Assembly (NCBI GenBank): GCA_014332815.1 | Contig: JACSZT010000004.1 | Span: 1-64,000, forward strand | DNA length: 64,000 nt | From: Weissella confusa | GTDB taxonomy: Bacteria; Bacillota; Bacilli; Lactobacillales; Lactobacillaceae | Direction of reading: 5' to 3' | Position numbers and translations under genes: made by a program | Shown here: piece after piece, positions 1 through 64,000 of the stretch | How the letters are laid out: every line of letters begins with the position of its first letter | Position numbering within the stretch: position 1 is the first letter of the stretch | Notes under the pieces: generated by a model | What the model was told of the DNA's origin: nothing | What the model saw: the letters and a program-made list of their open reading frames with translations, nothing else | Database searches by the model: none

Positions 1-1146
1 TGAAGTTGCTTGTGACACTGCCGCGCTGGCTGCCAATGATGACTCCATTGCAGCATCTGCCTCACGGCCACTGTTGATCATTGATTGTGCAGCTGAATTT
101 GCTGCAGCTGACGCTGCGGTTGAATCACTCACTGCCTTTGCTTCGTTTACTGAAGCATCTGTGGCCGTTGATTCTGCTACGTGTTGTCCGGCCTGGGTCG
201 CCTCAGCAACTGCGGCTGACTTTTGGTTGTTGAAGTCAGCTACACTATGATTATTCGTAGTCGTCTCTGATGCTACTGACGTAGCATAGTGTTGACCTTG
301 TTTAGCTTCGTCGGCTACAACTGATGAAGCAAGGGCTGAGTTAGCCAATGATTGCTCCATTGCAGCATCTGACTGACGAGCACTCTCATTTGCGAAAACT
401 GCAGTGTTGCTTACCACGTTCGTACTACCCATGCGAGAAGCCGCGACGTTACGAGATGCTGCATTTGCAATTGCGATAGCCGCCTTATCAGCTTCATCCG
501 TCAAAGATGCTACATCCGTTGCATTCTTAATGTTGTTGATAGCATTAACAACATTTTGATCATTCGCAACATGTTGTGCATTAGCTTCATTGTACTTCTT
601 TGGGTGGCGACCATTATCTGCATTTGCAGTTTGAGTAGCAGCACCGTTGTTTACACTAGCAGTCGCAACTGTTGCATTTGCAATCGGAGCAACCGCACCA
701 GCAGTTGTGTTAGCAACTGGTGTTGGCGTTCCTGCTACTGCATTCGCACTTGCTTGGTTGCCAGCGTTAACCACGCCAGCATTTACAACACGCTCATCAG
801 CATTAGCTGCGACATTTTCTTCTTCTTGTTGCTTACGACGCTTCCAGAAGAATAGGAAGAACAAAGCCAATACTGCAGCAACTAGTGCTGAAATCAATGA
901 CGTTATAAGTCCAGTGTGCTTGTTAGTCATTTGCGTATCATGCAATGACTTACTTCCTTCGGCAACTGCCTTTCGATCATGAATGGCAGGAAGTCTTCCA
1001 CAACGGTTTTGCACGTTTTTTGGGAATATGTAAAAAAAATAATAATTTCAGTTACTGTATCGGATATAAAAAAACAACCACCCTTGAAATATCAAGGGTG
1101 GTTGTTATCTTCAAAATCTCTAAATATCACAGAAGTCTAGCGATTA
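1..1146 (-). CDS. Surface adhesin 1, C-terminal part (cut by window edge)
   Basis: This is the C-terminal part of a large Ala/Ser/Asn-rich surface protein whose N-terminus lies outside the window. The minus frame is open from base 1 and is low in complexity, with many Ala-Ser-Ala and Val-Ala-Asn runs. One membrane span, with core ISALVAAVLALFFLFF, lies at about 845-905 and is followed by the basic run KRRKQQEEE. The restored protein ends with LLKDVQNAKDSWK and a stop at 1144-1146, just before a terminator. No LPxTG motif is visible, so anchoring is probably by the single span. Adhesins 2 and 3 downstream share this tail design. The binding target cannot be told from the sequence. Confidence 0.6.
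1073..1106 (-). terminator. Intrinsic terminator after adhesin 1
   Basis: On the minus strand the inverted repeat ACAACCACCCTTGA / TCAAGGGTGGTTGT closes on a short loop and is followed by seven T residues. It lies about 40 bases past the KDSWK stop of adhesin 1. Confidence 0.85.
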
Positions 1147-1194
1147 CTTCCAAGAATCCTTAGCGTTTTGAACGTCCTTCAACAATGATGATTG

Positions 1195-3166
1195 ATAGTC
1201 CACGGGTCACCCACTTCTTACCATCTTTGTACATCTTGAATCGAACTGTACGTTCCGTTTCATTTTGCGTCTTCTTGAACATAAGAAAACACCCCTTTTC
1301 TCTTTAACAATTCCTTTTGGCAAATACTGAACAGCAGGCACTCCGGTAATAGGTCTATCCCCGTCCGATATTTACTAATTAATTGTTTACGAACTACTGA
1401 AACTAGCCAGTTTGAAAATTCTTGATTATTTGAAAAATCAACCACTGCATTGTTCTTGGCAATATCAAGTACGCTTTGTGGCACATATTAAATTGATTTG
1501 CATCTTGTGCATGAGCAACTTCAATCGTTGCCAATTGCAAGCCAGTAGACATGACCGGTGCACCAACAATCAATGCAACTCCCCTTCTCAAACGTTGACG
1601 TTGAAATGCCTGAAAGGTTCATGCGCCAGAACATTTCTGCCGCGTTAGCCGGATTAAGGGCATTGGCTGCTGCAAAGACACCACTCAAATTAACAGTCGT
1701 TAAGTTAGGATTGGCTGCCAATGTTGCACCCAACTCACCTAAAGCCTTAAATGCAGCTTGTTGGTAAGCATAGTTATTCCACGCATTAACGAAAATACCA
1801 CCCACGCCGTATCCAGTTTCATTGGCAGAATTACTTTGACCATTAGTTTGAATCGTTGAAATCATCGCAGGATCATTTCCTGTTAGGTTTATGTTCTTAA
1901 CAGTCTGATTGATTTTTCCTTGAGCAATCCACATTGTGTAAATCAAAGTTGAATTAAAGTTGTTATTTGAAATGTCCAGTGAACTTACTGATGAACTCGA
2001 AGCTACACTTGAGCTATCTGCGGCACTTGAGACGTCTGAACTTGAAGCTGCGCTTGAACTTGCTGTTGAGCTTGAAGCTACACTTGAGCTATCTGCGGCG
2101 CTTGAGCTGGCGTCTGAACTTGAAGCTGCACTTGAACTTGCTGGCTTATCACCCTTACCAGTACTTGCACCATTATTAGAAGCTGCACTTGAACTTGCTG
2201 TTGAGCTTGAAGCTACACTTGAACTATCTGCGGCGCTTGAGCTGGCGTCTGAACTTGAAGCTGCACTTGAACTTGCTGTTGAACTTGAAGCCACACTTGA
2301 GCTACCTGACGCACTTGAGCTGGCGTCTGAACTTGAAGCCACATTTGAACTTGCTGATGAACTCGAAGCTACACTAGCATTTCCTTGATTAACGTCATTT
2401 GCGGTCGCTGTTGCTTGTGATGCCGTATCCACGTTTACCGTTGAATCAGATTCAACGCTTGAGCTATCAACTGCACTTGAGTCGGCGACGGAATTTGAAG
2501 CTGCGCTTGAACTTGCTGTTGAGCTTGAAGCTACACTTGAACTATCTGCGGCGCTTGAACTGGCGTCTGAACTGCCAGCATTAACTGGTGTTGCGACAAC
2601 TGATCCTGATGCTGGGGTAGCTGCGTTACCGGCCGTTGAACCCGTCACAGCAACATTGTTCACACCGTTAGTAGTAGTTCCAGTAACAGTTACATTTGTC
2701 AAAGGAACAACTGGCGTTACGCTGTTCGCATTGTTTGAATTAGTAGTTGCCAGACTATTATTGCTAATTGACAAACCTAGACGCTCGTTCATTTCTTCTT
2801 CCGTCTCCTTGCGACGACGCCAGAATACTAGGAACAAAGCAAGCAATCCACCGACAATTGCTGACATGATTGATGCAATCAAACCACTCTTATCTGACTT
2901 AAATTGTGTATCGTGAAGTGAAGACTTCGCACGGTTCAAGCCAAACTCGCTGTCTTGAATTTGCGCTGCTTAGTTACCCCTAATTATAGCGGGTTGTCCG
3001 ATTTTCCACGCTCAAAAAGACTTTTACAATCATGAAATATCTAGAAATTAAAAGAGGCTATCTGCTGCATAACAGATAGTCTCTTTGTATGTTATTTAAA
3101 AATATGGAAATTACTTCCAAGAATCCTTCAACTTATCAACTTCGCTTAGCAAAGCACCATCGTTGT

Positions 3167-3176
<10 letters not shown>
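1195..3176 (-). CDS. KxYKxGKxW-type surface adhesin 2 with leucine-rich-like and serine-rich regions
   Basis: This is a secreted, membrane-tethered surface protein. The start is ATG at 1280-1282 behind AAAGGGGTG. The signal peptide carries KMYKDGKKW, which matches the KxYKxGKxW class, and continues in the next piece (about 1495-1592) as VALIVGAPVMSTG with a likely cut after AHA. N to C, the pieces run SP (1195-1290, 1400-1592), leucine-rich-like segments such as LTTVNLSGVF and INLTGND (1600-1990), an Ala/Ser repeat region (1990-2600), a Val/Asn/Thr linker, one membrane span (about 2800-2890) followed by WRRRKETEEE, and a tail ending LSEVDKLKDSWK with a stop at 3111-3113. The frame slips near 1490, where one A seems to be missing. 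The architecture suggests adhesion; the ligand is unknown. Confidence 0.7.
1995..2580 (-). repeat. Serine/alanine coding repeats in adhesin 2
   Basis: The minus frame repeats units close to ASSSDASSSAADSSSVASSS, with DNA units of about 60 bases that are nearly identical at 2040-2110, 2170-2240 and 2230-2300. Such low-complexity stalks are typical of serine-rich surface proteins and vary in copy number. The antisense strand carries matching Leu/Glu-rich open frames, which are by-products of the repeat. Confidence 0.8.
3051..3088 (-). terminator. Intrinsic terminator after adhesin 2
   Basis: On the minus strand AAAGAGACTATCTG pairs with CAGATAGCCTCTTT and runs into T residues, just past the adhesin 2 stop at 3111. 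Confidence 0.8.
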
Positions 3177-8115
<4,939 letters not shown>

Positions 8116-9310
8116 CGTGTATCCATGATTGCCGCCAAGTCATCGTTCGTGATGATATCACTTGGAACGTAGTGAGATGAGGCAATAATCTTAGTTCCTT
8201 GCGTCATGTGTGGACCCCTTTCTTTCGTATCAGCAAAAACGCTCTTGTATATTTTACGCTATCTTCTGACATTTTGGTAATAAATTAGGAAAGACTAATA
8301 AAGAGTCAACCGCATGACCAACGCCGCCGTTGATGGTGCAAGACCATCTGGCGTAAACGTCGTCACAATAATCAATTCAATATCTTCAGGGTTCAAGTCG
8401 GTTTGCGCCAACGCCATGCGAGCTGCTTGCGTGGCCAAATCAGACGTATTCTCACCTTGCAATGAGATACGTCGTTCCTTGATACCCGTGTGTGCTTGAA
8501 TCCACTCGTCGTTACCGTCACCAAAGAAAACGGTTGATGTACGATCCGTGAAGTCCATCATCTTAGAGTTAACTTCGGCTGAAATCACCAAAGCATTCTT
8601 ATAAACTCCTGAACGAATAAACTTGTCGGCTGTACTCATACCAAAGACAAATCCTGAGCACGCAGTTGAAATGTCGTATGCCCAAGCCCCTTCGGCTTTC
8701 AAATTACGTTGAAAACGCACAACTTCTTCAAAGACTTGGCGTCCTTCTTGGTGGAAGGCATCTGTCTTTGGGTAATTGTCAGCTGCAATGCGTGACAATG
8801 GTTGAATGCGTCCTGAGTGAACGACTTCTGCATCACCAATCGTGTGCATCTCTTCGCCCTTCACAATTCCCTCGTCTTCTTCAGTCGCAACAAGGACCAT
8901 TGCGGCCGCGTCCAAACCAATCCCAATACCAGCTGAAGACGTGTTACCGTACTTTGTAATATTCGTGGCAAACTTGTCCATTGGTTGATCAATTGCCTCA
9001 GCAATTGCCTCGATAATACGCAAGTTTGCTTGGTGGGTGATGAAGTAATCAACATCATTTGGCGTCAAATCACGGTCAGCCAAGAAATTGGTAATGTGAT
9101 CAGGAATTACTATTTTAACAAACTTTCATGCAAACGGTGACATTTTTCAAAATAAAAAAGAACATGTGTGTTGCATCAACGCACATGTTCCATAACATTT
9201 ATATGCAAACTAGAATTCAAGCAGCAGACTTCCGTATGTAAATCCGGCACCGAAGCCCGTCAACAAGACGCGCTTTCCAGTCAAATCAGTTGCCTTGTTC
9301 AATTCATTAG
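8116..9310 (-). CDS. fabH: Beta-ketoacyl-ACP synthase III FabH
   Basis: FabH condenses acetyl-CoA with malonyl-ACP to start type II fatty acid synthesis. N to C, the pieces are 8116-8300 (start 8207, behind AAAGAAAGGGGTCC), 8301-8505 (DEWIQAHTGIKERR), 8506-8690 (nucleophile Cys in DISTACSGFVFGM), 8691-8900, 8901-9105 (His in FITHQANLRIIEA and Asn in GNTSSAGIGIGLD) and 9106-9310 (VLLTGFGAGFTYGSLLLEF, stop 9210-9212). The Cys-His-Asn triad is complete and the total length is normal, about 325 residues. No other fab genes are adjacent in the window, so fabH may stand alone here. Confidence 0.92.
9154..9192 (-). terminator. Intrinsic terminator after fabH
   Basis: On the minus strand GGAACATGTGCGTT and the ACACACATGTTC arm pair and run into TTTTTT, just past the fabH stop at 9210. 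Confidence 0.8.
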
Positions 9311-9473
9311 CCGTATAGGTTACGACACCACCACGGTCTGCGATGCCACGAATAGCATTCTGATAAGGGTAATTGCGCCAAACTTCGTAGAACTCTTTAA
9401 AATCCTTTGCTTCAAGAACGAACTGGTCAAGTTCACCCGTACGTAACTGGTCGAGTAATTCTTCATAGTTCAT
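9306..9473 (-). CDS. Small conserved-looking hypothetical protein
   Basis: This is the start of a small acidic protein that I do not recognise. The ATG at 9471-9473 follows a strong AGGAGGGGACAAAC ribosome site. The visible part has about 54 residues, begins MNYEELLDQLRTGELDQF and contains VWRNYPYQNAIRGIADRGG. Its last residues lie in the next piece to the right, where no clear continuation could be chosen. No membrane span or known motif is seen. It lies between fabH and the pts promoter region. Confidence 0.5.
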
Positions 9474-9544
9474 GTTTGTCCCCTCCTGTTCTAAATCAAC
9501 TGTACCTCTAGATTAAATAATTTCTTTAATACGGAATAGCTGAG

Positions 9545-9627
9545 TTAAAAACGCTTTCAAAACATCTTTCAACTAACCTTATGTAGTTAATTCTAGCAGG
9601 TATAACAAATATAAGCAAGCGCTTACA
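9545..9627 (-). promoter_or_regulatory. Promoter with two catabolite-responsive (cre) sites upstream of ptsH
   Basis: On the minus strand TTGCTT (9613-9618) and TAGAAT (9590-9595) are 17 bases apart. A cre-like box TGTAAGCGCTTGCTTA (9612-9627) covers the -35. A second one, TGAAAGCGTTTTTAA (9545-9559), lies downstream of the -10. This placement suggests CcpA control of the pts genes in the next pieces. Confidence 0.65.
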
Positions 9628-9674
9628 TTACCTTTTTCATAAGCCTTTCGTGAAGAATTCGTGAACTCTAAAAA

Positions 9675-10098
9675 CCGGCGATGGTTCTACTCAGCAGTAT
9701 TATCTTAACGTCAGCGTTTTGACCAACACCCAATGACATAACACCCATGATTGACTTCAAGTTAACGTCCTTGCCTTGGTATGACAAAGTTACGTTTGAT
9801 GAAAACTTTGAAGCTGCTTGTACCAACAAAGTTGCTGGACGTGCGTGGATACCAGTTTCTGCTACAATGTGAAATTCGCGTGATTCCATGGTGATAATCT
9901 GAGCTTGTATGCTTTTGCAATTGCAACACCGTTTGATGCCGCAATTCCCTTAATTTCTTTTGCCATCGCCGTCTTATCCCTCAAAGTAAATGTTCAAAAT
10001 ATTAATTATTAACTAAAATTAGTCAGTCAAACCTTCAGCTGACATCGTGTCTGCGATTGCAGCCAATGCTTCAGCTTCGTCATCACCTTCAGCTGAAG
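9675..10098 (-). CDS. ptsH: Phosphocarrier protein HPr
   Basis: HPr carries phosphate from enzyme I to the sugar-specific IIA proteins and is the Ser-46 phosphorylated cofactor of CcpA. The N-terminal piece (9675-9889, start 9889) has GIHARPAT with catalytic His-15 and [10 protein letters not shown] with Ser-46. The C-terminal piece (10019-10098) ends SAEGLTD with stop 10019-10021. Together they make the normal 88 or so residues. The first piece of ptsI lies physically between these two halves. In restored order ptsH and ptsI form the usual two-gene operon behind the cre-bearing promoter. Confidence 0.93.
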
Positions 10099-11880
10099 AC
10101 CCAAAAGTTCTGGATCTTCCAAAACCATGATGTGTGCCGTAAACACTTCAGCTTCTTCTTTCCCCATTGAAGTCGCTGCTTTGTCTCGAATTTGCTCCAA
10201 ATCTGTCTTAGATGCTAAAAAGGCCGCTGCTACGCGGTCCTTCTCAGCTTGAACATCGTCTACTGTACGAGTATCAAAAGACAAATCAGGATCAAGCAAT
10301 GCTGGGTTTGGCAATTCCTTACCCAACAAGTGACTCAAGACACGCTTCGTCACGTCACGAATATCCGCTGCACGCTCTGCCATGTATGGATTGTCATCAG
10401 CCATTGCCTCAAACATACCAATGTACATGTCCGTCGTTTCCTTCAAGGCGGCTTCCGCGTTTACGCTGTCACTGTCAATCTTGCCAGTGATACACATGTC
10501 GCCATCTTGAATTTCTTCAGTGGCAACCTTTGAACCTACGATAGCTGGGATTTCCAACGTACGAGCCATGATAGCTGCGTGCGCTGTGCGTCCACCAACG
10601 TTGGTGATGAATCCCTTAACGTATTGACGATCCAATTGTGCTGTATCTGAAGGCGTCATATCCTTCGCAACAATCACAACTTCTTCCTTGAGACCTTCCA
10701 AGTCCTTAGGCGTACCGATGTTGGCACCAACCAAGAACTCCTTGCCATCAGCAGATACAGACTTTTCGTTCTTCAACGTTGCCCATTCTGCCTTTTGAGC
10801 GGCATACTTGTCACCCTTGGCACGGTATGTTGTGATTTGGTCTTCAGATGGATCGACGATTGCAACACCGTCAAGACCATCCAAGATGAGTTCAGGAAGT
10901 GGCAAGTAAGGCAAGTACTTGTCACCACCGATGTCCATCGTACGAACCGTAACTGGCTTACCATTCATACCTTCAAGGACCTTCTTGTAGGCTTCGAATT
11001 GCTCATCTTCAGTAGGCAATTCCTTTGAATCCATGTACAAGAATTCCGTACGGTACAAACCAATTCCTTCTGAACCGTTATCCACAAGTTCTTGCAACTT
11101 AGCCTTCTCTTCGTTGAAGATATCGCGCGCTGCACGGAACTCTGGCAACGTTGCCACCATTGGGAACATAATCCACAAATCACCGTAAACTGATGCACGC
11201 AACAAGGCACGCAATTGCGTACGGAAGATGTCATCACGATCCAATGAGATACGGATGGCACGGTAACCCAAGAATGGGTTTTCCTGAATTGATGGGTTGT
11301 ATGGTTGATACAAGTATGAAATCTTATCGTTTCCACGGTCAGCGGCCATTGAGTAACCAATCAAGTCGTTCGTTCCGATTGAGAAGAAGTCAACTTCTTG
11401 GGCGAACTTGTCAGCCAATACGGCTGCAGCTGGCACTTCAATCATGATTCCTAACTTAATGTCATCAGCTACTGGCACACCAGTTTCAGCCATCTTCGTC
11501 GTATCCAAACGCTTCATCAATGAACGTGTTTGCAAAACTGACGTTGCAGACATTGAGAATTCATCCAAGCCCATACCGACCAAAACTGGTACGGCAATTG
11601 GGTCACCCGCCATTTCACCACACATTGCAGCAAACTTGCCGTACTTGTGTGCTGAATCAATCACGTTCTTGATCAAACGCATTGGGTAATTTATTCATTT
11701 TCCAGTTTCCAACTACAATTGGTCGTCTGCTCATAGCTTCCCCCAAAAAAATTTTAATTACAAAAGGCGTGCCACCGAGCGGTCGCACGCCTTTCTTATT
11801 CATTACTCAGCTGGAACAGCTTCTTGAACCAACTTGATAACTTCTTCGTTCGTCTCAGCATCCAAGGCCTTGTCAGCCAG
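9893..11880 (-). CDS. ptsI: Phosphoenolpyruvate-protein phosphotransferase (enzyme I)
   Basis: Enzyme I takes phosphate from PEP and passes it to HPr. The N-terminal piece is 9893-9966 (ATG 9964-9966, [20 protein letters not shown]). The rest follows left to right from 10099: the HPr-binding helical domain (10099-10450), the phospho-His loop [11 protein letters not shown] (about 10570-10600), then the PEP-binding barrel with [46 protein letters not shown] and [10 protein letters not shown] (up to 11690). The C-terminus [14 protein letters not shown] ends at stop 11805-11807. The length is about 575 residues, normal for the family. A terminator follows. Confidence 0.94.
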
Positions 11881-12690
11881 ATGCCGCTGGGCTAGTTTCG
11901 CCTGTATAGGCACCACGATCTTCCCAGTACACGTTTTCAGCACCAATACAGATTGGCGTGCTTCGTGCTGCGTAAACCATCGCATCCAACAGGACATCTT
12001 GTCCAGCTAGCACAGTATCGACCCCCTCGTACTGCACTAGCATTGGGCCAACTTCCCTAATATACGCAGCTGCTTCGTCAACCACTTGATTAACAATCCA
12101 GTGAGCATGATCGTTACTTGATTCTAGTTGCACTGCTTCATCAATCGCAATAATTGGCATCAAACCATTTCGCAACGTCGCCAACGTTTTCAAGTTCACC
12201 ATTTCATCAGTTTCCCGGAAATAGTTACGTCGTTCAGAGTGACCGATGATGACCATTTTGATACCCAAATCAGCTATCACAGACCCACCATACAAAATAC
12301 GTAGGTTATCTGCCACATCTTGATTAAACATGTCCGCAACTGTTTGACGAATAATCCACAGACTCTTTTGCGCAATTTCTGGACTCATCGCCTGACCTGA
12401 ACCAATTGCAGCAGTTGGTTCATATGCCAACATAACATTCGCCATATCAGCTTCCGTCACACCCTTTAATGACATTATCAACTCTACACTGATAGTATAT
12501 CGGGCAACTTCGACAAAACTACGATGCTTTTATGCGTCTTTTCGCAACGTTCTTTTGGCTTGTTGTGCAAGACTAACTAACTCAATAAACGTTGATGCAT
12601 CCAAGGCTGCATCCCCAACAAGGACACCATCAATATCAGGTTGTGACAAGATGTCATACACATTCGTTGGCTCTGATTCGTTCACCGCAT
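11685..12690 (-). CDS. tpiA: Triosephosphate isomerase
   Basis: TpiA interconverts dihydroxyacetone phosphate and glyceraldehyde 3-phosphate in glycolysis. The start is ATG 11731-11733 behind GGGGGAAGCT, giving [15 protein letters not shown] with the substrate-binding Asn and Lys. N to C, the following pieces hold [17 protein letters not shown] (11881-12050), a helical segment (12050-12180), catalytic His in VIIGHSERR (12180-12290), catalytic Glu in [12 protein letters not shown] with RILYGGSV (12290-12480), and [20 protein letters not shown] ending KRTLRKDA, stop 12531-12533. All catalytic residues are present. It is unusual only in lying directly behind ptsI. Confidence 0.93.
11763..11794 (-). 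terminator. Intrinsic terminator after ptsI
   Basis: AAAGGCGTGCGACC pairs with GGTGGCACGCCTTTT on the minus strand. It lies just past the ptsI stop and before the tpiA start at 11733. Confidence 0.85.
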
Positions 12691-12982
12691 AGCGGACCTT
12701 GCGACCACCTGCGTTGTGTGATCCCAAAATCATGCCTTCTGCTTCACCGTTAATTTCATTCAAAATGAATGACTCCCCTGACGTTAGGTAGACCTTTACA
12801 AAGCTACCATCAGACAAAATCTTTTCCATGAACTTAAACATGTGTCGATATCCCCCTATTACATATACTAATCCAGCACCACGACTTCTGAAAGCTCAAA
12901 CACTGAAGATGGTTCAGGTACGGCCGACGATTTAATAAATTCTGAAGTTACGCCAGATACTGATATTTCAAGAGTCGAAAAA
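12685..12982 (-). CDS. Small hypothetical protein (about 90 residues)
   Basis: I do not recognise this small protein. The start is ATG at 12839-12841 behind AGGGGGATATC. The first piece (12685-12841) reads MFKFMEKILSDGSFVKVYL and ends near GGRKVRYAV. The second (12868-12982) reads TLEISVSGVTSEFIKSS and ends VFELSEVVVLD at stop 12868-12870. The two pieces join into a beta-rich, acidic, soluble-looking protein with no membrane span. A bidirectional terminator follows. The join is inferred from frame and position. Confidence 0.5.
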
Positions 12983-12999
12983 TCCTAATCCAGTCAATC

Positions 13000-13035
13000 A
13001 AAAAGCACGTCTCATTTTACTGAGACGTGCTTTTT
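13000..13035. terminator. Bidirectional hairpin terminator
   Basis: The arms AAAAAGCACGTCTCA and TGAGACGTGCTTTTT are perfect, with an A tract on one side and a T tract on the other. It sits between the small protein on the minus strand and the plus-strand Ser-rich gene, so it probably serves both. Confidence 0.85.
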
Positions 13036-13036
13036 G

Positions 13037-13720
13037 TGTTTACCAGTGTTCGCGAACAGCTGCGATTACACACCTAGCAGCATCATTTCAGCGGCAGCAA
13101 GCGCAACTCCAACAATTAACTCGGGCGTCACACAAGAATCTGCGCTTAGTTCGATAACTCAGCTAAGTTCTTCAGAATCTAGCGCAACATCAACTAGTGG
13201 CAACTCTTCTGTCACAACTACAACCAGTTCGACTTCTTCAGATTCATCAGAAGTATCTTCTAGCTCATCTTTTAACGATAAATTAATCGCTGCCGGTATT
13301 AATCCGGTTGAGCCAGCTAGTTACATTGATTCGATGTCAAACACAGATAGCCAAACAAGCAATCCAACAATAGCTAGAACAAGTCGCTTTGTCCGTGCAG
13401 AATCAAACGAAGACGCTATCCTGGCACAATCAGAAGATACTACGCCTGTTTTTGAATCAACTATTAAGCAGACCAACGAGGAGGAGGTTACGTTTATGAA
13501 TAAACTAAAATTTTCAATACTAGGATTGATTGGTCTAATCATTGCAGTGCCAATTTATCTATTTAGCGCCTCTTACGCAATGAGCTGGTTTTCTCCGGAA
13601 GACAGGCCCCAAAATCCAGTTCATCAGTCCGAACGCGTTTCAGCATCATTGGCTAGCATTCTTTATCTGGGAATATCCCTTGTCATATATTGTAACATAA
13701 TTCACACGTTATGTTGCATT
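13037..13720 (+). CDS. Serine-rich membrane or secreted protein (pieces on the opposite strand)
   Basis: A gene read here on the plus strand, so its restored direction is opposite to its neighbours and its first piece is the rightmost. The right piece (about 13490-13700) has GGAGGAGGTTACGTTT before ATG 13497 and encodes MNKLKFSILGLIGLIIAVP, a clear membrane segment or signal anchor. The middle piece (13280-13490) is hydrophilic, with INPVEPASYIDSMSN. The left piece (13037-13280) is Ser/Thr-rich. I do not recognise a family. A small surface or membrane protein is likely, and the joins are uncertain because the composition is low in complexity. Confidence 0.4.
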
Positions 13721-13754
13721 TAATCGGCTTTCTTGCTTTTTGTTTGAACCGTCT

Positions 13755-13769
13755 GTGAAACGCTTATCG
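13755..13769. promoter_or_regulatory. Candidate cre site upstream of eno
   Basis: GTGAAACGCTTATCG resembles the CcpA cre consensus TGWAANCGNTNWCA with a mismatch in the second half. It lies in the roughly 120-base AT-rich gap before enolase, where a promoter is expected. The piece borders here blur its true distance to the start codon. Confidence 0.35.
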
Positions 13770-13845
13770 TTACCCTGAAGCAACTATTCCGTTTTACGTT
13801 TGTTACATCCCCGACTGTTATGTCATGCAATGTTGTGTAGACTTA

Positions 13846-16815
<2,970 letters not shown>

Positions 16816-17225
16816 GACGTAACCAATGTAACTGCCAAAATAATCAACACACCAACGACAATCATCGCTGTCAACAATACGTTGTACATGTGGGCGCCCT
16901 CCTCTTCATTTTCGTTTAAACGAATTACCCCAGCCCTGGGGTTTTATACCTAACTAGCATACCATAGGAACCGGCCACTCTCAACAAAAAACGAGATATT
17001 CGAATTTCGAACATCTCGTGAATTTTTGGGTCATAGCGCTGTTAGTGTTTAGTGTGAAGAAAGGTAAACTAGTGCCAATCCCAAAATAAACCAGATAGCT
17101 CCAAGAATAGCCGTGATTCGTTGCATCACTGCCTCGAACCCACGTGCCTTTTGCGTTGCGAACAAATCTCCGCCACCACCTGACAAGGCTGACAAAGCAT
17201 CTTGTTGCTTCGATGGTTGCATCAA
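16816..17225 (-). CDS. secG: Preprotein translocase subunit SecG
   Basis: SecG is the small accessory subunit of the SecYEG channel. The start is ATG 16887-16889 behind GAGGAGGGCGCCCAC, and the first piece reads MYNVLLTAMIVVGVLIILAV, the first span. The second piece (about 17045-17225) reads LSGGGGDLFATQKARGFE, the Gly-rich family hallmark, followed by the second span ITAILGAIWFILGLALVYL, stop 17049-17051. The length is about 78 residues, as expected. rnr and smpB follow, the classic secG-rnr-smpB order of Firmicutes. Confidence 0.92.
16985..17020 (-). terminator. Intrinsic terminator after secG
   Basis: ACGAGATGTTCGAA pairs with TTCGAATATCTCGT on the minus strand and runs into TTTTTT. The secG stop is at 17049. 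Confidence 0.85.
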
Positions 17226-19610
17226 TAAGCAGCCAGTGCTTGAACGACCTTCGTAAAGGCGTTGGCATCATCCAAGCGCAAACCATCAGCCAGCGTTTGT
17301 GCTGGATAGGCTTGCGTTGGATTTGCCTTCAAGAACCCAAATAATTGGTCCTGCAAATTTTGTGCGTCCATTTAAATCTCACTCTTCTTAAATAATCAAA
17401 GACCCCTCGTAACAAGTCACGAGTACTTTACACGAACTTCGTCACCTTGAACGGCAAACATCGTGTTATCAGGATTGATAAAGACGTCTTCTTCCTTATC
17501 GTCATAGTGAACAAAGCCGAAGCCCTTGTCATTAGACTTGAAGACACCAATAATCCCTTCCTTTTCGGCGTCATATTGGAATGCGCCTTCCTCATTAACC
17601 TTTACCTTACCACCGCGTTCCTTAGCTGAAACGCCACCTTCCTTAACCAAGAATTCAAATGACGCAAACTTCTTATCCGTCAAACGAATGCTTCCAACGT
17701 AACCCTTGTATTCTGAACCAAGCGTGAATTCACCAACCACGTGCTCACGAGCGTGGGTAATGATTTCAGCAACCTTACCTTCAGGCCCACGACCAGTGTT
17801 TGCGTCACCCTTCGTCAACCCATCAGGAATCTTGTTTGCTTGTTCCAACACAGCTTCTGGGAAGACGTGTGGCACATCGTGGTTGTACACGATTTGTAGA
17901 ATGTCGACACCAGGATCATCCTTGTATCCGACCTTCTCCGTAATCGCACCAGTGAAACGCTTTGGTGCAACGGATGAAGGGTATTGGTCAATTGAGGCCA
18001 CCACCACTTCACCGTCAAAAGCTTCCTCATCCAATGGTGTGCCTTCAACAACGTAGTGTGAAACGTCGGCAATGTGAACACCCAAGTGGAAGTTTCCGTT
18101 TGGCAACTTCCAGACAACAACAGCGTCGTCCAAGTCCTTAGATTCAATGGCGTCAATCGTTACAAGCGGTTGATCTGTGATATCTTCACGACCCTCACGC
18201 TCGAAGTCTTGCACGAACGTCATACGAGCGTGTGAACGCATAACTGAAGTGTGCAAACGGTGGTTTACCAAATCACCAGCTGGGGTGAATTCCATTTCGG
18301 CTGACATGGCCAAACGGTCAACACCAGGGTTCAATGACGCGATTCCGTTAGAGATGTTACGTGGCAACATTGGAATGACGCGGTCCGTCAAGTAAACTGA
18401 CGTACCACGGTTGAATTCAATGTCCGTTGGCTTACCCGTTTCATCAACGATAATCTTTGCCTCAGGCGCATCAAATTCGATAGCACCACGTTCTGTACGC
18501 TTAGCGGCCAACGCGTTGTGCAATTGTTCCATTTCTTCGAACATTGGCACAAGGTCGCTGTACTCTGAACGTGTCTCTTCGTCACCAGCCAAGATAGCAT
18601 TAACTGCCTTGTTGTTTTCTGGGTCAATCTTAACCGGTGCACCAAGCGCCTTCACAAAGTCCACAAAGTTTTGAACACGATCAGCATCTGGTGACTCGTG
18701 AATACGGTACAAGAATGGTACGTTTGCTTGGTCAAAGTGCATGGCAACCGTTTCGTTGGCAGCCAACATGAATGACTCAATCATACGTTCTGACAAACCA
18801 CGTTCACGCTGGTGAACCGTCAAATCAGGGTAACGACGAATTGGTGACGTGAAGTGTGTGTAGTATTCAGCACCAATACCAAAGTGTCCCAATGGTTGGT
18901 CTGAGTACTTAGCTTGCTTCATCGTACGCAACATCATGGTTGAAACCATTTGTTCTTCCGGACGATCCAAGAAAAAGTTGTGGATGGCTTGCAAGTCCGT
19001 TGACTTGGCGTTTACCACTGCCTCGAATTCGTCGCCAACCTTGTCCTCCATGAACTCAGCCTTCTTCATGGCATCCGTATCACGTTCAGTATCAACGGCA
19101 CGACGCTCACGAACTGACGTATCCTCACCAATTTGAGCCAACTTGTCACGGTACTTAGCTTGCGCCTCTTCACCCAAACCATTCTTCTCGTACCACTTAA
19201 TCAAAGAAGCTGATTGTTCCTTATCAACACGAATCAAACGTACCTTAACCGGTTGTCCGATTTGGTAGATGTGGTGGAAGCGACGGCCGATCAACGCCAT
19301 GTGTGCTTCATCGTAGACGTATTGGTCATCCGTAAAGTTTGACGTGTGAATCAAACCTTCAACCGTGTTCTCCAATGAAACGAACATACCGAACTTCAAG
19401 ACATTTGATTCAGGCTTGCGGTCTGACTTTGCACCGAATGGCTTTCCACCGTTGTGTGTCTTACCACCCTTGCTTGAGCGGTTATTCTTGTCGTTGCTAC
19501 GACGCTCACCACGGTTGCGACCACCGAAGGCACCACGACGGTCCTCTGGCACCTTGATGTCAGTGATTGGGGCAGCATCTGGATCAACCAAAACGAAGTC
19601 CAGTAGTTGT
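17226..19610 (-). CDS. rnr: Ribonuclease R
   Basis: 3'-5' exoribonuclease that degrades structured RNA and works with tmRNA-SmpB. The start is ATG 17369-17371 and the first piece carries a winged-helix N-terminus with [13 protein letters not shown] to C, the rest runs 17415 to 19610: a cold-shock domain ([15 protein letters not shown]), then the RNB catalytic domain ([19 protein letters not shown] with its Asp cluster, [22 protein letters not shown]-like region, [14 protein letters not shown]), the S1 domain ([15 protein letters not shown]) and a basic Arg/Lys/Gly tail. In the window these are in exactly reverse order within one 724-codon frame. The tail probably ends [10 protein letters not shown] in the piece at 19730-19796. 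The restored length is about 780 residues. Confidence 0.92.
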
Positions 19611-20195
19611 ACTTTGCTTTATTGTTTGTTGCCAATGCACCATCAGCATTTGACTTTTTCTTGGCCATCTTTAACGACCTCCTAAAGCTTTCTGTTGCTC
19701 TATGCTCTGTTAAACGCCTGGCGTGGTTTCGCTCTGCGAGAAAACCACCACTCTATGCTCTGTTCTTAGTGACGTCCCTTACGGTTGGCGTTCTGGTGCT
19801 CAACAATCGACGACTACGCAAGGGTTCGTGATTGAAACGGTTCCCTTGCTCGAATGGACTAATGTGAACATTATCCAGCCAGGCTTGCCCATCACGAATT
19901 TGAATAAACCCCTCCGCAATCGTAATCTTGCTGGCACGCACTGACTTGATTTCAGTTCCCGTCAGTTCGATACCTGCTTCATACGTTTCGCCGATAATGA
20001 CTTTTAAACTGCGACGCAAATCGCGGTCTTGATCACGCTTTTTAATTGTTTCACGCTTATCGTAATTGTGCTTACCAGTCGCAACGCCAATTAGCACCTT
20101 GGCGAAACCACGCTTCAAGTAAACGCGCAATGGCACAATTGTTTTACCTTGTTGTGCCGTAGCCTCACCTAGCGCTTTGATTTCTTTTTTGTGCA
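19606..20195 (-). CDS. smpB: SsrA-binding protein SmpB
   Basis: SmpB binds tmRNA and delivers it to stalled ribosomes. The start is ATG 19666-19668 behind TTTAGGAGGTCG, giving [19 protein letters not shown]. The next piece (19797-20010) has [37 protein letters not shown] and [11 protein letters not shown]. The last (20011-20195) has [21 protein letters not shown] and ends in the basic [12 protein letters not shown]. All family signatures are there and the length is about 155 residues. Its partner rnr lies directly upstream. No ssrA gene was found in the window. Confidence 0.93.
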
Positions 20196-21975
20196 CGCCG
20201 CAAGCACCATGAGGCCAACGAGCCATTTACGCATTACACAATCCTCCTCTAGTCATAATTTTGTATTCCCATTTCCTCTTATGCTACACCAAACCGATTT
20301 TTTAATGTTGTACGATGTCAGTTTTTCTGACATACCGGATGATTGTACACAAAAAGGAGCGAATTCTGGTGGAATTCGCTCCTTTTGCTTAGCATTGAAA
20401 CTCATTGGCTTCAACGTGTAAGTGAAGTCCTCGCGCTTCGCAATTTCCTTCAGCATATCCATATCGATACCACGGTAGTCACCACCTTGAGTTTGGAACT
20501 CAAATGGTGGGAACGTCGTATCGGTCGTAATTGTGTAGTGTGATGATGCAGCATGTGCGTTTGGTACCCCTGCTACCATCCCCACTATTGACCTACCAGT
20601 CTTAGCTGCCACAGTCTTGCCCTTCAAGTCATCCAATGAATCCACCTTAGACTTGTTGGCAACCGCCATAACGATACCACTCTTGTAGTATGGTGTTCCG
20701 AAATCAAACGTTTGCTTACGTTCATCTGTAATTGACATACCAGCCAAGATACCATCGACTTGACCAGCTTGCACCGCCTGCACACCAGCTCAGTTTCCAT
20801 CAGCTGGATCCGTCACGATTTTCATCTTTGTACCTTGTTGAATGGCATAGGCCATAACGGGTTGATCTTCAAACGCGGCCACTGTGTTACCAATGATAAC
20901 GTCATTGTACATCGTGTTTGAGTCATTGAAGTACGTAATCTTAAAGTCGTACTTCTTAGCCATGCGTTGTGCATACATCGCACCTGAGTTTTCTTGAATC
21001 AATGACCAAATTGATTGGTCGGCAGCTGACTTAGCAGCCGCGTTTTCCTTGTAGTTGTAACCACCTTCACCAAGGTAACGGTTAACAATCTTATCGTAGG
21101 TTCCGTCCTTAACAATCTTGGCATAACCTTCGTTGAACTTCTTCAACAACTCAGCGTTATCACCCTTCTTAACACCAAAACCGTACCCGATGTATATAAA
21201 GAATGCCAAAACTAGCATTGGTAGGCCACGGAAGATGTAAATAATGGTTGATGAGATACCACGGACCAACTTACTTGGCGCAACACCCATCACACCCAAC
21301 AAGACACCCCAGATGGCAGCCAAAACGATACCAACAACTGTTAGTTGCAACGTCTTAATCAAACCATCCAACAAGGCGGCCTTAATTCCTTGTGGCATCA
21401 CAACCTTACGCATCGCCTTACCATATGGCATTCCCAATGAACGGGCAGCTTCCAATTGACCAGGGTCAACTGACTTAAAGCCACCACGCACAAACGCACC
21501 AATGTAGGCACCTTCATTCAAAATCAACGTAATCACACCAGCCGTAAACGCTGGAATCTTTTGACCCGTCAAGTTAGGAATTTTAGATAACCACGTCAAC
21601 AACGTGATGACAATCAAGTACAAAACGGCAATCATCAACCAAACCTTGAATCCTTGCAAATTACGCGCAATGATCAACGTTCCAGTTTGTGTCAATTCGA
21701 TAATACCGATTGCTGACAAGATTGACGTATCCTTCAACGTAATGATGAATTGGTTAATGAAACTTGGAATCGTCAAACGCAGAATTAATTTCTTCTAGCT
21801 TGTTTAGTGAACGCAAGAAAGTTGACTTACCTGAACCAGAAGGTCCAATCATAACCACAACTTCGCCTTCTTCAACGTCCAAACTAATCCCCTTTAGGAC
21901 TTCGTTTTTACCGTAACTCTTGTGGACATCTTTAACTTCAACAATCGCTGCCATTAGTTAATCCTCTTTTCTACC
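20196..21975 (-). CDS. Amino acid ABC transporter, substrate-binding and permease domains fused (GlnP/GlnHP type)
   Basis: Uptake protein for a polar amino acid, probably glutamine, with its receptor and channel in one chain. The start is ATG 20232-20234 behind AGAGGAGGATTGTG; the signal peptide [13 protein letters not shown] continues as [11 protein letters not shown] to C, the receptor domain follows with [49 protein letters not shown] and [19 protein letters not shown] (20400-21180). The permease domain is at about 21180-21790 with [39 protein letters not shown] (the EAA-like loop) and [15 protein letters not shown]. It probably stops at 21958-21960, just before glnQ. A single receptor-permease chain is known for Lactobacillales GlnP. 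Confidence 0.85.
20354..20385. terminator. Hairpin terminator near smpB
   Basis: AAGGAGCGAATTC and GAATTCGCTCCTTTT pair perfectly around a four-base loop, with T tracts on both strands. In restored order it lies in the first part of the transporter region after smpB. Confidence 0.75.
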
Positions 21976-22578
21976 CAGCAACAACGCACGGGCTGTTTCT
22001 TCTGCTTCAGCCTTTGTTTGACCAGCCACTTCAACCGGTGCCAACATCATGTTTTGCAAAACCGTCAAGTGGGGGAATAGGTTAAAGTGTTGAAACACCA
22101 TCCCAATCGTTTCACGGGTCTTATCAATGTTGTTCTTTGGATCAACCAAGTCCCAACCATTAATCTTGATTTGGCGCATCCCCTCTTCAGCAAGTTCCTT
22201 CATAACGCCCAACACATCCCCAACCATTTCTGGGTCAAGGGCTGATGTTGGTTCGTCAAACAACATAATCTTAGGATTCATCGCCAACGCACGGGCAATC
22301 GCAACACGTTGCTTTTGTCCACCTGACAATGTATTCGGCTTAACATCTGCCTTGTCTGCCAAGCCAACACGGGACTCAGTGGATACGCGGTTTTTTATTT
22401 ACGCTTAAACATTCAAGACCTTGTCCAAGAATTCCTTCGTACGGTCATCTTGTGGGTTGTTGAATACTTCTTCTGGTGTGCCTTCTTCACGAATATAACC
22501 ATCCGCAAAGAATACAACACGATCCGCAACTTGCTTGGCAAAGCCCATTTCGTGGGTCACGACAATCATCGTGTGATA
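21785..22578 (-). CDS. glnQ: Amino acid ABC transporter ATP-binding protein (GlnQ-like)
   Basis: ATPase partner of the fused receptor-permease. The start is ATG 21952-21954, two bases past the permease stop, so the genes are probably coupled. N to C, the pieces hold Walker [16 protein letters not shown] (21785-21957), Q-loop [19 protein letters not shown] (21958-22150), signature [19 protein letters not shown] with Walker [17 protein letters not shown] (22150-22370) and the H-loop VVTHEMGFA with [14 protein letters not shown] (22405-22578), stop 22405-22407. It is complete at about 245 residues. After the stop lies AAAAAACCGCG, half of a terminator whose other arm is at 22745-22763. Confidence 0.92.
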
Positions 22579-22980
22579 TCCCACTAGGAACTGCCTACGC
22601 TGTTTGGACAGGTATTGGAACCGTTGGTGGTACCCTAGTCGGCATGCTCTTCTATGGCGAGTCCCGCGACTGGAAGCGTATCTTATTCATTGCTTTGATT
22701 CTTGCAGCTGCAGTTGGGTTGAAGTTGACTGAGTAACCTTTTCAAAACTAAAAACCGCGTACCCACCAAGTTTGCTATTCGGTGTCATTGGATTGAAGCT
22801 TATGGAGGATGCCTAATATGTCTTGGTTATTTATTATTATCGCCGGTCTGGGTGAAACAAGTGGTGTTGTCATGATGAACGAATGGCACCGTCGTCGTCA
22901 CTGGGGCGCTATTGTCGGATTACTACTCAGCTTCGGCTTTAGTTTGTCATTCCTATCCCTCGGCATTATGACAGTTGGCC
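22579..22980 (+). CDS. SMR-family exporter, second gene of a pair (guanidinium exporter-like)
   Basis: A four-span small multidrug resistance protein on the plus strand, so its restored direction is right to left. The N-terminal piece (22818-22980, ATG 22818) reads [20 protein letters not shown] with the catalytic membrane Glu in span 1. The C-terminal piece (22579-22736) reads [20 protein letters not shown] and FYGESRDW and ends LKLTE, stop 22734-22736. Joined, they give about 105 residues. The start overlaps the end of its partner gene by close spacing (TAA at 22814, ATG at 22818). The riboswitch upstream of the pair suggests a Gdx-type guanidinium exporter. Confidence 0.85.
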
Positions 22981-23400
22981 AATGTACCTACTGACAGCCG
23001 CCTCACTTATTCTGTCATTCTTCATGATTTTGAAGGCCAGTGATGAATTACCCGTCGGCACTGTTTACGCCATCTTCGTTGGTCTTGGCACGGCTGCCAC
23101 GATTGTTGCGAACTGGATGTTCTATGGTGAAGCTATGAACGCCATCCAACTATCATTGATTGCCGGGGTCCAAGAGCAAACGCGTGCCTCGCACGTACAC
23201 GGAAGGATAAAAGCCTGGGAGTTAACGACAAATGTGCCGCTAACTCCCAGGCTTTTCTTATTTTAATGCGTCAAGGAGATTTATATGAAATTATCAAACC
23301 CCTGGCTAAAAGTTGCCGCAGCGGTTGTCTTAGAACCGATGTGGGTACTTGGTATGAAGCATTACGCCTTCTTGGATCGTTGGCAATTCATTGCCAGCGG
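22772..23400 (+). CDS. SMR-family exporter, first gene of a pair (guanidinium exporter-like)
   Basis: The partner of the previous SMR gene. Restored order is right to left: 23285-23400 (ATG 23285 behind CAAGGAGATTTAT; WLKVAAAVVLEPMWVLGMKHY, with a Glu in span 1), 22982-23166 (YLLTAASLILSFFMILK and GTVYAIFVGLGTAATIVANW), then 22772-22816 ([14 protein letters not shown], stop 22814-22816). The length is about 110 residues. Paired SMR genes often form heterodimers. The guanidine-I riboswitch and its terminator lie directly before this start, so both genes are probably induced by guanidine. Confidence 0.85.
23167..23265 (+). ncRNA. Guanidine-I (ykkC) riboswitch, 3' half with terminator
   Basis: GGTCCAAGAGC, then ACACGGAAGGATAAAAGCC, match the conserved 3' core of ykkC aptamers. 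The AGCCTGGGAGTTA arm is shared with a terminator whose other arm TAACTCCCAGGCTTTT (23237-23254) ends in T residues. This is the expected layout for an ON switch: ligand holds the arm in the aptamer and prevents termination. The SMR start at 23285 follows. The 5' half lies about 300 bases to the right. Confidence 0.85.
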
Positions 23401-23476
23401 TCGGACAGCTCCTTGGCTCTCGTTCTTCGCAACACCGCAACGCCTACTCGGGTCTTCTTACGAATTACATCCCGAG

Positions 23477-23560
23477 TTGCCAGGTCAATCACAGTCTGAT
23501 AGACTGGAATCATCAATTAAATCGCATTAAAAAGTTTGCTAGGGTTCCGCACGCAGTGGT
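23477..23560 (+). ncRNA. Guanidine-I (ykkC) riboswitch, 5' half with its promoter
   Basis: CTAGGGTTCCGC at 23539-23550 is the hallmark 5' core of ykkC RNAs. A promoter lies upstream on the same strand: TTGCCA (23477-23482) and TAGACT (23500-23505) with a 17-base spacer. In restored order this piece joins the piece starting at 23167, giving a complete aptamer ahead of the two SMR genes. Confidence 0.8.
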
Positions 23561-24150
23561 CGAATTGGTCTATCGTTACAGTTACACGAAATATCATTCG
23601 TGAGCGGTTTAAATTGGCTCATTCTAGGTAATCTGGATAAACAAAAATTCCAAATCACGCACCTGCATCATCAATTAGCCCTCACCCAACCAAACAACGA
23701 TGGTCGCTTAGCTATTACCATCTATGATGAACCAAATGAAGCGCAACTGGTTTTGATTGGCCACTCGGCAACCGGCATGAGTCTTGTAACAGACGCTACC
23801 GGAGCCATCGCTTATTATATTACCGGAGAAATGGGTCAAAAAGGAAATACACTTCGAATACTTAATCAAAGCGCAACGGTCTTAGCTGAGCTTGAACAAG
23901 CATCGCTGGGTTTCCTACCCCGCTTTACAATGACAGTAAACGGCCAGCAAGTTGGTTGTTCACCGTGCCCATAAACATCCTTCAAAAAAATTGCCACTCG
24001 TTCCCAATATTCAGGCCCCATAGCAGTTTGCAACGGCGCCCACCAATCTGTTTTTGATAATTTCTCCATGTTAATCACCGCTTTTCTTTTGCGAATTCTA
24101 TATAATAGTCATAAGGAGGACTTTGGGATGCGTCAATTACGATTAACACA
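23561..24150 (+). CDS. LURP-one-related / YxjI-like protein
   Basis: A small beta-rich cytoplasmic protein of the LURP-one/Tubby-C-like group; its function is not established. It reads on the plus strand, right to left when restored. The start piece ends at about 24150, with AAGGAGGACTTTGGG before ATG 24129 (MRQLRLTQ) and TATAAT at about 24100. The next piece (about 23770-23972) has [20 protein letters not shown] and [16 protein letters not shown]. Then 23561-23769 has [18 protein letters not shown]. The repeated pattern of short strands and a LPRF-type motif fits the fold. The C-terminus continues leftward toward 23400 and was not fixed. It is divergent from ung. Confidence 0.55.
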
Positions 24151-24747
24151 AGTTAGCGCTTGCAAATCATCAGCTAGTTCTCGATAAATGTTTACCAACG
24201 ACTTTGGCAAGCCCATGTCCGCCGGTACTGAAAAACTCAGCCCCTGTGCTTGACCTGGATTCGGATAGGGATCTTGGCCAAGAATCACCACTTTTACATC
24301 AGCCAAAGGCGTTGCAACAAGTGCTGCAAAGACATTTGGCAAAGCTGGATACAGCTGGGCCTGCTTCCCCCACAGAATAAAGACTGTTGGTTGCGCTTGT
24401 TTAGCAACTAATGAAATAATCGCATCGGTCAACGGTTCCCAGATTTGCCCTGCGTGCCCACCAGCTTGGTGAGCTGGCACAGTGAGCACCGTGTTTAACA
24501 GTAACACCCCCTGGTCTGCCCAACGATGCAAATCACCATCCATCGGCGTGCGTACTAGTGAAAAGGAGAAAATATTGTGATTTTTTTCACATCACACCCA
24601 ATTAATTGCTTTTACGCCGTTATCACGCAGAAAAGTGTTTGTTTGACTAAATGGTTTTGAACCGAAAAAACCACGATAAGCTGACAAGGGACTTGGGTGG
24701 GGTGCCTGCAAAATCAAGTTGTGTTCACCAACAATCAGTTTGCGCTT
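23973..24747 (-). CDS. ung: Uracil-DNA glycosylase
   Basis: UNG removes uracil from DNA in base excision repair. N to C, the pieces are 23973-24145 (start about 24069, [20 protein letters not shown]), 24146-24360 ([20 protein letters not shown] with the catalytic GQDPYP loop, then [13 protein letters not shown]), 24361-24545 ([12 protein letters not shown] and VFILWGKQA) and 24546-24747 ([20 protein letters not shown] with the catalytic His loop, ending VKAINWV). All active-site motifs are present at normal length, about 230 residues. pta follows, a common neighbour in lactobacilli. Confidence 0.94.
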
Positions 24748-25935
<1,188 letters not shown>

Positions 25936-26500
25936 TATGTAAACGTCGGACTCTTCAAAGGGCGCTTAATACCAAGCGCTCTAGCAAATCCTTGGGTAAA
26001 TGTTGTTTTTCCAGCACCAAGGTCACCATTTAATAAGATTGTGTCCCCTGGTTGGACATTGGCCGCTAGTTTAGCAGCCAATGCTTGTGTTTCTTCTACT
26101 GTATTCACTGCTAATCTCATAGCTATAAGTATACCAGCAACCCGATCCAAATCAATTGTTAGCACGTCAGTTGGTAGCTCAGATTGGATAAACTCTGACC
26201 ATTCAATCAGTGCGACCCCCTCACCACCAAAGTATTCAGCTAAGCCTAATTCTTCAGCTCCACCTTCTTCGCCTAGACGATAAACATCTAAGTGGTACAG
26301 TGGGAAATTTTCTGTTTGATATTCACGTACCAAAGTCTTGGGCCACCATAAAGGTTGTTGATTCAGATTGTAATTGATGCAACAACGCCAGCATTGGCTT
26401 GGCATCTTGGCCTTCAGCCGGCCTAATCATGACATCCATTACGCTTCTCCTTCGATAGCTGCTAAAAGCTCCTGGCTACGAGGTCCGTTGGCACTAACCG
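25936..26500 (-). CDS. tsaE: tRNA threonylcarbamoyladenosine biosynthesis ATPase TsaE
   Basis: TsaE is the small ATPase needed for t6A modification of tRNA with TsaB and TsaD. The start is ATG 26118-26120. The first piece has the P-loop LNGDLGAGKTTFTQGFARAL and the following one (26140-26340) has VREYQTENFPLYHLDVYRLG and GVALIEWSEF, the Walker B-like region. The C-terminal piece ends SQELLAAIEGEA at stop 26439-26441. That stop overlaps the ATG of the GNAT gene (TAATG), indicating translational coupling. The length is about 155 residues. Confidence 0.9.
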
Positions 26501-26930
26501 TAATTGTTCTTTGGTTTCCCGTTGTATCTGATCGCTAAACCAAAGCCTTGATAAGCTTCAAGCACCGCGACACCAACTTCCACTTCACGTGGGTGATTTG
26601 GTAGCGCAGCAGCCGAAATGATACCAAATAGGTCACCCTCATCACTCGCTGCCAACAAAATAATATTGTTGGTCGTCGATTGCAAGTAACTAATGTTATC
26701 CGCCTCGGTCACATCATCAATCTTGCCCACATCAAGCATCATATCAAAGGCTGCAACTGGTTTACCTGCGCCATCAAGAACAATCGCGTCAGAACCAGCC
26801 ACTCGCTCAAAGCCAAACTTTTCATAAATGTGAATGGCTGGTGCGTTATGCGCTTGAACGGTCAAACGAATAATGTCGACTGAGCTATACTCAGTTGCCC
26901 AATCTAGCATCTCGGCAATCAGTGCTTAGT
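26330..26930 (-). CDS. GNAT-family N-acetyltransferase
   Basis: An acetyl-CoA-dependent acetyltransferase of unknown substrate. It starts at ATG 26437-26439, overlapping the tsaE stop, with MDVMIRPAEGQDAKPMLALL. The next piece (26500-26710) has IILLAASDEGDLFGIISAA and EVEVGVAVLEAYQGFGLA, the acetyl-CoA-binding region. The last (26710-26930) has VDIIRLTVQAHNAPAIHIYE and KFGFERV, the motif B ending typical of the family. The length is about 170 residues. Coupling to tsaE might hint at a translation-linked substrate, but that is only inference; it is not a clear RimI match. Confidence 0.75.
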
Positions 26931-27480
26931 AATCCCGTGAATCTTGGTATTACGCGCATCAAAATACGATTCTGGCTTAATTAACGTATAAAATTCATCA
27001 ACGAGTACATTGTCGCGCACCACCACAAGTGCCATTGAAACGGCACTATGACGCTGTGCACTCGCTGTTTCAAAGTCCATTGCGACAAAATTCATGTTAT
27101 CTATTCCTCAATTGTTAGTTTGTAATTACAACTTGCGTGAAGTACGCACCGTGTCGAGTGACAAATAATGCGGTGCTGAAATACCGTAGTGTCCTAACGT
27201 CTCACGCAAAACACCGTTATCAAATGGCGCATTGTGTGCAATCACCAATTGATTAGGCGTATAAAATTGCTTGATGTGATTCCAGACCGCTGGAAACTTA
27301 GGTGCATCCGCAACATCCGCCTCTTTAGTTGTGTTGTCATTACTCTTTCTCCGCTAAATAACTTTTACTAATTGTTTCAATGGATCAACACCGAACTGCT
27401 CAGCTTGCGTCACTAAGATGCGTGCCGCTGCAACCGTATCATCCAAAGCGTTGTGGTGGTGTTCCAAATCAATATTCAGG
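26921..27480 (-). CDS. DnaQ-like (DEDDh) 3'-5' exonuclease
   Basis: A stand-alone exonuclease related to the proofreading subunit of DNA polymerase III. The start is ATG 27093-27095, and the first piece (26921-27095) reads FVAMDFETASAQRHSA with the first catalytic Asp-Glu. The middle piece (27125-27335) has PNQLVIAHNAPFDNGVLRET with the second Asp. The last (27354-27480) has [16 protein letters not shown] with His and the final Asp, stop 27354-27356. All DEDDh residues are present at about 180 residues. murB starts about 14 bases beyond the stop (ATG 27338-27340). Confidence 0.88.
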
Positions 27481-28505
27481 GCTGCTGCAACTGTATTCAG
27501 CTTGTGATTTGGTAGCTGTGGACATCCGTAATAATCAAGTTAGACGCATTTCCAAGCACCGTTACTGGCATTTCATTATCATTGGCATACAACAAGACAT
27601 CACGTAATTCTTCATCATCATGTGGCCAGAAAGCCCATTCGGCATTTCCACCAACACGGGTGTTCGTGTAAGCTGACAAATCAACGTTTTGTTGAATTTC
27701 TAGCCCCGGAAAGGCCGTCCAAGCACCAGCGTTCATGTAGACGGCACCCCCGACAGAACCAGGAATACCTGCGGCCCACTCGATACCTGACAAATCATGC
27801 TCGCGCGCAACTTGCGTCACATCGATGATGGCAGCACCGGCATGTGCCTTAATGCGTGTACCAGATACGGCGATGTCGGTCATCTTAGTTAAGAAAATAA
27901 CCAAGCCTACCAAGCCGAAGTCTTCCATCTTGGCCTCAATTTCAGCCCCATCGCCTGGCTCCAACTTGAACGTCGCAGCCAAAATAACATCACCTGTTTC
28001 TTGCACTAAACTGTGTCGGTATGCAAAAGACAATTCTTCGTTTGTGTACGTCTTTATTTCGCCAGTTGGCGTCATCACATCAGCTGATTCAAGCCATTCA
28101 TCAACTTGACCACCATTGTAATCTGAGCCGGTTGCATCCCCACGATTAACAATGAAACCTGCGTGCTTTGTTGACACTTGTGCGCCACCAATTTGGAAGC
28201 CTTGCAAGCCAGCATCCATAATCAGCTTTCCAGCAAAGTAACCTTCTGGACGCTTGAAAACAGATCCGCAAGATGGGAACTCCAAAGGTTGCTTACTTGC
28301 TCGCTTTTGGTTGTACCGGCACACGTTTGAGGAAGTGAGACAAAATATTACTAATGACCACCAATGACGTTAATGCCACTATGGTTTGTAATAGCTCCAT
28401 AAATCCTCCCCTAATTCAATTACAAATTACAATCCCAAAATACGCACTTCAGTTTCCAAATCAACGCCAAACTTTTCCTTGACGACTGATTGCACGTGCT
28501 TAATC
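27320..28505 (-). CDS. murB: UDP-N-acetylenolpyruvoylglucosamine reductase
   Basis: MurB is the FAD enzyme that makes UDP-MurNAc for peptidoglycan. It starts at ATG 27338-27340 with GGAGAAAGAGTA upstream. N to C, the pieces have [17 protein letters not shown] and [15 protein letters not shown] (27480-27720), [21 protein letters not shown] (27720-27930), [10 protein letters not shown] (27930-28120), [20 protein letters not shown] with the catalytic Ser/Glu region, and [15 protein letters not shown] (28120-28330). The C-terminus [12 protein letters not shown] has stop 28427-28429. The length is about 300 residues, type I-like with the family signatures. nhaP follows. Confidence 0.93.
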
Positions 28506-30480
28506 ACGTTGCGTTGTAATAAAGACTAATAAGATGGCATTTCCGAAAATGGCTCCGCGAAGCTCCCAAAGTTCTTTCTTTGGAAAGCGCCAAGCATCGG
28601 AATACAAAAGTGGTGCAATAAACAGCAACAAGAACCATTCTGTCTCTAACTCAACGTGTAGATTTAAAAACAAAGCGGCCAGCAGACCCAAAGCGATTTG
28701 GATCAAGCTAAATCCCACCAAACCACTGGCGTCGTTAATCAAACTTTCACCGGCGACCAAGTGCATGATTGATGGTGGCAATTTAGCTTGCTTCGCAATC
28801 GCTGCCACAGCCACCGGATCAGTTGGTGATAAGATGGCGGCGATGGCCAAAGCAACCGGCAATGGCAACTCCGGTACCAATGCATAAATAATAAATCCGC
28901 CTAAAATCAACGGCGTGAACAGTTGAAGCACCACGCGGAAAACAACGTCAGTATTACCATGAGCTGATAACCAATCGCCCAAAGTATTCAATGCAAATCC
29001 CAATACCAGTCCAACAACCGTTCCCATCAACGAGATGTAAAGGAAATTAGATGTGGCGGCAAATAGTGAGAATGTCCCAGCTGACGCAGCGGCGACAGCA
29101 AATTTCGGCAATTCAATTCCCAGAATGACGAAAATATAACCATTCAAGAGGTAACCAAACACGTTCCAGGTGTTAATCCCCACCACGTGCAACTCACCAG
29201 AATAATCGGCGTCATTTTGTGTATGCAAATTCTGAACAATAGCAGCAACCACGACCGCGATAACGCCGGATGTGTGTAGCTCTTCCGCCAACAGATAAAC
29301 TAAAACGGCACCACGGACACCTGACAAACCTGACAACAATGCCACACGCCAAGAAGCGGTTTCATTTTTGTGGTTCTTCAATCGAACCCATTGGTTAATG
29401 TACGTCCAAATCACACGCATACCGAAGATGACTAACCAAGTAATGACAGCGTATAGCAACGCCATTGGTAATGAAACTGAATTTCCCAGGTTCGTCGCCA
29501 AAGCTACAACCGGATGTGCTTCCGTATCACCAGGTGGCACTTGGGTCTTTGGCTTTTCAGCCAATAGTGGCAAGAAGATAACGGCTGCCAATAGCGAAAT
29601 GATAATCGCAATTGCAGCGATGAATAGCATCAATGAGCGTTGTGGGAACGGCAAGCCTGAGTCCGTCATCAAAGGCACAGACAACACACCGGCCATCGTC
29701 AGGTTAATTTCGGCCTTCAAAATTGGGCTCAACTTGTCCGCCTTCATAAAGCGCATCTGCAACTGACGAATTTGCATTTGGTAACGCAAAATAATTTCGT
29801 AAGCAATCGCTTGATTTGACTCGCGACGACGCGTTTCAATTTCACGAACCGCTGATTGCAACACATAAACACGCGCACGTGCTTCAGACATGTGCTGAGA
29901 TCGACGAGTCATGACCACGAAACGCTTAAGTTGGCGCCATGTGCGCTTACGCTTATCGTGCGTCACCAAATCATCCAAGTCGGCTTCCATACGATCAATA
30001 CGGCGGTTTTCACTGGCAAAGACCAATGGTGTAATGCGTTCCTCAACTAACAATTTACGTAGCGCACTGCGCTCGGCATCTAAGGCAAGCTCACGATTCT
30101 CATGCTCAAGGCGTGAACGGTACGTAATAATCAAATTATAAGCTGCCGTTTGATCCGTCTTAGAAGCTTGACCCGCCTCACTCTCAAGGTAATCCGAGAT
30201 AGCTGCAATAGCTTCCTTGGCAGCTTCGTGACGAGCAACCTTGTATTCCGCAATCAAACGATCAGATGAATCGTCGCTTAACCAAACACGAATGAACGTC
30301 CCCTATTCTTCTTCATCAGTCAACATACCAGCTTCAGCAAAATTAATCATTTGACGAATCTTCAACCCAGTTTCTGCTGAGATAAAGTGGGCATCGTACA
30401 AATGTTGCGTCGCTTCACGCTGTGCGTTCAACCCAGAAACTTCCAAATCCATGCGAACAAGCGCTTCTTGTTGTGGACCA
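28310..30480 (-). CDS. nhaP: Na+/H+ antiporter, CPA1/NhaP type, with long cytoplasmic C-terminus
   Basis: A monovalent cation/proton antiporter in the membrane. It starts at ATG 28398-28400 behind GGGGAGGATTT, with first span [19 protein letters not shown]. The membrane domain occupies 28506 to about 29700 and includes the family core [15 protein letters not shown] and [20 protein letters not shown] with the transport Asp residues. A helical cytoplasmic tail (29700-30480) is rich in Arg and Glu and ends [14 protein letters not shown], stop 30303-30305. The length of about 680 residues is at the long end for NhaP and typical of the long-tailed subgroup. It lies next to the c-di-AMP genes; c-di-AMP often controls cation transport, but direct control is not shown. 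Confidence 0.85.
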
Positions 30481-31475
30481 CCATGGTCATGACCAGGAAA
30501 TGGTCGTCAAACCAACGTACCAACTAATTAGCTTGACCGCGATAACGATACCAACACCACGTAGCAACGTGACGGCTTTCGTGCCGCGAATCAACATCAT
30601 CAAGCGGTACAACAGCCACCAAACGATGACAATATCGATAATCCGGACGACGCTAATAGTCTTTATGAGTGACTCAAAATCAATGTTCATAATCAGCGCA
30701 CCAATATGACGCTTTGACATGTATTGAATGGCATCATCCAACTCATTAATCAAACGCGTTTCTTGCTGGTATGCCTGCTTTTGCTTGAATAAAGCTGAGC
30801 GTCCCAAGTGTTCCAAACCACGACGAATTTCAGGTTGGAACACAACAACCAAAGCAATAACTCCCCAATTAATGATTTGATCAGTCATCTTGGGAATCGT
30901 TGGGTTATCAGACAACGGCAAGTATGCTGCCGCCGCTGCCAATCGCGCGTCCTTAATGATAACCGCCCCATCGTGCAACGGTGTATTCGGGATAAACGTG
31001 TTAATCAACAATTGGCTTGAAACTTCAGCATCAATCTTGATACCTGTTTCAATGTATTCTTCCAACCCAGTCTCCATTTCAATTGGCCATGTCTGCTTGA
31101 CATCCCCATCAGCTGGTACCAACTGACGCGTTAAGTACTTGCGGTAATCTTCACGAGACAGCGATTGCATCAATTCCGCATTACGCGTGATTGACACATC
31201 CCCTGTTTCTTCCGACACAACAATCGTGAGGGCATCCGTCACTTCGGAAATACCCACTGAGGCACGGTGACGAGTTCCTAATTTGATACCATGCCCTTAA
31301 GGAGACCCGTCGTCGACTCGCTCGTCGCAGTCTTCGTACGCGTTGTCCCATTTGATTGTCCGTCGGCATAAGCTGACATCAAGATGGCAACAAGCAAAGT
31401 CGCAACAACATAGACAATTTTGTCATATCCTTTTTTCATGTTACTTCTCACCTCGCTTACCAAATGGCATCACGC
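30481..31475 (-). CDS. cdaA: Diadenylate cyclase CdaA
   Basis: CdaA makes the second messenger c-di-AMP from two ATP. It starts at ATG 30688-30690 with [21 protein letters not shown] to C, it has three spans ([51 protein letters not shown]), then the DAC domain with catalytic [20 protein letters not shown] (30880-31070) and [17 protein letters not shown] (31070-31290). The C-terminus ends MPFGKRGEK at stop 31441-31443, two bases from the cdaR start. The length is about 275 residues. The order cdaA-cdaR-glmM matches the conserved Firmicutes operon. Confidence 0.94.
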
Positions 31476-32475
31476 GTGACCCGCAACCGTGTGCTCACCA
31501 TCGGTCAACTTCTTCAAATCCGCATAGACTTGAAAGTTCTTGGTATTCTTAGCAGCCGTCACGAGAGCCGATGAACCGGTTAACGTGACATCAACCGTAT
31601 CCGGCACCCCATTAATATAATAATCATCAGTATCAATGCCCGTCAATTGCACTGGCACTGCTACAGTCTCCGTTTTAGATGCACTTTGACGACCCATCAA
31701 TTGGACGTTGTTGACTGAAGATGTCACCGTACCAACTGTGTAACCATCAGCGATGGCGTCCTTATTATAGTCCGTGTGAACGGTGTAATAAGCTGACGTA
31801 CGCTTGTAGATGGTAATCGTCAATTTTTGCTTGGCTAGCTTATAAGTCAAATCGCGATTCAATCCCGATACCTTCAAGTTAATGGCCACCGGCACTTGCT
31901 TCGTTCCCGTACCAGCAGAAACCGGAATCTTAACCGTTGTCACTTGTGGTGAAATCGCAACATCTACCACGTGTCCATTCGCATCAAGCGCTTGTAGGTT
32001 AACTTCCTGTGAGACAGATTTCTTTGTATCGCGTTGCAAATTAACTGCAGCGACAACACTTGAAACTGAATCAATAACTGTCGTTGGATCAACGCTGTCT
32101 GTACCTTCTGGCGTGTTAACAGTAATCGTCTGTGATGACGCACTTGTTACGCCAGACAAATCAACAGTAACTGGAATTTCCTTTATTTTGTTCAATACAT
32201 CAATCTTACCACGAACCGTGATTTCATTCACCGAGCCCGTAAGATCGAAGTTATCGGCATTGCCGTTCTTTGTACGTGTATCACGTCCTACTAACACACG
32301 TGGGCGACGTCCTTCAGCGTGACGCGTCAATACCGCACCACCCATTCGTCCTAGTCGAAAAGCCAACTCAGGCGTTAGCTCCTTGTTCGCAATTCCACGA
32401 ACCCCATCCGTTCCAAAGTAATGTAATTCAACCATGTCTTAATTCTGCTCCTTCGGCGTAATTGTAATCGTTCCA
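31290..32475 (-). CDS. cdaR: CdaR / YbbR-domain regulator of CdaA
   Basis: Membrane-anchored extracytoplasmic partner that modulates CdaA. It starts at ATG 31437-31439 behind GAGGTGAG. The first piece has one N-terminal span, [19 protein letters not shown]. YbbR repeats follow in 31476-32270, for example [24 protein letters not shown] and [11 protein letters not shown]. The C-terminus ends [10 protein letters not shown] at stop 32439-32441, just before the glmM start at 32435. The restored length is about 370 residues. The repeats look alike, so the order of middle pieces rests on the general rule and not on sequence alone. Confidence 0.88.
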
Positions 32476-33660
32476 TCAGCACCAAAGAACTTGATACCGT
32501 TGTCTTCAGCAGGATTGTGCGATGCCGTGATTTGTGCACCAGCATCAGCCTGTTGTGCACGAACCAAGTAAGCAACACCTGGCGTTGAAATAACGTTCAA
32601 ACGCAAAATTTCGATACCGACAGAAAGCAAACCAGCAATCAATGCATGCTCAAGCATTTGACCAGACATTTTAGCAGCATCGATAGCAATGTTCATGCCA
32701 TCCAAACTATCAGGAATCGTCGTTTGCAAGTACTCAAGGTACTTAGCAGCCCCTTCTGGGAAGTCAGAGACAGTTCCCAGACCTTCAGCAGCTGGACGAG
32801 GCAACGTATCTTCTGGCGCATCCAACAATGCTTCAATTTCAGCTTCCAATTCGTCTGACAACTTGAACGCAATCAAGCGGTCACCGTCACCGTCAAAAGC
32901 CAACCCAACTTGGGCACCGTTTTCAACCGTGAACTTAGCAATTGCTTCAGGATGCGTTGAACCAACACCCTTGTTGATGTTCAACCCGTCTGGTGATGTT
33001 GCCATCGTTACAAAATCAGCCCCCATATCGGCAAACAAGTTTGCGACAAGGCCTGACGTTGCACCCTCTTCAACAACGTAGCGATCACCAACGGCCGTCT
33101 TAACAGATGAAATGTTGTGCTCAGCCATTGCCTTGTACATACCGATGTTTGACATAACCGTCGTCACAATGGTGTCTTGCTTCAAGCGACCATGTTCTGA
33201 CAAGTACTTACCCGTGATGAACATAACCTTGTCACCATCAACAATGTCACCGTTCTCATCAACGTCTTGTACCTTCACGTTAACCAACTTTTGTGGGTAC
33301 ACCGTCATCTCAGCAGCAATCTCTGACAACTTCTTACCCGTTGACTTCATCACGTGCAACAATTGCAAAGCCGTCAACATACCGTCACCAGTCGTTGACC
33401 AGTCCAAGAAGACCACGTGACCTGATTGCTCACCACCTAGGTTGTAACCTGACTTCAACATCCCAACTTCTTTACGAACAACCGCTACAATACGGTCAAC
33501 GTACTCACCAACAAGTTCTTCCGTTTGGGCTTCAGCCATAACACGCAACAAATCTTGCGTACCTGAAGGGCGAACAAGGACGCGACCATTGTCACCCATC
33601 TCGGCTTCGACTTCAGCAATCACTTGCTTGATTGCTTCGTTTTCCAAGGCAGCTTTCTTG
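32270..33660 (-). CDS. glmM: Phosphoglucosamine mutase
   Basis: GlmM converts glucosamine-6-phosphate to glucosamine-1-phosphate for wall precursors. It starts at ATG 32433-32435 with [21 protein letters not shown] to C, the pieces hold the phospho-Ser loop [19 protein letters not shown] (32476-32680), [19 protein letters not shown] (32680-32890), the metal loop [14 protein letters not shown] (32890-33100), the [22 protein letters not shown] sugar loop (33290-33440) and the phosphate loop [18 protein letters not shown] (33440-33660). All four signature loops are present, with a length of about 450 residues. GlmM often binds and restrains CdaA, which fits its operon position. Confidence 0.94.
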
Positions 33661-34065
33661 ATACTTTTCAACGTTACCTGAGTGCGGGATATTAATCTTA
33701 AGAATGCGGACACTCTTAATCATCCCCTGCTCAGCCGCGTACTCAGCTTGACCATTATGCAATAGATTTCCAATTTCTTTGTAGGTCGAGCCATCATTAC
33801 GCGTAATTTCTTCAATGATATCAAGCGTTTGATACTCTGCAGCCATTATTAGTCTACGGTTCTTTAAGGATATTGTAACTGCACAAAAAAAGCAACAATC
33901 GCACTGGATTGTTGCTTAATTGGTTTATTAACTAACCTGATTTTCAGTGAGGATTTTCTGAATGATTTCATCCATCTCTGGTGTCTTCGTCCATTCAGTG
34001 TATTCCTTGATGGCTACCATCTCTGGAATTTCAAAATTCTCATTTACATACTTTTTAATGACATC
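33661..34065 (-). CDS. Small hypothetical protein between glmM and the Rgg-like array
   Basis: Two minus-strand pieces seem to make one protein of about 105 residues. The first (33661-33846) reads [20 protein letters not shown] and [20 protein letters not shown]. The second (about 33933-34065) reads [19 protein letters not shown] and ends [12 protein letters not shown], with a terminator directly after. It is acidic and helical with no membrane span. I do not recognise a family. The join is inferred from piece order, so two separate small genes are also possible. Confidence 0.45.
33884..33917 (-). terminator. Intrinsic terminator before the Rgg-like array
   Basis: AAGCAACAATCCAG and GATTGTTGCTTTTTTT form a hairpin with a seven-T tail on the minus strand. 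Confidence 0.85.
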
Positions 34066-34069
34066 GTTA

Positions 34070-35055
34070 ACAAATCAAGCATGGTCGTGATTTCCCCAAG
34101 CGTAATGTTGTCATTGCTGTGTACGAACTGGCGATAGCGATCAGCCGAAATACCGTTTAGCGCAATCGTTTCAAGTGAAACATGCTTGGCATTTCGAACC
34201 GTATTTAGTTTTTCAACAATTGTTGCCAAGATGCACACCTCCCCCAAGGTTTATGACACTTGCACACGTCGCTTATACAAAACATCGAACGTCAAGGCGA
34301 TTAGATGGAAGCCCTTGTAACCAGTATTTCGATACTCTTGTTCCGTCTTATCACGTTTCTGCGCCAGCTCCTCAGCCGACATCGTTTGGGCCCCGTCTAG
34401 TTGCACCCCATGGGTGTCATCCCATTCATCAGTATCCATCCAGAGTTCTGCGCGCAAAACTAGTTCACCAACCCGTTGCGGAATATAACTTGTGAACTCT
34501 GGGACACTACGAATAAAGATTTCATATAATGGGTAGAATTCCGACGCCCGTAATACCGGTGCAAGTTGCGAGAACACCTGCATTTCAAAATGGGTGAACA
34601 TCTGATAACGAGACAATTCACCCAACAACGCGGCTAGTGGCTCGCGATACATTCTAAATTCATTAGCTGCATGAACTGGATTACCAAAGAAATATTCTTC
34701 CAGCAGTTCTGCATAATGAGCCAGCATACGCAATTCTAAGTTACCAGCATTATTGGGTTGCTTTGAAATCGCATGCAAAACGAAACGCATCGTCTCAACT
34801 GAATTCACTGAATCATGAATCAACAACACCAACGCGCGATAATGAACCTCTGCCACGCTATCACGAATATTTTCATTCAACGACACAAACGTTTGCTCTT
34901 CATACGGCTTGGTAAATAAGCTCTTACCGTCATTCTTCAAGTGGTGGCGCTTTGACGTGACCACTTGCCAAATACCTGCTAAATCGAACGTCATTTCACC
35001 AAACGACATCAACGCAACCTGTCGTCGCTGTGCGGCCTCAATGAACCAGTCTACG
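34070..35055 (-). CDS. Rgg/MutR-like transcriptional regulator A
   Basis: The first of four tandem regulators with an N-terminal helix-turn-helix and a long helical, TPR-like C-terminal domain. The N-terminal piece (34070-34250), behind GGGGGAGGTG and perhaps starting at TTG, reads ATIVEKLNTVRNAKHVSLET and then ISADRYRQFVHSNDNITLGE, the HTH. Following pieces are helical, with EYRNTGYKGFHLIALTFDVL, YQMFTHFEMQVFSQLAPVL, FYPLYEIFIRSVPEF and LRMLAHYAELLEEYFFGNP. The expected size of about 300 residues fits Rgg. Such proteins often sense secreted peptides. The order of the C-terminal pieces is less sure than for enzymes. Confidence 0.6.
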
Positions 35056-36040
35056 CCTGGCGTTCGTACCGTCAACTTCGCATATACTGTGATATCTGTC
35101 GGCTCAACACGTAGAATATGCATCATCTTAAGTATTTCCGTGAGCGTCATTAATTCTGGCTGGTCAACAATCACGTCTAATCGTTGCTTTGAAATGCCGA
35201 AACTCAGCAATTCATCTTTTGAAATCCCCTTCACCATGCAGATGTACCCCTGCACATCGCGCGCTAACTGGGCGGCATCATCTGATAACAACCATTTATC
35301 AATCAGATGTTGCCCCGCTAAACCACGATACGTAAAACTATTTAACAAGTGACGTGGGTTTTCAGTGCGCTCATACGCATCTTCTTCCGTTTGAATCATC
35401 GTTTTAAAGTCTTCGGCCGTGCAAGCCGCAAATGAATCGTTTCTAAGCAACGCCTGAATCAAAACCGGCTCCAAGTCATGCAACACCACATTAAGTGGCG
35501 TCCGGAAGATATCTCGATTTTCCACGTGACGACTCAAAAACAATGCGCGATAGATGACGTCCTCGATATCTTCGCAATCAAGCATCGCCCAACGTGCGAC
35601 ACGATGGTCCGCTTCCTGCCAAACCTGCAAGCTATCAAGGTTACCCGTCAGCATGTGATAATCCGTAAAGAAGCGCTCTAACTGGCGCATCGCTTCAACT
35701 GGATCATCGAAAAATGTCGCATACAAATTATTAATTGCCATGCGTGTGCGCCAATTTGCCCACTGCATAATTTTGCTGTCGCCAGCTGCAGCGCGGTTCA
35801 TAACCGTCAAAATTTTGTCAAAGCGGGTTTGATCTCGGTGATGCCAAACTGGATGTTGACACAAATGCCTGCCACTACGCGTGCAGCCTACGAAGCACAC
35901 GTTGAGACGACTAAGAAAGCCTTGAAGAAGTAGCAAAAACGACCCACACAGATTTGTGTGGGTCGTTTTTTAGGCTAAGCCGTAACTATCACTAATGTCG
36001 TTAAGCAACACTTGATAGCGTGACGTGATAAACGGATACG
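35056..36040 (-). CDS. Rgg/MutR-like transcriptional regulator B
   Basis: The second regulator of the array. The HTH piece (about 35060-35260) reads MVKGISKDELLSFGISKQRL and TEILKMMHILRVEPTDIT, aligning with the same segment of regulators A, C and D. Later pieces (35260-35825) include IEDVIYRALFLSRHV, FRTPLNVVLHDLEPVLIQALL and YATFFDDPVEAMRQLERFF. The C-terminus SRYQVLLNDISDSYGLA has stop 35970-35972, followed at once by a hairpin terminator. The total of about 300 residues fits the family. Its identity as a separate gene rests on having its own HTH and its own stop with terminator. Confidence 0.6.
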
Positions 36041-36230
36041 AATTTCATTAATTCGTTCAGCAATCATCTGCGTCATGGTGGCTGCTCCTTTCATCATTTC
36101 CTTCATGATACCCACAAACTATGAAAAAAGCGGGCGATTTTGTCTCATTTTTGATACTTTCCGTTAAACAGGACTGTCGTACAACTATACTAATAACATC
36201 AAGAGAAAAGAGATGAGGATTTTCATGAAG
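35826..36230 (+). CDS. Candidate small peptide gene (about 37 residues) divergent from regulator C
   Basis: A short plus-strand gene, restored right to left. The start ATG AAG at 36225-36230 has a good ribosome site GAGATGAGGATTTTC and a TATACT box at about 36187. The coding continues in the left piece 35826-35933 as GLISVMPNWMLTQMPATTR and AAYEAHVETTKKALKK, stop 35931-35933, then a terminator. Both ends fit the piece borders deduced from regulators B and C. The peptide has Met/Trp-rich and basic helical parts and no clear signal sequence. Small genes beside Rgg regulators can encode pheromones, but this is not a recognised SHP. Confidence 0.4.
35937..35971. terminator. Bidirectional terminator between regulator B and the small peptide gene
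   Basis: The arms AAAACGACCCACACA and TGTGTGGGTCGTTTT are perfect, with T tracts on both strands. It abuts the regulator B stop (35970) on one side and the small peptide stop (35933) on the other. Confidence 0.85.
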
Positions 36231-37055
36231 AATACACGCAGTAAATTCAAAGTGAACGGCGCTTGGACCACATCAGTATCCACAACTAATTCGGCAAATG
36301 AAATCGTCAGCACATCCATCAAAATCTGCAGATCACTGATTGCCAAATCACGTTCGCCGCGAATAAAGGCAAAATATTTACTTTTCGAAATCCCGTTATC
36401 CACAATTGTTTGGACAGAAACGTTCTTGTTTCAGAACGTGAACAACTGGTAATCCTTCAGTTCTTCATATATCGCCGTCACGAATGGCTTACAGTCCACT
36501 TCCTGCTTATGCGCAATCAGATACTGAAACGCCAAATTGTATTGGAAATACGCCACCAACTGGGTTCGTTGATATTTTTCCCACAAGGCTTTTTGGTAAA
36601 CCTCTAGTTCAGTTAACGTCAAATCGCGATACATCGTCGGCAGTGACTTTAGGGTTGGACGCATCAAGTGTACGAGCGCGTAATAATGAATACGCAAAAT
36701 CGTTAGGTAGATTGGCATCGGCATGTAGCCGGCGAATATCCCAATACTCTTAGTGAAAATCTCGTACATTCGATAGAATCTTTTCGGGGTCAGCTTATCA
36801 GCGATAATCGAAAAGAGTTGAATTTCATACATGGTGTCATATGTCATTCGGACTTCCTGGCTTCCTCGCTTAACAGCCACTGCAATCCACTCTGCAAATT
36901 GACGTTCAGCAGCTGGACTGTTTTCAATGTAATACGACTTCAGCATCTTCGCGAATTGGCGTAGCATAAACAGTTCAACATTGGATGGTCGCGCAGGTTG
37001 ATTGATAATGGCATCCAACACAAATCTAGACCGCGTGACCCCGTACTGCGTTAAT
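36041..37055 (-). CDS. Rgg/MutR-like transcriptional regulator C
   Basis: The third regulator. It starts at ATG 36074-36076 behind AAAGGAGCAGCCACC with MTQMIAERINEIR, continued in the next piece (36231-36425) by VQTIVDNGISKSKYFAFIRG and SDLQILMDVLTISFAELV, a full HTH. Later pieces have LWEKYQRTQLVAYFQYNLAF and ELKDYQLFTF (36425-36620), YEIQLFSIIADKLTPKRFY and RMYEIFTKSIGIFAGY (36620-36830), and MLRQFAKMLKSYYIENSPAA (36830-37055). The small peptide gene is divergent from its start, about 150 bases apart, the usual Rgg-pheromone layout. No ligand residues can be named. Confidence 0.62.
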
Positions 37056-38070
37056 TCACTACTATTGATATGTTTTCCCTTAATCAAATAACGCAAGGCA
37101 ACTCCAAAACTATCTGGCATTTCCGCCTTAGGTAAGTCATCGTACGTTGTTGAAAACATGCTTGGGGCATCGTGCTTCATGTGGTGTCGCTTCATTGTAA
37201 GTGCTTGCCATAGTCCAGGGAATACTGCTAGCGCTTGTTCAGCCACTGTTTGATAGTCATATGGATTAACATCGAAGGCCGCAAAACGATTCTTAGCCTT
37301 TGAATTCGGATTCACCTGGAAAAACACGGTTAAATCCGCTGGCAGCAATCGCAGGTACCTCATCATATCAAACAAGTCTTCCAAACGAATCGCTACTTCC
37401 TGGTGAATAATTCGGTACAACAAATCAACAAACGAATAGGTAACCAGGCGGTGTTCCGCTTCGTGCCATTCATCCAAATGTAGCAAGTATTCCGTAATCG
37501 TTTTTGCCAAGTCGATTTGGATAATACTCGTCGGATCAAAATCAGACAACTGTTGATTCACATAGACTTGAAACTCTAACGCCGTTTCATAATCAGCATG
37601 ATTACCAGTCCGACCGTACTCGTGGGTCACGTTGAACCTCACCTTCTGCAATCTTTAGGATGCGATCAAAGGCTTCACGATTGTCTTCAAGTAAGTACTT
37701 CAGCAACACAAACTCAGCATTATTTAGAACTGAGCTAATCGGCGCGCGGAAAACCTGGCGATTGTGCATATACTCATCCGCAATTCCGAGTCGCTAATGA
37801 TGAGGTCGACATTATCCTGTAATCAAATTGAAGTGATGACGAAGCGTATCGGCGATGAAATTCCGTTCGTTTTTAAATAGCTGATTCCCCGTTAGGTGCT
37901 GATAGTCGCAGACAAAGTCCTCGAACGCAGCTAAACCGACTTCGGGATAATCGAAGAACATTTGATAAACTCGGTAAACATCTAGGCGCCAGCGCCACGT
38001 TGCAAATGTGAAGATCGCACCTGATAAGGGCGACTTGGTCACGTCGGAGGCCAAAAACCTCCGACATTCT
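37056..38070 (-). CDS. Rgg/MutR-like transcriptional regulator D
   Basis: The fourth regulator. The HTH piece (37056-37190) reads MPDSFGVALRYLIKGKHINS and ELTQYGVTRSRFVLDAI, continued by VAIRLEDLFDMMRYLRLLPA (37190-37400). Further pieces include VFPGLWQALTMKRHHMKHD, EWHEAEHRLVTYSFVDLLYR (37400-37600), FRAPISSVLNNAEFVLLKYL (37640-37800) and YRVYQMFFDYPEVGLAAFED (37812-38060). The motif KRHHxKxD occurs in B and D at matching places. A short hairpin GTCGGAGG/CCTCCGAC follows at 38043-38065. The four genes look like old duplications, with clear but limited residue identity. Confidence 0.58.
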
Positions 38071-38107
38071 CAGTCTGCTTTATCGTTTGCCCCTTGGCTA
38101 TGAACTA

Positions 38108-38620
38108 AGATTAAGACATAAGTGCGGGTATCAACCCAAAAGTGCCAGAATTGACACAAATATCGCAACTTTTTTTATTCGTCAAGCGAATCGTTTTGCA
38201 TTTGCGCAATTCCGCGTTGGCTGCTTTTTGCCATTGTTCATGTGCCCATGCCACGACTTCAGGGTGATCCAAATCACCACCATACTTGGCCGCGCGCTTC
38301 ATCATCTCAGGAATCCAATTCATGTCTCCACCTCTCACTTTCTATCTCTTCTTTTTTCACAGTAGCTGTTGGTCTAAAACCCCTGACTTCAGTCAGGCGC
38401 AAGACCAAAGAAGTGATTAGCTAATTTGTGCTTCTTGTTCACGGGCCATAAAGACGTCGTCGTTGACGCGGATCATGTGTCCACGCAATTGGAACTCTTC
38501 AACACCCTTTGAGATAAACTTGGTCAATTGCATCTTACCAACGTGGAGGTACGCAGCTAGTTCAGCTTGCGTGCGGAAACGGTGTTCACCGTCGACTTCA
38601 TAACGCCACACCAAGCACAG
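38108..38620 (-). CDS. Small hypothetical protein downstream of the Rgg-like array
   Basis: Two minus-strand pieces probably make one protein of about 115 residues. The first starts at ATG 38321-38323 behind AGAGGTGGAGAC and reads NWIPEMMKRAAKYGGDLDHP and EVVAWAHEQWQKAANAELRK. The second (38417-38614) reads YEVDGEHRFRTQAELAAYLH and GHMIRVNDDVFMAREQEAQIS, stop 38417-38419; AELAAYLHVGKMQLTKFI looks like a helix-turn-helix. I do not recognise a family. An IS200/IS605-like palindrome lies between the two pieces, so they could also belong to different units. Confidence 0.4.
38383..38403. repeat. IS200/IS605-like end palindrome
   Basis: The bases CCCCTGACTTCAGTCAGGCGC hold the near-perfect palindrome CTGACT-TC-AGTCAG. 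Similar hairpins close IS200/IS605 elements in lactobacilli. A related copy is at 48524-48545. No transposase is nearby, so this would be a remnant. Confidence 0.35.
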
Positions 38621-39000
38621 CAGCTGAGTAATACTCTATTTGTTTGATCTACATCCACCGAAATACTGCGAGGTGAAACTGTTCACCTATTTAATTCGCG
38701 GTAGATGATCATCTAAGACAGACTAGAACATCTTGGTTGCTGGCATGGGATAGCGACGACACACACTACTAAAACGAAAAACACCACAACCCGAAGATTG
38801 CAGTGTTCTTTACCAATCAAAATTTCATAAAACGTTTAACGTGTTGCTATGATAGGGTTTTTGTTTTTATTACAGTTTAATTACATTTTACTAATTGGGT
38901 TAAACTCTTCTTTTTGTTTAGTTAAATGGAGGTAGTGGTGTGTGTCCGTCCTATCGGCCGGAGTGCTTGGCTCCTTCTGAGGTACGTGTCTATACGCGTG
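38621..39000. other. Gap of about 380 bases before the pyr attenuator
   Basis: No protein-coding piece was found here. It holds a terminator-like hairpin on the minus strand at about 38778-38812 (AACACTGCAATC, tetraloop, GGTTGTGGTGTTTTT) and AT-rich sequence at 38820-38930 suited to the pyr promoter. Beyond that I see nothing definite. Confidence 0.5.
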
Positions 39001-39008
39001 GCAGGAAA

Positions 39009-39140
39009 AGCCTCGTGAATCCAGTGATTCACGAGGCTGTCCTTCTGATTAGTCTGGTGGTAGTCCTTCCCCATGCGAGTGTTGAATTTCCCCTGTACCC
39101 CTAATCAACGCAACCCTTTGTAGCCTCACGGGACTAAAAA
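39009..39140 (-). promoter_or_regulatory. PyrR-dependent attenuator of the pyr operon
   Basis: On the minus strand AGTCCCGTGAGGCT (39122-39135) matches the PyrR binding-loop consensus ARUCCNGNGAGGYU at every position, and is flanked by AACCTTT and AAAGGGTT arms. Downstream on the same strand is a strong terminator, AGCCTCGTGAATC/GATTCACGAGGCT with TTTT (39005-39038). With UMP bound, PyrR should hold the anti-antiterminator and allow termination before pyrB. A pyrR gene is not in the window. Confidence 0.85.
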
Positions 39141-39168
39141 TTTAAAAGGTTATTTGTTGTTGAAAATA

Positions 39169-41580
<2,412 letters not shown>

Positions 41581-42359
41581 GTTCCTTCGTCAAAGCACGT
41601 GTATCAATGCCCGTCAAACCTGGCAAATCCATTGCTTCGGCCCATTCCGCAATTGACATTTGTGAACGCCAGTTCGATGGACGACGGGCAATTTCGTGCG
41701 TGACAATCGCCGATGCGGCAGGCTTCAATGATTCGAAATCATCGCGGTTAATCCCGTAGTTACCAATCAATGGGTACTACAAGGCGCGCAGAATTGAGTT
41801 CTTCAAGCCGAAATCAATCATCGCAATTGAAACCCCTTCGGTTGGGTTCACATAGGTAGTCTTCGTCGTTACTTCGGCAACTTGTTGGTTTGACAATTGC
41901 GTTGCTTGCAAGTCAGCAACCGTTGTCTCCGTTACTTCGTCCACAATCGTTGCCTTCATAACACCATAATCACGACGTGAGAATAGTTGGTGACCCAAGC
42001 AAATTCCCATCAATGGCAAGCGGTCTTGCAACGTACGAATGACATCTAAGACACCTTCAACTGATTCAGGATCACCAGGTCCATTTGAAAGCAACACGCC
42101 ATCTGGATTCATATCCAAGATTGTCTTGGCATCAACATCCGCTGGGAATACCATGACATTCACCCCGCGCTTATAACGAACGCCTTCAACGGTGTGGTCG
42201 TTAATTTCTTCGTGTGTGATTTCAAGGTTCGTGCCAACAATTGATTCAGCTGAAACGGCGTACCCGTGGTTTTGTGACGTGAAGTCGACACGACCATTCG
42301 TAAAGTTACGCACCGCGTGGTTAAAGCCACGGTGACCAAACTTCAACTTGTACGTTTCT

Positions 42360-45300
42360 GCCCCGTTAGCGTCTCAGCTGCTTGTCCAATAACGATTGGT
42401 CCTGAACCAATAACCAAAACCTTCTTAATGTCCTCGCGCTTAGGCATGTGACGCCCCCTTCTTCTCTTCAGCAATCATCTCCAAAAATTGGTCAAACAAA
42501 TACTCGGCATCGTGTGGACCAGGCGCAGCATCTGGGTGGAATTGCACTGAGAATGCTGGGCGGTTCTTCTACCCAGCGTTGGTACGATGGCATCAGGACG
42601 TTCCTTGCGCAAAATGCGTTCCAAGAATTCCAATGACAATGGCTCGATGTAGACCTTATCTGCCATCTCAGTGTCCGTCATGATTGTGGCTGGGTTTGAG
42701 TTAACCAAAACCACTTCATAGCCTTCTTCTTTCAATGACATCGCAGCTTGCGTGCCTGAGTAATCAAGCGCCACCGCTTCTTCAACTGTCGTAGCAATCG
42801 TTGACTCTGGTACCGGTTCGTTCAAACGATCCATCAAGTCCTTAAACTCTTCGCGATCTTCAGCTTCTTGGATAGCTGATAGCTTCGTTCCCAGCAATTC
42901 GATGTTCAACTCGGCCAAGATACCAGCTTCAGACAAATCCTTAGCCATGTTCAAACCAGTTTGACTATCACGCATCACTTCGAATTCGATTTCCTTGAAA
43001 CCGGCGATTGAACGTTCAATCAACACTTGCGTTACTGGTGACAATTCCAACCCGTTCGCTGAAATTTCAACCAATTGTGCGTGATCGTTGGCGATACCAC
43101 CACCAGTTCCACCTAGCGTGTAGGCCGGACGGACAATCACTGGGTAACCGTGCTCGTCGGCAAGAGGATCCAGAGCCATTTGGATGTTAACCCCACCCTC
43201 AATCTTCAAGGCGCGGATAATCTTCAAGGCTGCGTCACGCATCATTTGTAGCTCGCGGTCAGCCAACGTTTGTACTGGCGCTACCACGATTGAATCACCC
43301 GTGTGAATCCCAACTGGATCAAAGTTTTCCATTGAAGCCACAATCAAGGCGTTGTCAGCGGGAACGATTACGTAGTCCAAAGCTGGCTCGAACTCAGCCA
43401 TCGTCGTACCCGTTACTGGGTTAATGATTTCGTCCAACGTCAAGCCCACCGCAATCTTCGCCGCCATCTTGGCAATTGGATAACCTGTTGCCTTTGACGC
43501 CAAAGCAGATGAACGAGATACACGTGGGTTAACTTCGATAATGTAGTACTTAAATGACTATAGCAAATCTGCGTCCGTCGTATTATCAAACGTGATGTCG
43601 TTCAAACCCGTCGCCCCGATTTCAAGTGAACGAACGGCCTTGTTCATGGCTTCCTCGATGTTACGACCGATAGCCATGACTTCACCAGTTGCCTTCATTT
43701 GCGTTCCCAAACGACGGTCAGCTGAAGCAAACTTATCGAATGGCCAGCGTGGAATCTGACGCTTTGCCAATTCAAGTGTGTCGGCATCCCCAACGTTTTG
43801 CTTCAATGCTTGTTCGAGCTCGACCAAGTGCAAGACCTTATCAAGGAAGAAGTAATCAATCTTCGTGCGGTTGTGAATATCATCAATCGACACACCACGA
43901 CGGAACAAGTCAGCAATCATGAACAAACGATCATCACGTGCTGGCATCAAGGCATAACTTTCCTTGTCCGTCACAACTGATTCGTTTTGTTGTTCGTATG
44001 TTGAGTAGTAGTACGGCGTTTGTGATTCAAACTCAGCCGCCACCGTATCAACCATCTTGTAGACCGGTTGCAATCCCATCGTTCGACGCATTTCACGCAC
44101 TTCAGCAACTGTCTTACCCCAGAAGCCTGCGATTGTCTTATCTGCAAAACCGTGCATCACGTCTTCCAACGTCAACGGCTCAAAGTACAACTTGTCTGAA
44201 ACTGAGAAGTCTGTTGATACCGTTTCAGGATTTGAATTCATGATAATAGCTTCGTAGCCCGCCGCTTGAATTGCCTTTACCGCATGCACGGTCGCGTAAT
44301 CGAACTCAACACCTTGCCCGATACGGATCGGACCTGAACCCAACACAAGGAACTTACCAACTGGTTGTGGCAAACCAAGTTGCTTAATCACTTGGTCAAA
44401 CTCTTCACGATCTTCGGCACGGTCTAGGTCCGCAACCGTCGTTCCCAAAATTTGCACGCCATGTTCAGCAAGTGGTGCGGCCAAGTTAATCGCCGTTTGA
44501 CCACCGAATTGCACGACAACACCCTTTGGTTGCTCCAAATCAATCACGTATGAACCCATCAAGTATGAGTCAATCAAAACCGGGTGATCATTTGACACTT
44601 GCACAGCACGGCCCATGTAGTCCGTCAATTCGTCTGGGTTTGTCACAATTTCCATGGCGCGACCGCCCAAAACGTATGATGGGCGCACGAGGACTGGATA
44701 ACCAACTTCATCCGCTGCAGCCAATGCGCCAGCCACAGTCGTTGCCGGCATCAAACCAACTGTGTTCATCGCCTTCGCCAAGTCGATTGACGCTGCCACC
44801 ATTTCATCCTTCACCTTTTGTGAAAGCGTTTGGGCTGGATAAACTGACATTGAGTCACCTGAGTGAACCCCGGCACGTTCGATGTGTTCCATGACACCAG
44901 GAATAATGACTGTTTCTCCGTCTGACAAAACATCAACTTCCGCTTAGACGTGAACCGTCTTAGGCTCAGGGATGACCCCCGTTTCAAAGCCCATGTCGGC
45001 CAATCGCTCGCCTAGCATGACGCGCGTTGCTAATTGCGCCAACTTCAAGTGCGTCACCTTTGAAATGAATGGCACTGTACGTGAAGCACGTGGATTAACT
45101 TCGATAACGTATGCCGTATCTTCATGAATAACGAATTGGACGTATTCCCCCTTGTCTTCATCAGCAACCGTGAATAAGACATTACCAAATGTTGGCACCT
45201 TCACGTTCGATGCGACGAACGCCTTGTACAACGCCTTTTCGAACGTTGAATCTGATCCCATCACTTCTCCAGTTGACTTCATTTCTGGTCCAAGCAATGA

Positions 45301-45755
45301 GTCAACATCTGGCAACTTCGTGAATGAGAAGATTGGGGCCTGCGTTCCATCTTGACGCGTGGTATTCACAACAATTTGTAGCTTGTCATCACGCATTGCC
45401 GTCACAGCATTGTTATCAGTTTCGCTTATCTTATCCAACACATCGACGCGCAAACCGTTTTGGGCGAAGAAAGCACCCGTTCCGGCTGTTGCAACCAGTT
45501 GGAAACCAAGGTCATCGAAGCGACGTGCCAAAGCTAGTGAAGTCATGATAAATTCTCCCTCTTTCTATATGTATCCCAGCCGTAGCCGGGTATTTTATGT
45601 CTGTTAGTCCATTGGCGTAACAGCGAATGATTGTGATTCCAAAACGCTCAACAAGGCTGCCACTGTATCGAATGCCGTAAACAACGGCACCGCATTTTCA
45701 ATGGCTGCGTTACGAATCAAACGACCGTCTGACATCGGGCCGGCTTGTGTATTGA
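42360..45755 (-). CDS. carB: Carbamoyl-phosphate synthase large subunit
   Basis: Makes carbamoyl phosphate from bicarbonate, ammonia and two ATP. It starts at ATG 42445-42447 with [20 protein letters not shown]. Pieces then run N to C to 45755: the first ATP-grasp half ([57 protein letters not shown]), the oligomerisation region, the second half ([48 protein letters not shown]), then the MGS-like regulatory domain ([20 protein letters not shown]). The end QSFAVTPMD has stop 45604-45606. The total of about 1,060 residues is normal. This gene shows the piece rule over more than 15 borders. Confidence 0.95.
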
Positions 45756-46710
45756 TAATCCAAGGTTGCGGGTTACCACGACGTTCATCAACCGTTGTTG
45801 TCTTCAAAACCAACGCACCCATCTTGTTCAAATCAAAAACCTTCATGTGGTCAAGCCCGTAATAAAAGGAACCTGATGACGGCATGAACGGGTTCTTCAA
45901 ATCCAAACCTGGTAGTTGTACTGCAAATCGATCTTAGCATGACAAGTTAAGCTCCAATGCCTTAATGTAATCGAACTTATCAAAGACCTTTGCCAAAGTA
46001 CGATATTCAGCCACTGACTCGCCAGCGATTGAAATCATCACTGGCAAATCTGGCAATTGCGTTTCCAACTCAGGCAGAATTTCAGTTGCTACCTTATCCA
46101 TCCCTGGATTAGCCAACCCAACTGAATTCATGACCCCCACCACCGTGTTAATCAACACCAGTCCATCAGCACCAGCGGTCTCAACAGCTTTAGCAATCGG
46201 CTTAATGTCGGTTACGTTTGGTGATAGCTTGGCATAGAGTGGCTTATCCGTTACTTCACGAACCGCCGCAACAACTTCAGCTGCGCTATCTGGATCAACT
46301 CCGAATTCCATGCTTCCCTTATCAACGTTTGACACGGCAGATGCGCCAGCTAACATCAACTCTAGCGCATCGTCCATTGAGCGGATACCACCAACGCCAA
46401 TGATTGGAATGTCAACAACTGAAGCCGCTTCCCAAACCATACGCACAGCGATTGGGTGAACTGAAGCCCCAGAAATACCACCTGTACCGCGATATAGACG
46501 AACTTGTCGTGATGCAATATCCAAGCTCACAATAAATACTGGCTTTGTCATTGTTTAATTGTCTCCCGGGTGATTAGCTTCCCATGCCGTTAGAGGCGCT
46601 GGGAACTTTTGTAGCGCCGTCGGAATTTCACGAACTGACGCAAAGTTATATTTGTCTAAGGCCACTGGCAGTTCATCAACTAGCTTGCTGATAAAGAGTG
46701 GGTCTTCGGC
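45535..46710 (-). CDS. pyrD: Dihydroorotate dehydrogenase (class 1)
   Basis: Flavoenzyme that oxidises dihydroorotate to orotate. It starts at ATG 45544-45546 behind AAAGAGGGAGAA. The next piece (45756-45930) reads [20 protein letters not shown] and [21 protein letters not shown] to [18 protein letters not shown] with the catalytic Cys region (45934-46130), [20 protein letters not shown] (46130-46330), [20 protein letters not shown] and LAGASAVSN (46330-46510), ending [11 protein letters not shown] at stop 46555-46557, three bases from the pyrF start. It has about 310 residues. The quinone-linked class 2 N-terminus is absent. No pyrK is seen next to it. Confidence 0.9.
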
Positions 46711-47525
46711 ATTCATCGCCCCAATTTGCGCCTGTTGCACTGTGTTTGGAATGTCGTATAGTTTCAAATCAAGAAAGACGGTGAAGCCCTGTTCCTTCAA
46801 TGCGGTAACCAAGGCTGGTCCTTCACGGTAGAACAATTCCATCCCTACTTTAACAGCTGGACGGACGCTCGCTGGAAATTGGTCCAAGAACCCCCACATC
46901 GTTTGGGCATCTGGAAAATCCAAGGAAACCGTCACAAGTTGGGTAGTCTGCATTTCTTCTTCAGAAAATGAGGTCAATTGCGTGATGGCTAGCAACTTAG
47001 GTGCCGTTACGCCAACTGCGTCTGCCCCTTCTTGTGCACCCCTCTTAGCTGCTTCAAGCATACGCACACCACCCGCTGCATGCACCGTCAAATAATCCAC
47101 ACCTAGTCGCGCAACATTTTCCGTGGCAGCTCGTGCTGGTGTGACAACACGGCTTTGATCACCAACCGCATCCCCAGCCAATCGAATACCAGGCGTAATT
47201 GATAAGAAGCCCGCTGGCGTGTTCGCGTGAATGTCTGCTGATTCGAATGCAGATGAAATGGTTCCCGCCACACCGGCTTGAGCAGCAAGTTGCGCTAAGT
47301 GAATAACCGACTCGCGCATTGGCACGTAAAGGGATCATTTGGTTGTAGCTTAATGGCCTCGATATCCAACAAGGCTTGAGCAACTGCTGCTTTGTAATCT
47401 GTCATAAGTTTTTTCTCCGTCTTAAGCGTTAAATTCTGTTTCAATAAGTTGGTAAGCTGCAACTGGATCAGTTGCCTGCGTAATTGAACGGCCAACCACA
47501 ATCCCATCAGCGCCCATTTGATCAT
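46511..47525 (-). CDS. pyrF: Orotidine 5'-phosphate decarboxylase
   Basis: PyrF decarboxylates OMP to UMP. It starts at ATG 46549-46551 with [12 protein letters not shown] to [21 protein letters not shown] and [20 protein letters not shown] with [15 protein letters not shown], the catalytic Asp-Lys-Asp loop (46710-46925), [20 protein letters not shown] (46925-47120), [16 protein letters not shown] and [20 protein letters not shown] (47120-47330), then [20 protein letters not shown] ending IETEFNA, stop 47422-47424. The length is about 235 residues, with all catalytic residues present. pyrE starts 18 bases further. Confidence 0.94.
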
Positions 47526-48125
47526 TGGCAATTCTAGTTCAGCCGCAACCCACGCTGCGTGTGGAATGCCGGCTGTGGCCACACCACCGATAACTTCGAC
47601 CTCTGGGTACTCATGCTTAATCAAATTAGCCAAGCCCTTCGCAATCAACTTGCGAACCTTTGGGAAAGCAATCGTCTTACGGTTATCCGTATAAATTGGG
47701 CTCTTCAAACCTGATGCTGCCGCTGGTAATTCGTATGAGAAGATTGAGACAACGCCCAGCACTTCGCCACCTTCACGACGCGTTGCTTCAACAGCGCCCA
47801 AAACTGAGCCACCCGTTGAAATCAAATCATCGATAAGCACAACCTTTTGACCAGCTGTTAGTTCACCTTCGATTTGCTTACCAGCACCGTGATCCTTCGG
47901 CTTTGAACGGACATATAATACAAAAAGTTTTTTCGAGTGCTTATCTATCCGTTATCCGCGCGCTTCACCCCACGCCTTTGGGTCTTGACGCCAGGCTTGT
48001 AGGGTCTCCAAATCAGCATCATCTACTTGACCTGACGCAATCGCTACATCAATCAAAGCTGAGTAAGTCGTCAATGATGCGAATGGTGTCTTGGCAGCTG
48101 CGAAGTTTTCGTCTAATGCGTTTAT
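47330..48125 (-). CDS. pyrE: Orotate phosphoribosyltransferase
   Basis: PyrE attaches ribose phosphate from PRPP to orotate. It starts at ATG 47403-47405 with [20 protein letters not shown] and QPNDPFTW. N to [21 protein letters not shown] and [20 protein letters not shown] (47525-47720), the PRPP loop [20 protein letters not shown] (47720-47935), and [20 protein letters not shown] ending WGEARG, stop 47952-47954. The length is about 210 residues. It is the last gene of the restored pyrB-C-carA-carB-D-F-E operon. Confidence 0.94.
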
Positions 48126-48282
48126 CTCTTAAAAATGATACGTGTTGTTATCTTGCGTCATTACTGTGACACGCCCGCATGGATTGCGGTGGATGATGGC
48201 ACTACTGTGGTTGAAATAATTGTTTCTTCCAAAGTTATCATCTACCTTTCTTCCTTTGGTACATGTTTATAATAACGCACCT

Positions 48283-48296
48283 TGTAAGCGGTTACA
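48283..48296. promoter_or_regulatory. Catabolite-responsive element (cre)
   Basis: TGTAAGCGGTTACA is a 14-base palindrome-like box that fits the CcpA consensus TGWAANCGNTNWCA at every defined position. It sits upstream of a small frame whose downstream gene could not be identified, so the controlled gene is unknown. Confidence 0.7.
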
Positions 48297-48523
48297 AATA
48301 TAAGCACTCGAATTAGTCGTCTGTCGCTAAGGTATGGTCACAACCAAATCTATAGTCTCATCTCTACCGCATCCAAGCTATTTGATTTATTCATCAAACC
48401 GTGTCGGGAGTGGCCTCCAATCTCTGAACAAGCTTACATCCATCACTGGATTATCGTCCGTCGTCGAAGTAACCGATGCTAATGATCGCAAGAGATGTCA
48501 AATCATGACAGTTAGTCTACCCC

Positions 48524-48545
48524 GCTGACCTTAGTCAGGCGAAAG
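48524..48545. repeat. IS200/IS605-like end palindrome, second copy
   Basis: CGCTGACCTTAGTCAGGCGAAA resembles the box at 38383-38403: both have the frame CTGAC-TTAGTCAGGCG or CTGAC-TTCAGTCAGGCG followed by an A-rich, G-containing run. Together they suggest two solo ends of one element family. Confidence 0.35.
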
Positions 48546-48574
48546 AGCAAGTCTACTTTATCTTCTCAAATTTT

Positions 48575-48608
48575 TGCGCAAAAAAACCGCCGGCACGTTG
48601 GCCCGCGG
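48575..48608 (-). terminator. Intrinsic terminator upstream of the glycosyltransferase cluster
   Basis: ACCGCGGGCC and the GCCGGCGGTTTTTTT arm pair on the minus strand with a seven-T tail. Confidence 0.65.
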
Positions 48609-48689
48609 TCACTTCAGCTATGATTTGCGACACATAGCTAGGGAAGTGCTACTCCACCACCCTGTATTCAATTGTAAAGGGACCACCTT

Positions 48690-50130
48690 AGAGAACTAAT
48701 CTGCAGTAGTTAGCTTCCAGTTGACGTCGCAACGTTTGAATTGAGGTTGCAACCCCGGAAACCTGTGGGAAATAGGTATCCGTGAATAGTCCGATATTCA
48801 TGATTTGTCACCTTTCACAATTTGTCTCATCTTACATTCTACCAACAATCATCCGGTTTTGGGATAGGCAGTCGTGATGGCTTTGTGAATTTTTATCACA
48901 GTAGCGCGAAAACTCAGTTTGTGTGTGTACGATATCAAGTTGTAGTTTTTTAGCTAATTGTACGGCCTGAATCGCACCACGATATGTAATGCGTCGATCC
49001 TTAAATCCAACGAATGGCAAACTTGCAAAACGATAGATGTTCGGTTCAAGCGTCCCCTTTTTTACCTTCGGATCGGTAGACGTAAAAATATAAACCTTAT
49101 GTCCCGTATCGTACGTCTGACGTGATGGCGAAATAATACCGGTCATGCCTGCCATAAAGTTACGGGCAATCACAGCCACACTACCTGGGCGAATAATCTT
49201 ACCGTTAGCAATGTAGTGCAAGTAGTCTTCATAATTCGTGTGGAACGTATGTCCAACTGGAATCTTCAATTGACGTGCAACAAACTTTCCCATTACGCCG
49301 ACGGCCTCAGCGAATACTGATAGTGCATCATCGAGATTCTTTTCAAAAGCAACGCGTCCCAATGATAATACCACTGGTGTTTCTGGCTTAAGACCTAATT
49401 TTTCACGCAAGGCAATACTTGTATCTTCTGCCGCTGAGTGAAGCACATTAACACCCGTTGGAATAATCTCAATCGGTACCTTCACCTTATACTTCATCAT
49501 TAGTCCTTGCGTTTCAGAAACTGATGCTGACACAAAGACATCACCCATTTTGTAATAACCATAGACATCATTGTGATTGACCTCTCCAGTAAAAATAACA
49601 TGGTCGTCAATCTCTAACGCTGAAACGTGTTCTTGCAAAGCCGACATTGCCGGACCGCCCCCAACGATGATGAACATCGCATCTGGCACCTCTTCCAACA
49701 ACACAGCTGCTCGTGTCTCAGGATTGCCAATCGTCTCACCTGTTGTCTTAGCCTTAAGATACATGACCATTGGTTCAAGCAGTCCAAAACTATCGTCAAC
49801 CAGTGTCCCGATGTTTTCATCAGTGACAATGGTATCAAGATAGGGACTGTGAATGGCAACAACGGGTGTATCAGCCGTCACCGCTTCAATGAAGGCCCGT
49901 TTCAGCTGAAGAAAACATCGTAATTCTAATCATTAATCATCTCGTCGGAATGGATTCCGAAGCAGGAATGTTTTTGAGTACTCCACATCGTTTGCTTCGG
50001 CAGCTTCCGTATCCTCCTCTTCATGGTAAACAGCCAATGCTTCTGCATAGAAATCAATGACGCGTTTACCAAATGTTCGTTCGTCAATCTCATTGTAAAA
50101 AGTGCACATAGCCAACACGACGACCGCGAC
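48690..50130 (-). CDS. GT4 glycosyltransferase (glucosyl-diacylglycerol synthase-like)
   Basis: Membrane-associated enzyme, probably adding the first glucose to diacylglycerol for the lipoteichoic acid anchor. It starts at ATG 48799-48801 behind AAAGGTGAC with MNIGLFTDTYFPQVSGVATS. N to C: GHKVYIFTSTDPKVKKGT (48840-49130), LKIPVGHTFHTNYEDYLHYI (49130-49330), PIEIIPTGVNVLHSA with VVLSLGRVAFEKNLDDAL (49330-49560), AMFIIVGGGPAMSALQEHV and HVIFTGEV, FVSASVSETQGL with the GT4 Glu motif (49560-49750), FIEAVTADTPVVAIHSPYLD (49750-49925) and an acidic C-terminus ending LLRNPFRRDD, stop 49933-49935. The neighbours support the lipid anchor role; the exact sugar is inferred. Confidence 0.82.
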
Positions 50131-51090
50131 CAGGTAAGAACGTGTTCAAATAAAACCAAAAATCAATGGTGTGGTAGTGACTAATGTCAGCTGGTGCCAA
50201 ACTATTGATTCGAACTTGAAACTTATCTTTAAGCCGCGCCGTCAACAAATTTATCAACTCACGATAGGCTGACCCAACACCTTGACCAGGTCGATGGAAT
50301 TGCGTCTTCGTGACAAAGTTTGGAATGTACGTCACTTTCTCACGTTTCACCCCTAGCGCCACCAGTTTATCGATGAACGTTGGGTTAACAACAACAATGT
50401 GATCCATACGCTTGTAAAACGCCATCACATACCAATAAAAAATATTCTTAACTGGCCAGTGCAAATTAATCGAACCCTCTAACGTCTCACCATCGTACCC
50501 AGCTGTAATTGACCCAAATGAAAAGCCACCAACCCAAACGAAAGTCCAATCCGGATTATCTTTTGCCATCGCAATGAAATCCCAGATACCTTTACGCTCT
50601 TGAATTTGACCCACCCCTAAAACAACAAAGGCATCTTGGTCAATATCGAACTGCTTACGAAGTGCCACCTTTTGCTCATCCGGTAATACACGATACAAAT
50701 CCAAATCGCGCAATACGGTTGGTGTTCCCGTGCTAAATGCTTCTAAGGCTGACATTGGGAAAAGCTCCGTATAACTTGGCAGCAAGAAGACATCCGCAGC
50801 ATTGTAATAACCATTAATGACAGCACGGTCAACAATTCCTGGGAACTTTAGATTTGCCGGCGGATTTGCCAAAACCTTTTTTAGCCCCTTGTTTTTCAAG
50901 CTCGCTTGTTCGGTATAGAATTTTTCCCAAATATCTGCCACATAGTCAGCAGAATAACGTTCTGAGGCGGCCAAGGCCTGCTTTGACAATTCTTCACGAA
51001 GTTCAGGTTGATCATGCAAAGCCGTCAATTGTGCTTGCATCGCTTCTCGGTCTGAACCAGCCAAGTAATAACCATCAATAATGGTTTAAC
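49900..51090 (-). CDS. GT4 glycosyltransferase (second lipid-anchor glycosyltransferase)
   Basis: The next enzyme, probably adding the second hexose to the glycolipid anchor. Its start overlaps the previous stop (TAATG near 49932) with MIRITMFSSA. N to C: GQGVGSAYRELINLLTARLK and HTIDFWFYLNTFLPGRGRRV (50100-50320), YKRMDHIVVVNPTFIDKLVA and VTYIPNFV (50320-50520), FVVLGVGQIQERKGIWDFIA and TFVWVGGFSFGSIT (50520-50690), GYYNAADVFLLPSYTELFPM with the sugar-binding Glu (50690-50870), then YYLAGSDREAMQAQLTALHD and a Lys-rich end (50870-51090). Such gene pairs precede ltaS in other lactobacilli. Confidence 0.82.
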
Positions 51091-52130
51091 TACAACCGCT
51101 TCTAATAGTAGATAGACAACCATCGCACCAACCGCGACAATCAACCACCACCAATTTGCGTTTTTAACTTCTGATGCAAACTGTGTCCAACTAATCTTAC
51201 GGAAAGACCAGTAAAAAATCCCCAAACCAATTAACATCATAATGGTAAAAACAATGCCATTCCGTCTCGTCATTGACTTACAGCCTTGGTAAACAACAAA
51301 CTTCATTAACAAAATCGAACCCGCGCGTCCAGGATCGATACCTGCCTGCGCAAGGGTAATCATTTGCATCGGTTGTCCCCCGGTAGCAAACGGCGTAATA
51401 CCATTCCCTAATTGTTCAACCAACGGGACACGGATAGCATCACGCCAACTCAACTTTTCATGGGCATCATCGACAAAAAAGAACCAGCCAATTGGTTGGA
51501 ACACTAGCAAAACCATTGTACGCGTCAGTGTTGGCCAGTACATAACCAACAAGAGACCTACAATAACCGCCAAGTGAATCACAAAACCAAACAAGACCAA
51601 GATGGCCCATGCATGCAATTTATCCGCAATGTAGTGATACCCAATCGTTAACGCCATCAAAAAATTAACGACGATCACAACAACATTAATCGGCGATACT
51701 CCCAACCCCAACAAAATAAAGTACGGGATTAGGTAGTAAACCGCCATCTGGAAGAACGTGACCACAATCGCTTTGACTAGCGCTGGCCAGTCGTGACTCA
51801 TGCGGACACTCTCACGATGAAAATTATCAATCTTTTCATCCACGACATCCTTCCACTTTTCAACTAAAGCTGGTCTAAAGGCAACGATACCTGCAAACAT
51901 CCCCAGGTAGTAGGTAATCAAACGCCAAATCATCATGGCGAATAGCAATACAGATGCGGATGGCAAGAACTGCGAGAATAATACCGCAAAGCCTGCTTCG
52001 GCACCCCCAGTTCCACCCGGAATTGGGAACAACGAAATCACCATCACAATCAGCACGTGTAATGCTGTCACCAACACGTAGACCTTCAACCGCAAATACC
52101 TTCGACGGACGATCATAGACTACTGTCACA
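51085..52130 (-). CDS. Polytopic membrane protein of the UPF0104 / lysylphosphatidylglycerol synthase TM-domain family
   Basis: A protein with about eight spans, related to the flippase half of MprF. It starts at about 51275 with MTRRNGIVFTIMMLIGLGIF and FRKISWTQFASEVKNANWWW, the usual opening. N to C: DAIRVPLVEQLGNGITPFA and GGQPMQMITLAQAGIDPGRA (51290-51500), the family core; LLFGFVIHLAVIVGLLLVM (51500-51700); LIPYFILLGLGVSPINVVVI (51700-51890); and FPIPGGTGGAEAGFAVLFSQ with YYLGMFAGIVAF (51890-52110). The Gly-rich GGTGGAE loop is typical. In this cluster it may help move glycolipid across the membrane; that is inference. Confidence 0.82.
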
Positions 52131-52470
52131 ACCGTCACACCGAACGCGTCAAAATGACGGGTTTGGATGTCTTCGCGGTCATCAATCATCATGGCACGAA
52201 TGCGTTGTGCAATCTGTACCAAATCACTTTCTCGACTCATGTTTATTTCCTTCTCTTCGCTGCATTTAGATAATTTTCTCTCTAGGTCCATTCGACCTTA
52301 AAAATTACAATATTCAGTATACCGCGCTTCCATTAAAGAAACATAAAATCGTCTTAAATAATCGCGACTATCTACAACTATTTAAAAGGTTTCCTTAAAG
52401 TCTTGCAGTGCTTCATAAATATCAATTGCGACTAAATCGGCATCATCAAATGCAAAACGCCGATTATTAG
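52120..52470 (-). CDS. YkuJ-like (DUF1797) small protein
   Basis: A small cytoplasmic protein with an alpha-beta fold of unknown role. It starts at ATG 52237-52239 behind GAGAAGGAAATAAAC. The first piece reads ESDLVQIAQRIRAMMIDDRE and TRHFDAFGVTVVTVVYDR. The second (52393-52470) reads RRFAFDDADLVAIDIYEALQ and ends DFKETF, with a TAA stop at about 52391-52393. The pattern of an N-terminal helix, a strand pair and FDxxDxVxIxIYE matches YkuJ of Bacillus. The length is about 75-80 residues. It lies between the flippase-like gene and ltaS. Confidence 0.7.
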
Positions 52471-54650
52471 GCCGTTGGAATTGGGTTCAAGAACAGCAAG
52501 AACTCTTGCAGTGTTCCTTGTACCCCCAGTGAAAAGTTTGTCTTATATGCCCAATATGTCTTCAACCATACCAAGAAGACCGATAGCATAAAGAAGCCTA
52601 CAGTTGAGTTGAAGTCTGGCCACCATTTCTTGATGACTGAAACTACTCGTTGCATTTTATTACGCTCGATCCCCGCGATTGACTTACTCAAGTTATTTTC
52701 AACTGACCCACCAGACCCCATGATGTTCAATGACAAGAAGTCAGAGAATTCACGGTAGTACAACATATTGGCGAACAGCCAAATTGATTGCACAAGGTTA
52801 ATTAGCAACATCAACCAGTAAGCGATGCGTCCACGGAAGTACAACGCAATTCCAAGCAAAATAATTAACGTACGCGTCAAAAGTCCTGAACGATCCTTTG
52901 ATGCAATCCCATAACCAACAAACATCAACAAAACACCAAATACGGTTACCAAAGCTGCAAAACGCTTTTGGACCGCCGTCTTATCGACCTTAATAACCTT
53001 TGTTAGCAAAAGGACGATCAAGACAATAATATCCACAAAGACTAGGAAGTCAGACCCGTGAATTATGATAACGTTCTTACCTTTCTCCTTACCGAAGTAA
53101 ACAGAATTTTCTAACGTCTTATTACCATCAACAAACTTCTTAATCTTATCTAGGTCTGAGGCCTTAGCTTCTTTCTTAACGTCCGCAGTTTGCTTCGTCT
53201 TGAAAATGTTGTACGCTGCATACTCATTCAAACCAAGATACTTAACGATGTAGTTATTATCGGATCCAGAAGCTGTACCAAACAATCCCGTTTCCAACAT
53301 CGTTTCAGCATCGGCCGTCTTACCTTGACCTACTTCGTTATAGAAGTTATCAAACGCCAATGTGTTTTGGTCGTGGTAGAACGCATTCAGGTTTGGTGTT
53401 ACTTCAACATCATTCACCTTGTAATCAATCAAGAATTGTTGGAATGATTCCAAGTGGAAAATATTGTAGTTTGCGTTATCCGCATCCTTGAAATACGGCT
53501 TACTAAAGAAGTAATCATATCCCCAAGACTTGTACGTGTTATCACGGTTCCAGAATGAAGCGACGTCACCGTGGAAGGCAGCAGTCGTATATCCCTTTTG
53601 GTCCAAGATAGCAGGTACGGCTTGGTAGGTATTAGATGTACCGTAGTTAACCATGGCTAGATAACGTGCCGTCTGCACATAACCATCGACAGTCTTATCG
53701 CCCGTCGTGGTCTTCTCAATTGAGATGTTTTGCTTATCCAAGTCATATGGATAGTGGTTCGTCACTGTAATAATCTTTGAATAGAACGGTTGTGGTAGTT
53801 GTTCAAGATACTTAGCAGAATCCTGCAAGAAAATCTTATCCTTCATACCATAACCTGGTGCGTGCACAATGAATGGTACCTTTTGCCAGTTAGCCAAGTC
53901 ATACGCATTAACAGAGCTCTTACCCATCAACTTTGCAATCGCTGCTGGGTGGTTCTCTGAAATACCATAGTGATCACCATACAAAACGATCATTGAGTTA
54001 TCGTACAAGCCTGACTTCTTCATCCAAGCCAAGAATTCACCGAATGCTTGATCATAATTACCACCATACTTCATGTATTCAGCGGATACCCAGTCACCGT
54101 TACGGAACGGCACAACCTGCTTACGGTTTGGCGCTAACAAATCTTGACCGAACTGCACATTGTTTGATGTTGAAACACCAAGCAAGTGCAAAATCGTTGG
54201 CATCACATCGATTTCACCACCGTACGTGTGGTTAATACCACCTTGCAATCCCTCAGACTTCTTATATGAATAATCCTTCTTATCGACCTTCTTGAATCCC
54301 TCAGGCGTATAGAAACGTAGCAAATCGCCAGTTTGAACATCATCTGAGTATGTCAACATCTTATCAACGTACGCTTGTGTCTCATCGATAATTTGCTTAG
54401 CACGTGGATCTTCCTTTGGCTTAATCTTTGTACCAGTCGTCGTAACGTACTATTGTTGCGCTGCGTCGTCTGTTGGCGTCTCTTCACTTGAAGATTCGCT
54501 ACTTGATACAGCTTGTTGAATTGTTTGTGGTTGTCCACCCAATTCAGGTGCATCCGTCACATAGTCACCCATTGTAGACGTGTGGTTGTGCTGATCAATC
54601 AAAGTCGTATCACTTTGCTTATCCATCTTCTTCAAGAGAGCGAGTCCAGA
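52465..54650 (-). CDS. ltaS: Lipoteichoic acid synthase LtaS
   Basis: Membrane phosphatase-type transferase that polymerises glycerol phosphate from phosphatidylglycerol onto the glycolipid anchor. It starts at about 52656 with MQRVVSVIKKWWP, followed by five spans (FFMLSVFLVWLKTYWAYK; NLVQSIWLFANMLYYR; up to about 53060). The extracellular sulfatase-like domain runs to about 54440, with NVIIIHGSDFLVF, catalytic Thr in NEVGQGKTADAETM, FHGDVASFWNRD, MVNYGTSNTYQ, SMIVLYGDHYGISENH and VMPTILHLLGV. A Ser/Glu/Gln-rich tail ends TPTDDAAQQ, stop 54450-54452. It has about 700 residues. The two GT4 genes upstream complete a typical LTA cluster. Confidence 0.93.
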
Positions 54651-54808
54651 TTGTCAACAACCAATTTGAACTTCTTTTTAATGAATCACAACCAATTGAT
54701 TCAGTACATTTCGTACCGCTCATTTGAGTGCTTAAATAATATACCCCATCCACGAACGTTCGTCAACTACTTTGTTATATCGAATTTTTCCGAACAATCC
54801 ATAGACAC

Positions 54809-54842
54809 AAAAAGCACCTCAGCGAGTGCTGAGGTGCTTTCG
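54809..54842. terminator. Hairpin terminator after ltaS
   Basis: AAAGCACCTCAGC and GCTGAGGTGCTTT pair perfectly around GAGTGCT-like loop bases, with a T tract on the minus side. Confidence 0.85.
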
Positions 54843-54929
54843 TTCGAGCTTGATGACCCTACACATTTGTTTCATCGAAACGATATTCAGTTTTCAATGA
54901 CCTACGTCGTCGCCTTGACGACTTAATCT

Positions 54930-54958
54930 ATATTACAGAAGAAAGAATGAAATGTCAA
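54930..54958 (-). promoter_or_regulatory. Consensus sigma-A promoter
   Basis: On the minus strand TTGACA (54953-54958) and TAATAT (54930-54935) are separated by 17 bases. The sequence TTCTGTAATAT(A/G)ATTAAGTCG occurs again at 55013-55036. The nearest restored gene downstream is uncertain because a piece border lies close by. Confidence 0.6.
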
Positions 54959-55130
54959 CAACTAATTTCAATCAATTTTCATACGTCGTTCATAAGTATT
55001 AAATACCCCGAAACGACTTAATATATATTACAGAAGACTCAAAATTAACAGAAGTTAAACGAATTTACTAGCGAATTGACTTCGCAAATGTTTTTGCATC
55101 AAGCTTCAAAACCCGGATTTTAGCTTAAAA
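54950..55130. other. AT-rich gap with a direct repeat
   Basis: About 180 bases with no gene. The main feature is the repeat CGACTTAAT-TATATTACAGAAGA at 54919-54942 and 55013-55036. Nothing else is supported. Confidence 0.5.
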
Positions 55131-55800
55131 CGGCGTGATTTCTGGGTGTTTTTGCAGGTGGAACAGGGCCGAGCCCTACCGGTGAGAATTGTCCAACCAT
55201 CGTTGAGATTTCTGCGATTTCTTCACCAGAAACACCGATCAGTTCTTCTTGCAACACTTGCCAGTTATCCTCAGTTGCTTCAAGAAATTTTCTATACGAG
55301 TTAAGTGCGGCAGAAAGAAGGCGCTGATGTCAAGATTATGGACAGGCTTTTTTGGCACCGAGAGGTACCGCACCCCGAAAATTTTCAAACAATGCATCAT
55401 GTAATACACACAGCCAGAGCCCGTTATCACTATCTAATCTTTCTTGATTATTTGCTTTAGCCCAAGGCTTAATGTGACTAGCTATCATCATACTGTCTAT
55501 TTTAATTTGGCATAGTTGGCAACGTTGTTCTCGCTCTTGTAGACGTTGCCTGAAAGTAGTTTGTCCCCTACGTGCATTAACAAGTGGTCAATGGTGGAAA
55601 GTAAGTATAGTTCATCGTTGACTGTACACATGTTCACGGTGGTATGCCATATATTGTTGCATTTTGCCTCGCAAAACAATTTTCATGTCCACACTTAGAT
55701 TGTAATTATCAATTCCTTGACTAAGAACCATATCTGAGATGATTAAGACTCCGTTGTCGTCAAACGTAATTAATCCATGGCGCGTCATGCCCGTCCACCT
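55130..55800 (-). CDS. HNH endonuclease family protein (restriction-type, HNH_2-like)
   Basis: A putative DNA-cutting protein. N to C: a helical piece (about 55130-55320) with ALNSYRKFLEATEDNWQVLQ; a nuclease piece (about 55370-55600) with RRGQTTFRQRLQEREQRCQL, the Cys pair CQLC, then ASHIKPWAKANNQERLDSDN and GLWLCVLHDALFE, the catalytic His and HNH core; and a C-terminal piece (55630-55800) with ITFDDNGVLIISDMVLSQG and MQQYMAYHREHVYSQR followed by a stop. These match genes annotated as HNH endonucleases, some of them in restriction loci. No methylase is next to it, so an orphan is likely. The N-terminal start was not found. Confidence 0.75.
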
Positions 55801-56962
55801 TATCCACGTTGGCCAAAGACAAATTCTCCGTCACCAACGTTAGGTCATAGTTGTACTTGTTTAAGTCATGGAAGTACGGCACCTCATTGTCGCACACCCC
55901 AAATACGGCAATCTTAAAAGCCATGCTAGCTCCCCCGAGTTAGTTTTCTTGATACCGCAGTATACAGAAGGTAGTTGATGCTAGCGTAAATGCCAACTCA
56001 GCCACCGCATATGGTGAGTAGCTAGGCACGTAAGCCACTATGATACCGTATTCCTTGGCAACATGCAAATCAATGTGATTGTGCCCAACCGTTCGTGTGA
56101 AGACATACTTAATGCCATGTTCTGACAACTTTTGCAACATGTCAGCCTGCAAGGCACAGTTTGCACGCGCCAACACTTTTTGATAAACATCATAACCAAG
56201 TACTGTTGCGCCAACCCCACGCCACAATTCAGCTTCAGCCTGCCCGATACGACCAGTACCGATAATCCCAACCGTTAAGTTGTGCAGCTCCGTCGCAAAC
56301 ATTTGTGGTAGCACTTGGAATTGTCCCTTGGCTGCATTCGCAACAGCTAAGGTTGTTTGACGTTGTTGCATCAACAGAATCGCATCTTGATCTGTGATTT
56401 CTGCGCGCGCCGTATTGACCAACACAGCCCCGTCCTTCATCTTCGCAACGTATGATGCGTCAAAGTAGGCATCGTTCTTGCCTGGAAAATGTGGCACGTG
56501 AAGTGAGACAATGTCAGACTTCGCTAACAGCTCATCCTCAGACACGTATGTTAGTAGCTCCTTGGCCTTGTCGGCAATCATGTCCATCAATGCTTCTTCT
56601 GTGTAGGACCCCATGTGTGGTGTCACAATGACTTGCGGATACAAGACCATCATCTTATCAATCGTCGCATTACCAGTCGATTCACCTTGGAAGTTCTTAC
56701 CAAAGTAGTGGCGCTCATCAGCAATCACGTCAGTCGCAAAGCCACGTAACTTCCCAACTTCAACGGCAGCCATTTCATTCTCCCCTTAACAAACAACGTT
56801 CGTCTTTTAATTCGTTTTGTCTATATTAACATAGCTAAATCATGATTAAAACGAACAAAAAGTAAAAGCAGGTTCCAAAATGGAACCTGCTTTCAATCAT
56901 TATTAAACTTCAACTAAATTACGTGACGTCCCCGTCGTTAGAACGTCGTTAAAGTTCTCAAA
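55800..56962 (-). CDS. ldhD: D-lactate dehydrogenase
   Basis: Reduces pyruvate to D-lactate with NADH and so regenerates NAD in fermentation. It starts at ATG 55921-55923 behind GGGGGAG with MAFKIAVFGVCDNEVPYFHD. N to C: HGIKYVFTRTVGHNHIDL and VPSYSPYAVAELAFTLA (55935-56150), LHNLTVGIIGTGRIGQAEAE, the NAD loop (56150-56370), SDIVSLHVPHFPGKNDAYFD and DGAVLVNTARAEI with the catalytic Arg (56370-56570), VGKLRGFATDVIADE and VIVTPHMGSYTEEALMDM with the catalytic Glu-His (56570-56775), ending TTGTSRNLVEV, stop 56903-56905. It has about 330 residues and is complete. Confidence 0.93.
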
Positions 56963-57960
56963 GCTGATGACCAACAAGTCGTGGTGCGTTGAGAAACGGT
57001 TGATAATCTTGCGCGTTGCTGCAACAGCAGGCTCCAAGTATGAATCAGCTGGTACAACCCCTACACCAACTAGTTCAATTAGGCCTTGCTCCTCGTATGA
57101 CAACAACATCAACAAAGATGCCAAATCATCAACACCACCATCATGGCTAAAGTACACTTTTTCAGTGACTGGACCGGTGAAGACCAACGTGATTGGTTCT
57201 GTCGCTTCCGCCAAGATTGAGGCCAAGTCATCGGCCGCAGTGTTGTATGACAACTCAGTGTCCCCTTCACCAAATTCATTCAAGATTGGCAATGCATCAA
57301 CCGTGAATGAATCCATGCGCCACTCCTTTGGGAATGGATCACTCGACTTTGCATCAGATGCACTGCCAACCATTTGAATCTTGATGTCTGAATCAAAGAC
57401 AATCTTGAAAGCTTGTGGATCCCAGAAGACGTTCCATTCGGCCGTACCGTCTTGCTCAGGTTCAGCGATGTTTCCAACGCCAAACGTACCAGCCATCACA
57501 ACCAGGCGGTCGATCTTCGCTGACAAACTTGGATCACGTTGTAGGACAGCTCCCAGGTCACTGTCCACTAACTCCGGCTTTTGTGCATAGGCCGTCGTCA
57601 ACACGTCCCACAAGAAGTACGTTGAGTTCGTCTCAAAGTGGGTCAATACTGGCACCGTTGCGTATGCTTGGCCGACGAAGTCCATCACTGGGTGTGAACG
57701 CAACTTCGCCCAACGCAAACGGTCAGCTGGCGTCAACGGTACTTCGTGGGTACTCTCCAAAAAAAACCACCGAATCGGTTTTATTCAGTGGTTTGGTGTT
57801 TAATAATGCTTCATTGCCATCATCGTCTCTTCAAAGAACGTGAAGAAAGCGTCGTGGTTAACGTGGTACACAAATTCAATTTCGCGTCCCTCTGGTGTTT
57901 CGAACGTACGGCCACGGCTCTGGCCAGTTGGAATCACGTCAACGTTCATCATCTTCGTAA
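56770..57960 (-). CDS. Inosine-uridine-type nucleoside hydrolase
   Basis: Cleaves nucleosides to base and ribose for salvage. The start is at about 56783 (ATG AAA behind AGGGGAGA). N to C: VYFSHDGGVDDLASLLMLLS, the Asp-rich calcium site, and ELVGVGVVPADSYLEP (56960-57170); EATEPITLVFTGPVTEK (57170-57330); KIDRLVVMAGTFGVGNIAEP and EWNVFWDPQAFKIVF, the ribose site (57330-57540); THFETNSTYFLWDVLTTAYA with the catalytic-loop Trp-Asp (57540-57760); and NVDVIPTGQSRGRTFE ending FEETMMAMKHY (57801-57960). The length of about 330 residues is normal. A terminator lies at 57762-57800. The base specificity cannot be told. Confidence 0.88.
56864..56893. terminator. Intrinsic terminator after ldhD
   Basis: AAAGCAGGTTCCA and TGGAACCTGCTTT form a perfect hairpin around a TTT/AAA loop, with T tracts. 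It follows the ldhD stop at 56903. Confidence 0.85.
57762..57800 (-). terminator. Intrinsic terminator after the nucleoside hydrolase
   Basis: CCAAACCACTGAATAAAACC pairs with the GGTTCGGTGG-type arm and ends in eight T residues on the minus strand. Confidence 0.75.
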
Positions 57961-59560
57961 TCGCGCGCTGCTTGCAAAATACCGTTCGTCGTTACCGCAT
58001 TGCGTAGCGCATCAGCCTTTGGACTAACCGCCACTGCTTCTTTGAAATACGCTAATTGTTCTTGTGTGATTTCACTCATATCATTTTCACCTTTTTCTAA
58101 TTTAAGTCTAGTGTAGCCTTTTAGATAGCGGTTTACAATGGTAAAAAATAAGCACTACTCCAACTTGTCCCAGAAGAACGTATAGCTTTGTGACAACTCG
58201 AAGTCCCCAGGCAAACCGTACAATGCCTTCATATCGTGACGCATCGTGTTCAATGCGGCGAACATCCAGCAACGACCAGATTGTAATTGGTTCGCAACCG
58301 GTGAGCTTTCTAGGTCAACGCTAAAGACAGGCGTCAATTCACCAGCGCGACGGTAGAAGTCAGCTGAGTGTGATGATGCTTGTGATTCTGGGTAAGCGGA
58401 TTGTGGCACGACACCGTACTTTTCAATCAAACCGACCATCATGTCCCATTGGCCACCATCTTGCTGTGGCATTTGTAACAGGAAGGCGACTTCACGATCA
58501 GTCGTTGGTTGCTCAGCCGTAGCCACGATGTTGTTGTAGAAGTAGTTTGCTTAGTGGAAGTTGTTGTCCTTGTCACGGTATGAGAAGTTGAACGTTACTG
58601 GTGGCTCACCGAACGTCAATGACAAGATGTGGTAGTTCTCACGACCGAATTGGGCAACTTGTTGCGCGATTTGCTCTTCGGTTGCATGCTCCGTCACCAT
58701 GCGACGCAACGTGATGGCATCCTTACGCAACTTCGCATTGTACAAACGGTACAAGTCCTTGAACGTTGACAAGTCCAAGTTCAAGTGCTTTACTTCGCGT
58801 CCGCCGACCACTGAACCAAGCATCTTCACACCGTAAGTTTGGTTAAATGGCTTGTCAGCTGTTGGGGCGTTGATGATTGAAACGTATTCGCTCAAATCCC
58901 AACCAATGTACTTCGCATAGAAATCCTTTGGCGAAATGTTGGCATCGCGACCCGTCAAAACCATGGCGTGGGTCATCAATGAATCACCAAACTCCAAGCG
59001 TTCAGCCTTCGTCATGCTGAAGTCGACATCAAACAAATCATCTTCGTTGTACAACTTCGTATCCATCAAACCAGCTGCGCGGTCCAACTTAGGTCCCATG
59101 TCGACACCGAACCAAACGTTTTCGCCAGCCAACAATTGCTTTACTGGTGGTGCCAATTCATATGGCGTTGTGTTCTCGTAAATATCACGCAACTCAGCTG
59201 GCAAGTGTTCCTTCTTGATCACAACTTGGTATGTGAATTCGTCGAACCACTCGTCTGACATCGTGAAGTAACCCTTGTGGCCGTTCTTGTCACCCCATGA
59301 GTTTTCGACCTTCCACTTCGTTGGCTTGCCATCAACCAAATCAATTTCTCGATTCGTCTGGTTAATATTTAAAAAGACGCGTTCCATACTGCTCCCTCTT
59401 CTGCATTCTCTTCATTTCATAATAGGACGAATACAAAATCGGCGCTTCGTTTTGGTTTTGGAATCGTTAGCAAATAAAAACGGCACCCACTACAGGTACC
59501 GTTCCTAAACAATCTATTATGCCAAGGCACCCATTGGATCCCTGTAACCCTGTTGTCGTT
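57961..59560 (-). CDS. pepC: Aminopeptidase C (bleomycin hydrolase family)
   Basis: Cytoplasmic cysteine aminopeptidase that trims peptides from protein uptake. It starts at ATG 58077-58079 with MSEITQEQLAYFKEAVAVSP. N to C: SSPVANQLQSGRCWMFAALN with the catalytic Cys (58155-58350), PQQDGGQWDMMVGLIEKYGV (58350-58530), HILSLTFGEPPVTFNFSYRD (58551-58760), IGWDLSEYVSIINAPT (58760-58950), DSLMTHAMVLTGRD with the catalytic His and NVWFGVDMGPKLD (58950-59180), KWKVENSWGDKNGHKGYF with the catalytic Asn (59180-59400), and DPMGALA at the end, stop 59517-59519. The length is about 445 residues. The conserved C-terminal Ala that blocks the active cleft is present. Confidence 0.94.
59476..59505 (-). terminator. 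Intrinsic terminator after pepC
   Basis: GGAACGGTACC and GGGTGCCGTTTTT arms pair on the minus strand with a T tail. The pepC stop is at 59517. Confidence 0.75.
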
Positions 59561-60134
59561 GCACATCAGGGGTGCCAATCACATACGTATACCCTGATGA
59601 CGATGTCCGTCGGTCACTATCGCTCACTGCGACAGGCACTAGCAATGTCACATCGGTCAACGCACGGGCAAACACACGTAAATCACGGACCTGCCCACGG
59701 ACCGTTTGTTGCTTGAGATACTGCTTAATTTTGCGATTTAATTCTGCCAATAATGCTTTTGGCAGCACAACATCATCCGTACCTGGATTCAAAATAATGC
59801 CGGCCAAATTTTTGGCATTGCCCAATTTCTGCAAAACAAACGGCATCTGAACTTGCATCGTATTGGGTTCACGATGCCCTGCGCGACTTTTAGCCAAATC
59901 CGTATACAGCACCAAGTAGCGGCCGTCATCACGTACTGGCTGACGCGCATATCGATCAATGCGGCGTTCAGTCTTCGAACGGAACGTTTCCAGTTCTTCA
60001 TTCAAGCGACTTAACTCATTCAAACGTAACCCAACTGCTACGACACCAATTGGTGGTGCCACTTGTTCTGGGGCTTGAATTGGTAAGTCACCCGCTACGG
60101 TCCCAGTTACGGCACCCGTGTCACTACCGTCTAA
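59561..60134 (-). CDS. SseB-domain-like protein
   Basis: A soluble protein of uncertain role with an SseB-like N-terminal domain. Minus-strand pieces include RVFARALTDVTLLVPVAVSD and SGYTYVIGTPDV (59561-59765), MPFVLQKLGNAKNLAGIILN with PGTDDVVLPKALLAEL (59765-59955), and RYLVLYTDLAKSRAG with LNELSRLNEELETFRSK (59955-60090). The succession VPV, LVLYTDL, INPGTDxVVLPKALL is the hallmark of SseB proteins. A linker DLPIQAPEQVAPPIGVVAVG near 60050-60090 leads toward the membrane genes. It may form an operon with them. Confidence 0.6.
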
Positions 60135-61130
60135 CTAGCGTACCAACGCACGCTCTTTCTCATACACCCGGATTTTGGCCTTCTGTCGGGTTGTTGCACT
60201 GACGGGGATGATGCGTCCGACAATCAAAGCCAACACAATCAAAATGACTGTTGGCAATAAGCCACGCCTACCCAATGCAGGTACGGCCAGCAAGGCCAAC
60301 GTTACTAACACAACGACTGCGACAAAGTTCCATGACTCACCCAGCAGATATTCCTTTTCATCTGGCTCAGTTGCAGCGCTGAAGTAACCCAGTAGTCGCA
60401 CCAAGTTCGTGTTGCGCACATCCTGATTAATGTAATCCAGGTCATCGGTGCCATAATCAGCTGAATCATCTAGTTTCGAAGTAGCATCCTCATCAAACGA
60501 TAAGCGCGCAATTTCGTCTTCCAGGGCAATCAATTCCCGGTCATCCTTAATTGCATCTCTGGTTTTTAAGTACAGATGCAAATACAAATTTCCTTCACCA
60601 TCACCGATAAACTCGTTAATCCAAGGTTCATCGTCAGCTAAATATGGCCGGCCTAGAACATCTCGTTCAATGACGTGTCCCTCAGAAAATATTGGTTGCA
60701 CAAACAAGGCTTTTTTTAACTGCTTATCAAACTTAACTGCATCCAGGTCACCCGGCATAAAATACGATGTCGGCACCTTACGATTATAGTTTGGCTCGTA
60801 ATGTAGTTGTGCTAAATCTTCGCGATCAAACACAACTGTTCCACCAGGAAGTTCAAATGCAACCCCCACTAATTGTGGGTTGACGTTCATCATATACGAA
60901 ATCCAATCAGCACGACGTATCGTCAAAAAAAACAAGAAGAATACCAGACCCAACCCCAGTGCCACCATCGCTACTTTTAGGCCGTCTTGGAATTTATTAC
61001 TGTACATCAGCCACCAGCCAATAACGTACGCAATCAACATTGCTAACGCATAACCCGACCAATCAATATCTGACCGGGCTACATTCGCAAACCAACCAGA
61101 TTTCGGTTGTGGCTTTTGCTCCGGTTACGC
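60135..61130 (-). CDS. Hypothetical membrane protein
   Basis: An unrecognised membrane protein of about 300 residues. Minus-strand pieces show hydrophobic segments (FVAVVVLVTLALLAVPAL and PTVILIVLALIVGRIIPV at 60190-60340; MLIAYVIGWWLMYS and VAMVALGLGLVFFLFFLTI at 60900-61040) and hydrophilic parts with ELPGGTVVFDREDLAQLHYE and DDEPWINEFIGDGEGNLYLH. The stop of the first piece is at about 60135-60137. The SseB-like gene lies to the left and another small membrane frame to the right. No catalytic motif is seen. Confidence 0.5.
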
Positions 61131-61322
61131 AGCCATAAACGCTGATGATCCCAGCAAGACCATGTAAATCTGTAGCATATCAAAGGTTGGCTGCCACACA
61201 TAAGCAATCGGTGCAATGTATATCGCCCCGGTAAACCACCCTAACATATGACGCCAACCATCATTTTTCTGTGCGATTCTATCAGTGATGTTGTATTTCT
61301 TTCGATAACGGTTAATGTCCAA
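61125..61322 (-). CDS. Small membrane frame before the FMN riboswitch
   Basis: A minus-strand piece with MDINRYRKKYNITDRIAQKN, then two hydrophobic stretches (MLGWFTGAIYIAPIAYVW and MLQIYMVLLGSSAFMAA), stop at 61125-61127. It may be a separate small membrane protein or the last part of the gene at its left. It starts at TTG or upstream of a piece border at 61322, so the true start is unknown. Confidence 0.4.
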   Translation of the reverse strand: MDINRYRKKYNITDRIAQKNDGWRHMLGWFTGAIYIAPIAYVWQPTFDMLQIYMVLLGSSAFMAA

Positions 61323-61355
61323 TGGTCGGGAATTTCACCCTGCCCCGAAGATTTA
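61323..61355 (-). ncRNA. FMN riboswitch (RFN element), 5' half
   Basis: The minus strand reads ATCTTCGGGGCAGGG then TGAAATTCCCGACC, the canonical 5' part of the RFN element. It sits at the left end of its piece and joins in restored order to the half at 61617-61719. Confidence 0.9.
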
Positions 61356-61616
61356 TTCATGATTTATTTAACAAGCTCAGTCTAACGTTAGACAAACGGA
61401 TTTGTAAATCTCGAATATTTTATGGACTGGCAAAAAATAAAACATCTCAGTGTTTCACCCAGATGTTTCGTCCGACTATTTGTCGTTATTCTGCGCCTCA
61501 GAAAGTCCGACAACAATCAAAACCATCATGCCGGAGCGTAGTTATTGTTTGAGGTATCGCAAAAAAGCGTACTAGGCCACTGAAAAAAGTGTGCACTAAT
61601 ACAAAGATTGATATCT

Positions 61617-61719
61617 TCTCCCATCCAGACTTTACTGTCGGTTGCAGATTCACACTGCATCAACCGCATCGCTAAACTAGCTTTGCGGGTCACGGACTGA
61701 GGCATACGCCATCACCGTC
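61617..61719 (-). ncRNA. FMN riboswitch (RFN element), 3' half
   Basis: The minus strand reads GACGGTGATGGC, CAGTCCGTGACCCGC, then GTGTGAATCTGCAACCGACA and CTGGATGGGAGAAGATA, the conserved 3' part of the RFN element. The rest of the piece (61560-61617) is the expression platform. Control of ribD-ribE-ribBA by FMN follows from the family. Confidence 0.92.
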
Positions 61720-62890
61720 GGGCGCCTGGCCAAACTGGTGATGATAGCCCGTCGCTAACACCACACCATTTTTGACAATCACCGCGCCAACCCGCGGGTT
61801 AGTCCATGTCTCCTTGGGTGCGGTTTTTTCAGCTTCTGCCACCGCCAATTGCATCATTGTTAAATCATCCATATCTTCCCCTAACTACTCCGGGAATAAA
61901 AAACCGGCATGATGGTGAATGCTAATCCCTTGACCATGTACCAACGGATTCGGGTCACCTTGGCCAACCACAACCCGACCAATCCCAGCTGCCACAATCG
62001 CATCGGCGCACGCGCCAACTTTACCAATGTGGGCACAAGGTTCGAGCGTGACGTACATTGTGGCGTCCTTTAAATCAGCTGAGTTGGGCACCTGCTGCAT
62101 GGCATCCACTTCGGCAAGGGTTGCAACATCAGCACTGGCATCTGTAATTTTCGTTGATTGCCCAACTACCTTAGTAATATATCCATCAGCACTCTGCGCC
62201 ACTTTCAACATGACGTACGGATGACCAGTTTCAAAAAAGTGATGAAAACTAGGATTCAATTTTTCACTGACCGATTGGTTTAACACATCAACGGCAATCC
62301 CAGCATCTCGCAACAACGCCTCATTCATGGTGTAAATCAGCGTGCGATCATCGAAGAATTGGGATTCACTTTGCAGCCGTCCACGTCGGTCAAGAATCAC
62401 ACGTAATGGCTGGGGATGTGTCATCGATGTATGTCGCACCGTCAAACTTGGCGTGTCAGTTAATGCCGTTTCACTACCGACGATAATTGCACCAACCTGA
62501 GCGCGTTGTTCATTACCAGCCACCCCCGTTCCAAAGACCGTTGTGGTTTGGTAAATATCCAACTGTTGCCACAAATCCGTGGCTAGGAACGCCCGTAGCA
62601 CAGCGCCACCGCCTTCCACTAGTACCGATTGCACACCTCTGTGGCCGAGGTCATCCAGCATTGACTGCAGACGGCCATCAAATAAAATAGCCTGTTCGGT
62701 GGCCCCCGCATAACTTGGCATCTGCAAAATAGTCTGTCGCCGTCTTAACAGTCAGACGACGCTCTTGTTCATGTCGTTTTGCAAGCTCAGTCACTTGCCC
62801 AACGGTTGATACAATTCCTGTAAACATTAATTTTTCTCCCGGTAATAAATATGATGCATCGTGTTACCGATACGCTCTGAGACGCTCGCG
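61719..62890 (-). CDS. ribD: Bifunctional riboflavin biosynthesis deaminase/reductase RibD
   Basis: RibD deaminates and then reduces the pyrimidine intermediate of riboflavin synthesis. It starts at ATG 61870-61872 behind AGTTAGGGGAAGAT with MDDLTMMQLAVAEAEKTAPK and NPRVGAVIVKNG. N to C: AEVDAM with the zinc His just before it, and YVTLEPCAHIGKVGACADAI with zinc Cys residues (61885-62130); RRNPSFHHFFETGHPYVMLK and AQSADGYIT (62130-62320); RVILDRRGRLQS and RTLIYTM (62320-62520); VQSVLVEGGGAVLRAFLATD, the reductase site (62520-62720). The C-terminus [19 protein letters not shown] has its stop just before ribE. It has about 350 residues with both domains. Confidence 0.92.
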
Positions 62891-63480
62891 CTAATTGTTG
62901 GCATCTGAATCCACATGTCCTAAAACAAAGTGACCATCAAACCGATCAGTGGCTAGCATGGCCTTTTCCAAATTGACGCGGGTTCCAGGTTGATACTGAC
63001 CTATTTTCGTCGTCATCACAGTTGGAACCATCACATCAAACGTCGCCTCTGTCGCCGTCTTCGTGGTAATCGTTAAGCACACCCCGTCAATCATGATGCT
63101 ATCGCCTATCGTATGCGTCAATGTATGCGGAATCAGTCCCACCGTGAACGTCGTGGCTGTTGTTTCAATCACCGTCAGGCTCACGCCGTTCATTGCAATC
63201 GACCCTTTCGGCACAATTTGTTGCATCAAGGCTTGGTGCTGGGGCTGCACTGTAAAGTAGACCGTTTCGTCGATCATGTGAACGTCGGTCACTTGTCCCG
63301 TTCCGAGCCAACCAGGTCACCTTCATGTTCACGTTGGCTATCATCACTTAGAATAATAAGCTCGCCACGCTTCAACGCTTGCAGTGCCGCTTCTACACGT
63401 ACTCGAATTTCCTGATTCATCTTATCCACGCTCCTTTGCTAGATACTTGGCCAGAATGTCAGTCTCTAAATTAACGTCAT
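62720..63480 (-). CDS. ribE: Riboflavin synthase alpha subunit
   Basis: Dismutates two lumazines to riboflavin. It starts at ATG 62826-62828 behind CCGGGAGAAAAA with [21 protein letters not shown] to [21 protein letters not shown] and [20 protein letters not shown] with LGHVDSD (62891-63105), then [20 protein letters not shown] and [11 protein letters not shown] (63105-63300), the paired barrel repeats of the family. The end [15 protein letters not shown] has stop at about 63426-63428, next to the ribBA ATG. It has about 200 residues. Confidence 0.92.
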
Positions 63481-64000
63481 CCCCAACTTGCACATCCTGC
63501 AATCCACTGCCGATACCCCAGTGGTATTCTCACGATGATCAACACTAACCGTAAACTTGGTACCAAACTTTTCAGTATTATGCGCAACCATTTGAGATAA
63601 GGCCAGTGCTTCTGCACGTTCAGTGGCCATTGGTGCACACAACACACCGCGACCAATCCGCAACGCATCGTTCACACTTTGAGTTGTCGCAAACGAAGCC
63701 ACATCTGCCAAAATCTCGATAATGTAAGCCACCGGTGTTACACCAGCCAGCTTTGCTAAATCAACCGCTGCTTCTGTGTGACCTGGTCGTGCCAACACCC
63801 CATCAGCTTCAGCGACTAATGGGAAAATATGCCCAGGTCGATCAAAATCGCTTGCCTTCGCAGACATATTGGCCAGCTCCCGAATGGTAAACGCGCGTAC
63901 TGGTTCACGATTATCTGACAGATAATCCGTCACCGCAAACGTCCCATATGCACTTGGTAATTTAATGGTAGGACCCACCGCGTAATCACGCGCCATTTGC
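63305..64000 (-). CDS. ribBA: Riboflavin biosynthesis protein RibBA, N-terminal part (cut by window edge)
   Basis: The RibB half makes dihydroxybutanone phosphate, and the RibA half, outside the window, would be GTP cyclohydrolase II. It starts at ATG 63418-63420 with [20 protein letters not shown] and [16 protein letters not shown], the metal-binding Glu-Asp region. N to [21 protein letters not shown] and [13 protein letters not shown] (63480-63690), then [20 protein letters not shown] and [16 protein letters not shown] (63690-63870), the RibB active-site motifs, and [10 protein letters not shown] at the window edge. Fusion to RibA is likely but not visible. Confidence 0.85.

Follow-up and report, generated by a model that had tools for sequence, protein, structure and literature searches.

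Two tandem genes for double-length Rgg-like regulators, proposed pseudo-dimers, in a block-inverted Weissella confusa record

We find that a locus downstream of glmM in Weissella confusa holds two genes, A and B, in tandem once the block-wise corruption of its record is undone. Each product probably consists of two fused Rgg-type units and, we propose with reasonable confidence in the account as a whole, forms a pseudo-dimer. The window analysed is a 64,000-nucleotide stretch of contig JACSZT010000004.1, and gene positions refer to its restored form (Table 1).

The raw record contains long minus-strand open reading frames (ORFs) in which the gene pieces are ordered backwards, here and likewise in the DAC, YbbR and phosphoglucomutase genes, and a Pfam search with the raw ORFs of the array gave no match at E 0.001. 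This odd ORF pattern is an artefact of the record. Among block sizes of 50–400 compared for plain inversion, 198 scored best; plain 198-base inversion without a one-base exception was rejected, since it left genes A and B still split at block ends, and we therefore sought the exact 197+1 rule. The inversion was measured on blocks 150–199 and is borne out by the restored alignment at 23834–38173 and 38270–43644, its application to the remaining window being an extrapolation. All 50 blocks examined could be placed inverted and in order on a sibling genome, four of them (190, 192, 193 and 195) with 25–51 mismatches, which lay at insertions or deletions, and the restored window gave a 99.3% continuous alignment of 14342 bp with W. 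confusa genome G023. The probability that the inversions are genuine DNA rearrangements in the organism is negligible: they are present in the assembly at 100% identity, but the exact period, the register set by contig base 1 and the one unmoved base per block all argue against it, as do the neighbouring genes broken in the same way and the long colinear matches of two contigs of the same assembly, C13 and C22.

We also tried ORF totals as a scrambling test for other contigs (23 contigs in addition to C19, each over at most its first 12 kb), a weak test, as 198 is divisible by three. On restoring, totals rose for C11, C12, C14, C15, C18, C23 and C24, fell for C8, C9, C10, C13, C17, C20, C21 and C22, were almost unchanged for C16 and stayed equal for C1–C7. 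Direct evidence indicated that C19 and C18 are scrambled and that C13 and C22 are intact; for C24 there was slight evidence of scrambling in two short inverted matches, one beginning exactly at a block start. Block-inverted contigs may pass for real sequence, disrupt gene calls and mislead readers of the region.

Table 1 Features of the window and of the restored locus
Feature	Position	Strand	Remarks
Period-198 block inversion, artefact	1..64000	.	197 bases reverse-complemented plus 1 base in place; register = contig base 1
Gene A, double-length Rgg-like regulator	34081..35904	+	TTG start, 607 aa; restored; intact in 4 siblings
HTH1 of gene A	34081..34280	+	From alignments; restored coordinates
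HTH2 of gene A	35002..35240	+	C-terminal unit begins here; restored coordinates
Inverted repeat with A and T runs on its flanks	35905..35939	.	Gap between gene A and 34-aa ORF; by eye
Conserved small ORF, 34 aa	35941..36045	-	Divergent from B, convergent with A; restored coordinates
Spacer common to small ORF and gene B	36046..36193	.	Restored coordinates
Gene B, double-length Rgg-like regulator	36194..38055	+	ATG start, 620 aa in G023; intact in 4 siblings
HTH1 of gene B	36194..36400	+	Restored coordinates
HTH2 of gene B	37118..37340	+	C-terminal unit begins here; restored coordinates

Restoration gives two genes at the locus. The four helix-turn-helix (HTH) segments named in the original prediction are real and lie close to where it put them, as HTH1 and HTH2 of A and of B, and it was right that the pieces needed reordering: undoing the block inversion recovered the genes. 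Its reading of four separate Rgg genes of about 300 aa in tandem, for which the four HTH segments spaced about 1 kb apart had spoken, is very improbable and was rejected. In four sibling genomes (G023, G003, G013 and G041) A and B are two uninterrupted single frames of 614–634 aa that span all HTH segments, and restored gene A is a single frame. Only two or three proteins had been set beforehand as the outcome contrary to that reading, and the restored locus encodes two, of about 607–620 aa; the 1-kb spacing, taken for one Rgg gene, is half a fused protein. The landmarks YEIF, KRHHxKxD and FFDxP, said to be in all four units, each occur exactly twice in the six frames of 33801–38200, once per gene, the first two in the N half and FFDxP late in the C half of both A and B. 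In this record the reading frame of gene B is shifted by the loss of one base at about 37.64 kb (restored). Before restoration, gene A is read in pieces from the minus strand, their order reversed.

Profile comparisons demonstrate, at the level of sequence, that each protein comprises two homologous units. In hhalign, the N half matched the C half with probability 94–96 and E 1.1e-7 and 1.1e-8 over 281 and 251 columns. The Rgg-like character originally assigned to the domains was confirmed by the family profile, which matched PDB entries 5v5t (E 2.5e-10, positions 7–156), 4yv6 (1.4e-7) and 10lg (MutR family; 1.2e-4). At E ≤ 1, an XRE-type HTH at the N terminus was detected by HTH_3 in seven of ten members (best E 1.2e-05), HTH_26 was matched by six of ten (best 8.8e-07), and the models of the Rgg C-terminal domain, PF21259 and TIGR01716, were each matched by three of ten (best 0.0016). 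Rgg_C was matched by three of eight C halves (best 2.8e-4), and B reached 14.3 of the 27 bits required by this model. Gene A of G023 gave no Pfam match at E 1 and only a weak one to a PDB profile (5v5t, E 0.02).

Structure comparisons used an AlphaFold model of B of poor quality (mean pLDDT 57 at full length, mostly <60 in the C half, 64 for the C half modelled alone). Residues 1–297 matched ElrR, Rgg2, PrgX and NrpR in Foldseek at E 1.4e-4 to 9.5e-4, with large rmsd (about 9–14 Å) and target TM of about 0.4–0.5. In VIA, the top row for the N half was NrpR (Z 16.6, rmsd 9.9, 269 aligned), with ElrR at Z 15.5 (rmsd 9.6, 283 aligned). The best 38 Foldseek rows for the C half alone were Rgg, NrpR, PrgX, ComR, ElrR, PlcR or, once, a putative Listeria regulator, the best at E 2.6e-3 and no row below E 1e-3; its best VIA Z of 9.4 (rmsd 5.2, 186 aligned) lies inside the helical-repeat background. 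The HTH plus TPR-like receptor fold that characterizes RRNPP(A) regulators was found in the N half of this mediocre model and more weakly in the C half.

A and B belong to six paralogs (A–F) found at different loci across the W. confusa group, with at most five intact in any one genome. Intact copies were present in 5 of 28 genomes of the genus as open frames of 606–645 aa, outside the single-unit length of about 280–340 aa; the top Rgg_C matches from 295 genomes of the order were frames of 188–346 aa, among the matches listed. A 395-genome sample of the order, which excluded the other four holders of intact copies, gave a full-length match in the window's own genome only. G021 (W. cibaria SP7) carries only broken copies, and so the system is dispensable there. 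None of the plasmid records searched matched, and two of the phage records did, covering residues 8–65 only.

Enterococcus faecalis ElrR (PDB 5v5t/5v5u) resembles approximately residues 1–300 of the B model in its HTH and helical domain but is a 306-aa single-unit chain, whereas A and B contain a second whole unit. The streptococcal SHP pheromone receptors Rgg2 and Rgg3 (4yv6, 6w1a, 6w1f, 10lg) share the N-terminal HTH and C-terminal helical fold but are single units of about 284 aa with SHP peptides as ligands. Enterococcal PrgX (2axu among other entries) and RRNPP(A) regulators at large likewise pair an HTH with a TPR-like receptor fold, in a single unit where A and B are double-length. According to a figure legend in PMC10075063, the strict level of RRNPP_detector takes receptors of 250–500 aa, and A and B fall outside this range. 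A limited term search of PMC9765709, PMC12700828, PMC10075063 and PMC13361665 found neither a fused or double receptor nor any reference to Weissella.

It is unlikely, though well above negligible, that the C-terminal unit is a structural HTH–TPR copy that binds neither DNA nor ligand and serves only dimerisation or effector coupling, the protein then acting as an ordinary homodimeric Rgg to which a domain has been added. HTH2 profile matches are weak (best E 0.01), and in profile comparison with 10 single Rgg-like proteins the C half is the more distant (E 3.4e-10 versus 1.6e-18 for the N half), as this would predict. However, HTH2 of all six paralog representatives retains a pattern, G-[FIV]-[ST]-x-x-[KR]-[LMI], in the region of its expected recognition helix, and HTH2 and the C half are constrained about as much as the N half. 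Across eight comparisons over A, B, C, D and F, dN was 0.009–0.055 and dS 0.29–2.98 in either half; dS was above 1 for 8 of the 16 half comparisons, which makes the dN/dS ratios rough, and paralog E lay outside the test. Judged by these substitution rates, both halves are under purifying selection.

In a tree of the halves, the N halves formed one clade (98/96) and the C halves another (100/100), and the paralog pairs (D,F), (E,C) and (A,B) recurred in both. These matching pairs suggest that one ancestral fusion preceded the six paralogs, subject to the warning of the tree tool that several joins, including A–B and D–F, may be long-branch artefacts; both E halves are long. A and B were sisters at 99/95 in the N-half tree and weakly so (85/83, with a long-branch warning) in the C-half tree, and among the paralogs only this pair looks like a local tandem duplication. 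The duplication and divergence first suggested for the array stand, apparently as a local tandem event for A–B only; the fusion of units is old and common to six paralogs at different loci. It is quite possible, if somewhat short of probable, that the units arose by fusing two different neighbouring Rgg genes and not by duplicating one, which concerns their origin and not their function. The C halves and the N halves group with different single proteins, but support is weak (84/69), long branches meet, and the midpoint root is for drawing only.

The 34-aa ORF is hydrophilic, with a lysine-rich end, and no SHP-like peptide was recognised at the locus (both by eye). The inverted repeat between this ORF and gene A, kept in four genomes, appears by eye terminator-like for both strands. 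In the spacer between this ORF and gene B, a TATACT hexamer is oriented toward the small ORF and B is preceded by an AAAGGAG ribosome site (both by eye); no perfect inverted repeat of at least 6 bases with arms at most 25 bases apart was found there. Of the 10 loci that carry C, D, F or E, only 2 had small ORFs with their own ribosome site in the 600 bp upstream, and none upstream of C, D and F recurred between genomes; E comes from one genome only. Gene B would most likely control the divergent promoter common to itself and the conserved 34-aa ORF.

Rgg-type regulators are normally dimers of identical chains. We infer that A and B are likely to be covalent pseudo-dimeric transcription regulators of this type. 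Each chain would place two units head to tail, each an XRE HTH plus a TPR-like helical domain, and would fold as a covalent, asymmetric pseudo-dimer. The two HTHs of one chain may each contact one half of the same operator, for which an ordinary Rgg needs a homodimer, and the diverged helical domains could accommodate either one or two small ligands, peptidic or otherwise, which would switch DNA binding or activation. More doubtful, and put forward tentatively, is a lineage-specific W. confusa family of asymmetric Rgg pseudo-dimers with two inputs and an asymmetric operator, in which A and B act on the intervening conserved 34-aa peptide gene.

If this is true, one chain with two diverged sensor domains and two diverged DNA-reading heads would provide two-signal logic in a single regulator, and surveys that filter receptors to 250–500 aa would miss the fused family. 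In a natural fused dimer, heads and sensor pockets could be mutated separately, making the two-input question askable, and the six paralogs would provide a comparative set in food-associated, non-model bacteria.

Read as deposited, the window carries its DAC/CdaA, YbbR and phosphoglucomutase (GlmM-like) domain genes, judged from raw ORFs, on the minus strand, the order of segments within each gene being reversed. Sibling matches from a search against 40 relatives were, among the matches listed, colinear pieces of ~200 bp or less, each inverted. An error in cutting the window is excluded, since the stretch tested matches contig C19 of the assembly it comes from (G000) without a difference. We derived an inversion rule by placing 50 consecutive blocks (150–199) on the sibling genome G023, titled W. 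confusa DSM 20196 (JQAY01): counting from contig base 1, each 198-base block has its first 197 bases reverse-complemented and its last base unmoved. All 50 blocks were placed in order, four of them with 25–51 mismatches at insertions or deletions, and undoing the rule turned positions 23834–38173 into one continuous match to G023 (99.3% identity), with further matches up to 43644. The same rule applied to contig C18 gave one 606-aa frame; contigs C13 and C22 of G000 are intact, with long colinear matches or frames, and C24 is probably scrambled like C19 and C18. We conclude that the block inversion is an artefact of the record. It looks as if contigs that had to be turned were reverse-complemented block by block, which may explain the 66.5% completeness of the assembly.

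G000 is classed as a separate species genome, yet its restored stretch 23834–38173 has this 99.3% identity to G023. A stretch of its contig C13 is only 82–85% identical to G023, G003 (W. confusa VTT E-062653) and G013, and a short piece of C24 is 84% identical to G023. The pattern could reflect either an artefact-driven species split or a mixed genome. The two records titled W. confusa DSM 20196, G023 and G013, differ by ~10% at the locus (99.3% versus 90.3% identity to the restored window), and one may be mislabelled.

The original prediction was of four tandem one-unit Rgg/MutR-like genes. Four HTH segments do exist, but they are HTH1 and HTH2 of only two genes, A and B, each a single unbroken frame of 614–634 aa in the siblings G023, G003, G013 and G041; the landmarks YEIF, KRHHxKxD and FFDxP, thought to recur in all four, are present but occur twice each in the region, once per gene. 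In restored coordinates (window positions after undoing the inversion) the order is cdaA, ybbR, glmM, a small ORF (~104 aa), A, a 34-aa ORF, B, a ~105-aa ORF and pyrB. Restored A and the G023 copy agree at 602 of the 607 positions compared, counting the stop. Restored B lacks one base and changes frame near residue 483, with a stop at codon 507; the gene is intact in the four siblings, and the deletion may reflect faulty sequencing or a genuine loss. The ~105-aa ORF was found in three siblings, and its G023 copy has no Pfam match at E 1.

Coordinates at the A–B locus (restored) and of MEWLL...K genes next to related regulators
Feature	Coordinates	Remarks
Gene A	34081-35904	
34-aa ORF	35941-36045	strand opposite to A and B
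Gene B	36194-38055	
~105-aa ORF	38285-38602	between B and pyrB
pyrB		beyond ~105-aa ORF; named by eye
MEWLL...K gene after paralog C	L126:6139-7644	502 aa
MEWLL...K gene after single Rgg-like gene	L118:1411-2199	partial, extends beyond sequence examined
MEWLL...K gene after single Rgg-like gene	L119:1388-2200	partial, extends beyond sequence examined

Each protein contains a pair of homologous units, both of them conserved. Comparing N-half with C-half profiles gave probabilities of 94–96 (E 1.1e-7 and 1.1e-8; 281 and 251 columns). Among six paralog representatives (A and B at the locus, C–F elsewhere), the halves of one protein share only 10–15% identity, and identity between paralogs is 23–34% for N halves and 20–37% for C halves. 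For A, B, C, D and F, dN in either half was 0.009–0.055 and dS 0.29–2.98; because dS exceeded 1 in 8 of 16 half comparisons, only the direction of dN/dS is safe.

The expected likeness to Rgg regulators was supported by profile matches. The double-length family profile matched ElrR of E. faecalis (5v5t, E 2.5e-10), Rgg2 of S. dysgalactiae (4yv6, E 1.4e-7) and others; gene A of G023 had no match in Pfam and gene B scored below every cut-off. AlphaFold models, built from 8 sequences each, were mediocre: full-length B had a mean pLDDT of 57, and the C half from paralog C one of 64. Residues 1–297 of the B model were matched by ElrR, Rgg2, NrpR, RopB and PrgX (Foldseek E 1.4e-4 to 9.5e-4; rmsd about 9–14 Å), and VIA gave Z 16.6 against NrpR (rmsd 9.9, 269 aligned) and 15.3 against RopB (rmsd 6.2, 219 aligned). 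For the C half alone, the first 38 Foldseek rows comprised Rgg, NrpR, PrgX, ComR, ElrR, PlcR and one putative Listeria regulator; no row fell under E 1e-3, and VIA scores were near helical background.

A tree was built from the N and C halves of 17 double proteins (paralogs A–F) together with 10 single Rgg-like proteins; the N halves fell into one clade (98/96) and the C halves into a second (100/100). N halves branched as ((D,F),((E,C),(A,B))); C halves gave the same three pairs, with the order among pairs unresolved. The tree tool flagged possible long-branch effects at several joins among paralog halves and for E. The simplest reading would be one fusion or internal duplication followed by whole-gene duplications to six paralogs, with A and B as a local tandem pair. 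The units may have arisen as copies of one gene or from two neighbouring genes (84/69, arbitrary root).

Family matches at E<=0.001 occurred in 14 of 28 genus genomes and intact double-length frames in five: G041 and G003 (A, B, C, D, F), G023 (A, B, D, E; C broken), G013 (A, B, C) and G000 (C as deposited; A and D once restored). W. cibaria SP7 has only broken double-length copies (contigs C58, C80, C30 and C44), most pieces with stops, and the other eight matching genomes have single-unit proteins only (frames of 279–343 aa). Three genomes in a 395-genome sample of the order matched at E<=1e-15. One was G000, the only one of the five holders in that sample; the other two encode single-unit proteins of 308 and 331 aa. 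The top Rgg_C matches listed from 295 order genomes all lay in frames of 188–346 aa; longer frames with weaker Rgg_C scores may exist. A plasmid search for the family gave no match, and two phage records matched in the HTH portion only. A gene starting MEWLL...K, which we take to be possibly Mga/AtxA-like, is found after paralog C as well as after two single Rgg-like genes.

The 34-aa ORF is divergent from B and has a GATGAGG that resembles a ribosome site. Of the 28 genus genomes, 5 gave a match at E<=1e-16, and these are the five that hold A and B; two further weak hits (E 0.08) lie in G041 and G013. Its 105 bases differ from those of G003, G013 and G041 at 4 positions, and one amino acid is altered; the surrounding region is ~10% diverged from G003 and G013. 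Across the spacer shared with B, a TATACT hexamer with a poor -35 partner, read by eye, faces it. The ORF does not resemble a streptococcal SHP; judged only by position, it is the best candidate for a target or partner of B.

Searches of literature listings, and term searches of RRNPP/Rgg papers, found no description of double-length Rgg proteins. The strict level of RRNPP_detector defines receptors as 250–500 aa (PMC10075063), and double-length proteins would therefore be left out. In Rgg proteins two chains pair, the HTHs of both bind one operator, and activity is switched by a ligand in the helical domain. The simplest role for a fused chain would be that of an asymmetric pseudo-dimer contributing two HTHs together, the main rival explanation being a C-terminal unit that serves as a structural add-on. 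Under the pseudo-dimer reading we infer DNA binding by both HTHs in this geometry, together with ligand sensing and control of the 34-aa ORF.
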